The notes under the pieces were generated by a model. The model worked only from the letters and a program-made list of their open reading frames with translations, made no database searches and had not been told where the DNA came from. 64,000 nucleotides of DNA from Roseateles depolymerans (GTDB lineage: Bacteria; Pseudomonadota; Gammaproteobacteria; Burkholderiales; Burkholderiaceae_C), in assembly GCF_003387155.1 (NCBI RefSeq), contig NZ_QUMT01000001.1, positions 1,739,858-1,803,857 of the forward strand. The letters are read 5' to 3'. Positions 1 to 64,000 of the stretch are shown one piece after another (within the stretch, counting starts at the first letter, position 1; each line of letters starts with the position of its first letter). The position numbers and the translations under genes are program-made.

Positions 1-1394
1 ACGACGGCTTCGCTGATCGGCCCGGCCGCGAGCACGGCCACCAGGATCTGCCAGCCGAGGTCCAGGTCCGGCCGCATGCGGCCGACCAGCCAGAACAGCA
101 CCAGCGCGCTGAGCACCATCAAGCCGGTGAGATAGGCCGCGGCGGCCCAGCGTTCCCGCTGCGCGGGATCCACCGGCCAGCCCAGGCGGGCGCGGATGCC
201 CAGCACCGCCATCAACTGCGGACGGCCGGCGCCGCGCCACCAGTAGATCGGCGCACTGCGGCGGTCGGCATCGATGGAGGTGCTGGCGGTGCGGGTGAGC
301 GTCAGCAGCTCCTTCGCAACGTCCAGTTCGCTGCGCCCGGACTTGCGGGCGAGCTGCTCGATTTCGTGCAGGGTCAGGTCCTGCGTTTCAGTGGCTTCTG
401 CGGCGTAGACCGGCGATTCCGCCAGGGTCTGCATCACCGGGCTGACGGCTTGCACGAGGCGGCGCCAGTCGGTCTGGTCGATGCGGCGCAATGCGGTGAT
501 GGCGTTGCGAATGCTCTGCAGGTCGCGGATGGATTCGTCCTGCTGGCGGGCCAGTGCCTGCGAGGCAGAGGGCAGCCGGGTGCTCAGCCACGCACGCAGC
601 TCACCGCCAAGCGCGGTGGGCAACTCTTCCAGGCGATGATCCAGCTGCAACCAGAAGGCTTCCAGCACGCCGCGTTCGCGCATGCGGGGTTCGAGGTCGG
701 TGACGGCTTCCAGGCCGGTCTTGGCGGGATTGCCGTCGTACCAGTGATGCACGACGTCGCGCGCGGCCTGCAGGGTCGCGAAGCGTTCGGCCAGGCGGCG
801 CAGGTTTTCCACCAGCACCACCCGCAAGGTGGTGGGCAGCGCCCACAGCTCCGCCAGCGACAGCGGACGCTCTTCCTGGTAGGCCTTGAGATAGCGGGTG
901 AGCAGCTCGATGTCGAAGCCGCCGTCGGTGTGGGCCACCCAGGCCCAGGTGATGCCGTAGATGCGGGGCAGGCCGGCCAGCGGCTCGTCGCGCAGGCGCG
1001 GCAGCAGGCGGAAGAAGCCGCGCGGCAGGCCGCGGCGGACCTGGTCGGTCTGCTCGTCGATCAGCGTGGCATTGTCCAGCAGCCATTTCCCGGCCGCACC
1101 GAGATGACGGTAGTCCCGCGAGCGTTTTTCGATGATGGACCGGGCCTGCTGCAGCATGGCCAGGTTGTCGTCCAGACGCGGAAAGAACTGGCTGGCGCCG
1201 GCCGTGCCCTGCACCGCCTGTGCGCGTGCCAGGCTGCGACCGTGCTGCTCGAATCGCGCCGCGCCGAACAGCACCGAGCGCACCGGAGGTTCCAGTGCAC
1301 CGAGGGCGGGGTCCAGCAGGGCCAGTTCTTCTTTGATCTCCGGGGTTGTGGGCGTTGGCGCCCGATCCGACGCCGACACCTCTTCTGCTCTCAC
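1..1394 (-). CDS. ndvB: Cyclic beta-1,2-glucan synthase (NdvB/ChvB type), N-terminal part, cut by window edge
   Basis: The visible 464 codons encode the N-terminal part of a NdvB/ChvB-type cyclic beta-1,2-glucan synthase, a very large inner-membrane enzyme that makes periplasmic cyclic glucan from UDP-glucose. Recognisable family blocks are WLLDNATLIDEQ, RGLPRGFFRLLPRL, IYGITWAWVAHTD and LRVVLVENLRRLAERF, followed by HHWYDGNPAKTG. Hydrophobic segments near the left edge (YLTGLMVLSALVLFWLVG and WQILVAVLAAGPISEAVV) begin the membrane region. The glycosyltransferase and glycoside-phosphorylase domains lie outside the window. The GTG start chosen here overlaps the TGA of the upstream small gene (GTGA), which implies translational coupling. 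A second in-frame GTG at 1379 is an alternative start. Family assignment is by recalled motif similarity. Confidence 0.85.
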   Translation of the reverse strand, partial: MRAEEVSASDRAPTPTTPEIKEELALLDPALGALEPPVRSVLFGAARFEQHGRSLARAQAVQGTAGASQFFPRLDDNLAMLQQARSIIEKRSRDYRHLGAAGKWLLDNATLIDEQTDQVRRGLPRGFFRLLPRLRDEPLAGLPRIYGITWAWVAHTDGGFDIELLTRYLKAYQEERPLSLAELWALPTTLRVVLVENLRRLAERFATLQAARDVVHHWYDGNPAKTGLEAVTDLEPRMRERGVLEAFWLQLDHRLEELPTALGGELRAWLSTRLPSASQALARQQDESIRDLQSIRNAITALRRIDQTDWRRLVQAVSPVMQTLAESPVYAAEATETQDLTLHEIEQLARKSGRSELDVAKELLTLTRTASTSIDADRRSAPIYWWRGAGRPQLMAVLGIRARLGWPVDPAQRERWAAAAYLTGLMVLSALVLFWLVGRMRPDLDLGWQILVAVLAAGPISEAV

Positions 1395-1600
1395 AGCCAA
1401 TGGGCCACCGCAGCCAGCGTGAGTCCGCCCACAGCGGCCGTGGTGGCCAGGCGAGGCAGGATCATTCCGTGCAAGCGCTCCGCCCAGACGGAGACGCCAA
1501 ACCAACGGCCTCGAGCCTTCGCACACTGCATCAGGTGACGCTGCAGCGCCTTGGCCTGGTCGTTGACCGGCAAGGTGACGGAGGCGGCAGGGTGGCTCAT
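1391..1600 (-). CDS. Small protein with C-terminal membrane segment, coupled to the glucan synthase
   Basis: This 69-residue protein begins MSHPAASVTLPVND and ends in a hydrophobic stretch (ILPRLATTAAVGGLTLAAVAHWL) that looks like a single C-terminal membrane anchor. Its stop codon overlaps the GTG of the cyclic glucan synthase gene by four bases, so the two are probably co-transcribed and translationally coupled. I recognise no family. A role as a small accessory or assembly subunit of the glucan synthase is inference from the overlap only. Confidence 0.55.
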   Translation of the reverse strand: MSHPAASVTLPVNDQAKALQRHLMQCAKARGRWFGVSVWAERLHGMILPRLATTAAVGGLTLAAVAHWL

Positions 1601-1663
1601 GATGTGTCCTTTGTTCAAGTTTGAAACTGCGCGTTTCAATGGCAAGCAGCGTGCCCAGTGAGA

Positions 1664-1688
1664 CAAAGAAAAAGCCCCCGAAGGGGCT
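1664..1688 (-). terminator. Rho-independent terminator downstream of sodC
   Basis: A six-base-pair stem (AGCCCC/GGGGCT) with a CGAA loop is followed on the minus strand by a T-rich run (TTTTCTTTG). It lies about 50 bases after the sodC stop and about 65 bases before the start of the next leftward gene, so it should end the sodC transcript. Confidence 0.75.
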
Positions 1689-1740
1689 GTACACATCACG
1701 GTGAGGGCAGTGGCCCCAAAAGGGCCGGTGTATGCCGTTT

Positions 1741-2271
1741 TTATTCGATGACGCCGCAGGCGATGCGGGGGCCGCCACCGCCCAGCGGGGCCGGGTGATC
1801 GGCATGGTTGTCGCCGCCGGCATGGACCATCAGGGCGTGTTTGCGCACATCCAGCAGGCGCATCAGGCGCGGGGCCAGGACCGGGTTGGTGGCGTTGCCT
1901 TGCGGGTCCACATACAGGGCCGGCAGGTCGCCGAGATGGCCTTCGCCCCAGGGTTCGCCGTGGCGGCCGCTTTTGTCCGGGTCCATGTGACCGCCGGCGC
2001 CATCCGCCGGGACAGGATTGCCGTCTTTCATGCCGGGTGCGCAGGAAGGATTCGCATGGACGTGGAAACCATGCAGGCCGGCCGGCAGATTGGTGAGTTG
2101 CGGATAGAACACCAGACCGTAGCGGGTCTCGACGATGCGGACGGTGCCGACCGATTCGCCGTCGCCTTGCGGCGTGGCGATCTTGAGCGTGACGGTGGTT
2201 TCCGCCGCAAAAGCGCCCACGAGGGGACACAGGGCGAGCAGGGACGTGGCCAGCCAGTGGCGAGTCTTCAT
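1741..2271 (-). CDS. sodC: Periplasmic Cu/Zn superoxide dismutase
   Basis: This 176-residue SodC-type enzyme dismutates superoxide in the periplasm. The first about 22 residues ([22 protein letters not shown]) form a Sec signal peptide. Copper and zinc ligand motifs are visible: [10 protein letters not shown] (first copper histidines), the zinc loop with GGHMDP and GEGHLGDLP, and [12 protein letters not shown]. The C-terminal ACGV supplies the second cysteine of the conserved disulfide. A good ribosome site (AAGGAGACTCGC before ATG) supports the start. It is monocistronic, with its own terminator downstream and the tRNA-Ser terminator upstream. Confidence 0.95.
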
Positions 2272-2369
2272 GCGAGTCTCCTTGGAGTCGAACAGGATGC
2301 GGGGGGAGGGCAGTCTCTGTGCCTGAGCATTCCCCGGAGGAACGCCTGTTCAATTGTCCTTGAAGCCAA

Positions 2370-2404
2370 AGAAAAACCCCGGACCACTTTCGTCGTCCGG
2401 GGTT
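2370..2404 (-). terminator. Terminator of tRNA-Ser
   Basis: A perfect 10-bp stem (AACCCCGGAC at 2375-2384 pairing with 2395-2404) closes a 10-base loop. On the minus strand it is followed by TTTCTTTGG. It begins 11 bases downstream of the tRNA CCA end and would terminate the tRNA transcript. Confidence 0.85.
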
Positions 2405-2414
2405 GCTCATGTCT

Positions 2415-2506
<92 letters not shown>

Positions 2507-2555
2507 GAAGCCCGCCATCATAGCGCAGTTTTTCGGAGTGAAAACAAAGTTCTCA

Positions 2556-3473
2556 TCACAAATTCGTTTTTCCGTTTTTGAACAGCGCCATCGCCGTGCC
2601 GATGAGGCCCGAGACCTCGCTCATGTTGCCCGGCACGATCATGGTGTTGTTCTTCTGAGCCAGTTGCGCGAAGGCCTCCACCGCCTTCTCGGCCACCTTC
2701 AGTTGAACGGCATCTTCACCGCCCGGCTGCTGGATGGCGGCCGCAATCTTGCGGATGGCGTCGGCGCTGGCCTCGGCCACGGCGGTGATGGCAGCGGCCT
2801 CACCCTGCGCCTTGTTGATCTCGGCCTGCTTCTCACCTTCGGAGCGGGCAATCGCGGCCTCGCGTTCACCGGTGGCGATGTTGATCTGCTCCTGGCGACG
2901 GCCTTCGGACGCGGCGATCAGCGCACGCTTTTCGCGCTCGGCCGTGATCTGCGCCTGCATCGAGCGCAGGATTTCCGCCGGCGGGGTCAGGTCTTTGATT
3001 TCATAACGCAGCACCTTCACGCCCCAGTTGAGGGCGGCTTCGTCCAAGGCCTGGACCACGGCGCTGTTGATGATGTCCCGCTCTTCAAAGGTGCGGTCCA
3101 GCTCCATGCGGCCGATGACCGAGCGCAGCGTGGTCTGCGCCAGCTGCGTGATGGCCACGATGTAGTTGCTGGAGCCGTAGCTGGCGCGCATGGCGTCGGT
3201 CACCTGGAAGTACAGGATGCCGTCCACCGTCAGCTGGGTGTTGTCCTTGGTGATGCAGATCTGGCTGGGCACGTCCAGCGGGATCTCCTTGAGCGAATGC
3301 TTGTAGGCCAGCCGGTCCACGAAGGGCACCAGGATGTTGAGGCCGGGCGTGAGCGTGGCGTTGTAGCGGCCCAGGCGCTCCACCACCCAGGCGTTTTGCT
3401 GGGGGACCACCTTGACCGACTGGATGATGAAGACCACCACCACCACCAGCAGAACCAGTGCAACGATTTCCAT
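2556..3473 (-). CDS. qmcA: SPFH/Band 7 membrane protease-scaffold protein (QmcA/stomatin-like)
   Basis: This stomatin/prohibitin (SPFH, Band 7) family protein is expected to form oligomeric membrane microdomain scaffolds. It has one N-terminal membrane helix (EIVALVLLVVVVVFIIQSV). The Band 7 core follows (VVPQQNAWVVERLGRYNATLTPG, then VPFVDR), then a long Ala/Glu-rich coiled region (residues about 170-260, REKRALIAASEGRRQEQ onwards). ATG at 3473 has AGGAG ten bases upstream; an in-frame TTG three codons earlier overlaps that site and is less likely. The NfeD-like gene about 210 bases downstream on the same strand is the usual partner, since SPFH and NfeD proteins commonly pair in operons. Confidence 0.9.
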   Translation of the reverse strand: MEIVALVLLVVVVVFIIQSVKVVPQQNAWVVERLGRYNATLTPGLNILVPFVDRLAYKHSLKEIPLDVPSQICITKDNTQLTVDGILYFQVTDAMRASYGSSNYIVAITQLAQTTLRSVIGRMELDRTFEERDIINSAVVQALDEAALNWGVKVLRYEIKDLTPPAEILRSMQAQITAEREKRALIAASEGRRQEQINIATGEREAAIARSEGEKQAEINKAQGEAAAITAVAEASADAIRKIAAAIQQPGGEDAVQLKVAEKAVEAFAQLAQKNNTMIVPGNMSEVSGLIGTAMALFKNGKTNL

Positions 3474-3695
3474 GGAAAGCAAACTCCTCAGCGAGGTCGG
3501 GAGAAAACAGGCCCGTGGGCCCGGGGGAAGTCACGACGAGCGTGGCTTGAGACGGAGGCGCGCCGCCTGGCAGCGGCGGCGCCGTCCTTCGGAAGGTCAC
3601 CCTGCGCCATGAAGGAAGCGACGCTGTTGGAGGATCCGGGCGCTGGTCGCCCCGTTTGCGAAGGTCAGCAAACAGGGCGGACGAGGGAAGGGCGT

Positions 3696-4127
3696 TCAGA
3701 CCGGTTCCAGCAGCAGGCAGGAGCCTTCCACTGCGCGGATCACATGCCGCCCGGTGTTGGGCGAGCCGTTGCCGATGAATCGCGCCTGCCAGGCGGCGCC
3801 ACGGTATTTGACTTCCGCGGTGCCGTCGGCACGCCAGTGATGCACGTCCAGGCTCTGGCCAATGTCCAGGTTCACATTCGGATTGGCCTGGGCTGGCACC
3901 CGCGGGTGGCGCACCTGGCGACGGTGCCACCAGGTGACGGCGCCGCCGCCGACGACGGCGGCCATGATCATCTGCAGGCTGAAATCCAGCCCGGCATGGG
4001 CGGCCAGCGCCGCCGTGGCAGCCCCCAGGGCCAGCATCAGCAAATAGAACGTGGTGCCGCTGGCCAGTTCCGCCGCGATCAATCCTCCGCACACCACCCA
4101 CCACCAGGTGGACAGGCTCCAGTCCAT
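3696..4127 (-). CDS. NfeD-like membrane protein
   Basis: This 143-residue protein has the layout of short NfeD homologues: two or three N-terminal membrane helices (WWWVVCGGLIAAELASG, FYLLMLALGAATAALAAHAG, MIMAAVVGGGAVTWW) and a C-terminal soluble OB-fold-like domain (residues about 85-143) rich in beta strands. NfeD proteins partner SPFH scaffolds. Here the start of the SPFH gene at 3473 lies downstream of this gene on the same strand, so NfeD is transcribed first. No catalytic function is claimed. Confidence 0.85.
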   Translation of the reverse strand: MDWSLSTWWWVVCGGLIAAELASGTTFYLLMLALGAATAALAAHAGLDFSLQMIMAAVVGGGAVTWWHRRQVRHPRVPAQANPNVNLDIGQSLDVHHWRADGTAEVKYRGAAWQARFIGNGSPNTGRHVIRAVEGSCLLLEPV

Positions 4128-4161
4128 GTCAGCCTCCGGATGTCAGCCATCCCTGTTTTAT

Positions 4162-4205
4162 TGAAATCTGCGTGAAATCTGCGTGAGATCTGCGTGAGAT
4201 CTGCG
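4162..4205. repeat. Four tandem 11-bp repeats upstream of the NfeD gene
   Basis: Four uninterrupted 11-bp units: TGAAATCTGCG twice, then TGAGATCTGCG twice. The array sits 35 bases upstream of the leftward NfeD-like start and about 255 bases upstream of the rightward decarboxylase start. The period is close to one helical turn, so it could bind a protein cooperatively or simply be slippage-derived. Confidence 0.9.
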
Positions 4206-4347
4206 TGTCATTGGCGAGGCGGCAGGCCGTCCTCACCTGAAGGAAAGTGTACGCCCCGGGGGCTGCCGGACAGGCCCTGTTTCTATCCTCCCTAGGGGTG
4301 ATCCGGGGAGGGGGCCGCGTGTGCCGGAAAACCGCAACCGTGCTGTT

Positions 4348-4364
4348 GACGCGACGTTCGCGTC
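4348..4364. promoter_or_regulatory. Inverted repeat upstream of the decarboxylase gene (candidate operator)
   Basis: GACGCGA and TCGCGTC form a perfect 7-bp inverted repeat around CGT, about 100 bases before the decarboxylase start. It lies in the 330-base divergent intergenic region (4128-4461), where I see no gene. A TTGACG-like hexamer overlaps its left arm. An operator role is inference. Confidence 0.35.
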
Positions 4365-4461
4365 ACGATTTCGGGTTAATGGGCCTGCGACACTTGCGTG
4401 ACCGAGGGTTGGCCCTACACTTCGCGCCTTTCCTGTTTGACCCCGCTTCGCCGGAGGCCCC

Positions 4462-6726
4462 ATGACGCCGCGTTTCCGCTTTCCCATCGTCATCATTGAC
4501 GAGGACTACCGCTCCGAGAACACCTCGGGTCTGGGCATCCGCGCCCTGGCCGACGCCATCCAGAAGGAAGGCTTCGAAGTGCTGGGCGTCACCAGCTATG
4601 GCGACCTGAGCCAGTTCGCTCAGCAGCAGAGCCGGGCCAGCGCCTTCATCCTGTCCATCGACGACGAGGAATTCAGTGCCGGGCCGGAACTCGACCCGGC
4701 TGTGCTGAACCTGCGCAAGTTCATCCAGGAGATCCGCTTCAAGAATGCGGACATCCCCATCTATGTCTACGGTGAGACCCGCACCTCCCAGCATCTGCCC
4801 AATGATGTGCTGCGTGAGTTGCATGGTTTCATCCATATGTTCGAGGACACCCCGGAATTTGTGGCCCGCCACATCATCCGCGAGGCCAAGAGCTACCTGG
4901 ACGGCCTGGCGCCTCCCTTCTTCAAGGCGCTGATGGACTATGCGCAGGACGGCTCCTATTCCTGGCACTGCCCCGGGCACTCCGGCGGCGTGGCCTTCCT
5001 GAAGAGCCCGGTCGGCCAGATGTTCCACCAGTTCTTCGGTGAGAACATGCTGCGCGCCGACGTGTGCAATGCGGTGGAAGAGCTGGGCCAGTTGCTGGAC
5101 CATACCGGTCCGGTGGCCGAGAGCGAGAAAAACGCCGCCCGCATCTTCAATGCCGACCACTGCTTCTTCGTCACCAACGGCACCTCGACCTCCAACAAGA
5201 TGGTCTGGCACCACACGGTGGCGCCGGGCGATGTGGTGGTGGTGGACCGTAACTGCCACAAGAGCATCCTGCACAGCATCATCATGACCGGCGCGGTGCC
5301 GGTCTTCATGACGCCCACGCGCAACCACTACGGCATCATCGGCCCGATTCCCGAGCAGGAATTCGAGGCGGAGACCATCCGCAAGAAGATTGCCCGCAAT
5401 CCGCTGCTGGCCGGCGTGGACCCCAAGACGGTCAAGCCGCGCATCATGACGCTGACCCAGAGTACCTACGACGGCGTGCTCTACAACACCGAGACCATCA
5501 AGAGCAAGCTGGACGGCTGGATCGACACGCTGCACTTCGACGAAGCCTGGCTGCCGCATGCGGCCTTCCACAGCTTCTACGGCTCCTACCATGCGATGGG
5601 CAAGCACCGCGCGCGTCCCAAGACCGCCATGGTCTACGCCACGCAGTCGACTCACAAGCTGCTGGCCGGCATCTCGCAGGCATCGCAGGTGCTGGTGCAG
5701 GATTCGCAGAACGTGAAGCTGGACCGGCATCTGTTCAACGAAGCTTATCTGATGCACACGTCCACCAGCCCGCAGTACTCGATCATCGCGAGCTGCGACG
5801 TGGCCGCGGCGATGATGGAGCCTCCCGGCGGCACCGCGCTGGTGGAGGAGTCCATCTCCGAAGCGCTGGACTTCCGCCGCGCCATGCGCAAGGTGGAGAA
5901 GGACTACGGCAAGGACTGGTGGTTCAAGGTCTGGGGCCCTGAGAAGCTGGCCACGGACGGCGTCGGCAAGCCCGCCGACTGGATGCTGAAGACCAACGAG
6001 AAGTGGCACGGTTTCGGCCCGATCGAAGAGGGCTTCAACATGCTGGACCCGATCAAGTCCACCATCATCACGCCCGGGCTGGACATGAGCGGCAAGTTCG
6101 CCAAGACCGGCATCCCGGCCAGCATCGTCACCAAGTTCCTGGCCGAGCATGGCGTGGTGGTGGAGAAGACCGGGCTCTACTCGTTCTTCATCATGTTCAC
6201 CATCGGCATTACCAAGGGCCGCTGGAACACGCTGCTGACCGCGCTGCAGCAGTTCAAGGACGATTACGACCGCAATGCCCCGATCTGGCGCATCCTGCCG
6301 GAGTTCGTGGCGGCCTTCCCGCGTTATGAGCGCATGGGCCTGCGCGATCTGTGCCAGAGCATCCATGAGGCCTATGCCTCCGGCGACATCGCCCGTCTGA
6401 CGACCGAGGTCTACCTGTCCGACCTCGAGCCGGCGATGAAGCCCAGCGATGCGTATGCGCATATCGCCCACCGCAAGACCGAGCGGGTGGAAATCGACCA
6501 TCTGGAAGGCCGCGTGACCACGGCGCTGCTGACGCCGTACCCACCGGGCATTCCGCTGCTGATCCCGGGTGAGCGCTTCAACAAGAAGATTGTTGAATAT
6601 CTGAAGTTCACCCGTGACTTCAATGCGCGCTTCCCGGGCTTCGCAACCGATGTGCATGGTCTGGTCGCCGAAAAGGACGACGAGGGCCGCACGCGGTATT
6701 ACGTGGACTGCGTTGTGGACCAGTGA
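4462..6726 (+). CDS. PLP-dependent arginine/lysine/ornithine decarboxylase (fold I, group III)
   Basis: This 754-residue enzyme matches the large prokaryotic basic amino acid decarboxylases (AdiA, LdcI, SpeC/SpeF). An N-terminal receiver-like wing domain (residues 1-130) precedes the PLP domain. Visible motifs are WHCPGHSGG, TSTSNKMVWHH, DRNCHKS, the aspartate in LHFDEAWL, and ATQSTHKLLAG, where Lys399 is the PLP lysine. A C-terminal domain follows. Length equals that of E. coli AdiA (about 755), and arginine is a common annotation in this lineage, but the substrate (Arg, Lys or Orn) cannot be fixed by eye. The product would be agmatine, cadaverine or putrescine, with proton consumption. A GGAGG ribosome site precedes the ATG. 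It is monocistronic and ends at a bidirectional terminator. Confidence 0.9.
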   Translation: MTPRFRFPIVIIDEDYRSENTSGLGIRALADAIQKEGFEVLGVTSYGDLSQFAQQQSRASAFILSIDDEEFSAGPELDPAVLNLRKFIQEIRFKNADIPIYVYGETRTSQHLPNDVLRELHGFIHMFEDTPEFVARHIIREAKSYLDGLAPPFFKALMDYAQDGSYSWHCPGHSGGVAFLKSPVGQMFHQFFGENMLRADVCNAVEELGQLLDHTGPVAESEKNAARIFNADHCFFVTNGTSTSNKMVWHHTVAPGDVVVVDRNCHKSILHSIIMTGAVPVFMTPTRNHYGIIGPIPEQEFEAETIRKKIARNPLLAGVDPKTVKPRIMTLTQSTYDGVLYNTETIKSKLDGWIDTLHFDEAWLPHAAFHSFYGSYHAMGKHRARPKTAMVYATQSTHKLLAGISQASQVLVQDSQNVKLDRHLFNEAYLMHTSTSPQYSIIASCDVAAAMMEPPGGTALVEESISEALDFRRAMRKVEKDYGKDWWFKVWGPEKLATDGVGKPADWMLKTNEKWHGFGPIEEGFNMLDPIKSTIITPGLDMSGKFAKTGIPASIVTKFLAEHGVVVEKTGLYSFFIMFTIGITKGRWNTLLTALQQFKDDYDRNAPIWRILPEFVAAFPRYERMGLRDLCQSIHEAYASGDIARLTTEVYLSDLEPAMKPSDAYAHIAHRKTERVEIDHLEGRVTTALLTPYPPGIPLLIPGERFNKKIVEYLKFTRDFNARFPGFATDVHGLVAEKDDEGRTRYYVDCVVDQ

Positions 6727-6767
6727 AGGATCAGAGGGGGCGCTGAAAGCCCCCGGTCCTCAAAGAG

Positions 6768-6797
6768 AAATGGCCTCCCGAGCGGAGGCCATTTTCA
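6768..6797. terminator. Bidirectional terminator between the decarboxylase and fabI
   Basis: An 11-bp stem (AAATGGCCTCC at 6768-6778 with GGAGGCCATTT at 6784-6794) has A residues on the left and T residues on the right. It can act in both directions between these convergent genes. Confidence 0.85.
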
Positions 6798-6834
6798 TGG
6801 GGCGTGAAAGGCCTATTCGGCCTTCGTAGAGGGC

Positions 6835-7617
6835 TTATTCGGTGCCTGCCAGCGCGCTGTGGCTGAAACCGCCGTCCACGTAGATGATTTCCGAGCTGAT
6901 GCCAGCGGACAGGTCCGACAGCAGGAACGCAGCGGTATTGCCCACGTCGTCAATGGTGACATTGCGGCGGATGGCGGTGGTGGCGGCGAACTGGTTCAGC
7001 AGCTTGCCGAAATCCTTGATGCCGGAGGCTGCCAGGGTTTTGATCGGGCCGGCCGAGATGCCGTTGACGCGGATGTTCTTCGCCCCCAGGTTGTAGGCCA
7101 GGTAACGGACGCTGGCTTCCAGCGACGCCTTGGCCAGGCCCATGGTGTTGTAGTTGGGCACAAAGCGCTCGGCGCCCAGGTAGGACAGGGTCAGCAGGGC
7201 AGAGCCCGGACGCAGGCGGGCCTGGGCCGCCTTGGCCATGGCCGGGAAGCTGTAGGCGGAGATGTCGTGGGCGATGCGGAAGTTTTCGCGCGACAGGCCG
7301 TCCAGGAAGTCGCCCGCAATGGCTTCACGCGGTGCGAAGCCGATGGAGTGGACAAAGCCGTCGAATTCCGGCCAGTGCTCGCCGAGTTGGGCGAACATGC
7401 GGTCGATCTGGGCATCGTCGCCGACGTCGCAGTCGAAGACCAGCGAGGAGCCGAATTCGGCGGCAAACTCGGTGATGCGGTCTTTGAAGCGCTCACCGAC
7501 ATAGCTGAAGGCCAGTTCAGCCCCTTCGCGATGGCAGGCCTTGGCGATGCCGTAGGCGATGGAACGGTTGGACAGCACGCCCGTGATCAACAGTCGCTTG
7601 CCAGCGAGAAATCCCAT
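6835..7617 (-). CDS. fabI: Enoyl-[acyl-carrier-protein] reductase (NADH), FabI
   Basis: FabI catalyses the last step of each fatty acid elongation round, reducing trans-2-enoyl-ACP with NADH in the cytosol. The 260-residue protein has the FabI-type nucleotide site ([14 protein letters not shown]) and SIGFAPRE. The catalytic residues are at canonical E. coli numbering: Tyr146 (LSYLGAE), Tyr156 and Lys163 (YNTMGLAK). It ends with [10 protein letters not shown] single gene, it faces the decarboxylase across a shared terminator. Confidence 0.96.
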
Positions 7618-7691
7618 GTCTGCTCCTGGTATTCATGGATTCTGGAAAGGCCAGGATTCTCTCACGCAAGCACGCTCGTGATTCCTGCGCC

Positions 7692-7720
7692 TTGCCGGTG
7701 AGGTGTTTGCATAGTACACT
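7692..7720 (+). promoter_or_regulatory. Sigma-70-type promoter for the rimP operon leader
   Basis: TTGCCG at 7692-7697 and TACACT at 7715-7720 are separated by exactly 17 bases, a good sigma-70 match. Transcription would start near 7727 and read through a roughly 340-base untranslated leader into rimP. Confidence 0.6.
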
Positions 7721-7726
7721 TGCGGC

Positions 7727-7980
7727 TTCACCGGATAGCAGTTCGGATGACAGTTGAGATGCGTAGTTGAAGTGCGCTAGCGCATAACACTGTTACGGAA
7801 GACTGCTGTGGAGCTTGATCAAGGGTCGATCAAGGGTTGGTCAAGGGTTGGTGCGTGGCTCACAAGCCAGGCAGTGCCTGACCCGATCGGCTCATAAGGT
7901 GGACGCGTAGTGAGCGCGACATTGCACGAGACGACGCGAAAGCGTATGGAGTGGGCGGATTCATCCAGCCCATTTTTTTT
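7727..7980 (+). ncRNA. rimP-nusA-infB operon leader RNA (candidate attenuator)
   Basis: Between the candidate promoter and rimP lie about 340 bases with no convincing coding frame. The leader contains three imperfect 11-12 bp tandem repeats built on TCAAGGGT (7817-7851), several short inverted repeats, and a terminator hairpin ending in eight T at 7980, 86 bases before the rimP ATG. A rimP leader motif has been described in gammaproteobacteria as a putative attenuator, and NusA autoregulation of its operon is known in E. coli. This RNA would be a betaproteobacterial counterpart, or could give a short terminated RNA. The 5' boundary is inferred from the promoter. Confidence 0.55.
7952..7980 (+). 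terminator. Terminator/attenuator hairpin in the rimP leader
   Basis: TGGGC-GGAT, loop TC, ATCC-A-GCCCA, followed directly by a run of eight T. This is a textbook intrinsic terminator placed upstream of, not downstream of, essential genes. That position implies regulated read-through. Confidence 0.8.
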
Positions 7981-8066
7981 GCTTGTGCATTGTTGTGTCG
8001 CTGGTGCGTCGCTCCAAAACATTGGTTTTTGACTCGCAAGAGTTACACAAGGAAGATTAGTCGTCG

Positions 8067-8774
8067 ATGAGTTTGAGCTGGCAAGCCGTTGTAGAGAAAA
8101 CCGTGACCGGATTGGGTTACGAGGTGGTGGGCTGCGAACGCAGCGCCGGAGGCTTGCTACGCGTCTACATCGACAAACCCCTTGTGCAGCAGCCCGGCGA
8201 AGACGGTGTTGTGGTCTGGCAGGAGCCTGAGACCCCCGTCAACGTGGAAGACTGCGAGCGCGTGACGCGCCAGTTGCGCTACGTGCTGGAAGTGGAAGAG
8301 TGCGATTACCAGCGGCTGGAGGTGTCCACGCCCGGCATGGACCGCCCGCTGAATCACCCCATCGATTACGCCCGCTTCACCGGCATGGAAGTGGAAGTCA
8401 CCCTGCGTGAAGCCTTCCAGGGCCGCAAGAAGTACCGCGGTGTGCTGACCACCCCGGATGACGCCGCCCCCGATTTCGCTGCCCCGCGCGCTGACTGGCG
8501 CGTGATCTTCAGCGACGGCAAGCAGGAGCAGGCCCTGGACTTCAGCCTGGACGAGGTGCGCTCGGCCAAGCTGGTCCCGCAGATCAGTTTCAAGGGTCGT
8601 CCGGCAGCCAAGCCGGGTGGCAAGACCCCGTCGGGCGCGGGCCCTTCGGCGGCAAAGTTGGAAAAGACGGGTTTGGCGCCCCAGGCTTCGAAGGCTGCGA
8701 AGGCGACGAAGAAGAAGAGCAATGCCAAGACCCGGCAAACGGATGACAAGGTTGACGGAGGTCTCGATCAATGA
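8067..8774 (+). CDS. rimP: Ribosome maturation factor RimP
   Basis: RimP assists maturation of the 30S subunit. The N-terminal domain (residues 1-85) and the conserved [12 protein letters not shown] at about 85-96 identify it. The 235-residue protein is longer than E. coli RimP (about 150) because of an inserted acidic loop ([17 protein letters not shown]) and a Lys/Ala/Pro-rich C-terminal tail of about 55 residues (residues about 180-235), probably disordered and possibly RNA-binding. It is the first gene of the operon and its stop overlaps the nusA start (ATGA). Confidence 0.95.
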
Positions 8775-10249
8775 ACCGCGAACTGTTGATGCTGGTGGAT
8801 GCCATCTCGCGCGAAAAGAGCGTGGAGCGCGATGTGGTGTTTGGTGCTGTGGAAGCGGCACTGGCTTCGGCCACCAAGAAGTTGTATGGCGGCGAGGTCG
8901 ACATCCGTGTGGCCATTGACCGCGACACCGGCGAATACGAGACCTTCCGCCGCTGGCACGTCGTGCCCAACGAGGCCGGTCTGCAAAATGCCGACGCCGA
9001 GATCCTGCTGTTCGAAGCCCAGGAACAGATCGCTGACATCGAGGTGGACGACCACATCGAGGAAGGCGTGGAGTCCGTGCCCATCGGCCGTATCGGTGCA
9101 CAGGCCGCCAAGCAGGTCATCCTGCAGAAGATCCGCGACGCCGAGCGCGAGCAACTGCTGAACGACTTCATGTCGCGTGGCGAAAAGATCTTCGTTGGCA
9201 CCGTCAAGCGCCTGGACAAGGGCGACATCATTGCCGAGTCCGGCCGGGTCGAAGGCCGCCTCAAGCGCGGCGAAATGATCCCCAAGGAAAACCTGCGCAC
9301 CGGTGACCGCGTCCGCGCCGTCATCCTGGGCGTGGACCCGACCCAGCGCGGCCCGCAGATCATGCTCTCGCGCTCTGCGCCCGAGTTCATGAAGGAACTG
9401 TTCGCCCAGGAAGTGCCGGAAATCGAGCAAGGCCTGCTGGAGATCAAGAGCTGCGCCCGTGACGCCGGCAGCCGCGCCAAGATCGCGGTGGTCTCGCACG
9501 ACAAGCGCGTGGATCCGATCGGCACCTGCGTCGGTGTGCGCGGCTCGCGCGTCAACGGCGTGACCAACGAGCTGGCCGGTGAGCGTGTGGACATCGTGCT
9601 GTGGTCGGAAGACCCGGCGCAGTTCGTCATCGGCGCGCTGGCGCCGGCGAATGTGCAGTCGATCGTGGTCGATGAAGAGCGTCACGCCATGGACGTGGTG
9701 GTGGACGAGGAAAACCTCGCCATCGCCATCGGTCGCGGCGGCCAGAACGTGCGTCTGGCCTCCGAGCTGACCGGCTGGAAGATCAACATCATGACGGCCG
9801 AGGAATCGGCCGCCAAGCAGGCCGAGGAATCCGAGTCGGTCCGTCGCCTGTTCGTGGAAAAACTGGATGTGGACGAAGAAGTCGCCGACATCCTGATCGC
9901 CGAGGGCTTTGCCAGCCTCGAAGAAGTCGCCTACGTCCCCATGCAGGAAATGCTGGAGATCGAAGCCTTCGACGAGGACACCGTCAACGAACTGCGCACC
10001 CGTGCAAAGGATGCGCTGCTCACGATGGAAATCGCCCGCGAAGAGAAGGTCGATGAAGTCTCGCAAGACCTGCGCGACCTCGACGGCATCACCCCCGAGC
10101 TGCTGGCCAAGCTGGCTGCCGGCGACATCCACACCCGCGACGACCTGGCCGATCTGGCCGTGGACGAGCTGGTTGAAATTTCCTCCCTCGACGAGGCAGC
10201 GGCACGCGCTTTGATCATGAAGGCGCGCGAGCACTGGTTCAACGCATAA
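8771..10249 (+). CDS. nusA: Transcription termination/antitermination factor NusA
   Basis: NusA binds RNA polymerase and modulates pausing, termination and antitermination. The 492-residue protein has the N-terminal polymerase-binding domain ([31 protein letters not shown]), an S1 domain ([25 protein letters not shown]), and two KH domains ([16 protein letters not shown] and [22 protein letters not shown]). Two C-terminal acidic helix-hairpin repeats follow (around 350-420 and 425-492). Its length matches E. coli NusA (495). It starts within the rimP stop codon, so translation is coupled. Confidence 0.97.
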
Positions 10250-10302
10250 CACCCTGCGCCGCACCAGACCGCTCCGCCCACACAAGATTTAAGGATTCAA
10301 CA

Positions 10303-13290
10303 ATGGCCGTGACCACCGTCGCCCAGTTGGCCGCAGAGCTGAACAGGCCTGCGACCACACTGCTGGAGCAGCTTCAAGCTGCGGGCGTCAAGAAGGCGTC
10401 CACCGAGGACACCCTCAACGAAAGCGACAAGGAACGTCTGCTGGAGCACCTGCGCACTGCGCATGGCACCGGCGGCGCCGAGCGCAAGAAGATCACCCTG
10501 ACCCGCAAGTCCACCAGCGAGATCAAGCAGGCCGATGCCTCCGGCAAGGCCCGCACCATCCAGGTGGAAGTGCGCAAGAAGCGCGTCTTCGTCAAGCGTG
10601 ACGACAACATGGACGAAGCCACGGCCGCTGCGGCGGAAGAGGCTGAACTCAAGCGTCGCGAAGAAGAAGCCCAGGCCCAGGCCGAATCCCTGCGTCAGCA
10701 GGAAGAGGAACTGGCCCGCAAGATGCGCGAGCGCGAAGAAGCCGAGCGGGCTGCCCGCGAAGCGGAAGAAAAGCGCCGCGAGGAAGAGCGTCTGGCCCGT
10801 GAGGCCGAGGCGCGTGCTGCTGCCGAAGCTGCGGCCAAGGCCGCTGCTGAAGAAGAGGCGCGTCGCGCCGAGGAAGCGAAGACCAAGGCCGCTCAGGCCA
10901 AGTCTGTCGCCAAGACCAACGAAAAGCCTGTGGAGAAGTCTTTGGAAAAAACGGCCGACAAGGTCGTCGAAAAACCTGTTGCGGCTGCTCCCGCGCCTGC
11001 GCCTGCCCCTGTGGAACCAGTGGTGGCCAAGCCGGTCCTGCGAGTCGTCAAGGCCGCCGACAATGGCGCCGACGAAAAGGCCCGTCAGGCCGAACTGGAG
11101 CGCCGCCGCAAGGCTGCCGAGGCCGAAGCGGCCGCCATTCGCGCCATGATGAATGCACCCAAGAAGGTGCTGGTGGCGAAGAAGGAAGAGCCCAAGCCGG
11201 AAGCCGCAGCTGCTGCCGCCGGCATCAAGGGAACCATTCACAAGAAGCCGGCCGGCGCACCGGGTGCTGGGGGCACCACGGCAGCCGCCGGGGCTGGCGC
11301 CAAGCCGGGCGACAAGAAATCGGTCAAGTCCGAGAAGCTGTCGTCCAGCTGGGCCGATGACGCCAAGAAGCGCGGCGGCGCGGCCAAGGGCCGCAGCGAC
11401 GCGCCTGCCGGTGCGGGTGCTGCCCGTCCGGCCGGCTGGCGTGCGCCCAAGGGCGCCGGTGCCGGCCGTCGTGGCGATCGCAACGACCGCGGCATGCCGT
11501 CCAACTTCGTGGCGCCGACCGAACCGGTGGTCCAGGAAGTCCATGTCCCCGAAACCATCTCGGTGGCCGATCTGGCCCACAAGATGTCGGTGAAGGCTTC
11601 CGAGGTCATCAAGCACCTGATGAAGCTGGGTCAGATGGTCACCATCAACCAGCAGCTGGATCAGGAAACCGCCATGATCCTGGTCGAGGAAATGGGCCAC
11701 AAGGCCTTCGCGGCCAAGCTGGACGATCCCGACGCCTTCCTGGAAGAAGAGGGCGCCGCCGCCGAGGCCGAGCACGAGCTGCTGCCCCGTGCGCCGGTCG
11801 TCACCGTCATGGGTCACGTGGACCACGGCAAGACCTCGCTGCTGGACAGCATCCGCCGCGCCCGTGTGGCCGCTGGCGAAGCAGGCGGCATCACGCAGCA
11901 CATCGGCGCTTATCACGTCGATACGCCGCGCGGCATGATCACCTTCCTGGACACCCCGGGTCACGAGGCCTTCACGGCCATGCGTGCCCGCGGTGCCAAG
12001 GCCACTGACATCGTCATCCTGGTGGTGGCTGCGGACGACGGCGTCATGCCGCAGACCAAGGAAGCCATCCACCATGCCAAGGCGGCGGGCGTGCCCATCG
12101 TCGTGGCGATGAACAAGATCGACAAGCCCGATGCCAACCCCGAGCGCGTGAAGAGCGAGCTGGTGGCGGAAGAGGTCGTGCCGGAAGAGTTCGGTGGTGA
12201 TTCGCCGTTCGTCCCGGTGTCGGCCAAGACCGGCCAGGGCATCGACGATCTGCTGGAGCAGGTGCTGCTGCAGGCCGAAGTGCTGGAACTCAAGGCCGCC
12301 AAGGATTCCCTGGCCAAGGGTCTGGTCATCGAAGCCAAGCTGGACAAGGGCCGCGGCCCGGTGGCCACGGTGCTGGTGCAGACCGGTACCCTCAAGCGCG
12401 GCGATGTCGTGCTGGCCGGTTCCACCTATGGCCGCGTGCGTGCCATGCTGGACGAAGACGGCAAGCCGGCCAACGAGGCAGGTCCTTCCATTCCGGTGGA
12501 AATCCAGGGCCTGACCGAAGTGCCGCAAGCCGGTGATGAATTCATGGTGCTGTCCGACGAACGCCGGGCCCGTGAAATCGCCACCTTCCGCGCTGGCAAG
12601 TACCGTGACGTCAAGCTGGCTCGCCAGCAGGCTGCCAAGCTGGAGAACATGTTCTCCGACATGACCGCCGGCGACGTGCAGACGCTGCCGCTGATCATCA
12701 AGGCCGACGTGCAGGGTTCGCAGGAAGCGCTGGCCGCTTCGCTGCTCAAGCTCTCGACCGATGAGGTCAAGGTGCAGATCGTGCACGCGGCGGTGGGCGG
12801 CATCAGCGAGTCCGACGTCAACCTGGGCATTGCCTCCAAGGCGGTGGTGATCGGCTTCAACGTGCGTGCCGATGCCGGTGCGCGCAAGCTGGCCGAGCAC
12901 AACGATGTCGATCTGCGGTACTACAACATCATTTACGACGCCGTGGATGAGGTGAAGGCCGCGATGGCTGGCATGCTGGCGCCGGAGCAGCGCGAAGAGA
13001 TCATCGGCATGGCCGAGATCCGTACCGTGTTCGTGGCTTCGAAGATCGGCACGGTGGCTGGTTGCATGATCACCAGTGGTCATGTCACCCGCAGCTCGCG
13101 CTTCCGTCTGCTGCGCGACAACGTGGTGGTCTACACCGGCGAAGTCGAGTCGCTCAAGCGCCTCAAGGACGACGTCAAGGAAGTCCGCGAAGGCTTCGAG
13201 TGCGGTATCAAGCTCAAGAACTACAACGACATCAACGAAGGTGATCAGCTGGAGTTCTTCGAGATCAAGGAAGTCGCCCGCACGCTGTAA
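10303..13290 (+). CDS. infB: Translation initiation factor IF-2
   Basis: IF-2 is the GTPase that brings initiator tRNA to the 30S subunit. The N-terminal domain ([15 protein letters not shown]) precedes a long charged Ala/Glu/Lys-rich linker (about 100-390), which explains the 995-residue length against 890 in E. coli. The G domain starts near residue 504 with GHVDHGKTS, then [12 protein letters not shown] and SAKTGQG. The beta-barrel domains II-IV follow and end in VARTL. It is preceded by an AAGGATTCAACA ribosome site and lies 53 bases after nusA. Confidence 0.98.
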
Positions 13291-13313
13291 GCGACCCCTG
13301 GCGCGCCTCGCAC

Positions 13314-13343
13314 ACCCCGCCTGGCCTACAGGCGGGGTTTGCG
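13314..13343 (+). terminator. Hairpin between infB and rbfA (partial terminator)
   Basis: A perfect 10-bp GC-rich stem (ACCCCGCCTG/CAGGCGGGGT) with loop GCCTA is followed by the weak T tract TTGCGTTT. It may attenuate transcription into rbfA or stabilise the upstream mRNA 3' end. Confidence 0.55.
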
Positions 13344-13388
13344 TTTAATGAAGAGCTGTTTTAGTGTTTTGGATGAAGAAGGTCGGAT

Positions 13389-13769
13389 ATGCGTCATAAG
13401 CGATCGATTCCTAACCGCGGTCTGCGCGTGGCGGACCAGATCCAGCGCGATCTGGCCGAGCTGATCCGTGATCTGAAGGATCCGCGCATTGGCATGGTCA
13501 CGGTGAGCGCCGTCGAGGTGACGCCGGACTACGCCCATGCGAAGGTCTATTTTTCCCTGCTGGTGGGCAACCCGGATGAAACCCAGGAAGCGCTGAATGA
13601 AGCCGCCGGTTTCCTGCGCAACGGCCTCTTCAAGCGGCTGCAGATCCACACCGTGCCCAGCCTGCATTTCCATTTCGACCGCACCACCGAGCGTGCAGCC
13701 GAGATGAGCGCCCTGATTTCCAAGGCCAATGCCAGCCGCGCGCTGGACGATGAGTCCAAGGAAGACTGA
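13389..13769 (+). CDS. rbfA: Ribosome-binding factor A
   Basis: RbfA is a small KH-fold factor that binds 16S rRNA during late 30S assembly and cold adaptation. The 126-residue protein has the family pattern [35 protein letters not shown] (quoted in part: RDLKDPRIG and [13 protein letters not shown]) and [19 protein letters not shown]. It sits in the conserved place between infB and truB. Confidence 0.95.
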
Positions 13770-13824
13770 CCGTCCACCCGCTCCCGTTTCAAGCGCAGCC
13801 CGTGTGGGCTGCTGTGCAGTCATC

Positions 13825-14778
13825 ATGAACGCCGTCGTTCCCCGCCCCAAGATCGAAAAGCGCGCCGTGCACGGCGTGCTCATGCTGGACAAGCCGCTGG
13901 GCCTGTCCAGCAATGACGCATTGCAGAAGGTCAAGCGCCTGATGCGGGCGGAGAAGGCCGGCCATACCGGGACCCTGGACCCGCTGGCCACCGGCCTGTT
14001 GCCGCTCACTTTTGGTGCGGCCACCAAGTTCAGCCAGGTCAGCCTGGAGGCCGACAAGGGCTACCGCGCCACGCTGCAGCTGGGCATCACCACCACCACC
14101 GGCGACGGCGAAGGCGAGATCCTCCAGCAGCGCCCGGTGGACGTGACGCCCGAGCAGATCCAGTCGGCCTGCGAGGCCTTCAAGGGCCCGATCTCGCAGT
14201 TGCCCCCGATGTATTCCGCGCTCAAGCACCAGGGCCGCGCCCTGTACGAGCTGGCGCGCGAAGGCATCACGGTCGAGCGGCAGCCCCGCCTGATCACGAT
14301 TCACGCGCTCGACATCGTCCAGTGGCAGCCTGAGGCCTCGCTGCTGGTCATCGACGTGCGCTGCACCAAAGGCACCTACATCCGCACCCTGGCCGAGGAC
14401 ATCGGCGAGCGGCTCGGCTGCGGGGCGCATCTGGCGGCGCTGCGGCGCACCGGCAGCGGCCCGGTCCGGGTCGATCAGGCCGTCACGCTGGAGCAACTGG
14501 AAGCCATGGACGACACCGCTCGCCTAGCCCAGCTGACCGCCCCCGACAGCCTGCTGGGCGAATGGCCCGAGGTGGTTTTGAGCAACGAGGAGGCTGGCCG
14601 CTTCCTCTCCGGCATGCGCCGCCGTGTGGCGCTGGCCGATGCCCCGCAAGTGCGGGTCTACGGCCAGATGCCGCGCGCCTTCCTGGGCAGCGGGCACATC
14701 ACCGGGGGCGAGCTGATCGCCGACCGGTTGCTGAGCCCCGCCGAGATTGCCTCCATGCTCATGCAGGCGGCAGGCTGA
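13825..14778 (+). CDS. truB: tRNA pseudouridine(55) synthase TruB
   Basis: TruB converts U55 of the tRNA T-loop to pseudouridine. The 317-residue protein has the motif GHTGTLDPLATG with catalytic Asp52, the RGRALYELAREG-like segment (QGRALYELAREGI), and the CTKGTYIRTLAEDIGE motif. The C-terminal region resembles a PUA-like domain. The open frame extends upstream into rbfA, but ATG 13825 (MNAVVPRPK) gives the usual family length and avoids a 41-base overlap. Confidence 0.95.
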   Translation: MNAVVPRPKIEKRAVHGVLMLDKPLGLSSNDALQKVKRLMRAEKAGHTGTLDPLATGLLPLTFGAATKFSQVSLEADKGYRATLQLGITTTTGDGEGEILQQRPVDVTPEQIQSACEAFKGPISQLPPMYSALKHQGRALYELAREGITVERQPRLITIHALDIVQWQPEASLLVIDVRCTKGTYIRTLAEDIGERLGCGAHLAALRRTGSGPVRVDQAVTLEQLEAMDDTARLAQLTAPDSLLGEWPEVVLSNEEAGRFLSGMRRRVALADAPQVRVYGQMPRAFLGSGHITGGELIADRLLSPAEIASMLMQAAG

Positions 14779-14858
14779 GCCAACAGGCGCAACACCGATT
14801 CACCGATTCCCAAGAACTTCAGAGTCTCCGAAGAAAGCCCGAAAGCGAAAGCCTCACC

Positions 14859-16682
14859 ATGAGCAAGCAAATCCGCAACATCGCCATCATCGCCCACGTC
14901 GACCATGGCAAGACCACCATGGTGGACCAGCTCCTTCGCCAGAGCGGCACCTTCGCCGAGCACGAGAAGGTCGTCGACACGGTGATGGACAACAACGCCA
15001 TCGAACGTGAACGTGGCATCACCATCCTGGCCAAGAACTGCGCCGTCAGCTGGAAGGGCACCCACATCAACATCGTGGACACCCCGGGACACGCGGACTT
15101 CGGCGGCGAAGTGGAACGCGCCCTGTCCATGGTGGACGGTGTGGTGCTGCTGATCGACGCCCAGGAAGGCCCGATGCCGCAGACCCGTTTCGTCACCAAG
15201 AAGGCGCTGGCCCTGGGCCTGAAGCCGATCGTGGTGGTGAACAAGGTTGACAAGCCCGGTGCCAAGCCCGACGCCGTGATCAACGCCGCTTTCGACCTGT
15301 TCGACAAGCTGGGTGCCAATGACGAGCAGCTGGACTTCCCGGTCGTGTATGCCTCGGGCATCAACGGCTGGTCGTCGCTGGAAGAGGGCGCGCCCGGTGA
15401 GAAGTGGGGCGAGGACATGTCCGCCCTGTTCGACACCATCCTCAAGCACGTGCCGTCGCAAAGCGGCGACCCGAGCGCTCCGCTGCAGCTGCAGATCTCC
15501 GCGTTGGACTTCTCCACCTTCGTGGGCCGCATCGGCGTGGGCCGTATCAGCCAGGGCACCCTCAAGCCGTCCATGGACGTGCTGGTGATGGAAGGTCCGG
15601 ACGGCAAGGCCATCAAGGGTCGCATCAACCAGGTGCTGACCTTCCAGGGTCTGGACCGCATGCAGACCAATGAAGCCGGCCCCGGCGACATCGTGCTGAT
15701 CAACGGTATCGACGAGATCGGCATCGGCGTGACGGTGACCAGCCCCACCAACCCGGCCCCGCTGCCGATGCTGAAGGTGGACGAGCCGACGCTGACGATG
15801 AACTTCTGCGTCAACACCTCGCCGCTGGCCGGCCGTGAAGGCAAGTTCGTCACCAGCCGCCAGATCTGGGACCGTCTGCAGAAGGAACTGCAGCACAACG
15901 TCGCCCTGCGCGTGAAGGAAACCGAGGAAGACGGCATCTTCGAGGTGTCGGGCCGCGGTGAACTGCACCTGACCATCCTGCTGGAAAACATGCGCCGCGA
16001 AGGCTACGAGCTGGCTGTGTCCAAGCCGCGCGTGGTGTTCCAGGACATCGACGGCGTGCGTCACGAGCCGATCGAGCTGGTGACCGCCGACGTGGAAGAA
16101 GGCCATCAGGGCGGCGTGATGCAGGCCCTGGGCGAGCGCAAGGGCGAGCTGGTCAACATGGAACCGGACGGCCGTGGCCGTGTCCGCCTGGAATACCGCA
16201 TTCCGGCCCGTGGCCTGATCGGTTTCAGCAACGAGTTCCTGAACCTGACCCGCGGTTCCGGCCTGATCTCCAACATCTTTGACGGCTACGAGCCGCACAA
16301 GGGTGACATCGCCGGTCGCAAGAACGGCGTGCTGATCTCGATGGACGCCGGTGAAATCTTCACCTACGCCCTGGGCAAGCTGGACGACCGCGGCCGCATG
16401 TTCGTCAAGCCGAACGACCCGGTGTATGAAGGCATGATCGTTGGCATCCACAGCCGCGACAACGACCTGGTGGTGAACGCCACGCGTACCAAGCAGCTGA
16501 CCAACTTCCGTGTCAGCGGCAAGGAAGACGCCATCAAGATCACGCCCCCGATCGAGCTGACGCTGGAATACGGCGTGGAGTTCATCGAGGACGACGAGCT
16601 GGTGGAGATCACCCCCAAGTCGATCCGCCTGCGCAAGCGTTTCCTGACGGAAAACGAGCGCAAGCGCGCACAGCGCAGCTGA
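14859..16682 (+). CDS. typA: Translational GTPase TypA/BipA
   Basis: This ribosome-binding translational GTPase acts in 50S assembly and stress adaptation. The 607-residue protein equals E. coli BipA in length and begins [20 protein letters not shown] (G1 loop). It has the switch element [26 protein letters not shown] and NKVDKPGA, and EF-G-like domains III and V with [23 protein letters not shown] sequence ([20 protein letters not shown]). The frame is open upstream, but this ATG is the family start. It follows truB by 80 bases, likely in the same transcription unit, and ends at a strong terminator. Confidence 0.97.
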
Positions 16683-16748
16683 GCATCAGCCTGAAGGGCC
16701 GCTTCCGCTGGGCGTTACCGCCCGCACGGAATGCGTGCCCGGCCCCAC

Positions 16749-16783
16749 AAAGAGCGTCGCACTGCGACGCTCTTTGTTTTTTC
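16749..16783 (+). terminator. Strong terminator after typA
   Basis: A perfect 12-bp stem (AAAGAGCGTCGC/GCGACGCTCTTT) with a three-base loop is followed by GTTTTTTC. It ends the rimP-to-typA run of genes. Confidence 0.92.
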
Positions 16784-16918
16784 ACATGACCTTTTGCTCT
16801 TTTGGCGGGTAGGGGAATCCGTCAAGATGACGGAGTCCGAGAGGGCGGCTTCGGGGTGTTATGGTGCTGCCCGCGCTGTTTGATAAAGATTCGCCGCACG
16901 CCTTGAAGCGTGACGGCC

Positions 16919-18046
16919 ATGAACTGGAGATTTGACGTCGTGATTCCGTCGCTGCAATCTGAAGGTCTGGTGCTGGCCGAGGTCAATGGCTGCCTGGGCC
17001 TGATCACGCTGAACCGCCCGCAGGCGCTCAATGCGCTGTCGCTGCCCATGATTCGCGACCTCACCACGCTGTTGAAGGCCTGGGCGGCAGATGCACGCAT
17101 CCAGGCGGTGGTGGTGCTGGGCGCCGGCCGTGAAGGCAAGCCGGCAGCGTTCTGCGCCGGGGGCGACATCCGCTTCTTCCACCAGGCCGCGCTGGCCGGG
17201 GATGCGGCGCTGGATGCGTTCTTCACCGAGGAATACGCGCTCAACCATCTCATCCACCAGTTCCCCAAGCCCTACATCGCGCTGATGGACGGGGTGGTGA
17301 TGGGCGGTGGCATGGGCATCAGCCAGGGCGCCAAGCTGCGGGTGGTGACCGAGCATTCCAAGCTGGCGATGCCGGAGACCAACATCGGACTGTTCCCGGA
17401 CGTGGGCGGCGGCTACTTCCTGTCGCGTTGCCCGGGCTCCAGCGGCGAATGGCTGGCGCTGACCGGGCAGGTGATCGGCGCGGGGGATGCGATCGAGCTG
17501 GGCCTGGGGGACGTGTTCGTCAAGAGCAGTGAGCTGCCGGCCATCATCGAGGCTTTCCGCACCGGGCCTCAGGACAGCGCCGAGCATGTTGTGGCGACGG
17601 TGATGGAGCGTGCGGACCTGGCGCCGGATGCGGAGCACTGGGAATCGCGGCAGAAAATCAACCAGCATTTCAGCGCGGCGTCGGTGCCGGCGCTGATGGC
17701 GTCGCTGGCAGCGGATGCGGATCCGTGGGCGCAGGCGACGCTGGAGGTGCTGAAGAAGCGCTCCCCGCTGATGATGGCGGTGACGCTGGAGCAGGTGCGG
17801 CGCGCGCGGGGCATGTCCCTGGCGGATGACCTGCGCATGGAGCGCGATCTGGTGCACCACTGCTTCCACCTGCGGCCCGGCGCGGCCAGCGAGACGGTGG
17901 AGGGCATCCGGGCTTTGGCGGTGGACAAGGACCATGCGCCGAAGTGGAATCCGGCCAGTGTGGATCAGCTGGATGCGGCGGAGGTGGCGAAGTTTTTTGT
18001 CAGTCCGTGGGCGGGGCAGGAGCATCCGCTCAAGGGGCTTCAGTAA
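16919..18046 (+). CDS. Enoyl-CoA hydratase/isomerase family, 3-hydroxyisobutyryl-CoA hydrolase-like
   Basis: This crotonase-fold protein of about 375 residues has the length and motifs of 3-hydroxyisobutyryl-CoA hydrolases (valine catabolism): LITLNRPQALNALSLPM, FCAGGDIRFF, GVVMGGGMGIS (oxyanion hole), and PETNIGLFPDVGGGYFL. The C-terminal helical region typical of HIBCH proteins (KRSPLMMAVTLEQVRRARG, ERDLVHHC) is present. That extension argues against a short enoyl-CoA hydratase. ATG 16919 is preceded by an in-frame GTG at 16910, and neither has a clear ribosome site. No other valine-degradation genes adjoin it. Confidence 0.85.
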   Translation: MNWRFDVVIPSLQSEGLVLAEVNGCLGLITLNRPQALNALSLPMIRDLTTLLKAWAADARIQAVVVLGAGREGKPAAFCAGGDIRFFHQAALAGDAALDAFFTEEYALNHLIHQFPKPYIALMDGVVMGGGMGISQGAKLRVVTEHSKLAMPETNIGLFPDVGGGYFLSRCPGSSGEWLALTGQVIGAGDAIELGLGDVFVKSSELPAIIEAFRTGPQDSAEHVVATVMERADLAPDAEHWESRQKINQHFSAASVPALMASLAADADPWAQATLEVLKKRSPLMMAVTLEQVRRARGMSLADDLRMERDLVHHCFHLRPGAASETVEGIRALAVDKDHAPKWNPASVDQLDAAEVAKFFVSPWAGQEHPLKGLQ

Positions 18047-18357
18047 CGCGAGTGACTGAGGGGGAGCGGCGACGGCCATGCTCCGGTGGCCATGCTGGTC
18101 GCACAATCGCAGCTGGTTGTGGCCGGCGACGGCCGGTTTGCATGAGCGTGCGGCTCAGTCCCTTTGCCATTTCTCGGCGGCTGGAGGGGCGCAACGCCCC
18201 CCAGCGTCTCTCCCAGCCCGGCAGCAGCGTAGCAGTGCCCCGATGCGATCATGAACCGCAAGCGAGGTTGGTTCGCGAGTTGCATTGAAAATGTTGGATT
18301 TGGCTTTTGCTCCTGAATTGATTCCAGTTGAGCGGAGACGTCAGGGGGGGATAATAA
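18047..18357. other. Intergenic stretch at the left border of an AT-rich island
   Basis: These 311 bases hold no supported gene. A GC-rich hairpin (CTGGAGGGGCG/CGCCCCCCAG, 18181-18204) lacks a T tract. Base composition changes from GC-rich to AT-rich near 18250-18300, marking the island edge. A G-run just before 18358 (CAGGGGGGGATAATAA) is the likely ribosome site of the next gene. Confidence 0.6.
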
Positions 18358-19041
18358 ATGAAGTATGGATTTGAATTAAGAGCACTTCCCTCCATACATG
18401 ACTCTGCAATATCAAAAATCGAGAGGCTCCGGCTTGCAACAAGGGAATTGCCCTCGCCATGGGACTCGAATGCGGATGCACAAATAAATATAGACCGCTC
18501 TGGCTCGGTACATTCAATCACTGTTTCGAAGCTGCTTGGAAAAGGGCTGAAAGGAAGAATATATTATCAAGATTGCGTGGGTGCTTTCCAGGCTGTGAAT
18601 AATGATGACTTTGGGAGCATCACGTTCGATCCGCGCAAAGTTGAGTTGGATTTATTTCTTGACAATGTCTTTTTAAAATATGTAGATTCATTTGGTGCAT
18701 ATTTTGCAAGACTTTTGGACGAAGAATTCATATATCGTGACTTCGATGCGAAGCGTTCATTTGGCGCAGAAATTAGGACTAGAGTATTTAGGCTTCCACT
18801 TGCAGGCTACTTTAGTGAGGAGTTGTGTAGGACGTCATTTGGACTAAGTGCGAAAGAATTGGTTGACTTGCTTGATGGTGCCGTCGATACCGTGCAGAAA
18901 CATGAAAATGGTTTGTTCCTGGTGGTGACAAGAAAGATTTTTCCTGCAGATGAGTTTGACGCCTTAAGCAGGTCGCTACACAAGCTAATTCGCGGAAATG
19001 ATCAGCATCGGGCCAATCTGATGCCTTGGCTTGTTGATTGA
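18358..19041 (+). CDS. Hypothetical protein in AT-rich island
   Basis: A 227-residue soluble protein with no signal peptide or membrane helix, and no family I recognise. It is rich in Phe, Tyr, Asp and Glu (for example DSFGAYFARLLDEEFIYRDFDAKR) and its codon usage is far more AT-rich than flanking genes, which suggests acquisition by transfer. A strong G-rich ribosome site is eight bases upstream of the ATG. Its size, acidity and neighbourhood of orphan genes resemble polymorphic-toxin immunity loci, but that is inference and no toxin gene is visible. Confidence 0.7.
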   Translation: MKYGFELRALPSIHDSAISKIERLRLATRELPSPWDSNADAQINIDRSGSVHSITVSKLLGKGLKGRIYYQDCVGAFQAVNNDDFGSITFDPRKVELDLFLDNVFLKYVDSFGAYFARLLDEEFIYRDFDAKRSFGAEIRTRVFRLPLAGYFSEELCRTSFGLSAKELVDLLDGAVDTVQKHENGLFLVVTRKIFPADEFDALSRSLHKLIRGNDQHRANLMPWLVD

Positions 19042-19294
19042 TTGACGATTCATGAGCACCTCTCGTTCGTAGAAAGGTGCGGTCGAAGTGTAAGGAGCGC
19101 CACCGCGGCTCCGTAGGGGTCCGAGAAGAAGCATCTTGAGTAATCCCGCTCGAGCCCTACGGATCGCGTCGCGATCTGGGGTCTGGGTTGCTGCCAAATT
19201 CCAACGTATTGCAGATCTGTATTGATATCAATGCGGCCTACGCCAAAAGCGCTGCGAGCGCGCGGCCGGAGGCGGTCATCAATACTCACGGAAT

Positions 19295-19591
19295 ATGCTT
19301 AATCCCCAAGACCTTGTAGACAACTTTAGCAACGTGGTGGATATCGGCTCCGGTGTCTTCCGATCAGAGTTGAAGACGTCGAAGGTTCACTACTTTTATG
19401 TTTGCCTGGCAGAAGATGCTGCCCATCATGACCTGCTCATTGTTTCGCAGAATCAATTTGACGATCAGTTTGCAAAACAGGTTTTTGAATCCGCCGGCGC
19501 TCTGCGTCCTGCCAACGGACTGTTGAAGATGCCAGGGGCAGGGGCAGCGAGCGGACAGCGGACGGCCATGGCCACTTTCATGTTGTGTTGA
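19295..19591 (+). pseudogene. Truncated orphan gene fused to a GC-rich segment
   Basis: The first about 67 codons (MLNPQDLVDNFSNVVDIG to QVFESAGA) have the AT-rich codon usage of the island. From about 19497 the frame runs into GC-rich sequence of different character and stops after 98 codons. This looks like an N-terminal gene fragment broken by insertion or recombination. The 253 bases before it (19042-19294) hold no supported gene. No family is recognised. Confidence 0.5.
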
Positions 19592-19721
19592 GAACTGGGC
19601 GCGGGCCTTGGGCATGTCGGACGCCTCAAACCGCTGGGCCAGGCGCTGCGGGCGCGTGCACATCGCAGCGTCATGATGGTGCGGGATCTGGTGCAGCCAG
19701 CCGGCCTGCTGGGGATGTCGA
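19498..19721. other. GC-rich block embedded in the AT-rich island
   Basis: About 220 bases of clearly GC-rich DNA separate two AT-rich gene segments. I see open frames on both strands but cannot match any to a transposase or other family, and I see no inverted repeats at its ends. It may be a remnant of a mobile element or of a former neighbour gene. Confidence 0.4.
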
Positions 19722-20231
19722 ATGAACAGATATGACCTAGTTTGTAATATTGAATTCTCTCTTAGCGAGGATCGGTTTTCGCGTCTGATGCTTGTGGATC
19801 CGGTGTTCAAGAGTTTAGAGCGAGCCCTGAAGACTGATGGAAAAGGCCTTTTTTGTCTGGGGCTTCCGCTATTGGAGTGTCTGTGGGCCGGTAAAGTTCT
19901 TAAGCGCCACAAAATCGATTCTTTTCCCGTGCCTGTGGAATATGCGTGCGCTACGGTTTCAAAAGATGACGCTCGTGAAGTGGCGAAGCTGTATTTGAAG
20001 CGAGTTGAAGATCAAAATAGACGCTTTTTTGAAAAAAATCTCATTGAGGCCCGCCTTTCTCCTGCGCTGTCAAGAATGACTTATGGATTCATTTGTCAGC
20101 CTGTGAAATCTGAAGCTGAGTGTCGACTGCCGGGAGGGCTCACCATCTGTGTGGACAAGGTTAGCGCTCAGGTTTGGGAAGAGGTGGATTTTACTCAACT
20201 CGATTTGATGAAATGGTTGATCTGCGAATGA
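19722..20231 (+). CDS. Hypothetical protein in AT-rich island
   Basis: A 169-residue soluble protein beginning MNRYDLVCNIEFSLSEDRF, with AT-rich codon usage like the gene at 18358. There is no signal peptide, membrane helix or recognised domain. The central part (SKDDAREVAKLYLKRVEDQNRRFFEKN) is predicted helical. A GGGGATG element just upstream could serve as ribosome site. It is followed by about 260 bases without a supported gene (20232-20492), including an AT-rich TAAATAAATAAAT run at 20400-20412. An immunity-like role is possible but unproven. Confidence 0.6.
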   Translation: MNRYDLVCNIEFSLSEDRFSRLMLVDPVFKSLERALKTDGKGLFCLGLPLLECLWAGKVLKRHKIDSFPVPVEYACATVSKDDAREVAKLYLKRVEDQNRRFFEKNLIEARLSPALSRMTYGFICQPVKSEAECRLPGGLTICVDKVSAQVWEEVDFTQLDLMKWLICE

Positions 20232-20492
20232 GCCCCGAATTCTAGAGGCACGCGTCGCGCAATCTTGTTGCCTAAACTAATCGGCAATATGCAATGAACT
20301 GGGACGAAGGGGTGAGCTCGAATATCCGGTAAGAGCGTTGAGAGACTAGAGATGACTCAGGGCCCCAGGCGCCCCCCGCCCATCCCGGCGACGTACCTCT
20401 AAATAAATAAATCTCGCCGTTCCTTATCGACTTCAACAGCGCGAAGCCGCTGCGCTCATCGCTCTCCGAGGTTACCTAATTCTGTATCTGCC

Positions 20493-20900
20493 ATGAAAGA
20501 AATTCCGACCGCAAACGGGGCTGACCTCTCTTTTGGGGACGATCAGACGTGCCTTTGCCAAGGCAATCCTTTCACTGGAGTAGCCGTCTTCTATCGAGCG
20601 AGCGGAACACGGGAGAGTGAAGTCGAATACTTGGACGGAATACAACAAGGTCTAATGCGCGATTGGAATGAGTTTGGCGTCTTAGTGCTTGAAGCTGAAG
20701 TAAGAAATGGCGCATATCACGGTTTGGTAAGATACTTCTCCGATCACGGCCAACCTTTGCGGGAAGAGGACTATGAGTTTGGAATATGCACTGCTCGCAG
20801 GGTGCATGACGAGGGTGGGGCGGTGCGTGAGACGTTCTCTATAGCCCCAACCGATTCGGGATTCAGGGTCCTTCAGGCAATGAGAAAAGCCGTCGAGTAG
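20493..20900 (+). CDS. YwqK-family (MORN-like repeat) protein, possible antitoxin/immunity protein
   Basis: This 135-residue protein contains repeated strand-turn units typical of YwqK/MORN-like proteins: FTGVAVFYRASGTRESEVEYLDG, IQQGLMRDWNEFGVLVLEAEVRNG and YHGLVRYFSDHGQPLREEDYEFG. YwqK of Bacillus subtilis is the antitoxin or immunity partner of the LXG toxin YwqJ. Many orphan homologues sit in polymorphic-toxin immunity clusters. No cognate toxin is visible here. It is the last gene of the AT-rich island. Confidence 0.65.
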   Translation: MKEIPTANGADLSFGDDQTCLCQGNPFTGVAVFYRASGTRESEVEYLDGIQQGLMRDWNEFGVLVLEAEVRNGAYHGLVRYFSDHGQPLREEDYEFGICTARRVHDEGGAVRETFSIAPTDSGFRVLQAMRKAVE

Positions 20901-21090
20901 CCAAGCGCCTCCGCGGACCCCGCCGCTGGCTACACAGATCAGATTCGAGCGACCTCCCCATCCTCAGGCCTCCCATTTGCCGCACACTCCCGTTCACGGT
21001 CTACCCAAGGCCCGCCGCAGCCATCGGTGCACCCCAAACAATCAGGTCCTACGAAACAAGTAAACGGCTCTAGACCGGGAAGGAAGCCAC

Positions 21091-22734
21091 ATGTCGGGAT
21101 TGCAGCGCGAGCAGGAGCCGCCAGCCGCTGAGGCCGAAGACGAGGACACTCGTCGCCTTCGCAGCGTCGGCGACGCCACCTATCGCCATCTGGTGGAAGG
21201 CGTCCTCGACTACGCGATCTTCCTGCTGACCCCGACAGGCCACATCGCCACCTGGAACGCCGGCGCCCAGCGCATCAAGGGCTACAGCCCCGCCGACATC
21301 ATCGGCAAGCACTTCTCCATCTTCTACACCGCGTCCGATGTCGCCGCCGGCTGGCCCCAGAAGGAGCTCACGCTCGCCCGCGAACGCGGCCGCATTGAAG
21401 ACGAAGGCTGGCGCGTGCGCCAGGACGGCAGCACCTTCTGGGCCAACGTCGTCATCACCGCCATCTACGACAGCCAGAACGAATTCCTCGGTTTCGCCAA
21501 GGTCACCCGCGACCTGAGCGACCGCCGCCGCATGGCCGCCTTGCAGGACGAGGGCCGCCGCATGACCGAGTTCATCGCCATGCTGTCCCACGAGCTGCGC
21601 AATCCGCTGTCGCCCATCATGAACGTGCTGGCCATCATGGCCCGCGAGCCGCAGAGCCCGCGCTCGCAGTGGTGCCTGGACGTGGCGGCCAAGCAGGTGC
21701 GCCATATCAACCGCCTGGTGGAAGACCTGCTCGATGTCAGCCGCGTCACCACTGGCAAGGTGCGTCTCACGATGGAGCGCCTGGACCTGGACGATGTGGT
21801 GAAGGAAGCCGTCGAGGGCATGCGGCCGACGCTGGAGGAACGAGGCCATGCGCTGGCGGTCCACGGGCTCTCGCAGCCGCTGTGGATGCAAGGCGACCGC
21901 ACGCGCTTGATCCAGCTGGTCTCCAATCTGCTGAACAACTCGATCAAATTCACGACGCCGCCGGGCCAGATCGAATTGACCTTGATGCAGCAGGGCGCGG
22001 AGGTCTGTCTCTCAGTGTCCGACGACGGGATCGGCATGGAGCCGGACACGCTCAAGCGCGCCTTCGAGCCGTTCTCCCAGGCAGAAAGCCGCTACAGCCG
22101 TGGCGAAAGCGGTCTGGGTCTGGGTTTGGCGCTGGTCCGCAGCATCGCGCAGCATCACGGCGGGAGCGCGGAAGCATTCAGTGGTGGCCTTGGACAAGGG
22201 TCGGTCGTGTACGTGCGCTTGCCGCTGATCGATCAAGGCGCTGCCTCAAGCGACGCTGCGCCCCGTTCGCAGGACAAAGGGCAGGACGCTTCAGGGGCGA
22301 CGCGTCGGCTGCTGATCGTGGACGACAACATCGATGCCGCCGACAGCCTCGCCATGCTGCTGCGCACCCTGGGTCATCAGGTCACGACCGCGCACGACGG
22401 CCTGCGGGCGCTGGAGCTTATCCGTGAGCAGACGCCGGACGTGGTGCTGCTGGACATCGGCATGCCCATGCTCAGCGGCCTGGAGGTGGCCCGGCATGTG
22501 CGCAGCGACCCATTGCTGTCAGGCGTGAGGCTGGTGGCGGTGTCGGGCTACGGACAACCGCTGGACAAGCTGGCGGCCAGCAGCGCCGGCTTTGACGACC
22601 ATCTCGTCAAGCCGGTGGATGTGCAGGATGTGGTCAAGGCCCTGCAGGCGGTGACGGCGGTGGAGGCCGTGAACGCCGTGAAGGCCGTGAAGGATGTGGA
22701 GTCGGCGCCACCCTCTCATGGGCCGACTCGATGA
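21091..22734 (+). CDS. Hybrid sensor histidine kinase (PAS-HisKA-HATPase-receiver)
   Basis: A 547-residue soluble hybrid kinase. A PAS/PAC domain covers residues about 28-145 (VLDYAIFLLTPTGHIATWNAGA, with QDGSTFWANVVITAIYD). The HisKA H-box has phospho-acceptor His167 in SHELRNPL. The ATPase N-box is NLLNNSIKF and G-boxes are DDGIGM and GLGLGL. A C-terminal receiver starts at about 406 (LLIVDDN) with phospho-acceptor Asp455 (LLDIGMP). There is no membrane segment, so it senses a cytosolic signal or interacts with another sensor. The last 30 residues carry a Val-Lys-Ala repeat (AVEAVNAVKAVKDV) encoded by a short tandem DNA repeat. No response regulator adjoins it. Confidence 0.92.
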   Translation: MSGLQREQEPPAAEAEDEDTRRLRSVGDATYRHLVEGVLDYAIFLLTPTGHIATWNAGAQRIKGYSPADIIGKHFSIFYTASDVAAGWPQKELTLARERGRIEDEGWRVRQDGSTFWANVVITAIYDSQNEFLGFAKVTRDLSDRRRMAALQDEGRRMTEFIAMLSHELRNPLSPIMNVLAIMAREPQSPRSQWCLDVAAKQVRHINRLVEDLLDVSRVTTGKVRLTMERLDLDDVVKEAVEGMRPTLEERGHALAVHGLSQPLWMQGDRTRLIQLVSNLLNNSIKFTTPPGQIELTLMQQGAEVCLSVSDDGIGMEPDTLKRAFEPFSQAESRYSRGESGLGLGLALVRSIAQHHGGSAEAFSGGLGQGSVVYVRLPLIDQGAASSDAAPRSQDKGQDASGATRRLLIVDDNIDAADSLAMLLRTLGHQVTTAHDGLRALELIREQTPDVVLLDIGMPMLSGLEVARHVRSDPLLSGVRLVAVSGYGQPLDKLAASSAGFDDHLVKPVDVQDVVKALQAVTAVEAVNAVKAVKDVESAPPSHGPTR

Positions 22735-22779
22735 AGGTTCACGCGCGCAACGCTCTGCGTCCCACCCGCTCCGCCTGAT

Positions 22780-23088
22780 TCAAGGCCAGAGATAACGCAG
22801 CCATTGCGGCCGCCACGACAGCGTCATCGCGACGGTCAGCACCGCTGCCGCCAGCAGCATCAGCCAGACCAGGACGGCCATCGAGACATGGTCAGCCCCC
22901 AGGCACAGTGCCAGCGAAGCCGCCAGGGCCACTGCACCCATCACCCTGAGCAGCCTGACGGCTCTTGCGGGCTGCGGTCGATTGCCCTGTGCCTGTTCCC
23001 AATGCGTGTCCATCGCCAGCGCCAGCCAGCCGAACCCGACGATGGCCGCTGCCGCAGCGGCCAGTTGCAGCACCAGCGGATCAACCAC
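22780..23088 (-). CDS. DUF3325 family membrane protein
   Basis: A 102-residue protein with three hydrophobic segments (LVLQLAAAAAAIVGFGWLALAM, VMGAVALAASLALCLGA, MAVLVWLMLLAAAVLTVAMTL), matching DUF3325. These small proteins usually follow a PepSY-domain protein in iron/siderophore-related operons. Its start overlaps the 3' end of the PepSY gene by eight bases, so it is the last gene of the three-gene operon. Molecular function is unknown. Confidence 0.8.
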   Translation of the reverse strand: MVDPLVLQLAAAAAAIVGFGWLALAMDTHWEQAQGNRPQPARAVRLLRVMGAVALAASLALCLGADHVSMAVLVWLMLLAAAVLTVAMTLSWRPQWLRYLWP

Positions 23089-24832
23089 GGCTCACCTCCG
23101 CGGTCGTGAGGCTGGTCGATGCGGCACCGAGCGCGGGTGGGGCGTCAAGGCCGGAACCCGTCCCTGCGCTCGCACGTGGCACTTCATTCGCGCCTGCCTG
23201 AATCGCCTCAGCACGTGTCTTCCGTCCCAGATGACGCGCCGCCCATGCGCACACCCCCGCCAGCGCCAGCAGGCTCAGATCCACACCCGCCACCGGCCAA
23301 TAGCCGTTGGACAGCGTCCGCAGCAGGTGGTCCCCGGTGCTCACTGCATTCGCAACGACGGCCGCCACCGCCACAACCGCGACCACGCCACATTGCTCCC
23401 GCCACGCCGGATTGATCCGTCCCAGCGCCACCGGCGCACTGCGCAGGCAGGCATGCACCAGCGCCAGCGCCCAGGCGCCCCAGAACACCCGCTGCTCCCA
23501 CAGGCCCTTGCCGACCAGGTCCTCCGGCAGCAACCGGTTGGAGAGCAGCATGGCCACGGTGGCGATCAGCATGCCGGTCATCGTGGTCACGGCCATCGCA
23601 TCCACGATCCGGCTGCCCTGGCTGCCCGCCTTCGCATGTTGCGCCTTGCGCTTCTCGACAAAGAAGATGAACCCAGTGGCGATGCACACGCAACCAGTCA
23701 ACCCGCCCAGCACGTACAGCCAGCGCAGCAGCCAGTGCCGGAAGTGCTGCAGGTGCAGGCCTTCCAGGAATTCCGTGGCGTTGTCGACGGCGGTGCGCGG
23801 CGGATCTTCCCGCAGCAGTTCACCGGTGCTCGCCTTGAAGTGGATGCCTTCCCCCGTCAGCGCCACGCGATCAGTCCCGGCGCGGTAGACGCTGACGTAG
23901 GCGTTGGCATCGCCGGGATGCTGCACCTGCAGGTAGCCCACTTCCCCGGCCATGCCCTTGGCCTGCCAGCGGCGCTGGGCCTCGGCCACCATTGCATCCA
24001 CCGAGGCCATGCCCGCCGCCACACCCGCCCGCTCATGCGGCAGACCGGTCTCGGACGCTTCGATCTTCTCGCTCAGCTCATGCAGCGCATTGAGCTGCGT
24101 GTGCGCCACCGGGAAATAGATGCCCGCAAAGATGACCAGCCCGGTGAACGCAAAGAAGAAGTGAAAGGGCAGGGCCACGACGCCGGTGAGGTTGTGCAGG
24201 TCCAGCGTGTTGCGCTGCGTGCTCTTGTGGCGGCGGAAGGTGAAGAACTCGCGGAAGATCTTGCGGTGCATCACCACGCCGCTGACCAGCGCGGCCAGCA
24301 TCATCAGCGCTGCAAAGCCCACCACCCAGGTGCCCAGCTCTTTCCAGGTCACATTCAGGCTGTAGTGCATCGGGTAGAACCACTGGCTGCCGATCGCCAA
24401 CTGGCTCTGCGGCAGCAGCTTGCCGTCGCGAGGGTCCATCGCATGCACGGCCCACAAGGTCTCTTCCGGATCCTTGGCGTTGGGCACCGCAAAGCCGGCA
24501 AACACGGTGGTGACGGGGTCCCGGTGGGTGGTGTAGACGCCCCAGGTCTTCACCTCGTCAAACCGCTGAGGCAACGGGCCGTTGACCCGGTCCTTCACTC
24601 CGGCCACCACGGCGGGGTCCGGCTGCATGGACGCCAGCGCTGGCGCCAGCATCTTGTCGAAGGACGGCATCGGTTGCGGCTCGAAGCGCGACTGCGGAAT
24701 CGACCAGCGGTCGATTTCCCGATCAAACACCGACAGCGAGCCGAAGAAGAACACCACCACCAGCACAAAGCCCAGCACCAGGCCGAACCAGGTGTGCAGC
24801 CAGGCCATGGAGAGTCGAAAACTTTGGAACAT
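23081..24832 (-). CDS. PepSY-associated membrane protein (iron/siderophore-linked reductase-like)
   Basis: A 583-residue PepSY-TM family protein (PiuB/FegB-like). An N-terminal helix (SMAWLHTWFGLVLGFVLVVVFFFGSLSVFD) with its conserved His begins the fold. A large periplasmic region follows, then further helices (WVVGFAALMMLAALVSGVVMHR, ALPFHFFFAFTGLVIFAGIYF, WLYVLGGLTGCVCIATGFIFF and several more). Family members are implicated in reduction of ferric siderophores or in peptide-linked iron uptake. The frame is open further upstream; ATG 24832 (MFQSFRLSMAW) is chosen because it gives the family N-terminus and lies 14 bases after the preceding stop. Confidence 0.85.
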   Translation of the reverse strand: MFQSFRLSMAWLHTWFGLVLGFVLVVVFFFGSLSVFDREIDRWSIPQSRFEPQPMPSFDKMLAPALASMQPDPAVVAGVKDRVNGPLPQRFDEVKTWGVYTTHRDPVTTVFAGFAVPNAKDPEETLWAVHAMDPRDGKLLPQSQLAIGSQWFYPMHYSLNVTWKELGTWVVGFAALMMLAALVSGVVMHRKIFREFFTFRRHKSTQRNTLDLHNLTGVVALPFHFFFAFTGLVIFAGIYFPVAHTQLNALHELSEKIEASETGLPHERAGVAAGMASVDAMVAEAQRRWQAKGMAGEVGYLQVQHPGDANAYVSVYRAGTDRVALTGEGIHFKASTGELLREDPPRTAVDNATEFLEGLHLQHFRHWLLRWLYVLGGLTGCVCIATGFIFFVEKRKAQHAKAGSQGSRIVDAMAVTTMTGMLIATVAMLLSNRLLPEDLVGKGLWEQRVFWGAWALALVHACLRSAPVALGRINPAWREQCGVVAVVAVAAVVANAVSTGDHLLRTLSNGYWPVAGVDLSLLALAGVCAWAARHLGRKTRAEAIQAGANEVPRASAGTGSGLDAPPALGAASTSLTTAEVSRG

Positions 24833-24846
24833 CAGGCTGCCTCCAC

Positions 24847-25176
24847 TCAGACCAGCGCGCGCTGCAGCAAGGTCGCCGCACCGGCCATGACCCCGGCGCC
24901 GACTGCCAGCGTCATCCAGAGGCGCAGCACGCTGCGGGCAGCGAAGGCCCACAGGAACACGCCCAGATAGACCAGCAGGCCCAGCATGGCCGACAGGTGC
25001 TCCGCATCATGGAAGGACAGACCGGCTGCGTAGGTGCCCGCCAGCGCCAGGGCCATGAAGCCCCAGCAGAAGAGATAGCCGCCCACCGTCGCCGCAAGGA
25101 TGCGAAGGAGCACGGGCAGCGTGGGCAGTGCAGGCAGAGCGGACCGCAGGCGGATCCGCGTCGTTGAGGAGGTCAT
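24847..25176 (-). CDS. DUF3649 family membrane protein
   Basis: A 109-residue protein with three hydrophobic segments (LRILAATVGGYLFCWGFMALALAGTYAAG, LSAMLGLLVYLGVFLWAFAA, MTLAVGAGVMAGAATL), matching DUF3649. It is the first gene of the DUF3649-PepSY-DUF3325 operon common beside TonB-dependent siderophore receptors in Burkholderiales. A Fur-box-like sequence lies about 75 bases upstream. No siderophore receptor adjoins it here. Confidence 0.8.
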   Translation of the reverse strand: MTSSTTRIRLRSALPALPTLPVLLRILAATVGGYLFCWGFMALALAGTYAAGLSFHDAEHLSAMLGLLVYLGVFLWAFAARSVLRLWMTLAVGAGVMAGAATLLQRALV

Positions 25177-25249
25177 CGTGTGGAAGCGGCAATCAAGGCG
25201 GCCCCAGGGACCCGGGAGACTCGCTGGCCGAGGCCGCAGTGTCCTACAA

Positions 25250-25268
25250 GATGAGAATGATTCCTATC
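25250..25268. promoter_or_regulatory. Candidate Fur box
   Basis: GATGAGAATGATTCCTATC matches the 19-base Fur consensus (GATAATGATAATCATTATC) at 12 of 19 positions by direct comparison, including both GAT/ATC ends. It lies between the leftward PepSY operon and the rightward glutaminyl cyclase gene, so iron repression of the PepSY operon is expected. Confidence 0.6.
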
Positions 25269-25390
25269 GGGATGCGCTGAAAAAACGGTCATTCGATGGG
25301 GAGAAACCGGTGCCTGGGCGGTGTGCGTCCAGTGTGTCCGGCCTCAGCGCGGAATCGTGTAGATTGCGGGGCCTTCCTCTGGAACTCTCC

Positions 25391-26266
25391 ATGCGCACCA
25401 TCCTGTCTCCCATGGGCCGTCGGGCCCTGATGTCCTGGGCCGGCAAGGGCCTGCTGGCGGTCAGCGCCCTGGCGCTGCATCTGCAATCACCCGCGCAATC
25501 TCCCGCGCAATCACCCGCGCAAGCGCCTGCGAAATCCGCCGCTGACGCGGGCCTGCCCGTCTACACGGTCAAGGTGGTGAAGGCCTATCCCCATGACCGC
25601 GGTGCCTTCACCGAAGGCCTGTTTTTCAAAGACGGATTCCTGTGGGAGAGCACCGGGCTCAAGGGCCGCTCCGGCATCCGCAAGGTCAAGCTGGAAACCG
25701 GCGAGGTGGTGATGGACACCAGCCTGCCGGCCGAAGTCTTCGGCGAAGGCATCACCGACTGGGGTGACCGCGTCGTCGGCCTGACCTGGACCGACCAGAT
25801 CGGCTACGTGCTGGACATGGGCAGCCTCAAGCTGTGGCGCAAGTTCAGCTATGCCGGGGAAGGTTGGGGCCTGACGCAGAACGGCAAGGAGCTCATCATG
25901 AGCGACGGCACGCCGCAACTGCGCTTCATCGATCCGGTCTCGTTCAAGGAGACCCGGCGCGTGCGGGTGACCGCAGGCGGCAAGCCGGTCGAGAAGATCA
26001 ATGAGCTGGAATGGGTGGAGGGCGAGGTGCTGGCCAACATCTGGCAGACCGACCGCATTGCACGCATCGACCCGGCCACGGGCAAGGTCACCGGCTGGAT
26101 CGACCTCACCGGGTTGATGACGGAGCGCAACCCCGAGGCGCAAGGGGAAGACGTGCCCAATGGCATCGCCTACGACGCCAAGACCAAACGCCTGTTCGTG
26201 ACTGGCAAGCTTTGGCCGAAGCTGTTCGAGGTGCAACTGGTGAAGGCGGCGGGCCCACGGCGCTGA
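25391..26266 (+). CDS. Glutaminyl-peptide cyclotransferase (bacterial beta-propeller type)
   Basis: This 291-residue exported protein belongs to the glutamine cyclotransferase family (PF05096), which converts N-terminal Gln to pyroglutamate. A signal peptide (GRRALMSWAGKGLLAVSALALHL) is followed by a SPAQ repeat linker encoded by 12-bp tandem repeats (about 25485-25533). The propeller begins VKVVKAYPHDRGAFTEGLFF and continues with WESTGLKGRSGIRKV, GEGITDWGDRVVGLTW, MSDGTPQLRFIDP and NELEWVEGEVLANIWQTDRIARIDP. ATG 25391 gives the signal peptide; an upstream extension of the frame is not supported. Confidence 0.9.
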   Translation: MRTILSPMGRRALMSWAGKGLLAVSALALHLQSPAQSPAQSPAQAPAKSAADAGLPVYTVKVVKAYPHDRGAFTEGLFFKDGFLWESTGLKGRSGIRKVKLETGEVVMDTSLPAEVFGEGITDWGDRVVGLTWTDQIGYVLDMGSLKLWRKFSYAGEGWGLTQNGKELIMSDGTPQLRFIDPVSFKETRRVRVTAGGKPVEKINELEWVEGEVLANIWQTDRIARIDPATGKVTGWIDLTGLMTERNPEAQGEDVPNGIAYDAKTKRLFVTGKLWPKLFEVQLVKAAGPRR

Positions 26267-26274
26267 GGGGCGCC

Positions 26275-26748
26275 TCAGTCCATCTGCTTGCGCAGCAGAT
26301 CGGACTTCCCCCGCAGCGCTTGCGCGCCCGGCTTGTCGCCGGCGCTGTCCAGCCGGCCTGCGGCCTCAGTCGCCGCCTTGGCCGCTTCCTCGAAGGCACT
26401 GATGGCCGGCCAGCGATCCTCGGTCGGCAGCAGCCGGCCCTTGTCGAAGTGTCCAGCCACCCAGGGTTTGCCGGGCTCTTCCAGCACGCCCAGCAGCAGC
26501 TCGCCCTTGGACGCACGGCCCAGGAAGCTGCGCTTGACCACGCCGCCTTGCACGTCCTTCAGCACCCCCAGCCCATCCGCGTTGTCGCCGATGCAGGCGC
26601 CTTCCCACTGCACAGAACTGGCGGACCATCCCTCAGGGGCCGTCAACACCCGGCACGCCGCCGAGGCATGGGTGCCAGTGGCCGCCAACAGCAGGGCAGC
26701 GACGGACGAGAAGAGCGTGGAGCGGAAAACACGTGAGCTCATGGGCAC
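26275..26748 (-). CDS. Exported hypothetical protein with MORN-like segment
   Basis: A 157-residue protein with a clear signal peptide (STLFSSVAALLLAATGTHASA). It is followed by CRVLTAPEGWSASSVQWEGACIGDNADGLGVLKD, which resembles a degenerate MORN-like strand pair (quoted parts: QWEGACIGDNADGLGVL), and a helical Ala-rich C-terminus (SAFEEAAKAATEAAGRL). Two cysteines flank the MORN-like part and may form a disulfide. Periplasmic location is likely; function is unknown. It converges on the glutaminyl cyclase gene with eight bases between stops. Confidence 0.7.
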   Translation of the reverse strand: MPMSSRVFRSTLFSSVAALLLAATGTHASAACRVLTAPEGWSASSVQWEGACIGDNADGLGVLKDVQGGVVKRSFLGRASKGELLLGVLEEPGKPWVAGHFDKGRLLPTEDRWPAISAFEEAAKAATEAAGRLDSAGDKPGAQALRGKSDLLRKQMD

Positions 26749-27049
26749 GATGGTGTTGAATGCGATGCCTCAGGATAGCCGCAGCGCTATGACCTTCCCA
26801 TGAGGGAAGCTCTCCAACTGCAACGGGGTGACAGCGCCACAACATCTGCTTGCAATCGGGATCACAGACGTGCGAGAGCCGTGCAAAAGTCAGCGACTTC
26901 GCCGCGCTGCGCTCGCCCACAGCACCGCACTTGAGGCACCCTCTGGATCAGCCTTGCCGCGCCGGATCGGAAATTCCGGCAGCGCGCTGCGGGAATCCCG
27001 GAGAATCGCGCACTCTGGATCGACCCCGATCCGCTCCCGAGCATCTGGA

Positions 27050-28312
27050 ATGACCTCCAACACTCCCAGCCGCGCCACGGCCTGGTGGATCTGCGGCCTG
27101 GTGGCTGCGGCGCTGTACGGCAACTACTACGTCTACGACTCCATCGGCCCGGTGGCCGACGCGCTGCAGACCCAGCGCGGCTTCAGCGACACGCAGGTGG
27201 GCCTGCTCAACGCCGTCTACAACCTGCCCAACGTCGTGCTGATCCTGCTCGGCGGTGTGCTGGTGGACCGCTTCGGTGCGGCCAAGGTGACGCTGGGCAC
27301 CGCCGCCATCTGCCTGGCCGGCGCGCTGCTCACCGCCTTGAGTCCCAACTTCGAAGGCATGGTGGCCGGGCGCCTGCTGTTTGGCATTGGCGCTGAAACC
27401 TTCGGTATCTCCACACTGGCCGTGCTGGCCGAATACTTCGCCGGCAGCAATGTGGCCTTCACCATGGGCCTGGCGCTGTCCCTGGGACGGCTGGGCTCGT
27501 ATTCCACCGACATGTCGCCCACCTGGTTCCCACAGGCCTATGCGCAGGGCTGGCAGCCGCCGCTGCTGATTGCCGCGGCCATGGCGGCGGCCTCGTTTGC
27601 CGCGGCCTTGCTGTACTGGTGGCTGGACCGACGCGTGGCGGCCTCGGCCAAGCAGGTCGCCGCACCGCAGGCCCAGCCCTTTGTATGGCGGGACCTGCTG
27701 CACTTCGGCAAGGCCTATTGGTATTTGCTGATCCTGTGCGTGCTTTGGTATTCGGTCATCCTGGCGTTTCGCAGCACCTTCTCGATCAAGTACTTCCAGC
27801 ATGTGCACGGGCTGGACCTGGCGGCTGCGGGAGAGATGAACAGCTACGTGTTCCTCGCCGCCGTCTTCGCCACGCCGGCCTTCGGATGGCTGTGCGACCG
27901 GGTCGGGCGGTATGCCCCGTTCCTCGCCTTCGGCTCGGTGCTGCTGCCGATCTCGCTGGCGGTGATGGCGCTGAGCCACTCGGGCCTGTGGGTGTCCACC
28001 GCGCTGATCGGGGTGAGCTTCTCGCTGGTGCCGGCCGTCATGTGGCCGCTGGCCAGCAAGGTGGTGGCCCCCCATCGCTTCGGCACCGCCATCGGCCTGA
28101 TGTGGGTGGTGCAGAACGCCGGCATCGGCGGCGCCAACCTGGTCGCCGGCTGGCTCAACACCCGCGCCGGCGCCAGTGCGCAAAACCCGGCCGGCTACAA
28201 CGACATGATGCTGTTCTTCGGCCTGTGCAGCGTGGTGGGCGCGGTGTTTGCGCTGGTGCTGTGGGCGACGGCGGGCCGCAAGCATCAGGAACTGGCGGCG
28301 CGGGAACGGTGA
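27050..28312 (+). CDS. Major facilitator superfamily transporter
   Basis: A 420-residue, 12-helix MFS transporter. Helix 1 starts TAWWICGLVAAALYGNYYVYDSIGPVADAL. The A-like motif between helices 2 and 3 is GGVLVDRFGAAKV, and the corresponding second-half loop is GWLCDRVGRYAPFL. The overall pattern resembles the MFSD1-like group; the substrate cannot be inferred. The frame is open upstream, but ATG 27050 matches the first membrane helix. The 300 bases upstream (26749-27049) hold no supported gene; they include an imperfect inverted repeat around GGAAATTCCGG (about 26969). Confidence 0.85.
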   Translation: MTSNTPSRATAWWICGLVAAALYGNYYVYDSIGPVADALQTQRGFSDTQVGLLNAVYNLPNVVLILLGGVLVDRFGAAKVTLGTAAICLAGALLTALSPNFEGMVAGRLLFGIGAETFGISTLAVLAEYFAGSNVAFTMGLALSLGRLGSYSTDMSPTWFPQAYAQGWQPPLLIAAAMAAASFAAALLYWWLDRRVAASAKQVAAPQAQPFVWRDLLHFGKAYWYLLILCVLWYSVILAFRSTFSIKYFQHVHGLDLAAAGEMNSYVFLAAVFATPAFGWLCDRVGRYAPFLAFGSVLLPISLAVMALSHSGLWVSTALIGVSFSLVPAVMWPLASKVVAPHRFGTAIGLMWVVQNAGIGGANLVAGWLNTRAGASAQNPAGYNDMMLFFGLCSVVGAVFALVLWATAGRKHQELAARER

Positions 28313-28470
28313 TGCTCACCGCCGCCTGACGGAGCGCGCTGAACTCGCGGGAGCGAGGCTCAGCGGACTAGCGGGCGGCACCGCACATGGCCTTGCAGCG
28401 CGCATGCCAACGCAGCGTGTCTGGCGCCTGCAGCGCGCATGCCAGCACGCCTGTCCGGCCCGTGCAGCGC

Positions 28471-28614
28471 TCATCCGCCAGCAGCTCCACCCTCCATTAC
28501 GCGGGACAGGGCTGACGTCGCTCGCAAACCGCTGCGCGCATAGCCGGCCGGCAGCGCGAGCGCGATCTGACGAACGACCGCACAGAGACGGGTGAACAGG
28601 GTCAGGGCAATCAT
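28471..28614 (-). CDS. Possible small protein (47 aa)
   Basis: The minus strand has a near-consensus ribosome site AAGGAG five bases before ATG, then a 47-codon frame beginning MIALTLFTRLCAVVRQIALALPAGYA. The first 25 residues are hydrophobic or amphipathic with Arg, followed by a polar tail ending GGAAGG. The strong ribosome site is the main support. No family is recognised. Confidence 0.35.
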   Translation of the reverse strand: MIALTLFTRLCAVVRQIALALPAGYARSGLRATSALSRVMEGGAAGG

Positions 28615-28842
28615 GGCTTCTCCTTGCGGCCCTTTTGGCGGAATTGCCGAGAGGGCATGGATGGCAGCGTGCGCCTGCACGTGGGCGCTGTCCTTGCGCT
28701 GAATCAAGCTTGGGCGGCCAGGCCCCCCCGTTGTGCGCTCCCGGTTGCGCCCGGTCAACGTTCACCTTGATGAGGGCGCAGTGCGTTGGCGGCGTTTTCG
28801 CTCGTGCCCGTCGCCCGTGGCCTGTTGCCTGTGGCACATCGC

Positions 28843-28900
28843 CCACCGTCCACCGTCCACCGTCCACCGTCCACCGGTCCGGTCCGGTCCGGTCCGGTCC
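28843..28900. repeat. Compound tandem repeat (CCACCGT x4, then GGTCC x5)
   Basis: Four exact copies of the 7-mer CCACCGT (28843-28870), a partial fifth (CCACC), then five exact copies of the 5-mer GGTCC (28876-28900). Both lie in non-coding DNA and are likely length-variable between strains. Confidence 0.95.
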
Positions 28901-29014
28901 CGTCATCGTGGCGCCGCCCTGCGCCTCGCCTCCACCGCGACGGGTTCACTCCCGCCCTGTTCAATATGCGGATGCAAACCCGCGCTATGGGGTTTTCCCG
29001 CCTAGCTCACCCAA

Positions 29015-29030
29015 CTGTTTTGCAAAACAG
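29015..29030. promoter_or_regulatory. 16-bp perfect palindrome upstream of the dcs-like cluster (candidate operator)
   Basis: CTGTTTTGCAAAACAG is a perfect palindrome about 345 bases upstream of the first biosynthetic gene, in an AT-richer stretch followed by possible promoter elements. It resembles a dimeric repressor operator. No cognate regulator is identified. Confidence 0.45.
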
Positions 29031-29375
29031 CCTCAAACGGTGGTCGAACCTGCTTTTATCCTACTGCTCGCCGCATATTTCACACCCGCGAACAGGGGAT
29101 CATCGGCTCGATTGAGGGTCGGTAACAGACCCATTTAATTCCTCAAAAGCGTACCTTCTTTAGTGTTTTGTGCCTGGATATCCTGAGTGGGTCGCTGAAC
29201 CGAAAAGCGCTCGATATTCGGGTTTCAGATAATGAAAGAAGGTCTGCAAGCCAGCGCCCCACCGGCCTGACTTGAGCGCCTCGGTTCCGCGCATTCCCCA
29301 AGCTGAGTTGTCCCCCTGGGCCCCTTTGGGCACCAGGCCTGGCCCCGCCGTGGTCGTTTGCCGGAATCCACTTTT

Positions 29376-30140
29376 ATGAACGGTTTGTCATCACCGCTTC
29401 TGACGCAGACGCAGATATCGAGTGCATCCCCGCCGTGGTGGCGGGAGATACTTGAGGATCTGGAATCAAGGTTGTCCGGAGATTCCGGATTCCCCTGCGT
29501 TTTCTCTAAGAACGCCTTCAAGAAGAAACTCATCCGCTTCATATTTGTGCCGGATGCACAAAATGCCGCCATGGTGCACCTGGCGGCAGGATTGAAGCAA
29601 TATGTCAATCTCTCCCGGGACTGGGACGGAAGCCTGGATACGGCGTATCCGCTGGTCGTCGGATTCTCCCGGGACGCCATCGAGGCGGATTCCATCGAGG
29701 CCTATCACGCCTTCGGCTGGCGGGTGCTGCAGGCGCTGCATGCGCTGGACCCGGCCCCGTGGCCGTCCCAGGTCGGCCAAGACCCCAACGCGGCCGACTG
29801 GTCGATGTGCTTCAACGGCATGCCGCTCTTCGTGAACATGAGCCATCCGGCCCACCAGGCGCGCCGGAGCCGGAACCTGGGACGCCACTGCCTCTTCGTG
29901 ATCAACCCACGGGAGCGCTTCGACATCTTCGCGGGCAACACCCCCGGCGGACGTCAGGTCCGCACCAACATCCGCCAGCGCATCGAGCGCTATGACGGCC
30001 AACCGCACGCCCCCCAGCTGGGCTTCTTCGGCGCGGACAGCCGCGAGTGGTGGCAGTACAGCCTGCTCGACCACAACGGCCCGCGCGCCGACCAGTGCCC
30101 CTTCCTCCAACGCTCCTCCACCAGGACGCCCACACCATGA
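29376..30140 (+). CDS. dcsA: DcsA-like heme-dependent L-arginine N-hydroxylase (YqcI/YcgG family)
   Basis: This 254-residue cytosolic protein belongs to the YqcI/YcgG family (PF08892), which includes DcsA of D-cycloserine biosynthesis and GntA of guanitoxin biosynthesis, both heme-dependent guanidino-N-hydroxylases. Family blocks are FPCVFSKNAFKKK (residues 39-51), CFNGMPLFVN (145-154), HPAHQARRSRNLG (157-169), VINPRERFD, TNIRQRIERYDG and LGFFGADSREWWQY. Predicted role: L-Arg to N-omega-hydroxy-L-Arg. Its stop overlaps the arginase-like gene by four bases (ATGA), and that gene would use this product directly. An in-frame TTG at 29358 is a possible alternative start; neither start has a strong ribosome site. 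Confidence 0.88.
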   Translation: MNGLSSPLLTQTQISSASPPWWREILEDLESRLSGDSGFPCVFSKNAFKKKLIRFIFVPDAQNAAMVHLAAGLKQYVNLSRDWDGSLDTAYPLVVGFSRDAIEADSIEAYHAFGWRVLQALHALDPAPWPSQVGQDPNAADWSMCFNGMPLFVNMSHPAHQARRSRNLGRHCLFVINPRERFDIFAGNTPGGRQVRTNIRQRIERYDGQPHAPQLGFFGADSREWWQYSLLDHNGPRADQCPFLQRSSTRTPTP

Positions 30141-30955
30141 TCGACCTCATCGTTTCCCAAGGCCGCGTGGCCGACCGCGCCCCGCGCATGATCGAAGGTG
30201 CCGCCCGCACGGCGCAGGCGCTGCAGCACCGCTACGGCTTCGGCATCCACGCCATCGGCAGGCCCCAACCCCATGCGAGCGACGATTGGCGAGACAGCCT
30301 GCCGCAAGCCCGTGACACGCTGCTGGGCCTTCGCGACGCCATCGACCGCAGCCTGCGCACCCAGCCGCTGACGGTGTTGCTGTCCAACACCTGCTCGGCC
30401 AGTCTGGCGAGCCTGCCGCTGGTGGCGCAGACGCATCCGGATGCCGTGGTGCTGTGGATCGACGCGCATGGCGACTTCAACACGCCGGACACCACCGCCT
30501 CCGGGTATCTCGGCGGCATGGTGCTGGCGGGAGCCTGCGGGCTGTGGGACAGCGGCCATGGCGCCGGCCTGCAGCCGGGTCAGGTCGTGCTGGTGGGGGC
30601 GCGCGACATCGACGCGCCGGAACAGGCCCTGCTCACGCAGGCCGGCGTGCGCATCCTGCCGCCCGCGCAGGTCACGCCACAGGCCGTGCTGGCGGCCATT
30701 GGCAATGCGCCGGTCTGGGTGCACATCGATTGGGACGTGCTCGAGCCCGGCCATCTGCCCGCGGATTACGTGGTGCCGAATGGCCTGTATCCGGCGCAGA
30801 TCCGCGCGTTGTTCGAGGCGATTCCCGCGGCGCAGTTGCGCGGCATCGAACTGGCCGAGTTCAACGCATCGCTCGATGAGACGGTCAATGCAGCGGCGTT
30901 GGACGTGATCCTCGGCATCGTCGCGCCCGTCTTCGACCGCCTGGTGCGGCGCTAG
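30137..30955 (+). CDS. dcsB: DcsB-like N-omega-hydroxy-L-arginine hydrolase (arginase superfamily)
   Basis: A 272-residue arginase-fold dimanganese hydrolase predicted to cleave N-omega-hydroxy-L-Arg to hydroxyurea and L-ornithine. Metal-site motifs are DAHGDFN (Asp109, His111, Asp113) and HIDWDVLEPG (Asp198, Asp200). The canonical arginase GGDHS motif is missing; the aligned place reads SNTCSAS with Cys86 where arginases have a metal-ligand His. A cysteine at this place is, as far as I recall, a distinguishing feature of S. lavendulae DcsB, so a plain arginase or agmatinase is unlikely. It is translationally coupled to dcsA. Confidence 0.9.
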   Translation: MIDLIVSQGRVADRAPRMIEGAARTAQALQHRYGFGIHAIGRPQPHASDDWRDSLPQARDTLLGLRDAIDRSLRTQPLTVLLSNTCSASLASLPLVAQTHPDAVVLWIDAHGDFNTPDTTASGYLGGMVLAGACGLWDSGHGAGLQPGQVVLVGARDIDAPEQALLTQAGVRILPPAQVTPQAVLAAIGNAPVWVHIDWDVLEPGHLPADYVVPNGLYPAQIRALFEAIPAAQLRGIELAEFNASLDETVNAAALDVILGIVAPVFDRLVRR

Positions 30956-30997
30956 GGCCTGCTCCACAGCGCCTGCATCGACCCGCTACCGGGACAC

Positions 30998-31053
30998 ATT
31001 CATTCATCCATCCATCCATCGATTCATGGGTCCATTGATCCATTGATCCATCC
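30998..31053. repeat. Short CATC/ATTCATC-type repeats in the dcsB-dcsD gap
   Basis: The 134-base gap between dcsB and dcsD contains ATTCATTC, then CATC units (CATCCATCCATCCATC) and ATTGATCC units (TCCATTGATCCATTGATCC). This is the position that dcsC occupies in the S. lavendulae order. No coding remnant is visible. Confidence 0.85.
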
Positions 31054-31089
31054 GCCTGCGCACGCCGCAGGCTCATCCAGGAAACCACC

Positions 31090-32274
31090 ATGCCGCTCTA
31101 CAACAGCATCCTCGACACCATCGGTCGCACTCCCATCGTCAAGCTGCATCGCATCGCACCGTCGCATGTGAGCCTGTATGTGAAGGTCGAATCTTTCAAC
31201 CCCGGCGGCTCGGTGAAAGACCGCCTCGCCCTGGCGGTCGTGCTGGACGCCGAAGCCAAGGGCCAACTCAAGCCCGGCGACACGATCTGCGAATGCACCT
31301 CCGGCAATGTCGGCATTGCGCTGGCCATGGTGGCAGCGGCGCGCGGCTACCGCTTCGTGGCGGTGATGTCGGACTCCTATTCCATCGAACGTCGCAAGCT
31401 CATCCGCGCCTATGGCGGCAAGGTGCTGCTGTTCCCCGCGGCGCTGGGCAGCAGCGGGGGCAACCGCATCGCCGATGCGCTCGCGGCCCGGCACGGCTGG
31501 TTCCGGGCGCGCCAGTTCGACAACCCGGCCAACCCCGCCTATCACCGGGAGACCACGGCCGCTGAAATCCTCAGCGACTTCGCCGGCAAGCGGCTGGATT
31601 ACTTCGTCACCGGCTTTGGCACCACCGGCACGCTGACGGGGGTGGGGCAGATGCTCAAGCGGGCCCGTCCGCAGGTGCGCGTGGTGGCCGCCGAGCCGGC
31701 CAATGCAGCGGTGCTGGCAGGGCAGCCGTGGCAGGTGCACCAGATCCAGGGCTGGGCGCCCAACTTTGTGCCGAGCGTGCTGGACCCGAGCGTCATCGAC
31801 GAGCTGCGGTCCATCGACGAAGTCATCGGCCGGGACACGTCGCGCCGGCTGGCGGCGGAGGAGGGCATCTTCGTGGGTCTCTCCGCCGGCGCCACGGTGG
31901 CGACAGCGCTGGATGTGGCCCGGGAAGCCCCGGCCGGCACGGTGCTGCTGGCCATGCTGCCGGACACCGGCGAGCGCTACCTCTCGACGTTCCTGCTCGA
32001 GGGCGTGAATGAAGGCTCGGACGACGACTGGCTGGACAGCCTCGGAGGGCCGTTGGTCTCCCAGTTGGCCCCGTCCCTTGCCTTCACCGACATCTTCACC
32101 GAGCTTCCCATCGACACCGCCACTGAGGCCGCAACCACCGCCGCGACCGATGCATCCACTGGCGCCGTTACCGACGCCGCCACCGATGCATCCACTGGCG
32201 CCGTTACCGACGCTGCCACCGATGCCGCGACCGCCGCCGCTACCGACGCCGCCATCCACGCCCAACCCGCCTGA
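31090..32274 (+). CDS. dcsD: DcsD-like O-ureido-L-serine synthase (cysteine synthase family)
   Basis: A PLP-dependent beta-substitution enzyme of the cysteine synthase (CysK/CysM) family, 394 residues. The PLP lysine is Lys43 in GGSVKDR. The substrate loop is TSGNVGIALA, the phosphate loop is GFGTTGTLTGVG, and the PLP ring-nitrogen region is GLSAGAT. By context it joins hydroxyurea to O-acetyl-L-serine to give O-ureido-L-serine; some cysteine synthase activity is likely. The catalytic core ends near residue 330. The remaining about 60 residues form a Thr/Ala/Asp-rich tail (TDASTGAVTDAA repeated) encoded by 36-bp direct repeats. AGGAAA precedes the ATG. Confidence 0.88.
   Translation: MPLYNSILDTIGRTPIVKLHRIAPSHVSLYVKVESFNPGGSVKDRLALAVVLDAEAKGQLKPGDTICECTSGNVGIALAMVAAARGYRFVAVMSDSYSIERRKLIRAYGGKVLLFPAALGSSGGNRIADALAARHGWFRARQFDNPANPAYHRETTAAEILSDFAGKRLDYFVTGFGTTGTLTGVGQMLKRARPQVRVVAAEPANAAVLAGQPWQVHQIQGWAPNFVPSVLDPSVIDELRSIDEVIGRDTSRRLAAEEGIFVGLSAGATVATALDVAREAPAGTVLLAMLPDTGERYLSTFLLEGVNEGSDDDWLDSLGGPLVSQLAPSLAFTDIFTELPIDTATEAATTAATDASTGAVTDAATDASTGAVTDAATDAATAAATDAAIHAQPA
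32146..32217. repeat. 36-bp direct repeats encoding the DcsD tail
   Basis: Two tandem 36-bp copies (32146-32181 and 32182-32217) differ at one base (GCCGCC versus GCTGCC near the end) and are followed by a degenerate third copy. The unit is a multiple of three, so copy-number change keeps the frame. Confidence 0.9.
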
Positions 32275-32295
32275 CCCCTCAACCAGGAGTTGCCC

Positions 32296-33732
32296 ATGAT
32301 GGAATTCATTCCTCCAGCCACGCGCTTCGTGGCGCTTCCCGACGGATTCAAGCTCAAGCGGGGCGGAACCCTCTCCGGCGCCCGGATGGCCTATGAGACG
32401 GTGGGCCGGCTTAACGCCGCGCGCAGCAATGCCGTGCTCATCCTCACCGGGCTGTCTCCGGACGCCCATGTCTGCGCCCATGAGCAACACCCGGCCCCCG
32501 GCTGGTGGGAGGGCATGGTCGGCCACGGCAAGCCTGTCGATACGGACCGGTGGTTCGTGGTCTGCGTCAATTCGCTGGGCAGTTGCAAGGGTTCGACCGG
32601 ACCGGCGTCGGTCGACCCGGCCACTGGCCGCTGCTACGGCCCGGACTTCCCTGCGCTGTCCATCGAGGACCTGGCCGATGCCGCCGCTCATGTCGTGCGG
32701 GCCCTGGGCATCGAGCAACTGGCCGTGGTGGTGGGCGCGTCCATGGGCGGGATGACCGCGCTGTCTCTGGTGGCGCGGCATCCGGGGCTGGCGCGGCACA
32801 TGATCAACCTCTCCGGCGCGGTCCATGCGCAGCCGTTCGCGATTGCGCTGCGTGCGCTGCAGCGGGAGATGATCCAGTCGGACCCGCAGTGGCAGGAAGG
32901 CCGGTATGACGCCGCCAGCGTGCCGATCAGCGGCATGGTCGCGGCCCGCAAGCTGGGGCTGCTCAGCTACCGGGCGCCGGACGATTGGTCCCGGCGCTTT
33001 GGGCGGGAGCGGCTGGATGCTGCACTGGCATCGGCTGCAGGCATGCCTGCCATGGACTTTGCGGTGGAGGGGTACCTGGCCTGCCATGCACAGCGGTTCG
33101 TACGCGCGTTCGATCCCAATGCTTATCTGGCGCTGAGCCGTGCCATCGACCGATTCGACCTGGGCGACGAGGCCGCGGGCGATGCCGATGCCGCGCTACG
33201 ACGGCTGCAGCTGGACCGTGCGCTGGTCATGGGCGTGGACAGTGACTTCCTGTTCCCCTTGTCGCAGCAGCGGCAGGTGGCGCAGGGCCTGCAGGAGGGT
33301 GGGGTGGGCGTGACCTATCGGGCGGTGAGCTCGCTCGCCGGCCACGACGCGTTCCTGGCCGATGTGGCGCAATTCGGTCCCCCGATTGCGGCCTTCCTGT
33401 CCGACGTGGCCAGTGGCGCGCGCTCGGCCGAGGCGGCTTCCGATGTGGGGCAGGCCTCATTGACGGCCTCGTCATCGGTCTCGTCGCCGAGCGCCTCACT
33501 CGCGGCATCGACGGCCTCCTCAGTCGCGTCCTCAACGGCCTGCTCAACGGCCATCGCAACGGCCCCGTCAACGGCCTCTTCAACGGCCTCTTCAACGGCC
33601 ATCGCGACGGCCCCATCAATGGCCTCTTCAACGGCCATCGCGCCGGTCCCCTCAATGGCCGCCTCCACCGCCCCCTCCACGGCTTCCTCAACGGCCCCCT
33701 CAATGGCCGCCATCACCGTGACCCCGCTCTGA
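32296..33732 (+). CDS. dcsE: DcsE-like L-serine O-acetyltransferase (MetX-type alpha/beta hydrolase fold)
   Basis: A homoserine O-acetyltransferase-like (MetX) protein predicted from context to acetylate L-serine, supplying O-acetylserine to DcsD. The catalytic triad is visible: Ser149 (GASMGG), Asp317 (DSDFLFP) and His350 (AGHDAF). NSLGSCKGSTGPAS and GPDFPALSIEDL are MetX family blocks. The core ends near residue 372. The last about 105 residues are a low-complexity Ala/Ser/Thr tail (STASSTAIATAPS and similar) from imperfect 9-30 bp repeats, unusual for the family. ATG 32296 has AGGAG six bases upstream; an in-frame TTG at 32290 is less likely. Homoserine specificity cannot be excluded by eye. 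Confidence 0.86.
   Translation: MMEFIPPATRFVALPDGFKLKRGGTLSGARMAYETVGRLNAARSNAVLILTGLSPDAHVCAHEQHPAPGWWEGMVGHGKPVDTDRWFVVCVNSLGSCKGSTGPASVDPATGRCYGPDFPALSIEDLADAAAHVVRALGIEQLAVVVGASMGGMTALSLVARHPGLARHMINLSGAVHAQPFAIALRALQREMIQSDPQWQEGRYDAASVPISGMVAARKLGLLSYRAPDDWSRRFGRERLDAALASAAGMPAMDFAVEGYLACHAQRFVRAFDPNAYLALSRAIDRFDLGDEAAGDADAALRRLQLDRALVMGVDSDFLFPLSQQRQVAQGLQEGGVGVTYRAVSSLAGHDAFLADVAQFGPPIAAFLSDVASGARSAEAASDVGQASLTASSSVSSPSASLAASTASSVASSTACSTAIATAPSTASSTASSTAIATAPSMASSTAIAPVPSMAASTAPSTASSTAPSMAAITVTPL
33500..33712. repeat. Imperfect TCAACGGCC-type repeats encoding the DcsE tail
   Basis: The segment is built from many copies of TCAACGGCC or TCAATGGCC separated by 3-12 bases (for example CTCTTCAACGGCCATCGC). 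Spacings are multiples of three, so they encode a Ser/Thr/Ala tail in frame. Exact boundaries are approximate. Confidence 0.85.
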
Positions 33733-33741
33733 AAGGCTGTC

Positions 33742-34581
33742 ATGTCCGCTCAACCTGTCCCCACCACCGCCGAGCCCAAGGCGGTGCCTCTTCCCGCCAG
33801 CGATGCCGAGGCGGTATCGCCCGGCCCCGCGGCCAGCGCAGCGACACCCAGGCGCGTGGCGCTGGTCACCGGCGCCAATCGCGGCATTGGCCTGGAAATC
33901 TGCCGTCAACTGGCTGCGGAGGGCGTTCGCGTGCTGCTCAGCGGCCGCAGTGCCCCTGCCGTCACCGAAGCCGCCCGGCGCCTCGCCAGCGAAGGCCTGG
34001 ACGTCGAAGCCGTGGTGCTGGATGTGACCGACCCGCGCAGCATCCAGGCGGCGGCGGACGGCATCGGCCATCGCCATGGCCGTCTGGACATCCTGGTGAA
34101 CAACGCCGCCATCCGGGTGGAGCCCTACGGCTGCGGCCCGTCCGCGCAGCCGCTGGCGCTGTGGCACCAGACCTTCGCCACCAACCTCTTCGGCGTGGTG
34201 GCCGTCACCCAGGCCATGCTGCCGTTGCTGCGCCGCTCGCCCGCGGCCCGCATCGTCAACGTGTCCAGCCTGCTGGCGTCATTGGGCACCCACAGCGATC
34301 CGGCGTCCTATGCCTACAGCGACATGTTCAAGTCGCTGCCGGCCTACAGCGCGTCCAAGAGCGCCGTCAACGCCTGGACGGTGCACCTGGCCTACGAACT
34401 GCGCGAGACCGGCATCAAGGTCAACGCCGTGCACCCGGGCTACACCAGGACCGACATGAACGAGGGCGCCGGGGAGCTGGAGCCCGGGCAGGGCGCGCTG
34501 ACCAGCGTGCGCATGGCCCTGCTCGGGCCTGACGGGCCCACCGGCCAATACGTGCACATGGGCCGCCAGATTCCATGGTGA
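33742..34581 (+). CDS. Short-chain dehydrogenase/reductase of the carbonyl reductase type
   Basis: A 279-residue SDR with NAD(P) motif TGANRGIG (residues 43-50), NNAA (120-123), the catalytic Ser in VNVSSLL and Tyr202-x3-Lys206 (AYSASK). A roughly 25-residue insertion between Ser and Tyr (THSDPASYAYSDMFKS) is typical of carbonyl reductase-like SDRs. The first about 37 residues are a Pro/Ala-rich extension. It lies nine bases after dcsE and before dcsG, so it is co-transcribed, yet no known step of D-cycloserine synthesis needs a dehydrogenase. It may tailor the product or supply a precursor; this is open. Confidence 0.85.
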   Translation: MSAQPVPTTAEPKAVPLPASDAEAVSPGPAASAATPRRVALVTGANRGIGLEICRQLAAEGVRVLLSGRSAPAVTEAARRLASEGLDVEAVVLDVTDPRSIQAAADGIGHRHGRLDILVNNAAIRVEPYGCGPSAQPLALWHQTFATNLFGVVAVTQAMLPLLRRSPAARIVNVSSLLASLGTHSDPASYAYSDMFKSLPAYSASKSAVNAWTVHLAYELRETGIKVNAVHPGYTRTDMNEGAGELEPGQGALTSVRMALLGPDGPTGQYVHMGRQIPW

Positions 34582-34659
34582 GGTCTTGGCGCCCAGGGCG
34601 CTGTCGCCTCGCTCAAGGGCCGCTCGGCCCACCCACCTTCATCGTTGTTGCCACGCATC

Positions 34660-35568
34660 ATGAAAACTCTCGCTTTGGTCACCAGTGCCGGCAGCTTGCC
34701 GATCGACGTCGACATGCCGCTGCTGCTCAAGGCCTGCCAGACCGTTGGTCTGCAGGCACAGGTCTGTGATTGGGAAGATCCGCAGGTGCCCTGGCACCGC
34801 TTCGACGGGGCGGTGCTGCGATCGCCCTGGAACTATGTGGAGGACTTGCCGGCCTTCCTGGCCTGGTGCGACCGGGTGGCGCAGCGCACCCGCTTGTTCA
34901 ACCCGCCAGCGGTGTCGCGATGGTCCCTGGACAAGCGCTACCTGGCCGATCTCGCCCGCCACGGGGTGCCGGTCGTGCCCACCGAGTTCCTCGCGCCCGA
35001 CGTGCCCGAGGCAGAGTCCCGGCAGGCGCTGCAGGCGCTGATGGACCGGCATCCTCAATCTGGCGAGGTCGTCATCAAGCCGACCGTCGGCGCCTACTCG
35101 CGGGACGTGCAGCGCTTTGCGCGTGCGGCGGCGCATCTGGCGCATCGCGCCATCGTGCGGCTGCAGCAGCGGGGCTGCCATGTGATGCTGCAGCCCTACC
35201 TCAGCGCCATCGACCAGGACGGCGAAACCAACCTGGCCTTCTTCGACGGCCATTACAGCCACGCCATTCGCAAGAGCGCCATGCTGATGGCCGACGGCAC
35301 GGTGCATGTGCCCACCCAGGACCTGCGCCAGGCCCGTCACGCCGACGCGCGGGAACAGGCCGTTGCCGCTCAGGCGCTGCAGGCCGCGGCCCGCCATCTG
35401 CAACTGCGCGAGCCGCTGCTCTACGCCCGCGTGGACCTGATCCGCGACCCCCAGGGCCAGCCGCGGGTGCTGGAGCTGGAGCTGTGCGAGCCGTCGCTGA
35501 ACCTGCCGTTTTCGGAGGGCAGCGCGCTGCGGTTTGCACAGGCGATCGCGCATCGTGTGGGCGTCTGA
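34660..35568 (+). CDS. dcsG: DcsG-like ATP-grasp cycloserine synthetase
   Basis: A 302-residue ATP-grasp enzyme predicted to cyclise O-ureidoserine to cycloserine with ATP hydrolysis. It begins MKTLALVTSAGSLPIDVDMPLL, and has DGAVLRSPWNYVEDLPAFLAW (quoted in part: VLRSPWNYVED), the ATP-binding strand GEVVIKPTVGAYS and a second nucleotide segment HVMLQPYLSAIDQDGE. The acidic metal site is RVLELELCEPSLNL. Length matches the roughly 300 residues of DcsG. S. lavendulae DcsG acts on the D-isomer. With no racemase nearby, substrate handedness here is uncertain. ATG 34660 is preferred over the in-frame TTG at 34645. Confidence 0.87.
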   Translation: MKTLALVTSAGSLPIDVDMPLLLKACQTVGLQAQVCDWEDPQVPWHRFDGAVLRSPWNYVEDLPAFLAWCDRVAQRTRLFNPPAVSRWSLDKRYLADLARHGVPVVPTEFLAPDVPEAESRQALQALMDRHPQSGEVVIKPTVGAYSRDVQRFARAAAHLAHRAIVRLQQRGCHVMLQPYLSAIDQDGETNLAFFDGHYSHAIRKSAMLMADGTVHVPTQDLRQARHADAREQAVAAQALQAAARHLQLREPLLYARVDLIRDPQGQPRVLELELCEPSLNLPFSEGSALRFAQAIAHRVGV

Positions 35569-35576
35569 GGGCACGC

Positions 35577-36767
35577 TCAACGCTTGAGCAAGGCCTCGGC
35601 GGGGCGCGTTGGCAGGTCGGACAGGTCCACCACCCGCACCGGCCGGCTCAGCAGCGTGAGCGCCCCAGCCGCCAGCAACAGCCCGAAGGCGAGCAGGGCG
35701 GTGGCCGTGCCATACCGGTCGGCCAGCAGCCCGGTGAAGATCACCGGCAGGCTGAAGCCCACGTAGGCCATCAGGAAGTAGGCGGCGCTGGCGCGGGTGG
35801 TCTGGTCCCCGGCGGCTTCCGCCGTCCCGGCCAGCCCGCCCAGGTACACAAAGCCATAGCAGGCGCTGCTGGCCGCCAGCGCCCCCAGCAGCACCGCCAC
35901 CAGCGTGCCCGACCAGGCCCCCCAGGCCAGCAGTGCATAGGCCGGCACCAGCACCATCAGGCCGATGCGGACCGCGTGACGCGGCTCCTGGCGCCGGGCC
36001 ATCGGCTGGAACAGCAGGCCGCAGCTGATGGCCAGCATCGTCGCCAGCCCCGAGTAGCGCGACAAGCCATGCGGCGCCAGCACCGAGGGCAGGATGGAAA
36101 TCACCAGCCCGGTGGTCGCCCAGCACAGCAGGATGGCCGCGCCGAACCACAGCCCCTCCACGGTGAAGTACGGCAGCCGCAGCATCGGCGCCTTCGGCCC
36201 GCTGCGGGGCGCCGTCTCCGGCAGCCGCCACACCAGCGCTGCACACACCGCCACGGCGGCCAGGTGCAGCGCAAAACTCGGCGGGGTGAGCGAATCCTGC
36301 ACCATCAGGCACAGGCTGGTCAGCACTGGCCCGAGACCGAATCCGATGGAGGTGCTGGCGGTCACCCAGTTGGCCGCGCGGGAGGCGCGTGCCGAGCCGA
36401 AGAGCTCCAGCATGTAGGCCGTTGCGGTCGCCGACATCAGGGCCGTCCCGGTGCCCAGCACCAGCCGAGCTACCGCCAGGGTGGCGACATGCGGATGCAG
36501 CAGCATCAGCAGCGTGCCAGTGGCCGACAGGGCCAGTGCCAGCAGCATCACCCGCCGGCGCCCGATCCGGTCGGACAGGCCGCCCAGCGCCAGCAGCACC
36601 GGCAGCACGCCGGCCACGTAGAACGAGAAGGCGATGGTGGTGGCCATGACGCCGACGCCGTCCGCGCGTGCATAAGCGGCATACAGCGGCGCCTGCAGGT
36701 TGACGCCGGTGGTCATGACGCACAGCGCGGCGGCCAGCCAAAACGGGTGGGGGGTTCTCTGATGCAT
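35577..36767 (-). CDS. MFS transporter, candidate cycloserine exporter
   Basis: A 396-residue, 12-helix drug:proton antiporter-like MFS protein (HPFWLAAALCVMTTGVNLQAPLYAAY at helix 1). Motif A is GGLSDRIGRRRV and a motif C-like segment near helix 5 is STSIGFGLGPVLTS. It converges on dcsG with only eight bases between stops and diverges from the MocR regulator gene. That placement suggests export of, or self-resistance to, the cluster product, a role given to the membrane protein DcsJ in S. lavendulae; homology to DcsJ is not claimed. ATG 36767 (MHQRTPHPFW) is chosen over a longer unsupported extension. Confidence 0.8.
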   Translation of the reverse strand: MHQRTPHPFWLAAALCVMTTGVNLQAPLYAAYARADGVGVMATTIAFSFYVAGVLPVLLALGGLSDRIGRRRVMLLALALSATGTLLMLLHPHVATLAVARLVLGTGTALMSATATAYMLELFGSARASRAANWVTASTSIGFGLGPVLTSLCLMVQDSLTPPSFALHLAAVAVCAALVWRLPETAPRSGPKAPMLRLPYFTVEGLWFGAAILLCWATTGLVISILPSVLAPHGLSRYSGLATMLAISCGLLFQPMARRQEPRHAVRIGLMVLVPAYALLAWGAWSGTLVAVLLGALAASSACYGFVYLGGLAGTAEAAGDQTTRASAAYFLMAYVGFSLPVIFTGLLADRYGTATALLAFGLLLAAGALTLLSRPVRVVDLSDLPTRPAEALLKR

Positions 36768-36827
36768 GGACGCGAATGCTCCCTTGTGGGCCCCTGGGGC
36801 CTGCCTGCATTGCAGGATAGCCACGAC

Positions 36828-36879
36828 ATGGGTACAAACACAGGCACAGTTCCCTTGATCCTGTACCCTCCGTACCCAT
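36828..36879. promoter_or_regulatory. GTACCC half-sites, candidate MocR operator
   Basis: The divergent intergenic region holds ATGGGTAC (36828-36835) facing two direct copies of GTACCC (36863-36868 and 36872-36877, the second in GTACCCAT). The outer arms ATGGGTAC and GTACCCAT form an exact 8-bp inverted repeat, and the two right-hand copies are spaced nine bases apart. MocR/GabR regulators typically bind such combined direct and inverted sites in their own divergent promoters. Confidence 0.6.
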
Positions 36880-36915
36880 CCGTTTAAGAAACAGTGTCCG
36901 CGACCGACCCCCACC

Positions 36916-38307
36916 ATGAATCTTCAGATCCAACGTGACTCCGACATCCCGCTGGCCGACCAGGTGGAGCAAGGCTTGCAGGCCCATATCGGCCGCCGGG
37001 TGTACGCACCGGGCGCCCGTCTGCCGTCCATCCGGAGCCTGGCCACCCACCTGGGCGTGAGCCGCAACACGGTCATCGAGGCCTATGACCGGCTGGTCAC
37101 CCGCGGCCTGGCGCGCTCCCAGCCCGGATCGGGCTACTACGTCGAGGACGGCGCCATGCGCTTCCCGTCGGCGGGCATGTCCAACCCGCGCGATGCGGAG
37201 AGCGTCACCGACGAGCTCTGGCATCTCTTCCGCGAGCAGAACGACACGGTCAAGCTGGGCTGCGGCTGGCTGCCTGACAGCTGGCGCGAGAGCGAGGACA
37301 TGGCCTACGCCATCCGCCAGACCGTGCGCCGGGACCGCAGCGGCCTGTTTGACTACGGCACGCCGCTGGGCAGCCCCAGCCTTCGCAAGGCGCTCAGCCG
37401 CCGGCTCTACAGCATGGACATCGAAGCCCCGGTCAACCAGTTCCTGCTGACCAGCGGCGCCAGCCAGGCCCTGGACCTGCTGGTGCGGCTGCTGCTGCGC
37501 CCGGGCGACACGGTGCTGGTGGAGACGCCGGGCTACTACAACCTCTTTGGGCTGCTCAAGCTGCAGGGCATCCGCATGCTGGGCGTGCCGCGCACCCCCA
37601 ACGGGCCGGATGTGGAGGCGCTGGAGCGATTGCTGGAGACGCATCAGCCCAAGCTGTTCTTCCTCAACGGTGTGTTCCAGAACCCGACCGGCAGCACCAT
37701 CTCGGTGGCGACGGCGCACCGCATCCTGCAACTGGCGGAGCGGCACGATTTCAACATCGTGGAAGACGACATCTATGCGGACTTCCAGACCAGCAGCACA
37801 CCGCGCCTGGCCGCGCTGGACCAGCTCAACCGCGTCATCTACATCGGCAGTTTTTCAAAGAGCCTGTCGTGCTCGCTGCGGGTGGGCTTCGTGGCGGCGG
37901 CGCCGGCGCTCATCAAGCGGCTGGTCGATCTGAAGATGCTGACCAGCATCACCTCCTCACGCTTTGCGGAGGAGGTGCTGGCCGTGATGCTGGAGAACGG
38001 CAGCTACCGCAAGTTGGTGGAGCGGCTGCGGCGCCGGCTGGACCGTCAGCTGGCGCAGGCCAGCCGTGTGCTGACGACGGCCGGCTGGCAGCTGTTCTGC
38101 CGGCCCAGCGGCGGCATGTTCCTGTGGGCGCGCTGGCCCGGCGTGGACGACGCGACCGAGCTGGTCACCAGGGCGGCCGCACGCGGCGTGAGCTTCTCAA
38201 ACGGCTCGGTGTTCACGCCGGACCTGGCGGTGTGCCCGTGGCTGCGAATCAACGTCAGCTACATCGATGATCCGCGGGCCATGGCGTTTCTGACCAAGCC
38301 GATGTGA
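36916..38307 (+). CDS. MocR/GabR-type transcriptional regulator with PLP aminotransferase-like domain
   Basis: A 463-residue chimeric regulator. The GntR-type winged helix (residues about 8-78: LPSIRSLATHLGVSRNTVIEAYDRLV) is joined to a fold-type I aminotransferase-like domain. The PLP lysine is Lys315 (GSFSKSL); VEDDIYAD supplies the pyridine-binding Asp, GASQALDLL the phosphate loop, and the C-terminal Arg is in PWLRINVSY. Such proteins sense ligands that react with PLP. Cycloserine is a classic PLP-reactive inhibitor, so direct product sensing is attractive but inferred. It is divergent from the MFS exporter gene. Confidence 0.9.
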   Translation: MNLQIQRDSDIPLADQVEQGLQAHIGRRVYAPGARLPSIRSLATHLGVSRNTVIEAYDRLVTRGLARSQPGSGYYVEDGAMRFPSAGMSNPRDAESVTDELWHLFREQNDTVKLGCGWLPDSWRESEDMAYAIRQTVRRDRSGLFDYGTPLGSPSLRKALSRRLYSMDIEAPVNQFLLTSGASQALDLLVRLLLRPGDTVLVETPGYYNLFGLLKLQGIRMLGVPRTPNGPDVEALERLLETHQPKLFFLNGVFQNPTGSTISVATAHRILQLAERHDFNIVEDDIYADFQTSSTPRLAALDQLNRVIYIGSFSKSLSCSLRVGFVAAAPALIKRLVDLKMLTSITSSRFAEEVLAVMLENGSYRKLVERLRRRLDRQLAQASRVLTTAGWQLFCRPSGGMFLWARWPGVDDATELVTRAAARGVSFSNGSVFTPDLAVCPWLRINVSYIDDPRAMAFLTKPM

Positions 38308-38347
38308 TCAAGCCGATGTGACCAAGCCTCTGTGATGGGGCAGGGCC

Positions 38348-41218
38348 TCAGAACCGGTAGCTGCCGCTCAGGTAAAAGAATCGCCCGCGCGGATCGGTAT
38401 AGCTCGGGTCGTAGCCCGAGATGAAGAAGTAGGCCTGGTTGGAGAACGGCGGCGCGGTGTCGAAGAGGTTCTTGATGCCCGCCCGCAGGGACAGCGCCTT
38501 GGTCGCGTCCCAGCCGCCGGACAGGTCCCACAGCGAATAGGCCTTCACCTTGTTCTTGGCCACCACCGTGCCGGTGTCGGTGTCGATGGCGGAGTTCTGG
38601 TCGGTGTAGCCGCTGTAGAAGGTGTTGGCCAGGTTCAGGCTCCAGTCGCCGCGCGACCAGTCCAGGTTCAGCCGGTGGCGCCAGCGCTGCACCACGCCAT
38701 CGGTGACGAAGCGGCCCAGGTTGCTGATGTAGGGGTCGCCGTCGCCGGTCTGGCGCTTGGAGGTGAGCGTCCAGGTGCCCACCAGCTTGGCCGAGAAACG
38801 GCCCCACTCGTTCGCATTCGAGCGCAGCTGCAGGGTCAGGTCCAGGCCCGAGGCCTTCTCGCGTCCGCGGTTTTCCTTGCGCAGCTCGATGAAGCAGATG
38901 CTGGTGTCGGTGGCGTCGTAGTCGCAGCCGGGCAGGCCTTCGTCCTCGCTGTAGCGGTGCACCAGCGGTTCGTACTTGTCCAGGTTGGACAGGATCACGT
39001 CGTCGCCGATGGTGCTGATGAGGTTGCGCTTCTGGATGTTCCAGTAGTCCACGCCCACGCTGAGGAAGGGCGAGGGGTCGGTCAGCACCCCGATGCTGAA
39101 CTGGCGGGACTTCTCTGGCTTGAGCTTGGCATTGGAGTAGGTGCGTGTTTCCCAGGAGTCCGCGCAGAAGCTCAGGTCGTTGTCGTTCTCGGCCATGCAC
39201 ACCGGGTCCGGCAGGATGGAGGAGAAGGTGACCTTGGTGGGGCGGTACAGCTCGTCCATCGACGGGGCGCGGAAGCCGGTGCCGGCGGAGGCGCGCAGCG
39301 TCAGGTCCGGCATCGGTGTCCAGCGCAGGCCGACCTTGGGATTGGTCGTCGCGCCGATGCGCTGATAGCGGTCATGGCGGATGGAGAACTGCGCCTCCCA
39401 GCCCTTGGCAAACGGCGCCAGCAGCTCGCCGTAGGCGGCCCAGACCTTGCGGGAGTTGTTGGTGAACTGCGCGTCGCCGGGCGAGCCATCACCCAGGATG
39501 TTGTCGGAGATCAGCAGGTCGCTGGCGGCGGAGCTGGAGCGCTCGCGGCGGAACTCGCCCCCCACGGCCACGGCCAGGTCGCCGCCCTCCAGCCGGGTCA
39601 GCGAGCGCGTGATCTTCGCGTCGAGCGAATCCATCACGCCGCGGGCGCGTCGCACCTCTTCATTGATGTTGAGGGACTTCAGCAGCGCCAGGCCTTCCGC
39701 GCTGGAGGGGCCGAAGGGATTCAGCAGACCGTCCGCATAGGCCTGCAGGGTCTGGTCTTCCGGGAAGTAGCCTCGCACGTCCCGATCGGACACGCGGTTG
39801 ACGCTGTGGTTGTAGCCCCAGTCGTAATCCCAGCCACCGACGCTGCCATTCATGCCAACGACCACCCGGCTGCCGGTGCTGGTGAGCTGGCTGGCGCGGT
39901 TGCCGCCTTCGATCATGCGGGTGCGGACCTCGATGGAGCGGTCATCCGGCAGGGCGTCGCCCAGGCCGGTGGCGTCCAGCGCCGGGATCTTGGACACATC
40001 CAGCTCGGCATTGATGCGATTGCTGGTGCCGACGTACCAACTGCGGGCGCGGCTGTAGGCGTATTCAACAAACGCCTGGTGGTTGTCGTTGATCTTGACG
40101 ACGCCGCGGCCCAGGAAGCCTGTTTTTTCCGTCTTGGGATAGAGCTCCAGGTCCCGCATGTAGTCGTAGGTGCAGGCGTCTTCGCCACCAATGCCATTGG
40201 GCAGATACAGCGTGTGGGGCGGCTGGCAGTTGGGCGCACTCAGGTTGATGGTGCGGTTGACGATGGGCTTGCCGTTGATGGTGAAGTTCACCGACTGCAG
40301 GTAGTCCCGCTGGTCGCTGGTGAGGCGGATGTTGCCGGGGTAGGTCACGCCGGAGAGCAGGTGGGGCAGCCGCTCGGGAATCTTCAGGTCGGCAATGAAG
40401 TCGCGCTGCGAGGTGCGCAGGGCGTCGGTGCGCTGGAAGTCCAGCACGCCGAAGAGGTTGAAGCCGTCGCGGGCGACGTCGCCATAACCGGCGGAGACGG
40501 TGCCGGTGCGCTTGCCCGCGCCGCCTTCTCCGGAGAAGCCGCCGTACGCGTCCAGCTGCACGCCCTGGAAGTCCTTGCGGGTGATGAAGTTGACGACGCC
40601 GCCAATGGCGTCGGTGCCGTAGAGGGCGGACGCACCGTCCAGCAGCACCTCCACCCGTTCAATGGCGGCGGCCGGGATGTTGTTGAGGTCCACGCCCTGG
40701 TCGTCACCCGGGGAGGCGAAGTTGGCCATGCGGCGGCCGTTGAGCAGGACCAGGGTGGAGGAGGTGCCCAGGCCGCGCAGGTTGGCCGAGTTCAGGCCCA
40801 TCTGGTCCTTGACGCCGCCGGTGCCGATGCTCACGCCGTCGGTCAGGCCCTTGCTGGCGGCGGAGACGGTGGCCAGCAGTTCGGCGGCGGTGGTCACGCC
40901 GGCCTTGGTGATGTCCTGGCGGGTGATGACCTGCACCGGCAGGGCGCCTTCATCCGCCAGCCGCTTGATGGCCGAGCCGGTCACTTCCACCCGCTCGAGC
41001 TTGCGAGGGGCGGGGTCGCCTTCGGCCGAGGCGCCGGTGGTTTGGGCCAGGACGGTCAATGGCGACAGCAGGGTGAGGCTGACCGTGAGGCCCAGCGCGG
41101 CGGCCAGGCCGTGGGGGCGGGGACCGCGGGCGTTTCGTGGGTGGGAGGGGGCGGCCATCGTGGCCACCGCGTTGCATGCGCCCGAAAGAGGCTCCGGGCG
41201 CGCGAAAATCCTGTTCAT
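38348..41218 (-). CDS. TonB-dependent outer membrane receptor
   Basis: A 956-residue TonB-dependent receptor. An Ala/Leu-rich export signal (GLAAALGLTVSLTLLSPLTVLAQ) follows an unusually long N-terminus; a start at the Met of MAAPSHPRN is possible. The plug has VEVTGSAIKR, LPVQVITRQDI, LRGLGTSSTLVLLNGRRM and IERVEVLLDGASALYGTDAIGGVVNFITRK (quoted in part: DGASALYGTDAIGGVVN). The barrel includes RASAGTGFRAPSMDELY and ends FFYLSGSYRF with terminal Phe. The sequence style is of the general, substrate-undefined type common in Xanthomonas and Caulobacter rather than a clear siderophore receptor. It faces the MocR gene tail to tail; a link to the cluster is not shown. Confidence 0.92.
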   Translation of the reverse strand: MNRIFARPEPLSGACNAVATMAAPSHPRNARGPRPHGLAAALGLTVSLTLLSPLTVLAQTTGASAEGDPAPRKLERVEVTGSAIKRLADEGALPVQVITRQDITKAGVTTAAELLATVSAASKGLTDGVSIGTGGVKDQMGLNSANLRGLGTSSTLVLLNGRRMANFASPGDDQGVDLNNIPAAAIERVEVLLDGASALYGTDAIGGVVNFITRKDFQGVQLDAYGGFSGEGGAGKRTGTVSAGYGDVARDGFNLFGVLDFQRTDALRTSQRDFIADLKIPERLPHLLSGVTYPGNIRLTSDQRDYLQSVNFTINGKPIVNRTINLSAPNCQPPHTLYLPNGIGGEDACTYDYMRDLELYPKTEKTGFLGRGVVKINDNHQAFVEYAYSRARSWYVGTSNRINAELDVSKIPALDATGLGDALPDDRSIEVRTRMIEGGNRASQLTSTGSRVVVGMNGSVGGWDYDWGYNHSVNRVSDRDVRGYFPEDQTLQAYADGLLNPFGPSSAEGLALLKSLNINEEVRRARGVMDSLDAKITRSLTRLEGGDLAVAVGGEFRRERSSSAASDLLISDNILGDGSPGDAQFTNNSRKVWAAYGELLAPFAKGWEAQFSIRHDRYQRIGATTNPKVGLRWTPMPDLTLRASAGTGFRAPSMDELYRPTKVTFSSILPDPVCMAENDNDLSFCADSWETRTYSNAKLKPEKSRQFSIGVLTDPSPFLSVGVDYWNIQKRNLISTIGDDVILSNLDKYEPLVHRYSEDEGLPGCDYDATDTSICFIELRKENRGREKASGLDLTLQLRSNANEWGRFSAKLVGTWTLTSKRQTGDGDPYISNLGRFVTDGVVQRWRHRLNLDWSRGDWSLNLANTFYSGYTDQNSAIDTDTGTVVAKNKVKAYSLWDLSGGWDATKALSLRAGIKNLFDTAPPFSNQAYFFISGYDPSYTDPRGRFFYLSGSYRF

Positions 41219-41353
41219 GTCATCTATCCCTGCAAGGCCAATAAGGCATTGGACTCAGTCTAGAAAGCTGTGTCGCCCCAGCAAAGTGGGAGACATACGG
41301 GGGAAGTCGCGCAGAAACAACTGGTGGTCGTTTATTGACGAAAGGGAGGGGGA

Positions 41354-41737
41354 ATGACGTTGACGGAAGCGGGATCGCGCGCCGACGCGATCCGGGAGGC
41401 GCAGGTCGCCATTGCGTGCCTGTTCCTGGATACCGAGCTGGACAAGGCGGATCTCTCGGCCCTGGCCCGGGTGCTCAAGGGGACAGGGCTGCCGCCGTCG
41501 GAGCTGCAGCGGATCTACGAGACGCAGGTGGCGCCTGCGTGCTGGCGCAATCTATGGCGGCTGCCCGGTGGGGTGTGGGGCGGGTTTGATGACGCGTGGC
41601 TGATGGATGCCATTCAGCGGCACGGGCTGCCTGCGGGGGCGCGCAAAAGCCTGTTTCAGCGACTGCGCATCCGCCTTTGGACCGCCGGGACGCGGCAGGA
41701 ATGGGCGCGGGTGTTGCAGCTGTGTTCGGCGGCATGA
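41354..41737 (+). CDS. DUF7079-like small protein
   Basis: A 127-residue soluble protein with AIACLFLDTELDKADLSALARVLKGTG, YETQVAPACWRNLW, GGVWGGFDDAWL and a basic helical C-terminus. The LDTELD...V.P.C..N......W.GFD..WL pattern resembles DUF7079 as I recall it. Function is unknown. It is transcribed away from the TonB receptor gene and converges with the large regulator gene. Confidence 0.65.
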   Translation: MTLTEAGSRADAIREAQVAIACLFLDTELDKADLSALARVLKGTGLPPSELQRIYETQVAPACWRNLWRLPGGVWGGFDDAWLMDAIQRHGLPAGARKSLFQRLRIRLWTAGTRQEWARVLQLCSAA

Positions 41738-41773
41738 AGGGGCGAAAGAGGGTCAGCGCCGCGCAAGGGTGGT

Positions 41774-44587
41774 TCAGCGGGCGTGCGTTTCGCTGTCCTG
41801 CCATCGCCGTAGTTGCGCAATGGAACCCGTGATCCGGCGCTCCCAGGCGCGTGCGCCTTGGCGAGTCGCCATCTCCAGCGCCTTGGACAGGAGTCGGTCG
41901 GCTTCCCTGACCGGGTCTGTGTCCAACGCCAGGGCGGCTGCAGGGCATGCGGCAGAGCGAGCAGCAGGCCCAGAGGCTTCGTGCGCACGCTGAAGCAGTT
42001 TGTCCGCCTTGACGCGCAGCAGTTCCGCCGTGCACCAGGTCTCGGGACCGGTTTCGACCGTGGCAAGGACCGCCTCGGTCGCCAGGCTGGGACACAGGGT
42101 GGCCAGCACGTCGGCCCGGCTGCCGGTTTGTTCGCACAGTGCCAACCATTCCGGCGCCGAGGTGGGGTCCTTGACGCTTTCGCACCAGTGCAGCGCGAGT
42201 TCAAAGAGCTTGGCCCAGTCGTTCCAGAAGTGAAACGAGTGGCGCTGCGCGAAGGAAGACAGTTGGGCGATGTTGGCTCGCGCCGTGGCCCAGTCCTCGG
42301 CGTAGAGGGCGATCGGACAGGCCGCCATCGTCAAGGCCTGGACGGTCGAGATGGCATGCCCAAAGGCCAGGCTGACCTCGACGGCCCGGCGGGCCACTTC
42401 CTGGGCCTGGGCGGTGTGCCCGGTGATCCAGAGCGAGCGGGCCAGGTGTGTGAGCGATGCAGTCTGATGCTCGATCTGGAGCTGGGAGTCGAGAAAGAAG
42501 TGAATGCCCTCGGGGGGCGACTCCGCCAGCGCGCGGGCGATGGCCAGGGATTCGTGCTGCCGCCCGACCTGGAACAAGGCAATGCCTCGCAGCCGCTGGC
42601 GCAACAGGTCGCACTGGGCATAGGACGCGGACTCGACGACCTCGTCGAAGGCCTGCGCAACGCTCAAGGTGTCTGCATAACGTCCCAGGATGTGGTGCCA
42701 ACCGAATTCCCCGTACAGGCTCAGCAGCTGGAATCGGGTGTTGCCCTCCGCCCTGGCAGCCGCGCCTGCGCGTCGATAGGCGTCCAGCGTCTCCGGCGTC
42801 GGCCCGGCGGCGGTGGTCTGACATTGCCCCAGGGTCAGGTACAGGGCCATCTCCAGGGCGCGTGCGTCGGGAAGACCGGCCACGTGCTGCAGCGCCTGCT
42901 GGAGGTAGGGCACGCATTCAGCGCTGCGGGACAGTTGCACCCAGATCACGCCGGTGGCGGCGGCCAGCCGGACGCCGGCTTCGGTGGTGGCGGGGTCATT
43001 GAAGGCCCAGAGCAGGGCGGCGCGAATGTCTTCAATCAGCGCGCCATGGACCACGTTCCATTGAATCGACGCCAGCCCGCCTGAATCCCGCGCAAAGGCG
43101 TCGAAGAGTTGCTGGCATGCGGCGACATGCCGCAGGGCCACCGCATGGCTCTCCCCGCTCTCGGCGAGCTTGTCGGCGGCGTAGGCGCGGGTGGTGTCCA
43201 GCAGCCGAAGCCCGACCGCGCCGCCGATGCTGTCGGTGACCAGCAGCGACTTGGCGATCAGCCCCTCCAGGCCATCGAAGACTTCGTCCGCACGCACAGG
43301 CGCAAAGGCACTGACCGTGGCAGCGGCCTCAAAGGTGAAGCGGCTGCGGAACACCGAGAGTCGCCTCAGGATGGCCCGTTCGCTGTCGGAGAGGGTGCGG
43401 TAACTCCAGTCCAGCGTCGCCTGCAGGGTATGGTGGCGCTGTGGCGACGTGCGGCGGCCCTGGCTCAGCAGCGACAGCCGCTCGTCCAGCAGCCCCAGCA
43501 GCCCACGCACCCCGAAGGTGCTGGTCCGCGCGGCGGCAATCTCCAGCGCCAGCGGATTGCCGTCCAGTTTTCGGCACAGCTGCACCAGCGCCGGCATGTC
43601 GTCCTGCGCCAGTGGCGGTCCACCGGCTGCTGCGGATCGCTCCATGAAAAGCGCGAGCGCCGAGTAGCGCGGGGCGGACGCCAGATCCGGCGTTGGCGTG
43701 TCCGGAAGGTCCAGCGGGGGCAGCCGAACCACCCATTCGCCGCGGATGCGCAGCGGTTCCCGGCTGGTCGCCAGCAGCAGGAGGCCGGGCGCCGCCGTCA
43801 GAAGGCGTTCGGCCAGCAGGGCCGCCGCTTCCACGACGCACTCGCAGCCATCGAGCACCATCAACATCCGGGTGGGGGCCAGGTAGGCCATCAGGCTGGC
43901 CGTTGGATCGTGGGCGGACACCCGCACCCCGAGGGCCTGCGCCAGGGTGCTGGGCAGCAGTTGGGGATCGCTGAGCGCGGTGAGATCGACGAATCGCACG
44001 CCATCCAGACCGCTGCCGGCCAGGCGCCGCGCCGCCTCCAGCCCCACCGTGGTCTTTCCGATGCCGCCTGGCCCCACGATGGTGACGAGTCGGCGCTGCG
44101 GAAAGCCATCCACCAGCGCCTGGATAACCGGTTCGCGCCCGATGGAGGAGGTGATGCGGATGGGCAGGTAGTCGTCCGCGCTGCTCTGGGGCGCGGGTTC
44201 AGCCCTGCCGCTTTCCCAGGACGGGGCCGGGCTGGATGACGAAGGCGCCATGCCCAGCAGGCGGTAGCCCTTGCCAGGCTGGTTCTCGATCCAGGGCGAG
44301 CCGTCGTCCTGGCGACCCAGGGTCTTGCGCAACCCGGCCATGTGGACCCGCAGGCTGCCCGGTTCGACCACTGCGTCCGGCCACAGACGCGCCATCAAGG
44401 CTTCGGTTGGCACCAACGCGCCCGAGGCCTGCGCCAGGGTCAGCAGCATCTCGAAGGCGCGGCCTCCCAACTTCACCGGGACACCGTCCCGCGTCAAGCT
44501 GCGGCTCTCCGCCACTAGGACAAAGGGACCGAAGCAGATCGGCTGGGTCCGCGACGGGGGGGCTGCTCGGCGTCGATCAGAGGTCAT
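41774..44587 (-). CDS. Winged-helix regulator with NB-ARC/STAND-like ATPase and helical repeats
   Basis: A 937-residue one-component regulator. Residues about 17-110 form an OmpR/PhoB-type winged helix (ICFGPFVLVAESRSLTRDGV, KLGGRAFEMLLTLAQ, WPDAVVEPGSLRVHMAGLRKTLG). Residues about 145-470 form a STAND/NB-ARC-type ATPase with Walker A GPGGIGKT (172-179), Walker B MLMVLDGCE and sensor LLATSREPLRIRGEWVVRLPPL (quoted in part: LLATSREPLRI). The remaining about 450 residues are a helical TPR-like array. Such proteins switch on ligand binding and ATP loading. It is divergent from a paralogue at 44740, with promoters in the short gap. Confidence 0.88.
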   Translation of the reverse strand: MTSDRRRAAPPSRTQPICFGPFVLVAESRSLTRDGVPVKLGGRAFEMLLTLAQASGALVPTEALMARLWPDAVVEPGSLRVHMAGLRKTLGRQDDGSPWIENQPGKGYRLLGMAPSSSSPAPSWESGRAEPAPQSSADDYLPIRITSSIGREPVIQALVDGFPQRRLVTIVGPGGIGKTTVGLEAARRLAGSGLDGVRFVDLTALSDPQLLPSTLAQALGVRVSAHDPTASLMAYLAPTRMLMVLDGCECVVEAAALLAERLLTAAPGLLLLATSREPLRIRGEWVVRLPPLDLPDTPTPDLASAPRYSALALFMERSAAAGGPPLAQDDMPALVQLCRKLDGNPLALEIAAARTSTFGVRGLLGLLDERLSLLSQGRRTSPQRHHTLQATLDWSYRTLSDSERAILRRLSVFRSRFTFEAAATVSAFAPVRADEVFDGLEGLIAKSLLVTDSIGGAVGLRLLDTTRAYAADKLAESGESHAVALRHVAACQQLFDAFARDSGGLASIQWNVVHGALIEDIRAALLWAFNDPATTEAGVRLAAATGVIWVQLSRSAECVPYLQQALQHVAGLPDARALEMALYLTLGQCQTTAAGPTPETLDAYRRAGAAARAEGNTRFQLLSLYGEFGWHHILGRYADTLSVAQAFDEVVESASYAQCDLLRQRLRGIALFQVGRQHESLAIARALAESPPEGIHFFLDSQLQIEHQTASLTHLARSLWITGHTAQAQEVARRAVEVSLAFGHAISTVQALTMAACPIALYAEDWATARANIAQLSSFAQRHSFHFWNDWAKLFELALHWCESVKDPTSAPEWLALCEQTGSRADVLATLCPSLATEAVLATVETGPETWCTAELLRVKADKLLQRAHEASGPAARSAACPAAALALDTDPVREADRLLSKALEMATRQGARAWERRITGSIAQLRRWQDSETHAR

Positions 44588-44739
44588 GAGAGCTGGTTGA
44601 TGTTTGAGTATTCAGCCGTCGCGCTGAAAAAAACCACCAGCCTCAGCAGTTCATGAAGACGTGGGCCGTGCTGTGTATGCTGCTTGCGATGCTACCATCC
44701 GCCGCCGTTCCGGACGGAGGCGGCAGGGGGAAGTCCGAC

Positions 44740-47583
44740 GTGCAGACAGAGCAGGCGTTCAGGTTTGGCGAGTTCCAGCTGCTGAAGCAGCGCCGACTGC
44801 TCCTGGAGAACGACCGGGCCGTTCGCTTGGGCAGCCGCGCGCTGGACCTCTTGACGGCGCTGCTCGAGCATGCCGGCGACATCGTCAGCAAGGAAGCGCT
44901 GATGGCCTATGCCTGGCCCACCGCCGTGGTGGAGGAGACGAGCCTTCGTTTCCATCTGTCGTCTCTGCGCAAGGCGCTGGGGGATGGCCAGCAAGGTCGG
45001 CGCTTCATCGCCAATGTCAGCGGCCGGGGCTATTGCTTCGTGGCGCCTGTGCAGAGGCTCCAGCAGGCCAGCGACACGGACGCCCCCACAAAGAACAGTG
45101 CCCACAATCTTCCGGTCCGACTGACCCGCATCATTGGGCGGTCCGACCTGATCCAGCGGATGGCCCACCTGTTGTCCGAGCGCCGCTTCGTCACCATTGC
45201 CGGCCCCGGCGGGATGGGCAAGAGCACGCTGGCCATGGCCGTGTGTGAGGACGTGCTGCCCCACTATCCGGATGGGGTCTGGTTCGTGGACCTGTCCCCG
45301 CTGTCCGACGGGGCCCTTGCGGTGGGCGCGCTCGCGACAGCGCTGGGCATTTCCGTGGACGAATCGGACCCGATGCGGCGGGTCGGTGAGTTCCTGAAAG
45401 AGAAGCGCCTGCTGATCTTCCTGGACAACTGTGAGCACCTCATCGATGCCGCCGCCGCGCTGGCAGAAAACCTGCTGGCGTCGGGCCGGCAGGTGCATGT
45501 GCTGACCACGAGCCGCGAGCCTCTGAGTGCCTGCGGCGAATGGCTGCAACGACTGCCGCCGCTGGAGGTGCCCGCCCGCTCCAACCCAAGCGACCCATCG
45601 GTCTCATCTGTCCCCGTCACCGCCGCGCAGGCCCTGGCGTCATCGGCGGTTCAGCTCTTCGTGGAGCGGGCGACCGCCAGCCAGGACAGCTTCGAGCTGA
45701 CCGACCAGGACGCCCCCGGCGTCGTGGACATCTGCCGGCAGTTGGACGGCATGCCCCTGGCCATCGAACTGGCCGCCGCCCACATCAACGCGTTTGGCGT
45801 CAGCGGTCTGCTGGCGCAGATGGAACGTCGTCTTCCCCTGGGCGGGCAGGTGCGGCGAGCGGGGCCTCGGCGCCATCAGACCCTTCGAGCGCTGCTGGAT
45901 TGGAGCTTCGACCTGCTGTCCACGCCGGATCAACGGCTTCTGGGCCGTCTGGCGGTGTTCACCGGCCCGTTCACCATGGACGCAGCCATGGCGGTGTGCG
46001 CCGACCCGCAGCGCCGCGGACCCGAGATCCTTCTGGGCATGGAGTCGCTCGCGTCCAAATCCCTGGTGCTGGTGTTGCCCCGCGCCGGGGAGATGCATTA
46101 CCGACTGCTCGACACCACCCGCTCCTATGCCATGGAGCGGCTGGAGGCGATGGGCGAGCAGGGCACGTTGCGCGAGCGGCAGGCGCACTATCTGTGCGAG
46201 GTGATGGCGCAGGCGGAACGCGACTGGACGGTGCTCGGTCGGGCTGAGTGGATCGCGACCTACAGCCCCTTTGTGGATGACGTGCGCGCGGTGCTGGATT
46301 GGACGTTCACCACGCCGGAGGGCGCCCTGGCCGCCGTTCGGCTGACCTCGCTGTTCTTCACGATGGCCAATGCGCTGTCGTTCCAGTCGGAGCTGCAGCA
46401 GCGGCTTGAATGGGCGATGGAGCGCTACAGCGCCCTCGGTGTGCAGGAGCCGGCGCTTGAATTCAGGCTCTGTGCCTTGACCTCCCTGTCCCTGACGCTG
46501 GCCAGCGGTCCCAATGCCAGGGCGGACGCCCTGCTGACGCGGGCCCGGGCGCTGGCCGACCAGATGGCCGCGCCGCAGCAGCAGGTGGAGGCGATCCACC
46601 AGCTGTTTTCCGCAGCGGTGTACGCCGGGAACTCCGCGCTGGCGCGCATCCATGCGGATGCCCTGAGCGAGCGGGCCACCCGCTGCACGGACGTCGCCGT
46701 GGCCTTGGCCGCCGACCGGGCCCAGGCGCATGTGTCCCTCCTGATGGGAGAACTGGCAGCGGCCCGGCGCCTGATGGAGCGGGTGATGCGTTACCCGATG
46801 CTGCAGATGCCGGCCGGCCCGCCTTATCCCATGTCTCAGAGCGTGTCCATGCGCATGCTGCTGGCACGCGTGTTGTGGCTGGAGGGCCTGGCGGAACAGG
46901 CGCTGGATGTGGCGCAGCAGGCGCAACAACTGTCGGCGTCGGAGAATACGTTTTCGCAGGGCCTGGTGATGTCGTGGGCGATCTGCCCGGTGGCCCTTTG
47001 GACGGGAGATCTGCAGCAGGCGAGGGCGGCGATCGAGAGGCTCAAGCAGGACGCGCTGCGATATGACTTCGCCCTGCAGGGCTCCTACGCGGACGAGTAC
47101 GAGCGCGTGCTGGGCCATCGGTCGGGCGCGCCTGTGGAGACGTCCGTTGCCGGGGATCGCGCGCAGGGGCGAGGGCGCGTGTCGGTCAGCGGCCCGCTGG
47201 CCGACTTCATGGCGACCCTGGGGGAAGCGTTCCTCAGCGACGTGGCCGTGGCTCGGATGGAGTCGGGCCAGGCGCCGTGGTGTGCGCCTGAGGTGCTTCG
47301 CTCGCTGGGTGAGCGGGCGCGCGCGGCTGGCCGTGACGACGAGGCTGTGTCCTTTTTTGAGCGTTCGCTCGGCATGGCCCGGCAACAGGGCGCGCTGGCC
47401 TGGGAGCTTCGTGCCGCCAGCAGCATGGCCCGGCTGTTCAGGGACCAGGGCAGACCGGCGCAAGGGAAAGACTTGCTGCGGACCGTGTTCGAGCGCTTCA
47501 CCGAGGGCTTCGAAACGGCCGACCTGATGGCGGCCGCCCGGCTGCTGGGCGAACTGGATCCGGCGGCTCGCCCTCACTCCTAG
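44740..47583 (+). CDS. Winged-helix regulator with NB-ARC/STAND-like ATPase, paralogue of the neighbour
   Basis: A 947-residue protein with the same three-part plan: winged helix (FRFGEFQLLKQRRLLLENDRAV, WPTAVVEETSLRFHLSSLRKALG, RRFIANVSGRGYCFVAP), STAND-type ATPase with Walker A GPGGMGKST, Walker B LLIFLDNCE and VLTTSREPLSACGEWLQRLPPL (quoted in part: VLTTSREPLSACGEW), and a helical repeat C-terminus. The frame is open from ATG 44653, which would add a signal-peptide-like stretch unlikely in a cytosolic DNA-binding protein. GTG 44740 (VQTEQAFRFGEF) with GGGGGAAG upstream fits the winged-helix start. It converges on the efflux operon with three bases between stops. Confidence 0.86.
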   Translation: MQTEQAFRFGEFQLLKQRRLLLENDRAVRLGSRALDLLTALLEHAGDIVSKEALMAYAWPTAVVEETSLRFHLSSLRKALGDGQQGRRFIANVSGRGYCFVAPVQRLQQASDTDAPTKNSAHNLPVRLTRIIGRSDLIQRMAHLLSERRFVTIAGPGGMGKSTLAMAVCEDVLPHYPDGVWFVDLSPLSDGALAVGALATALGISVDESDPMRRVGEFLKEKRLLIFLDNCEHLIDAAAALAENLLASGRQVHVLTTSREPLSACGEWLQRLPPLEVPARSNPSDPSVSSVPVTAAQALASSAVQLFVERATASQDSFELTDQDAPGVVDICRQLDGMPLAIELAAAHINAFGVSGLLAQMERRLPLGGQVRRAGPRRHQTLRALLDWSFDLLSTPDQRLLGRLAVFTGPFTMDAAMAVCADPQRRGPEILLGMESLASKSLVLVLPRAGEMHYRLLDTTRSYAMERLEAMGEQGTLRERQAHYLCEVMAQAERDWTVLGRAEWIATYSPFVDDVRAVLDWTFTTPEGALAAVRLTSLFFTMANALSFQSELQQRLEWAMERYSALGVQEPALEFRLCALTSLSLTLASGPNARADALLTRARALADQMAAPQQQVEAIHQLFSAAVYAGNSALARIHADALSERATRCTDVAVALAADRAQAHVSLLMGELAAARRLMERVMRYPMLQMPAGPPYPMSQSVSMRMLLARVLWLEGLAEQALDVAQQAQQLSASENTFSQGLVMSWAICPVALWTGDLQQARAAIERLKQDALRYDFALQGSYADEYERVLGHRSGAPVETSVAGDRAQGRGRVSVSGPLADFMATLGEAFLSDVAVARMESGQAPWCAPEVLRSLGERARAAGRDDEAVSFFERSLGMARQQGALAWELRAASSMARLFRDQGRPAQGKDLLRTVFERFTEGFETADLMAAARLLGELDPAARPHS

Positions 47584-47586
47584 CGT

Positions 47587-47934
47587 TCATCCGTGGGGCG
47601 ACGGGCGTTGCGTCCGGACGGCTGCGACAAAGCAATATCCCCGGCCCGGCACGTTGACGATGTAGCGCTGGTCATTCTGGCCATCGCCGAGCACTGCGCG
47701 CAGCGCGGCGACCTGGGTACGCAGGGTGGCCTCCTCCACCGCCTGGCAGCCCCAGACATAGGCCATGAGGGCCTGCTTGCTCACCACCTCCCCGGACCGC
47801 TCCACCAGGGCGATGAGCAGGTCCATCGTCCGGCCGCCCAATCGGACCTCACGTTCGCCGTCGAAGAGCAGCCGCTCCGAGCGGTGCAGCGTGAACGGGC
47901 CGAAGGAGAGGGCCTGCTGGATATAGGGGCGCAT
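47587..47934 (-). CDS. Stand-alone winged-helix DNA-binding protein
   Basis: A 115-residue protein consisting only of an OmpR-type winged helix (LSFGPFTLHRSERLLFDGER, RLGGRTMDLLIALVERSGEVVSKQALMAYVW, RYIVNVPGRGYCFVA in parts). It closely resembles the N-terminal domain of the adjacent 947-residue regulator (both have VSKxALMAY and VPGRGYCFVA or VSGRGYCFVA) but lacks receiver and ATPase domains. It is the last gene of the efflux operon, 12 bases after the outer-membrane component. It may autoregulate the operon or compete with the large paralogues for sites. Confidence 0.85.
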   Translation of the reverse strand: MRPYIQQALSFGPFTLHRSERLLFDGEREVRLGGRTMDLLIALVERSGEVVSKQALMAYVWGCQAVEEATLRTQVAALRAVLGDGQNDQRYIVNVPGRGYCFVAAVRTQRPSPHG

Positions 47935-47946
47935 GGGGGCGCATGT

Positions 47947-49356
47947 TCAGGGCGAGGCGCGCCGCGTGGACTCGGGTCCGGAGGGGGCCGCATCCTGGCT
48001 CCATCCGCCGCCCAGTGCGCGGTAGACCGAGATCTCCGCGACCAAGGTCTCCGCATGGAGTTGCAGGATGCTCTGCTGCACCGCAAAGAGGCTGCGCTCC
48101 GCCAGGAGTTGATCGAGATAGGAGGCATAACCCTCGGCATACCGCCGGCTGGCGATCTTGTACGACCGCTCCAGCGCCGCGCCCTGCAGTTCTGCTTGCG
48201 CGAGTTGCTCCTGGCTCTTGGAGAGCACGGTCAACTGGGTCTCGACCTCCGAGAGGGAGGTGAGAACGACTTTCTGATAGGTGAGCAACGCCTCGTCGCG
48301 GCGGGCTGATGAGGCGCTGGCCAGTGCCCTCAATTGGCCGCCATTGAAGAGAGGGGCCAGGATGCTGCCGCCCACGGACCAGATCGAGAACGGACCCTGC
48401 CGCAGGATGCTCGAGCTGACCTGGCCGTAGGACGCCGCCAGGTTGAGCGAGGGCAGCAGGCGCGCCCGCGCGGCGGCCCACTGGGCATCGGCCGCCGCGA
48501 CCTGGCTTTCGGCCTGGGCGATGTCCGGGCGCCGGCGCAGCAGTTCGGAGGGAATGCCGATGTCCGGCAAGGGCTGCAGCGACACCTCGAGAAGGGGCAG
48601 CCCCCGCTCGATCGATCCTTCGGTGCGTCCCAGCATCACCCTGAGCACCTGTTCCTGGCGTTTGCGGGCGAGTTCCAGCTGCGGAATCGACTGCGTCGTG
48701 GCGCGCCACTCTGCCTCGGACTGGGCCGTCTCGAGGGCGCTTGCGTAGCCCATCCGCTGCCGCTGGCTGTTGAGCGTCCATGATCGTTCCCGCGATTCGG
48801 CGGTGCGGCGCGCGAGGTCCAGTTGCGCGTCGAGGGCCCGGAGCGTGACGTAGCCACTGGCCACACTGGCGGCCACGCTCAGCGCGACCGCGTCCCGGGC
48901 CTGCCGCATGGCGTCCTCGCTGCGTTCAGCGGCGGCGGTGAGGTCGTGCACGCGGCCCCACAGGTCCACTTCATACGAGGCCCGCACGTCGACTTCGTTG
49001 TTGTGGGAGAGGTAGGGATGCAGGCTGACGCTGCTTACCTGCCGGGAGCGGTTGGCGCCATCGGTCAGCACCACCTGCGGAAGCTCGGAGCCCCGCTGCG
49101 CGGCGGTCATTGCCCGGGCTTCCTGGAGCCTGGCTGTGGCCAGGCGCAGGTCGAAGTTGTTCTTCAGCGCTTCATCCACCAGGGCATCAAGGGTGGGGTC
49201 GTGAAACCCGCGCCACCATTGCGACGCCACCGCGAGGCGGCCGCCCTCCACCTGCCAAGCAGCGGGTAACTGAACGGACGGCGCGGGGGCCGGTGCCGGT
49301 GTGGCGCAGGCCTGAAGGATCAGCGCCAGTCCGGCGCAAGCCAGCCGCACCCTCAC
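47947..49356 (-). CDS. Efflux outer membrane lipoprotein, NodT/OprM family
   Basis: A 469-residue outer membrane factor. The signal peptide ends in a lipobox (LILQAC, acylated Cys at about 17). Family blocks are WWRGFHDPTLDALVDEALKNNFDLRLATARLQEARA (in parts: LDALVDEALKNNFDLRLA), YEVDLWGRV, RRRPDIAQAESQVAAADA and a second repeat ending YLDQLLAERSLF and RALGGGW. Trimers form the exit duct of a tripartite pump with the adjacent HlyD and MFS proteins. Its GTG start overlaps the HlyD stop by four bases (GTGA). Confidence 0.92.
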   Translation of the reverse strand: MRVRLACAGLALILQACATPAPAPAPSVQLPAAWQVEGGRLAVASQWWRGFHDPTLDALVDEALKNNFDLRLATARLQEARAMTAAQRGSELPQVVLTDGANRSRQVSSVSLHPYLSHNNEVDVRASYEVDLWGRVHDLTAAAERSEDAMRQARDAVALSVAASVASGYVTLRALDAQLDLARRTAESRERSWTLNSQRQRMGYASALETAQSEAEWRATTQSIPQLELARKRQEQVLRVMLGRTEGSIERGLPLLEVSLQPLPDIGIPSELLRRRPDIAQAESQVAAADAQWAAARARLLPSLNLAASYGQVSSSILRQGPFSIWSVGGSILAPLFNGGQLRALASASSARRDEALLTYQKVVLTSLSEVETQLTVLSKSQEQLAQAELQGAALERSYKIASRRYAEGYASYLDQLLAERSLFAVQQSILQLHAETLVAEISVYRALGGGWSQDAAPSGPESTRRASP

Positions 49357-50432
49357 GATCCAGCCTTCCGGGTGTCCACGCTGGCGACCACGGACAGCCC
49401 GGGCCGGAGCCGGTCGGCATCTTCCTTGGCCAGCTCCAGCACGATACGCACGGGCACACGCTGGGGGATCTTGGTGAAGTTCCCTGTCGCGTTGTCCGCC
49501 CGAATGACACTGAATTCAGAACCGGTGGCGGGGGCCAGGCTCTCGACATGGCCCCGCAGCACCTTGTCGCCCAGCGCATCCACGCGCACGGAGGCGGGCT
49601 GACCCGGCGACATGTGCGCGGTCTGCGCCTCCTTGTAGTTGGCAATCACCCAGAGCCTGGACGGGACCAGGGCCATCATCTGGCTGCCCGGCGTCGCATA
49701 CTGACCGAGCTTGACGCCCACTTCACCCACCCGGCCGGCCTGCGGCGCCCGGATGTTGGTGTGCTCGAGGTCGATCTCGGCCAGCTTGACGGCCGCCCGC
49801 GCCGAGGCCACGTTGGCTTCGATGACGCGCCTGTTCACGATGACGGCCTGCAGATCCTGCCGGGCGAGGGCGCGGTTGGCCGCCGCCTGGAGTTGCGCCG
49901 CCTTGGCCTGCTTCTGCGTGGCTTCCGCCTGCCGCAACAGACCGTGGGTCTGGTCGCGCTCCCGGATCGAGAGGGACCCGTCCGCCACCAGGGCATTGAC
50001 GCGGTGCTCGTCGGCCCAGGCCCGCTCCAGCTGGGCCTCACTGTTCACGCGCTGGGCCTGCGCCATGGCCACGGCCGCTTCGCTGCCCAGCAGCGTGGCT
50101 TCCTTTGCACGGCGCGACTGGATGAAATTGGCCAGATTGGCCTCCTGGGCGGCGAGGGTGGCCTTGGCCTGCTCGAGCTTCTGCGCATAGTTGCCGTCGT
50201 CGAGTTTGACGAGCAGTTGCCCGGCTCTCACGTCCTCGAAGTCCTTGACCAGCACTTGCGCGACATAACCATCCACCTTGGGCGCGATGATGGTGATGCT
50301 GCCCCGTACATAGGCGTCTTCCGTGGTCTGCACGTCGCTGCGAAACGGCGGCAGCTCCCACGCGTAGAGGACAGCCAGAACACCCAGCAAGGCGGGAACG
50401 GTGACAAGAACGAAGGTTCGGGCGGGAATCAT
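49353..50432 (-). CDS. HlyD/EmrA-family periplasmic adaptor
   Basis: A membrane fusion protein of about 359 residues linking the MFS pump to the outer membrane factor. It has one N-terminal helix (FVLVTVPALLGVLAVLYAWEL). The lipoyl/biotinyl half-motifs are TTEDAYVRGSITIIAPKVDGYVAQVLVKD (in parts: AYVRGSITIIAPKVDGYV) and IDLEHTNIRAPQAGRVG. A long coiled-coil hairpin lies between them, then beta-barrel sequence with PGQPASVRVDALGD. ATG 50432 is used; an in-frame TTG at 50459 would add nine residues. Its 3' end overlaps the next gene. Confidence 0.9.
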   Translation of the reverse strand: MIPARTFVLVTVPALLGVLAVLYAWELPPFRSDVQTTEDAYVRGSITIIAPKVDGYVAQVLVKDFEDVRAGQLLVKLDDGNYAQKLEQAKATLAAQEANLANFIQSRRAKEATLLGSEAAVAMAQAQRVNSEAQLERAWADEHRVNALVADGSLSIRERDQTHGLLRQAEATQKQAKAAQLQAAANRALARQDLQAVIVNRRVIEANVASARAAVKLAEIDLEHTNIRAPQAGRVGEVGVKLGQYATPGSQMMALVPSRLWVIANYKEAQTAHMSPGQPASVRVDALGDKVLRGHVESLAPATGSEFSVIRADNATGNFTKIPQRVPVRIVLELAKEDADRLRPGLSVVASVDTRKAGS

Positions 50433-50485
50433 TGGGGCAAGGTGGGTTGGAACGGTCAAGGGGGCAGGGCGCTGTCATGACGCTG

Positions 50486-52153
50486 TCATGGCGCTGGTCG
50501 GAGGGCCGCTGGGGTGCCGACTTGAGCGCTGGATTGAGCGCCGACAGGGGCGCCGGCGGGTGCTCCGGCTTGCGCGCGTGAGGGATCACCCGCCGCGTCC
50601 TGGTCCCGTCGCCGGTCTTTCTGGTGGGCCCGCCAGGTGAGCGCCCCCAGAACGATGAACATGACCACGCCGATGGCGGCAATGCGCTGGAACAGGTCGT
50701 TGTAAGCCAGCACCATCGATTCACGCGTCACCTGCTGCGCCAGCAGCGCCGCGCCTTGCCGCGTGCGCTCGGCGGGATCGCTCACGACCCGCGCGACCGA
50801 GCCGGCCAACTGCGCCAGTCGGGTGCTGACCTGAGGGTCGCCGTACTGGATGTGCTGGGCCAGCGCGGAGTACTGGACGGTTTGCCGCTGCGCCACCGTG
50901 GTGCTCACCCAGGCGCTTCCCAGCAGGCTGCCCAGGTACTGCGCCAGCGTAAACGCCGCGAGAAAGCTCACCAGGTTCTTTCCGCCTTCCGCCATCACCG
51001 GTCCGAAGCCCAGCAGCACGGCGCCCGAGAAGAACGCGGCCAGCCCGGCGGACAGGATGGCCTGCGAAACGTAGAGCTGCTCGGGGCGTGTCAGCGCGGT
51101 GGCGGTGGCGTCGAACAGCGAGCCGCTGATGACCAGCACCAGGGCCAGCAGGCCCAGCACCCGGGGCCCGCGCCGGGCTGCAATCCCGATGCAGGCGATG
51201 AAGCCGAGGAAGGTGGCCGCGGTGACGATGGAAAACAGCGTTCCCATCTGCTCGTTGCTCTGCCCCAGGACGGTCATCAGTCCGACGATGCCCACCGATT
51301 GCTCGGCCAGAACGATGCGGAAGAACAGCACGGCCACCACGAACTGGATCATGAAGGGCCTGACCAGCCAGCGCAGGTCGATCAGCGGCTGGGCGCGATT
51401 CAGGTCGAACAGGACGTAGAGCCCCACCAGGACGATCGAAGCCGCCAGGCATTGGCCGATCCAGTCGGTGTCGGTCCACCAGTAGAGCCGGCCCTGGGAC
51501 ACCGCCACGCTGAGCAGCGCGAGGCCACCGGCGTAGAGCGGAAAGGCCACGAAGTCGCCCCGGGTCCACGACGCTTGAGGCGGCGGCGCTGGCAGGCGGA
51601 TGAGATGAATGGCCGCCAGGCTCAGCAGCGCCAAGGCGACGTCGATCAGGAACAGGCCGTGCCACTGGCCCAGCTCCAGCAGGCTGGGGGACATCACCCG
51701 GGACAGCGGCATGCCCAGTTGCAGGAAGCAAAAGCCCAGCAGCAGTCCGACGACCTGGAACCTGGGGGCGAACGCTTCAATGAGATAGAGCACCGCCAGG
51801 GTGCTCATCACCGGCGACACCGTGCCCAGCATGGCGCGCACCATGACGGCCGAGGACACGCTGTTGGCGGCCAGGTGAAGCGCCGCAGCCCCGAGGAACA
51901 CGCACAAGCCGACAGTGGCGAATCGACTCAGCCCGACATGCAGACGGATCTTCACCAGCAACAACGTGGACGACAGGGCCGCCGCGAAGTACGCGGTGGT
52001 CAGCCAGCTGGCTTCTGCGGCGGTGGCGCCCAGCGCCCCCTGGATATTGGCGAGATTCGAATTGGCCAGATGCAGGCCCAGGCTCTGCGCCAGGCCGATG
52101 ACCGCGCCGGTCACACCGCATCCCACGCGCCGGAGCATCTCAAGAGACGTCAT
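50486..52153 (-). CDS. EmrB-like MFS multidrug transporter (DHA2, 14-helix type)
   Basis: A DHA2-type MFS protein of about 555 residues; the many hydrophobic segments fit 14 helices. The start is MTSLEMLRRVGCGVTGAVIGLAQSLGLHLANSNLANIQGALG (in part), with ASWLTTAYFAAALSSTLLLVKIRLHVGLSRFA over helices 2-3 and RAMLGTVSPVMSTLAVLYLIEAF over the next helices. A C-terminal Ala/Gly/Pro tail (AGAPAGAPVGAQSSAQVG) is low complexity. It is the first gene of the efflux operon, whose product set is an EmrAB-TolC-like tripartite pump. ATG 52153 is chosen over a long unsupported upstream extension. Confidence 0.88.
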   Translation of the reverse strand: MTSLEMLRRVGCGVTGAVIGLAQSLGLHLANSNLANIQGALGATAAEASWLTTAYFAAALSSTLLLVKIRLHVGLSRFATVGLCVFLGAAALHLAANSVSSAVMVRAMLGTVSPVMSTLAVLYLIEAFAPRFQVVGLLLGFCFLQLGMPLSRVMSPSLLELGQWHGLFLIDVALALLSLAAIHLIRLPAPPPQASWTRGDFVAFPLYAGGLALLSVAVSQGRLYWWTDTDWIGQCLAASIVLVGLYVLFDLNRAQPLIDLRWLVRPFMIQFVVAVLFFRIVLAEQSVGIVGLMTVLGQSNEQMGTLFSIVTAATFLGFIACIGIAARRGPRVLGLLALVLVISGSLFDATATALTRPEQLYVSQAILSAGLAAFFSGAVLLGFGPVMAEGGKNLVSFLAAFTLAQYLGSLLGSAWVSTTVAQRQTVQYSALAQHIQYGDPQVSTRLAQLAGSVARVVSDPAERTRQGAALLAQQVTRESMVLAYNDLFQRIAAIGVVMFIVLGALTWRAHQKDRRRDQDAAGDPSRAQAGAPAGAPVGAQSSAQVGTPAALRPAP

Positions 52154-52465
52154 GTCAAACCCTGCGGATGAATGAGGTTGGAGACCCGAAGACTTGGCTC
52201 GGTATTGGGAGGGATCCGCGGCCCGAATGGAATTCGCCACCGTTCCTGCCTGCGCCTCTGCCAAATGGGCTAATCGCGGAAAGAGTGCCGCGCGGCGCAT
52301 CACTCGATGCTCAAATGGAATGCACGGTGACGACGGCAATGGATCGATGTCTAACAATTCTGAACACGCAAGGCTGGCAAAGGCTAATAAGTGACAACTT
52401 GCCCATGCGGAGCGCGGCCGACATCATCAGATTCATTGTCGATGTCATCGGCAGGGAGAGATCTG
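52154..52465. other. Divergent promoter region between efflux operon and oxidase operon
   Basis: These 312 bases separate the leftward pump genes from the rightward regulator-oxidase genes. No gene is supported. The segment 52290-52400 is less GC-rich than its surroundings (GGAATGCACGGTGACG, GTCTAACAATTCTGAAC, AATAAGTGAC), consistent with promoters. GGGAGAG at about 52454 is the ribosome site of the next gene. Confidence 0.5.
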
Positions 52466-53206
52466 ATGCAGCATTTAGAAAACATTCGCGTCCTCATCAT
52501 TCACGAGGAACCCATCGTGGTGGCCGGCCTTCTGGCGGTTCTCAGCACTGAGCCGGGCATGACGGTGACCACGGCGTCCAGCGGTTCATCCTGGCAGCGG
52601 GAATGGGCAGCGCATGGCACGCATTGCGATGTCTTGATTGCCGATTACCACGGCGCATTGGAGACACTCGCAGACCTGAGAAAGACCGGGCGAAAGGAAA
52701 GCCGGATGGTTCCGCCCAGGGTGTTAGTGGTGACCCAACTGTCCCGCGAGTGGGAAGTCCGCATTGCAATGGACGCCGGCGCGTTCGGCTACCTGATGCA
52801 GAACTGCTCGGTGGCGGAGATCGTCGCCGGGGTACGAATGGTCGCCTCCAATCGCCGGTATCTCTGTGGCGCCGTGGCGGAGCGGATCGCCGAGAGTCTC
52901 ACGCGCATGACGCTGACCGCTCGGGAAACCGAGGTGCTGGAACTGCTGCAGCGTGGGATGTGCAACAAGACCATTGCTCGGGACCTGGGCATTGCACCGG
53001 GCACCGTCAAGGCGCATGTGGCGGGCATTCTGGACAAGCTGGGCGCGACCACCCGGACGCAAGCCGTCGCCGTGGCCACCCATCGCGGCTTGTTGCGAGT
53101 CAGTGCCGCGCAACCCTTGCGCCGGTCCACCTCATCGGCCCGGGTCGGCGTGGCAAGGAGCGACGTGTCCGGCCTGCAGGAGCTGGCACCCGCCACGCCC
53201 GCCTGA
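52466..53206 (+). CDS. NarL/LuxR-family response regulator with atypical receiver
   Basis: A 246-residue regulator with a receiver domain (residues 1-130) and LuxR-type helix-turn-helix (about 150-212: LTARETEVLELLQRGMCNKTIARDLGIAPGTVKAHV in parts). Acidic pocket residues Glu14/Glu15 and phospho-acceptor Asp60 (VLIADYHG) are present, and the switch Thr is in VVTQLS. The conserved Lys, usually in GYLLKD, is Gln here (GYLMQNC), so phosphorylation may be altered or absent. It is 35 bases upstream of the first cytochrome gene on the same strand, so it likely controls the oxidase operon. No cognate kinase adjoins it. Confidence 0.88.
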   Translation: MQHLENIRVLIIHEEPIVVAGLLAVLSTEPGMTVTTASSGSSWQREWAAHGTHCDVLIADYHGALETLADLRKTGRKESRMVPPRVLVVTQLSREWEVRIAMDAGAFGYLMQNCSVAEIVAGVRMVASNRRYLCGAVAERIAESLTRMTLTARETEVLELLQRGMCNKTIARDLGIAPGTVKAHVAGILDKLGATTRTQAVAVATHRGLLRVSAAQPLRRSTSSARVGVARSDVSGLQELAPATPA

Positions 53207-53241
53207 TGCCGATCCCACCGACTGCTCTGAAGGTCCGCCCC

Positions 53242-54000
53242 ATGTCGTTCTCCGCCACCGTTCTAAATGCCTTCGCCAGCGTGCTGCTGGTGGGGGGAAG
53301 TCTTGCGTCGCTGGCCTGCGCCCAGGGCGCGGACACCCCGTCCTTCCAGCAACTGGACTCGATGGAGGCGCGGGTCCAGGGGTGCGTGACCTGCCATGGG
53401 CCCAGCGGGCAGGGGACCGGCAGCGGCTATTTCCCACGCATTGCAGGCAAGCCGGCCCAGTACCTGTACAACCAGCTGGTGGCCTTTCGGGATGGGCGGC
53501 GGACGTATCCGCCCATGAATGCCCTGGTGGCCTACCTGCCCGATGCCTACCTGCGGGAGATTGCCGAGCACTTCGCGAGGCAGCGCCCAGACTTCGCGGC
53601 ACGCGAGACCAGCTCTCTGGACGCCGCCACGGTCGCCCGGGGAAAGACCCTGGCGACCGTGGGTGACGTCCAGAAGGGTGTCCCGGCCTGCATGGCCTGC
53701 CATGGGGCCCGCCTGTATGGCGTGGAGCCGGGCATTCCCGGGCTGGTCGGACTGCGGTCCAGCTATATCGCGGCACAGCTCACACGCTGGCGCGTTGGCG
53801 AGCGTCGAGCGCGGGAGCCCGATTGCATGAAGCGTGTGGCAACGCGTCTGACGGATGCGGACATCGCCGCCGTTGCCGGATGGCTGTCTCAGCAGAGCGC
53901 GCCGGTCGATGCAGCACCAGAACCGGCAGCGCTGCAGCGAATGCCTTACGCCTGTGGCAGCCAGCCTCTCGGCGCACAGACCACCGGAGGTGGGCAGTGA
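53242..54000 (+). CDS. Diheme cytochrome c4-type protein
   Basis: A 252-residue exported cytochrome with signal peptide (AFASVLLVGGSLASLACAQG) and two heme c sites, CVTCH (48-52) and CMACH in the second domain. The two domains are homologous c4-like repeats (HGPSGQGTGSGYFPRIAGKPAQYL in parts; HGARLYGVEPGIPGLVGLRSSYIAAQL in parts). It likely donates electrons to the downstream oxidase. GAAGG lies seven bases before ATG 53242. Its stop overlaps the next GTG. Confidence 0.88.
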   Translation: MSFSATVLNAFASVLLVGGSLASLACAQGADTPSFQQLDSMEARVQGCVTCHGPSGQGTGSGYFPRIAGKPAQYLYNQLVAFRDGRRTYPPMNALVAYLPDAYLREIAEHFARQRPDFAARETSSLDAATVARGKTLATVGDVQKGVPACMACHGARLYGVEPGIPGLVGLRSSYIAAQLTRWRVGERRAREPDCMKRVATRLTDADIAAVAGWLSQQSAPVDAAPEPAALQRMPYACGSQPLGAQTTGGGQ

Positions 54001-55307
54001 AACCCGCCGTCCGAATCCTTCCTGTGGTGAGTCTGGGCGCGGCGCTTTGCGCGGGCGTGCTGATTTTTCTGCGGCCGGCAGCCATGTCACAGGCGCTCTC
54101 CAGGCCGCTGGCGCCCAACAACACTGGCGGCCCCAACGAGGCCACCACCGAGCGCATCACCCGTGGAGAGTATCTCGCCCGGGCCGGTGACTGCGTTGCC
54201 TGCCACACCGCCCCGAACGGCAAGCCATTCGCCGGCGGGCGGGCCATGCCCACGCCATTCGGCAGCCTCTTTGTCCCCAACATCACGCCGGATGAGGAGA
54301 CCGGCATCGGTCGTTGGAAGGCCGATGAGTTCTACCGGATGCTCCATACCGGCATTTCGCGTGATGGCTCGCTGCTCTACCCGGCGATGCCCTTTGCCTC
54401 CTACACCAAGGTGACTCGAGAAGACTCGGATGCCATCTTTGCGTTCCTCCAGTCCCTGCCGCCGGTGCGTCAGAAAAACCGGCCGCATGAACTCAAGTTC
54501 CCGTTCAACGACCGCAAGCTGCTGGTGGGATGGCGAACCCTTTATTTCAAAGAAGGGGAGTTCCAGCCGGATGTGAAGGCCTCCAAACAGTGGAACCGCG
54601 GGGCGTATCTGGTGCAGGGGCTGGGGCACTGCGCGATGTGCCATACCTCGATCAATGCCCTGGGCGGCTCCCGGCAGTCCAAGGCCTTCGAGGGGGGCAT
54701 GATCCCCAATCAGAACTGGTATGCACCGTCCCTGACCTCCAACCGCGAGGCGGGCCTGGGAGACTGGCCGCTCCAGGACATTGCCGACCTGCTGCAGGTC
54801 GGTGCGTCCCATCGGGGCACCACCTACGGCCCGATGGCCGAGGTGGTCTACAACAGCCTGCAGTACCTCACCGACGAGGATGTGATGGCCATGGCGGTCT
54901 ACCTCAAGTCCTTGCCCATGCGGGACGCCGAGGCCCCGCCCACCCCGCGCGAGCGCCTTGTGGACCCCGGCGTGATGGAGCTCGGCCGAAAGGTCTATGC
55001 CGCCCGTTGCGCGGTCTGCCATGGTACGGAAGGCGTGGGGCACCCCCCTGCGTTTCCGCCGCTGAAGGGCAACCAGTCCATCACCATGCTGTCGCCGGTC
55101 AATTCGATCCGGATGGTGCTGAACGGCGGCTATGCCCCGGGCACCTTCAAGAATCCGCGGCCCTATGGCATGCCTCCGTTCAGCCATGTCTTGAATGATG
55201 AGGAAATCGCTGCGGCGGTGACCTACATCCGCCTGGCGTGGGGCAACCAAGGCACCCCGGTCACCGCGGTCCAGGTCAATGAGCTGCGCAAGATCCTTCC
55301 TGAATGA
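53997..55307 (+). CDS. Triheme cytochrome c (alcohol dehydrogenase cytochrome subunit-like)
   Basis: A protein of about 436 residues with an N-terminal membrane or signal segment (ILPVVSLGAALCAGVLIFL) and three heme c sites: CVACH, CAMCH and CAVCH. The sequence follows the membrane-bound dehydrogenase cytochrome c subunit family (YLARAGDCVACHTAPNGKPFAGG in parts; PNITPDEETGIG; MPFASYTKV; NRGAYLVQGLGHCAMCHT). In this operon it more likely serves as an electron conduit to the oxidase than as a subunit of a dehydrogenase, since none is present. Start GTG overlaps the upstream stop (GTGA). Confidence 0.88.
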   Translation: MKPAVRILPVVSLGAALCAGVLIFLRPAAMSQALSRPLAPNNTGGPNEATTERITRGEYLARAGDCVACHTAPNGKPFAGGRAMPTPFGSLFVPNITPDEETGIGRWKADEFYRMLHTGISRDGSLLYPAMPFASYTKVTREDSDAIFAFLQSLPPVRQKNRPHELKFPFNDRKLLVGWRTLYFKEGEFQPDVKASKQWNRGAYLVQGLGHCAMCHTSINALGGSRQSKAFEGGMIPNQNWYAPSLTSNREAGLGDWPLQDIADLLQVGASHRGTTYGPMAEVVYNSLQYLTDEDVMAMAVYLKSLPMRDAEAPPTPRERLVDPGVMELGRKVYAARCAVCHGTEGVGHPPAFPPLKGNQSITMLSPVNSIRMVLNGGYAPGTFKNPRPYGMPPFSHVLNDEEIAAAVTYIRLAWGNQGTPVTAVQVNELRKILPE

Positions 55308-55549
55308 GGCCTGCAATGACCCCCATTGAACAGCCCGCCGCCATGGGCGCTGCGGACACCGCTAATGCCGCTGACACCGCTGATGCCGCCGGTGCGGCCA
55401 GCGTCGCCGACGCAGCAATGCTGGAAGACATCGTCGTACGCGGCCCCGGCGGCACCTTTGCCGTGGTGGGCGTGGCGACCACCGTGGTCGTGGCGATCTG
55501 GTTCGTCTTCTACTTTTTCGTCTACCTGCCGCGAGGGACTCTGCAATGA
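55304..55549 (+). CDS. Small single-helix membrane subunit of the oxidase operon
   Basis: An 81-residue protein. An Ala/Asp/Thr-rich N-terminus (AADTANAADTADAAGAAS) precedes a single membrane helix (FAVVGVATTVVVAIWFVFYFFVYL). Both ends use four-base stop-start overlaps with neighbours (ATGA), so it is translated in step with the oxidase subunits. It resembles the small extra subunits found in ba3- and cbb3-type oxidase operons, but I cannot assign a named family. Confidence 0.7.
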   Translation: MRPAMTPIEQPAAMGAADTANAADTADAAGAASVADAAMLEDIVVRGPGGTFAVVGVATTVVVAIWFVFYFFVYLPRGTLQ

Positions 55550-56112
55550 TCAGCCTGGAACCCAGTCACCGGTCGGAGGCCGTGGCCGCAGGGGCCGAAC
55601 GACGGTGGGCCCTGATCGTGGTGGCCATCGTCGGCGTGCTCATTGCCATGATGGTGTTCACGGGATGGCACTGGGCCGCCATGCCGCCCTCGCGCGTGGA
55701 GACGGTGGACGTCAGGACACTGCACACGCAAGGGGAGTTCGTGGAGGCCAACCTTGGGACCGAGGTCCGACCCGACGGAAAAATCGTGGTGCGCCTGGTG
55801 GCGCAGCAGTACTCCTTCCAGCCTCAATGCATCGTGGTGCCGGTGGATACGCCGGTCACCTTCCGCGGCACCAGCACCGATGCCATCCATGGTTTTGTCA
55901 TCGGGACGACCAATGCCAACACCATGCTGGTGCCAGGCTTTGTGTCCACCTTCACCACGAGCTTCCGCAAGACGGGCGAGTCCCTGATGCCCTGCCACGA
56001 GTACTGCGGAACCGGGCATGAGGCGATGTGGGCGCGCGTGCAGGTGCTGTCCATCGAAGAGTTCCTGGCGAAGTCACGCCCGGGAGAAAGGCTCAGCTGT
56101 GTACCGAGCTAA
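55546..56112 (+). CDS. Cytochrome c oxidase subunit II (CuA)
   Basis: A 188-residue ba3-like subunit II with one N-terminal helix (WALIVVAIVGVLIAMMVFTGWHWA) and a periplasmic cupredoxin domain. The CuA ligands are visible: CHEYCGTGHEAM supplies two Cys, His and Met, and DAIHGF supplies the other His. Electrons from cytochrome c enter here. It overlaps the upstream gene (ATGA) and the downstream subunit I by 14 bases. Confidence 0.93.
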   Translation: MISLEPSHRSEAVAAGAERRWALIVVAIVGVLIAMMVFTGWHWAAMPPSRVETVDVRTLHTQGEFVEANLGTEVRPDGKIVVRLVAQQYSFQPQCIVVPVDTPVTFRGTSTDAIHGFVIGTTNANTMLVPGFVSTFTTSFRKTGESLMPCHEYCGTGHEAMWARVQVLSIEEFLAKSRPGERLSCVPS

Positions 56113-57718
56113 CAAACTGGTCCTCGCCCATTTCTGGGTGGCCATCGGCGCCTTCCTGGTGGCGATCTGCCTGGGGGAATGGCAGATGTTCATGCGCTCG
56201 CCGCTTAGTGCCTGGATCAGCAATCCGGAGCACTACTACCGTTCCGTCACGGCCCATGGCACGGTCATGGGCTACGTGTTCCCGACCCTCATCGCGATGG
56301 GGTTCGGCTACGCCATTACCGAGCGGGCGCTCCAGCGCGCGCTGATCGGCCTGCGGTGGGCCTGGGTGGGCTTATGGCTGCTCCTCGTCGGCGCAGCGAT
56401 GGCGTCAATCACCGTCGCCCTGGGCAAGGCATCGGTGCTCTACACCTTCTATCCGCCGCTGACCGGCAGCCCGTTCTACTACCTGGGCGTGGTCCTGGTG
56501 GTGGTGGGCTCGTGGATCTGGGTGGCCCTGATGGTCGTCAACCTGCGTGCCTGGAAGCGGGACCAACCGTCCGCCACCGTGCCCCTGGCCATGTATGGCA
56601 ATGTCGCCGGCGCACTGCTGTGGGCGTGGACGTCGCTCGGCGCGGCGCTGGAGATCCTGCTGCTCATCCTTCCCGCGTCGCTGGGATGGGTGGATACGAT
56701 CAATGCGGGTCTTGCACGGGTCTTCTTTTCCTGGACCTTGCATGCCATCGTCTATTTCTGGCTGATGCCGGCCTACATCGCGTTCTACACCATCGTTCCC
56801 CGGGCCATCGGGTCGCGCCTGTACAGCGACACCATGGCGCGCGTGGCCTTTGCGCTCTTCCTCGTGTTCTCGATGCCGATCGGCATCCACCACCTGTTTG
56901 CCGATCCGCAGGTGGGAGCGGGCTTCAAGTTTGTTCATGCCGCCATGACGGCCATGGTGTCGGTGCCCACCTTCCTCACGGTGTTCACCATCGTGGCGTC
57001 GGTCGAGATCGTGGCGCGGCTGCGCGGCGGGCGAGGGGTGTTTGGCTGGCTGAAGGCGCTGCCCTGGTCCAACCCCATGATGCTGGCGCTGACTTTTTCC
57101 TTTGTGATGCTGGGCTTGGGCGGCGTGGGCGGGCTGATCAACATGAGCTACCAGCTCAATGAAACCGTTCACAACACGCAATGGGTGACCGGCCACTTCC
57201 ACCTGATCTTCGCGGGTGCGATCGTCATCATGTATTTCATGATCGCCTACGACCTGTGGCCGTCGCTGACGCACTGCGCGCCGCTGCCGGAACGTCTGGT
57301 CAAGGTGCAGTTGTGGTTGTGGTTCGTCGGCATGCTGGTGCTGACGCTGCCCTGGCATTGGGTGGGGTTGCTGGGCATGCCGCGGCGCATGGCGTATTAC
57401 GACTACAGCCATCCGGCTTTGCAGGCGCAGGCCTGGACGGTGACGGCATCCGTCTGTGGCGGCGCGCTGCTGGTGGTGTCCGCATCGCTCTTCGTCTACC
57501 TGCTGGCCTTTGCCGGTCGAAGGCGCGGCACGCCGGTGCCGTTCACCTTCAGCCGGGCCGTGCATGAAGGAAGGCGACCGCCGGCGGCACTCAACGGATT
57601 CGGCCTGTGGGTGTTCATGATGGCGGCCCTGACCCTCGTCAACTACGGCTACCCGATTGCGCAACTGGCTTCATTGAAGGAAGCGCGCGTGCCGGTCATT
57701 CCTATCGGGACACGATGA
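56099..57718 (+). CDS. Heme-copper oxidase subunit I (b(o/a)3 / cbb3-like)
   Basis: A subunit I of about 539 residues with roughly 12-13 helices. Low-spin heme and CuB-site histidines are recognisable: TAHGTVMGYVF (heme His), WTLHAIVYFWLMPAY (CuB His and the Tyr four residues later), IHHLFADP (CuB His pair) and GHFHLIFAG (heme ligands). The His-x3-Tyr argues for a B-family (ba3-like) oxygen reductase rather than nitric oxide reductase, which lacks CuA partners. GTG 56099 with GGGAGAAAGG upstream is chosen; the frame is open further upstream inside subunit II. Confidence 0.88.
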   Translation: MYRANKLVLAHFWVAIGAFLVAICLGEWQMFMRSPLSAWISNPEHYYRSVTAHGTVMGYVFPTLIAMGFGYAITERALQRALIGLRWAWVGLWLLLVGAAMASITVALGKASVLYTFYPPLTGSPFYYLGVVLVVVGSWIWVALMVVNLRAWKRDQPSATVPLAMYGNVAGALLWAWTSLGAALEILLLILPASLGWVDTINAGLARVFFSWTLHAIVYFWLMPAYIAFYTIVPRAIGSRLYSDTMARVAFALFLVFSMPIGIHHLFADPQVGAGFKFVHAAMTAMVSVPTFLTVFTIVASVEIVARLRGGRGVFGWLKALPWSNPMMLALTFSFVMLGLGGVGGLINMSYQLNETVHNTQWVTGHFHLIFAGAIVIMYFMIAYDLWPSLTHCAPLPERLVKVQLWLWFVGMLVLTLPWHWVGLLGMPRRMAYYDYSHPALQAQAWTVTASVCGGALLVVSASLFVYLLAFAGRRRGTPVPFTFSRAVHEGRRPPAALNGFGLWVFMMAALTLVNYGYPIAQLASLKEARVPVIPIGTR

Positions 57719-58518
57719 TGAACAACGCGGTCTTTTCCTGGCGCAACGTCTGGTTCCGCCGCAGCGTCGTTGCGCTGGCCGGGCTCACGCTGCTGTGGAT
57801 GCTGGTGGGCTTCGTCTGGCTCCCGTCCGTGTCCGTGGGGTTTGCGAGCGAGGGGGTGTGGGCGAGCATCTGCCGTGCGGCCGGCGTCCCCGCTGCGTGG
57901 AGCCCCCAGTCGCCAGATGCCGTGTCCCCGCCAGTGTCCACGCATGTGGTCCTGGAGCGAACGATGGCGGCGCCGGCGCCGAGTAGGTCCGTGGGCCGCG
58001 GAGCCACGCTGGCCCTGAACTGCACCATGTGCCATGGAAGCCGCGGCATGAGCGGATCCGAGGCGCCCAACCTCGCGGGACAGTACCGCGAGGTCATCAT
58101 CAAGCAGTTGCGGGACTACCAGGAGGGGCAGCGTGCCAGCACCATCATGCAAGCGCTGGCCCGCAACCTGAAGGCGCAGGACATTGAAGACCTCGCGGCC
58201 TACTATGCGTCGCTGCCCCGGCCGCATCGCGTGGAGACCGCCCCTGCGCAGGTGCCGTCGCCCGCCCTGGTGCGGGTGGGGGCGCCTTTGCGCAATGTCG
58301 CGCCCTGCATCTCCTGTCATGGCGGCGTCGACCAGAAGCTGGGGGCGCCCTGGCTGGAGGGCATGCCCAGGGCCTACCTGGTCGCGCAGCTCAACAATTT
58401 CCGCTCCGGCGCCCGCGCCAACGACAGCCATGCGCAGATGCGCAACATGGCGCGTGCCATGACCCCTGGCGAGATTGCGGAGGTCGCGGCTTTTTATGCC
58501 GGCGACGACGCGCACTGA
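57715..58518 (+). CDS. Membrane-anchored diheme cytochrome c
   Basis: A 267-residue protein with an N-terminal membrane segment (SVVALAGLTLLWMLVGFVWLPSV) and two heme c sites, CTMCH and CISCH, in two c4-like domains (HGSRGMSGSEAPNLAGQYREVI in parts; HGGVDQKLGAPWLEGMPRAYLVAQLNNF in parts). It overlaps subunit I by four bases (ATGA) and closes the operon. With the two upstream cytochromes it brings the c-heme count of the operon to seven. Confidence 0.88.
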   Translation: MMNNAVFSWRNVWFRRSVVALAGLTLLWMLVGFVWLPSVSVGFASEGVWASICRAAGVPAAWSPQSPDAVSPPVSTHVVLERTMAAPAPSRSVGRGATLALNCTMCHGSRGMSGSEAPNLAGQYREVIIKQLRDYQEGQRASTIMQALARNLKAQDIEDLAAYYASLPRPHRVETAPAQVPSPALVRVGAPLRNVAPCISCHGGVDQKLGAPWLEGMPRAYLVAQLNNFRSGARANDSHAQMRNMARAMTPGEIAEVAAFYAGDDAH

Positions 58519-58668
58519 TCACCGCCGCAGCGCTCTACGCCGAACGGGAGAGGTGCTCCTGCACCATGCCTCCAATGCGGGCGGAGCAGGGCATCCCTAG
58601 CATCTGCTGTATTCGCTGTATCCGCTGAATCCGCTTTGCCTCCCTCCACCACGCCGAGACCGTCCCAG

Positions 58669-59898
58669 ATGACCACCGCACGTGCTCCGCTCAGCAAGCG
58701 CTCCAACGCTTCCTCCAAGAAGCCCGCATCGTCCCCGTCGTCTCACGCCGCCCTCACGCCGGCGGACGTGGACCACGCGCAAACCGCCCTGGTGCTGCAG
58801 GGCGGCGGTGCGCTGGGGTCCTACCAGGCCGGTGTGTATGAGGCGCTGTCCACGAAATATCGGTCGGTGGACTGGGTGGCGGGCGTGTCGATCGGGGCGA
58901 TCAATGCCGCACTCATCGTGGGCAATGCGCCGGAGTACCGGGTGGAGCGGCTGCGGGAGTTCTGGAACCTCGTGTCGTCTGCACCCGGTCAGCAATGGCC
59001 GGCGTGGCCCGCTGCGCAGTCGTCCTTCAGCCAGCTCAGTGCCGCGTCCGCTGTTGCCATGGGCATTCCCGGCTTCTTTGCGCCGCGAATGTCCCCGCAG
59101 CTGGTGTTGGGGAATTCAGCGCCGCTGCTGAGTTATTACGACACGGCGGCTCTGAAGGCGACGCTGGAGCGGCTGGTCGACTTTGATCGCATCAACCACG
59201 GTGATGTGCGTTTCTCGGTGGGTGCCGTGAACGTGCGTACCGGCAATTCCGTCTATTTCGACAACACCGAGTGCACCATCGGCCCCGAGCACATCATGGC
59301 CAGCGGGGCGCTTCCTCCCGGCTTCCCGCCTGTGAACATCGACGGGGAAGACTACTGGGATGGCGGCATCGTCTCCAACACGCCGCTGCTCCATGTGCTG
59401 GAGCATCACAACCGCCATCGCCGGCTGCTCGTGCTCCAGGTGGACCTGTTCAATGCACGAGGGGCCATGCCCAAGACGCTGGGAGAGGTGGCCTCCCGCC
59501 ACAAGGACATCCAGTTTTCGAGTCGCACACGTCTGAGCACGAACGTGATCGCCGCCAATCTGAATGCGCGTCAGGAGCTGTTGGAACTGCTGGACCAGTT
59601 GCCCGCCGCTTTGAAGGGCGATGCGAAGGTCGTGCACGCCCGCGAACTGCTGCGCCGCGAGCCGATTGACATTGTGCAATTGGTCTATCGCCAGAAAGGC
59701 TACGAGACCGCCGAGAAGGACTATGAGTTCTCGCGTTCCATGATGCAGGAGCATTGGAAATCGGGCTTCGAGGACATGGGCCGCACCCTTGCACATCCCG
59801 AATTGATGAGGAGCCGTTTGCGCGCGGTCGGGGTCACGACCTACGACATGCTCGACGGCGACGGGCTGGATGTGCGTCAGGCCGCCAGCCCGGTCTGA
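58669..59898 (+). CDS. Patatin-like phospholipase (DUF3734-type)
   Basis: A 409-residue patatin-family hydrolase. The oxyanion motif [11 protein letters not shown] is near residues 45-55, the nucleophile elbow GVSIG has Ser74, and the catalytic Asp is in WDGGIVSN. The C-terminal part ([24 protein letters not shown]) matches patatins with a DUF3734 tail that often sit beside 3-hydroxybutyrate dehydrogenase in proteobacteria. It probably acts on lipids or polyhydroxyalkanoate-associated substrates. The basic Ser/Lys/Ala N-terminus lacks a signal peptide. ATG 58669 is preferred over an in-frame TTG 33 bases upstream. A small 9-bp repeat (TGTATTCGC, TGTATCCGC, TGAATCCGC; about 58608-58634) precedes it. 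Confidence 0.87.
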
Positions 59899-59999
59899 CG
59901 GTGCGGTGCCGCTCCCAACGACCGCGACCGAAGCTCCCGCCTGCCTCCATTCGCTGCTCCCCCGACACCGATCCACCCACCACCGATCCGGAGCCTGCC

Positions 60000-60749
60000 A
60001 TGCATATCGACGCCATCCGCAAGAACGCCTTCGCCATGCCGTTCACGAACCCGGCATTCCCTCCCGGGCCTTATCGATTCGTCCGGCGCGAGTTCTTCAT
60101 CATCACCTACCGCACCGATATGGACGCCTTGCGCGCCGTGGTGCCGGAACCGCTGGAAGTGGTGGAGCCGCTGGTGAAGTACGAGTTCATCCGTATGCCC
60201 GACTCCAGCGGTTTTGGCGACTACACCGAGTCCGGCCAGGTCATTCCGGTCCAGTTGCGGACCGCCAAAGGCCTGGAGAAAGGGAATTACACCCATGCGA
60301 TGTACCTGAACGACCATCCGCCGATTGCCGGGGGACGGGAGCTCTGGGGGTTCCCGAAGAAGCTCGCGTCGCCCAAGCTTGAATACCAGACCGACCTGCT
60401 GCTGGGCGTGCTCTATTACGGCAAGTCGCCGGTGGCCAATGCCACCATGGGCTTCAAGCACCGGGCGCTGGAGCCGGGCCCGATCCTGGACAGCATTGCG
60501 CAGCCCAATTTCCTGCTCAAGATCATTCCGCACGTGGACGGCACGCCGCGCATCTGCGAGCTGGTGCGCTACCACATGACCGACGTGACGCTGCACGGCG
60601 CCTGGACCGGGCCTGTAGCCCTGGACCTGCATCCGCATGCCTTGGCGCCGGTGGCAGATCTGCCGGTGCTGAAGGTGGAGTCGGCGGTGCACTACATCGC
60701 GGACATGACCTTGGCGCTGGGCACCGTCGAATACGACTATCTCGCCTGA
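60000..60749 (+). CDS. Acetoacetate decarboxylase
   Basis: A 249-residue acetoacetate decarboxylase-family enzyme (acetoacetate to acetone plus CO2 through a Schiff base). The active-site block [13 protein letters not shown] has the lysine pair at residues 120-121; [20 protein letters not shown] in parts and EYDYL at the C-terminus are also family-like. GGAG lies six bases before ATG 60000. It lies between the patatin and 3-hydroxybutyrate dehydrogenase genes, so it can drain acetoacetate made by the latter. Confidence 0.92.
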
Positions 60750-60816
60750 GTCGGGCTCGAGTCCGTTTTCCGAGACGCTTTCCTTCATTCAAACGCCTTT
60801 GCAGGAGTTCATTGCC

Positions 60817-61599
60817 ATGACCGTCAAGAACAAAGTTGCCCTGATCACCGGCGCTGCCAGTGGCATCGGCAAGGAAATCGCCGTTGTCTTTGCCCGCGCC
60901 GGCGCCAAGGTGGTCGTCGCGGACCTGAACCGGGACGCCGCCATTGCAACGGCCCAGGAGCTGCGCGCCGCGGGCGGTGAAGCCATGGGCGTCGGCATGG
61001 ACGTCACCAGCGAGGAGCAGGTCAATGAGGGCGTCGATGCGGCTGCCAAGGAGTTTGGCGGCATCGACGTACTGGTGAGCAATGCGGGGATCCAGATCGT
61101 CCAGCCCGTGCACGAGTTTGAGTTCGCGGCCTGGAAGCGGATGCTCGCGATTCATCTCGACGGTGCCTTCCTCACCACCAAGGCCTGCCTGAAGCACATG
61201 TATGCGCAAGGGCGTGGTGGCAGCGTGATCTACATGGGGTCGGTGCATTCCAAGGAAGCCTCCAAGCTCAAGGCGCCCTATGTGACGGCCAAGCATGGGT
61301 TGATCGGCCTGTGCAAGACGGTGGCGAAGGAGGCGGCTGCCTATAAGGTGGCGGCCAACGTCATCTGCCCCGGCTTTGTGCGTACGCCGCTGGTGGAGAA
61401 GCAGATTCCTGAACAGGCCGCTGCGCTCGGGATCTCCGAGGAAGCGGTGATCAAGAATGTGATGCTCAAGGAAACGGTGGATGGCGAGTTCACGACCACG
61501 GATGACGTGGCGGAACTGGCATTGTTCCTGGCGGGGTTTCCGTCAACGGCGTTGACCGGGCAATCGGTGGTGGTGAGCCACGGGTGGTTTATGCAGTAA
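60817..61599 (+). CDS. bdhA: 3-hydroxybutyrate dehydrogenase
   Basis: A 260-residue NAD-dependent SDR that interconverts 3-hydroxybutyrate and acetoacetate. The NAD motif is TGAASGIG (11-18), NAGIQ follows, and the catalytic residues are Ser142, Tyr155 and Lys159 (APYVTAKHG). [15 protein letters not shown] and the C-terminal [11 protein letters not shown] are typical of BdhA. AGGAG precedes ATG 60817. It is the third gene of the patatin/decarboxylase/dehydrogenase unit, likely tied to polyhydroxybutyrate breakdown. Confidence 0.93.
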
Positions 61600-61769
61600 G
61601 GGGAGGGCCGGGGTGCGCAACAAGCGTGCACGGCGGTCGGAGGGCCTTCTGGCGCCTTCGGGGTGATGCTGAGACAGCCTTGGGAGCGCTACGGCACGCT
61701 TGGTCAGCTGCATCAGCGAAGGACTGCCGCACCGCTGGTTGAAGGGCTGGATCGGCACAGGACAAAGCC

Positions 61770-62318
61770 TCAGTCCGGACATGCTTCACCGGAATCCAGG
61801 TGCAGCCGAAATGGCTTCCATCCGCCCGGTGGGTCCCATTCGGCGTCACCGAAGATTCGGCCATCTTGAACGCGGTGAACGACGACACCATCGATCCCAA
61901 GTTCGGACATCCTCCACAGAAGCCTTCCAGTCCCGTCGAAGCGCAGCAACTCTGACGCCGACGCCACCAACACCGAGGAACCCAGCTCCGGTGACTCAAG
62001 ATCGATTGCAGTGAACAGCTGGCCGAAATACCCATCGAGCGAGTGCGACACCAACTCGCCGTTCCTTGGGGAGAACACGGCAACTTGTTCGCCGTAGCCG
62101 ATGTAAACCAACTCACCGATGCCGCGCACATCCTGAAAGCAGGAGTACCCAACACTTGCGAACAAGTCAACTCGCCACCGAGCCTGCGTGCCCGAACGGA
62201 TTCCAACAGCCGCAACTGGGGCCGCCGTTGGGTTGGTGGGGGTGCCCAATACAACGCGAGCAGCATCGTGCCAGTCGTTAACGGCCTCAGCGCTGATGAA
62301 GGTTGCCAGCATGCTCAT
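61770..62318 (-). CDS. Hypothetical protein
   Basis: A 182-residue soluble protein with no signal peptide or membrane helix. Repeated beta-strand-like segments (IGELVYIGYGEQVAVFSPRNG, ELLRFDGTGRLLWRMSELGIDG, FGDAEWDPPGGWKPFRLHL in parts) suggest a small beta-propeller-like or WD-type fold. I recognise no family. It is transcribed toward bdhA. The 170 bases between it and bdhA hold no supported gene or clear terminator. Confidence 0.65.
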   Translation of the reverse strand: MSMLATFISAEAVNDWHDAARVVLGTPTNPTAAPVAAVGIRSGTQARWRVDLFASVGYSCFQDVRGIGELVYIGYGEQVAVFSPRNGELVSHSLDGYFGQLFTAIDLESPELGSSVLVASASELLRFDGTGRLLWRMSELGIDGVVVHRVQDGRIFGDAEWDPPGGWKPFRLHLDSGEACPD

Positions 62319-62441
62319 TGCTACGCAGTCTAACCAGGCGTGATCGGTGGTCAGCGGGCAGCAAAGTCATGCTGACCCCGACAACAGGAGGTGTTCTCGC
62401 GCGTGCTTCTTGGGCTGACCAGGCCGAGAGGGTGAAAGGTT

Positions 62442-62786
62442 TCAGTTTCGCTCTGGCAGGACGGCTTCTTCATTGCCATACAGACTTGCGCTGGCAAATC
62501 GCACCACGAAGCCCGCAGCCGTGTCACATACCTCGTAGCCGGGCGAACCGTCGTCTCGCAGCGCCGGATGCACGACCAAGTTGACGGCGCTCCATGAAGA
62601 TGGGCCGTCAAGGTAGCTGCAATAGAAGAATGCGATCCCAACGGGCTCTTGCTGCGCGTCCTGCTTGGCAAGCTTCAAAACGAACCTGTCGTGATCGTCA
62701 CTGTATGCATTGAACGACGCCGCGCAGCCGCGCCATTCGTTGAGTTCCTGCTGGAACGCGTTGACATCGCAAGTCTTGACTTTCAT
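62442..62786 (-). CDS. Hypothetical protein
   Basis: A 114-residue soluble protein beginning MKVKTCDVNAFQQELNEW, with a central FVLKLAKQDAQQEPVGIAFFYCSYLDGP (in parts) and mixed alpha/beta composition. The frame is open upstream, but ATG 62786 gives a more natural start. No family is recognised. It follows a possible 34-residue membrane peptide gene on the same strand. Confidence 0.55.
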   Translation of the reverse strand: MKVKTCDVNAFQQELNEWRGCAASFNAYSDDHDRFVLKLAKQDAQQEPVGIAFFYCSYLDGPSSWSAVNLVVHPALRDDGSPGYEVCDTAAGFVVRFASASLYGNEEAVLPERN

Positions 62787-62858
62787 TTCAGGGGGTCTGC
62801 GCCTGGGCGCCGTCGACGCGAACGCGGTCATGCAGCGCACGACCGCGGTTCTGAGAGG

Positions 62859-62963
62859 TCAGCGCTGCAACGACGCTGCACCGACCTTCGGAGTTCGGAT
62901 CCAGTCGATGATGGCCAGGAGCAAGGGGGCTCCAATGATCCAGGTTGGAATGAGCGCGTTCAT
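62859..62963 (-). CDS. Possible small membrane peptide (34 aa)
   Basis: A 34-codon frame with GGAG five bases before ATG. It begins MNALIPTWIIGAPLLLAIIDWI, an almost complete single membrane helix, and continues RTPKVGAASLQR, which fits the positive-inside rule for a cytosolic tail. It lies about 70 bases upstream of the 114-residue gene on the same strand. The ribosome site and membrane-helix composition are the support; no family is recognised. Confidence 0.4.
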   Translation of the reverse strand: MNALIPTWIIGAPLLLAIIDWIRTPKVGAASLQR

Positions 62964-63016
62964 ATCGACTCCATTGAAGGCTGAGGTTCATGAAGCGCGG
63001 CAATGCGTGTGCCTCA

Positions 63017-63778
63017 TCAGACCACGGACCCGTTCAACCAGGCCTGTGCCTGCCACGGGTGCGCCGCCTCGGCAGCGGCCGCCGACCATCGAACGTCGCT
63101 CACGTCCACGCCTTGCTGCAAAAGCCAGGCCTTGGCCGCAGCCAGCCGGCTTCGGTCGTCGCCCAGGGAGTAGGGATGCGTGCGGAAGGCGCTTGCGGCG
63201 CCGTTCAGGTCGTTCAGCATCAGTCGCGCGGCCAGCGGCCAGGCGCCGCCCAAGCCGCTCGTGGCATATGCCGGTGAGTCGGCCGCCGCAGCGATCCCCT
63301 GCAAGGTCAAGCGGCGCTCGAACAAGGGCAGCGCATGGTCGTGAGTGATGGCCGCGAAGGCTTCTCCCAGCACCGAGCCGGGAGTGGGACGTTGTCGCTG
63401 CAGCCGCCCATCGGGCCGCCAGCTGATGCCGGGCGGCAGGGGCGAGCCCACGGCACCCATTTCGGACAGTCGCACCATGCAGGCCACATGGCTGGCGTGG
63501 TCTGGCACTCGCCATGCAAGCTCAGGTCTGTAGGCGAAAGGGCGTACGCCGTGCAGTCGTTCAATGAGCGCTGGCACTTTCACGGTCGCATGCATCCAGC
63601 AGGTCCGGAACCCGTACTCGAACTGAAACGCCAGCGCCTCCAGACGTGGCACCCCATCGTTGTCGGTGCGGCGATGAAAGACGCGTTCCGTGCGGGTGAA
63701 TCCGAGCGGCAGCAACAGCGCATCAAGCGCGGGCCAGATCTCGTCGGCATGGCGGATGGCATTGGAGCGGCGCGTCAT
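63017..63778 (-). CDS. Hypothetical protein
   Basis: A 253-residue soluble protein beginning MTRRSNAIRHADEIWPALDALLLPLGFTR (in parts), with a beta-rich middle (LEALAFQFEYGFRTCWMHATVKV in parts) and a helical C-terminal half (AAAKAWLLQQGVDVSDV). The N-terminal helix followed by LGF and a strand resembles DUF4304-type proteins, but I cannot confirm that. Its ATG overlaps the end of a decayed integrase frame. Function is unknown. Confidence 0.6.
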   Translation of the reverse strand: MTRRSNAIRHADEIWPALDALLLPLGFTRTERVFHRRTDNDGVPRLEALAFQFEYGFRTCWMHATVKVPALIERLHGVRPFAYRPELAWRVPDHASHVACMVRLSEMGAVGSPLPPGISWRPDGRLQRQRPTPGSVLGEAFAAITHDHALPLFERRLTLQGIAAAADSPAYATSGLGGAWPLAARLMLNDLNGAASAFRTHPYSLGDDRSRLAAAKAWLLQQGVDVSDVRWSAAAAEAAHPWQAQAWLNGSVV

Positions 63779-63784
63779 GCTCTG

Positions 63785-63906
63785 CGGGTCCCCGCGGTCA
63801 CGAATCGGCGAGAGCCTTGGTCACGAACGTCTTCGTTGGGGGCGGGGACTGAGCCCCGGCACACCTGGGCGCGCCATTTCCCGTTCAGCGGGATAATCGA
63901 TGCCAT
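63785..63906 (-). pseudogene. Frameshifted N-terminal remnant of a tyrosine recombinase (phage integrase)
   Basis: The minus strand from ATG 63906 reads MASIIPLNGKWRAQV, the usual start of SAM-like-domain phage integrases. In another frame the DNA then reads RCAGAQSPPPTKTFVTKALADS before a stop (quoted in part: PPTKTFVTKALADS), which matches the next expected integrase block. One frameshift near 63860 and a stop after about 38 codons therefore inactivate it. The catalytic domain is absent. It marks a past integration event at the right edge of the window. Confidence 0.55.
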
Positions 63907-64000
63907 TGCTCTAGCAAGCCTTCCCTGGATTCTTGTTTTGCGACGGCCCGTCTGGGCGGGTGCTTCGTCGCGCTGTGGTGTCAGTGCCAAAGTCTATCCC

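Follow-up and report, generated by a model that had tools for sequence, protein, structure and literature searches.

The closest described system to the locus examined here is the D-cycloserine (dcs) cluster of Streptomyces lavendulae, and the comparison below uses what we take to be its gene list and order. The known route to D-cycloserine runs through the O-ureidoserine racemase DcsC, and the S. lavendulae cyclase DcsG is said to act on O-ureido-D-serine. An in-cluster D-Ala-D-Ala ligase (DcsI) is the expected self-protection against D-cycloserine, and self-protection by export alone is also possible. L-cycloserine has chiefly served in the laboratory, to inhibit PLP enzymes. Among the papers listed by literature searches there was none on L-cycloserine biosynthesis or on a cycloserine cluster in Roseateles. 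An early account of a Gram-negative producer of L-cycloserine may exist, so no claim to a first natural source is made here.

Results

A dcs operon in Roseateles depolymerans

The window, a 64-kb stretch of the R. depolymerans genome, carries five dcs genes, all on the plus strand and with open reading frames, spanning 29376-35568. An earlier sequence-only reading had placed these genes here consecutively, in the order known from Streptomyces. Their presence was borne out, as was the ATGA overlap between dcsA and dcsB (start at 30137, end at 30140), but the consecutive order was not, as dcsC is missing and a short-chain dehydrogenase/reductase (SDR) gene is inserted. The features of the locus are as follows.

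29151..29185, plus strand: operator-like element GTACC-N23-TATCCTG, upstream of dcsA
29376..30140, plus strand: dcsA, PF08892 (YqcI/YcgG) heme-type N-hydroxylase, proposed to convert Arg to N-hydroxy-Arg
30137..30955, plus strand: dcsB, encoding an N-hydroxy-arginine amidinohydrolase that would set hydroxyurea free; overlaps dcsA
30956..31089, no strand: 134-bp gap at the usual place of dcsC, which lies here in three actinobacterial clusters
31090..32274, plus strand: dcsD, O-ureido-L-serine synthase, with a repetitive, species-specific C-terminal tail
32296..33732, plus strand: dcsE, L-serine O-acetyltransferase of MetX fold, whose C-terminal tail is repetitive
33742..34581, plus strand: SDR oxidoreductase (PF00106), 840 bp, between dcsE and dcsG
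34660..35568, plus strand: dcsG, ATP-grasp cycloserine synthetase, matching 6jil and NF058666
35577..36767, minus strand: MFS transporter, a putative exporter; its start was set by conservation
36813..36835, minus strand: operator-like element GTACC-N11-TATCCTG, within the divergent promoter of the MFS and MocR genes
36916..38307, plus strand: MocR-type regulator (GntR plus PLP aminotransferase fold), which would govern dcs and the exporter

Among solved structures, DcsB scored 393 bits against the DcsB structure 6lug and 74 against the top arginase, DcsD 572 bits against the O-ureido-L-serine synthase 3x43 and 289 against the top cysteine synthase (CysK), and DcsE 507 bits against 3vvl and 228 against the next-best structure. 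The 3vvl entry is named homoserine O-acetyltransferase, and we take it to be S. lavendulae DcsE. The sole solved-structure match of DcsG was 6jil (368 bits), and it reached 474 bits against the NCBIfam model for D-cycloserine synthetase, NF058666 (cut-off 360). DcsB, DcsD, DcsE and DcsG are thus, as judged by sequence comparison, far nearer to their Streptomyces Dcs counterparts than to any housekeeping relative, and these four components of a D-cycloserine cluster are present. DcsD and DcsE proving to be ordinary CysK and MetX proteins had been named beforehand as grounds for abandoning the assignment; in the score comparison this fails by a wide margin. DcsA was tentatively assigned by its PF08892 family (205 bits to the profile) and by synteny; its best PDB match was AglA at 87 bits, and it is 55-61% identical to DcsA of seven actinobacterial clusters.

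These specific matches give good support to a betaproteobacterial cluster of the cycloserine type, and by sequence we regard the biosynthetic operon as real. Nor is it hidden from annotation: NCBIfam names DcsG, and in UniRef or NCBI naming the Roseateles terrae protein is already an O-ureido-D-serine cyclo-ligase, and one from Xenorhabdus stockiae is DcsG. A foreign origin by composition was rejected, the G+C contrast being absent (0.684 in the cluster, 0.675 in the 17-kb surroundings). The sequence-only reading was silent on the absence of dcsC, the conserved SDR and the linked MFS/MocR pair.

Distribution of dcs clusters

DcsG was found above cut-off in 5 of 16 genomes of the host genus. 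In five of five Roseateles clusters, the window included, the genes A-B-D-E-SDR-G are open and constant in order, at 67-95% identity for those outside the window. Together with seven actinobacterial loci these five clusters make up the 12 read in context, a set in which dcs clusters occur well outside Streptomyces. Five lone DcsG relatives (L065, L075, L079, L080 and L081) had no dcsA, B, D or E and are not counted as clusters here; near that of L075 lies a distant SDR (34%). Rhizobial plasmids carried DcsB-like arginases and no other dcs gene in three annotated regions. Viral contigs held two weak DcsB-like loci.

The SDR gene lies between dcsE and dcsG in all 12 clusters, its product being 67-83% identical in the 11 others, and among the listed SDR relatives there are contigs equal in length to those of 40 of the 71 DcsG relatives that were listed on contigs of 12 kb or longer.

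Absence of the racemase gene dcsC

Neither the operon nor, by genome-wide search, the rest of the genome contains dcsC. The gene is absent from 9 of the 12 clusters, namely the five of Roseateles and the actinobacterial L064, L071, L073 and L095, and present in L013, L072 and L074. The dcsB-dcsD gap follows suit, measuring 48-280 bp without dcsC and 846-907 bp with it; in the window it contains a tandem repeat (30997-31053). In the whole genomes of the nine dcsC-less hosts the genes closest to DcsC were DapF-like: one per Roseateles genome, 41-43% identical to DcsC, and in the four actinobacteria top matches of 59-84 bits, far from DcsC. A plasmid search with DcsC likewise returned DapF-like matches only, all below 60%.

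Of the same 71 listed DcsG relatives, 57 lacked a size-matched contig among the listed DcsC relatives, a figure that is an upper bound because each list stops at 120 entries, clustered at 90% identity, and because P0076 and P0077 are near-identical to the dcsC-bearing L072. The contigs that do list dcsC include those of Pseudomonas poae RE*1-1-14 and Burkholderia lata, on which a ligase gene or some other protection against D-cycloserine would be expected, and none would be expected in Xenorhabdus clusters. The dcsC labels from this pairing were used only for the DcsG tree and the column tests; P0076 and P0077 were relabelled in the column and independent-pair tests and kept their old labels in the tree.

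DcsG sequence and the D-Ala-D-Ala ligase

Mutual information over 86 DcsG rows revealed no column separating those with dcsC from those without. Independent tree-pair tests were run on eight positions, and in the summary, which covers all but position 59, the best position seen (58) agreed in about 1.8 of 6 pairs. Threonine occupies this position in 17/22 rows with dcsC and 4/64 without, which is only a hint. With no separating column and a weak position 58, DcsG shows no sign of switched stereospecificity. Reading its stereospecificity from sequence was rejected for want of a diagnostic column.

The ligase survey covered the loci of all nine dcsC-less clusters and the whole genomes of eight of their hosts. 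A D-Ala-D-Ala ligase gene lies inside two of the three clusters with dcsC and none of the nine without, giving p 0.045 on few, related clusters, a value that overstates independence because the DcsG tree puts both clusters with dcsC and ligase into a single clade. The window contains no ligase gene, the single one in the genome being on contig C5 and the operon on C1. Against the pattern, three ligase genes occur in the genome of the dcsC-less Actinorugispora, all of them outside the cluster. The Actinomadura cluster has dcsC and no ligase gene in its 17-kb locus; a second Actinomadura ligase was considered as the in-cluster type and rejected, as it groups with an Actinorugispora ligase, and the exception is therefore not rescued.

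An MFS/MocR pair with a common operator-like element

The MFS gene and the MocR gene are present beside all four other Roseateles clusters, MocR at 91-98% identity. The element GTACC-N-TATCCTG is common to the dcsA upstream region and the MFS/MocR promoter in all five Roseateles, the spacing upstream of dcsA being identical throughout. It has two sites in the window and none in 100 shuffles, for a pattern picked after viewing the alignment. An inverted repeat, ATGGGTAC...GTACCCAT, adjoins the MFS/MocR copy at 36828-36879. Neither the window nor any other of the Roseateles loci, four in number, gave a match to the EamA-type exporter that lies near dcsG in all seven actinobacterial loci; they have the MFS gene instead.

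Discussion

From the observed gene identities, the absence of dcsC, the conserved order and the common operator-like element, we infer the reactions in Roseateles, their stereochemistry, regulation and export. DcsA would hydroxylate L-arginine and DcsB would split N-hydroxy-arginine into ornithine and hydroxyurea, while DcsE would acetylate L-serine and DcsD would join hydroxyurea to O-acetyl-L-serine, yielding O-ureido-L-serine for ATP-driven ring closure by DcsG. The complete chemical path claimed earlier thus stands as far as O-ureido-L-serine plus a cyclase, and not to D-cycloserine. As there is no DcsC the ring should stay L, making L-cycloserine, or a closely related L-configured compound, the likely product. 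The adjacent MFS protein may export it under control of MocR, and the product may also react directly with the PLP-binding domain of that regulator. We give about even chances to this reading as a whole, a functional dcs-type operon without the racemase step. The DcsG sequence does not settle the stereochemistry of the product; the L configuration is what we infer.

It is rather unlikely, though the strongest of the alternatives, that D-cycloserine is still made, with DapF, an alanine racemase or another amino-acid racemase epimerising O-ureidoserine, or with DcsG pulling the D form from a slow equilibrium. Each Roseateles genome does hold its DapF-like gene, the dcsC-less actinobacterial host G733 has two weak ones, and the conserved DcsG cannot be told apart by sequence between clusters with and without dcsC. 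Yet the absence of dcsC recurs in four actinobacteria with only distant DapF-like matches, the nine dcsC-less loci also lack the ligase gene, and none of the 18 of 20 neighbouring predicted proteins with a Pfam match at 1e-8 is a racemase. The constancy of the SDR, in the 12 clusters and on contigs size-matched to those of many DcsG relatives, could point to another end product, formed from O-ureido-L-serine or cycloserine by an added modifying step. This we consider improbable, since the three clusters with dcsC have the SDR just as the others do, so that it is no marker of a different product, and no further tailoring gene is seen inside the operon.

That the genes serve arginine or sulfur metabolism, or are a decaying remnant after loss of dcsC, is very improbable. 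Repeats do invade the operon, NCBIfam TIGR01139 (cysK) and PRK00175 (metX) also take DcsD and DcsE above their cut-offs, and DcsD is reported to form some cysteine in vitro. Against this, all six genes are open in five Roseateles, with 67-95% identity to those of the window, the promoter element is kept, and a separate arginase-family gene elsewhere in the genome matches Pfam at 254 bits, compared with 81 for dcsB.

Returning to the L-cycloserine reading, we propose, a little more tentatively than for that reading of this one operon, that the dcsC-less clusters of Roseateles and Actinobacteria may form a distinct and common class for L-cycloserine, whose product the PLP-binding MocR might sense by the same chemistry through which it inhibits PLP enzymes. 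If true, this would provide a genetically encoded, enzymatic route to L-cycloserine, explain the differing self-protection genes and supply natural pairs in which the stereochemistry of DcsG cyclisation could be put to a direct test. Should this reading fail, the SDR would still stand as an invariant component of the 12 dcs clusters.

Among known systems, AglA and the guanitoxin enzyme GntA share the YqcI/YcgG heme hydroxylase family with DcsA, but their similarity to it is low (87 bits for AglA; 57 for GntA against a cut-off of 145). Compared with S. lavendulae dcsA-dcsJ, the window has orthologues of DcsB, D, E and G and a DcsA-family protein, and its dcs genes keep the relative order of the Streptomyces clusters examined; however, it lacks dcsC, the in-cluster D-Ala-D-Ala ligase and the EamA-type exporter, and has instead an MFS exporter together with a MocR regulator. 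The dcsC-less actinobacterial clusters L064, L071, L073 and L095 share A-B-D-E-SDR-G and have neither dcsC nor an in-cluster ligase, but differ in having an EamA-type transporter where the window has an MFS protein, their proteins being 55-84% identical to those of the window.

An operon of cycloserine-type enzymes

The 5.66 Mb genome bearing the window carries, on contig C1, one compact operon of six + strand genes, dcsA to dcsG (29376-35568), arranged with its neighbours as follows.

29376-30140, + strand: dcsA
30137-30955, + strand: dcsB, with an ATGA overlap with dcsA
31090-32274, + strand: dcsD
32296-33732, + strand: dcsE
33742-34581, + strand: SDR gene
34660-35568, + strand: dcsG
35577 to about 36767, - strand: MFS gene, convergent with the operon
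36916-38307: MocR-type regulator gene, divergent from the MFS gene
38348-41218, - strand: TonB-receptor-like gene after the MocR-type gene, identified by eye

The gene order was matched in the Roseateles loci of R. terrae and Roseateles sp. YR242. Within 41774-52357, two proteins of more than 900 residues and one of 115 residues each carry a Trans_reg_C DNA-binding domain and adjoin an OEP/HlyD/MFS efflux set.

A search of all PDB sequences returned the Streptomyces cycloserine enzymes as top matches by wide margins for DcsB (393 bits versus 74 for the best arginase), DcsD (572 versus 289 for the best cysteine synthase), DcsE (507 versus 228 for the next match) and DcsG (368, with no second match), and DcsG scored 474 bits against its NCBIfam equivalog (cut-off 360). 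The general NCBIfam cut-offs of cysK (TIGR01139) and metX (PRK00175) were passed by DcsD and DcsE respectively, so that automatic annotation may misname both. For DcsA, the putative identity is based on family membership, weak similarity to the hydroxylase AglA and a constant position beside DcsB. A match to DcsB on its own need not signal cycloserine. Three Rhizobiaceae plasmids (L116, L117, L119) carry arginases resembling DcsB, with 56-60% identity to that of the window, and their annotated regions contained no other dcs genes.

The C-termini of DcsD and DcsE are long low-complexity tails (32108-32262 and 33494-33718, respectively) composed of 12-, 24-, 36- and 48-bp repeats. These vary between the five Roseateles, DcsE of locus L061 terminating in a His-rich run, and the ends are short in the seven actinobacterial loci.

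Absence of dcsC and conservation of the SDR gene

Twelve clusters were read in context: the Roseateles-type clusters, namely the window, L059 (the same locus as L010, from a pond MAG under the name Rubrivivax), L060 (L012), L061 and L062 (L011); the Actinomadura cluster L013; L064 and L095; and L071-L074, four clusters out of one Streptomyces-type genus sample. In L013 a DapF-like gene between dcsB and dcsD is dcsC, its product matching the O-ureido-serine racemase of PDB 7vdy with 456 bits versus 205 for the best DapF. This gene is absent from the window operon and was present in 3 of the 12 clusters (L013, L072 and L074), the dcsB-dcsD gap measuring 846-907 bp with dcsC and 48-280 bp without it. 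At the window's own junction, a degenerate CATC-type tandem repeat (30997-31053) fills the place of dcsC. Epimerases of Luteimonas and Pseudoxanthomonas (P0293, P0320, P0329, P0359) are 61-67% identical to DcsC, far above the 35-38% of the actinobacterial DapF-type matches, and DcsC may have descended from a xanthomonad DapF.

An SDR gene stood between dcsE and dcsG in all 12 clusters, the products of the other 11 being 67-83% identical to that of the window, which by reading of its sequence retains both a TGxxxGxG and a YxxxK motif. Among DcsG relatives on contigs of 12 kb or more, at least 40 of 71 had an SDR relative on an equally long contig (protein collection, best 120 of each family).

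Distribution and the DcsG tree

The DcsG cut-off was exceeded in 5 of 16 genomes of the Roseateles genus, 2 of 250 sampled from the family (both of that genus), 2 of 394 from the class of Actinomadura, 5 of 323 in the Streptomyces-type genus sample (one, L075, without dcsA, B, D and E alongside), 3 of 249 from the order of Actinorugispora (two found before in other samples), 2 of 229 when the Streptomyces-type sample was repeated (both found before) and 2 of 398 sampled from the phylum (the window and one lone DcsG relative). DcsG-like ATP-grasp proteins occur widely in Actinobacteria, with matches at E 0.001 or better in 185 of 394 genomes; those of loci L031-L058, L065, L075 and L079-L081 fell nearly all under the cut-off, and none of dcsA, B, D or E lay beside the DcsG-like genes in the five loci read (L065, L075, L079-L081). 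Protein matches, as distinct from loci, included close DcsG proteins in Xenorhabdus and Pseudomonas huanghezhanensis, and, for Pseudomonas poae and Burkholderia lata, DcsC relatives on contigs equal in length to those of SDR relatives.

The dcsC label changed 12 to 13 times on a DcsG tree built from 86 cluster-type rows, and starred branches forced 7 of these changes. With two rows relabelled, the number of changes was 10. Considered by themselves, the 13 rows known best (the 12 clusters read plus S. lavendulae, whose label came from its DcsC entry) required 2 changes.

A shared promoter element

Alignment of the MFS/MocR promoters and dcsA upstream regions of the five Roseateles revealed invariant blocks common to both. 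The dcsA upstream regions contain GTACC-N23-TATCCTG and the MFS/MocR promoters GTACC-N11-TATCCTG, a spacing difference of 12 bp. The pattern had exactly 2 matches in the window and 0 in 100 shuffles, which is not a clean test as it was chosen after the alignment. Matches occurred in 12 of 119 loci, all belonging to the five Roseateles genomes, with two of the same two lengths in each of the four other full Roseateles clusters; the conservation is real. As a PLP enzyme reacts with both cycloserine enantiomers, according to PMC6927412, product sensing by the MocR regulator is chemically plausible.

Configuration of the product

The operon would most likely convert arginine to N-hydroxy-arginine and this to hydroxyurea, acetylate serine to O-acetylserine, condense the two products to O-ureido-L-serine and close the ring (dcs pathway, PMC10214352).

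We consider the chances that the product is L-configured cycloserine to be about even. D-cycloserine made via another racemase is rather unlikely. Each of the 5 Roseateles genomes has one DapF-like gene, 41-43% identical to DcsC. Only weak DapF-type matches (59-84 bits at best) came from the four actinobacterial hosts that lack dcsC, of which G733 has two such genes. With only DapF-type matches genome-wide, the racemase has not simply moved elsewhere, at least as a DcsC homologue. No column of DcsG separated cluster types with and without dcsC, and none of seven positions evaluated on the tree tracked the racemase beyond about 2 of 6 independent pairs. Residue 58 (34831-34833), adjoining the invariant R-x-P-W motif, is Thr in 17 of 22 rows with dcsC versus 4 of 64 without, and is a candidate stereo-determinant, not a significant one.

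If clusters without dcsC yield L-cycloserine, a D-Ala-D-Ala ligase should be unneeded; the S. lavendulae cluster includes its own ligase gene. The family was searched in 18 genomes, a set outside which G1409, host of L095, falls. Both Streptomyces-type hosts with dcsC carried a second, in-cluster ligase gene, adjoining dcsG in L072 and past an EamA gene on the opposite strand in L074. A single ligase gene, outside the cluster, was found in the two Streptomyces-type hosts without dcsC and in the five operon-bearing Roseateles; three operon-less genomes of the Roseateles genus likewise had one each. By tblastn, none of the 9 loci without dcsC (18-20 kb; window, 64 kb) contained a ligase gene. 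The in-cluster ligase thus stands at 2 of 3 with dcsC versus 0 of 9 without (Fisher p 0.045), L072 and L074 sharing one DcsG-tree clade. Against a ligase-dcsC link count L013, which has dcsC and no ligase gene within the 17.3 kb examined, and Actinorugispora, where dcsC is absent and the genome encodes three ligases, none of them in the cluster. The second ligase gene of the L013 genome was ruled out as an in-cluster counterpart, being of another ligase type.

Comparison with the D-cycloserine cluster

The sequence-only reading was right to take the region for a cycloserine-type cluster. The operon is real, conserved and of dcs type, but it is a racemase-less variant. It should not be classed with the D-cycloserine clusters, since one of their defining features, dcsC, was tested for and is lacking; judged by its encoded enzymes, it would work like that cluster as far as O-ureido-L-serine.
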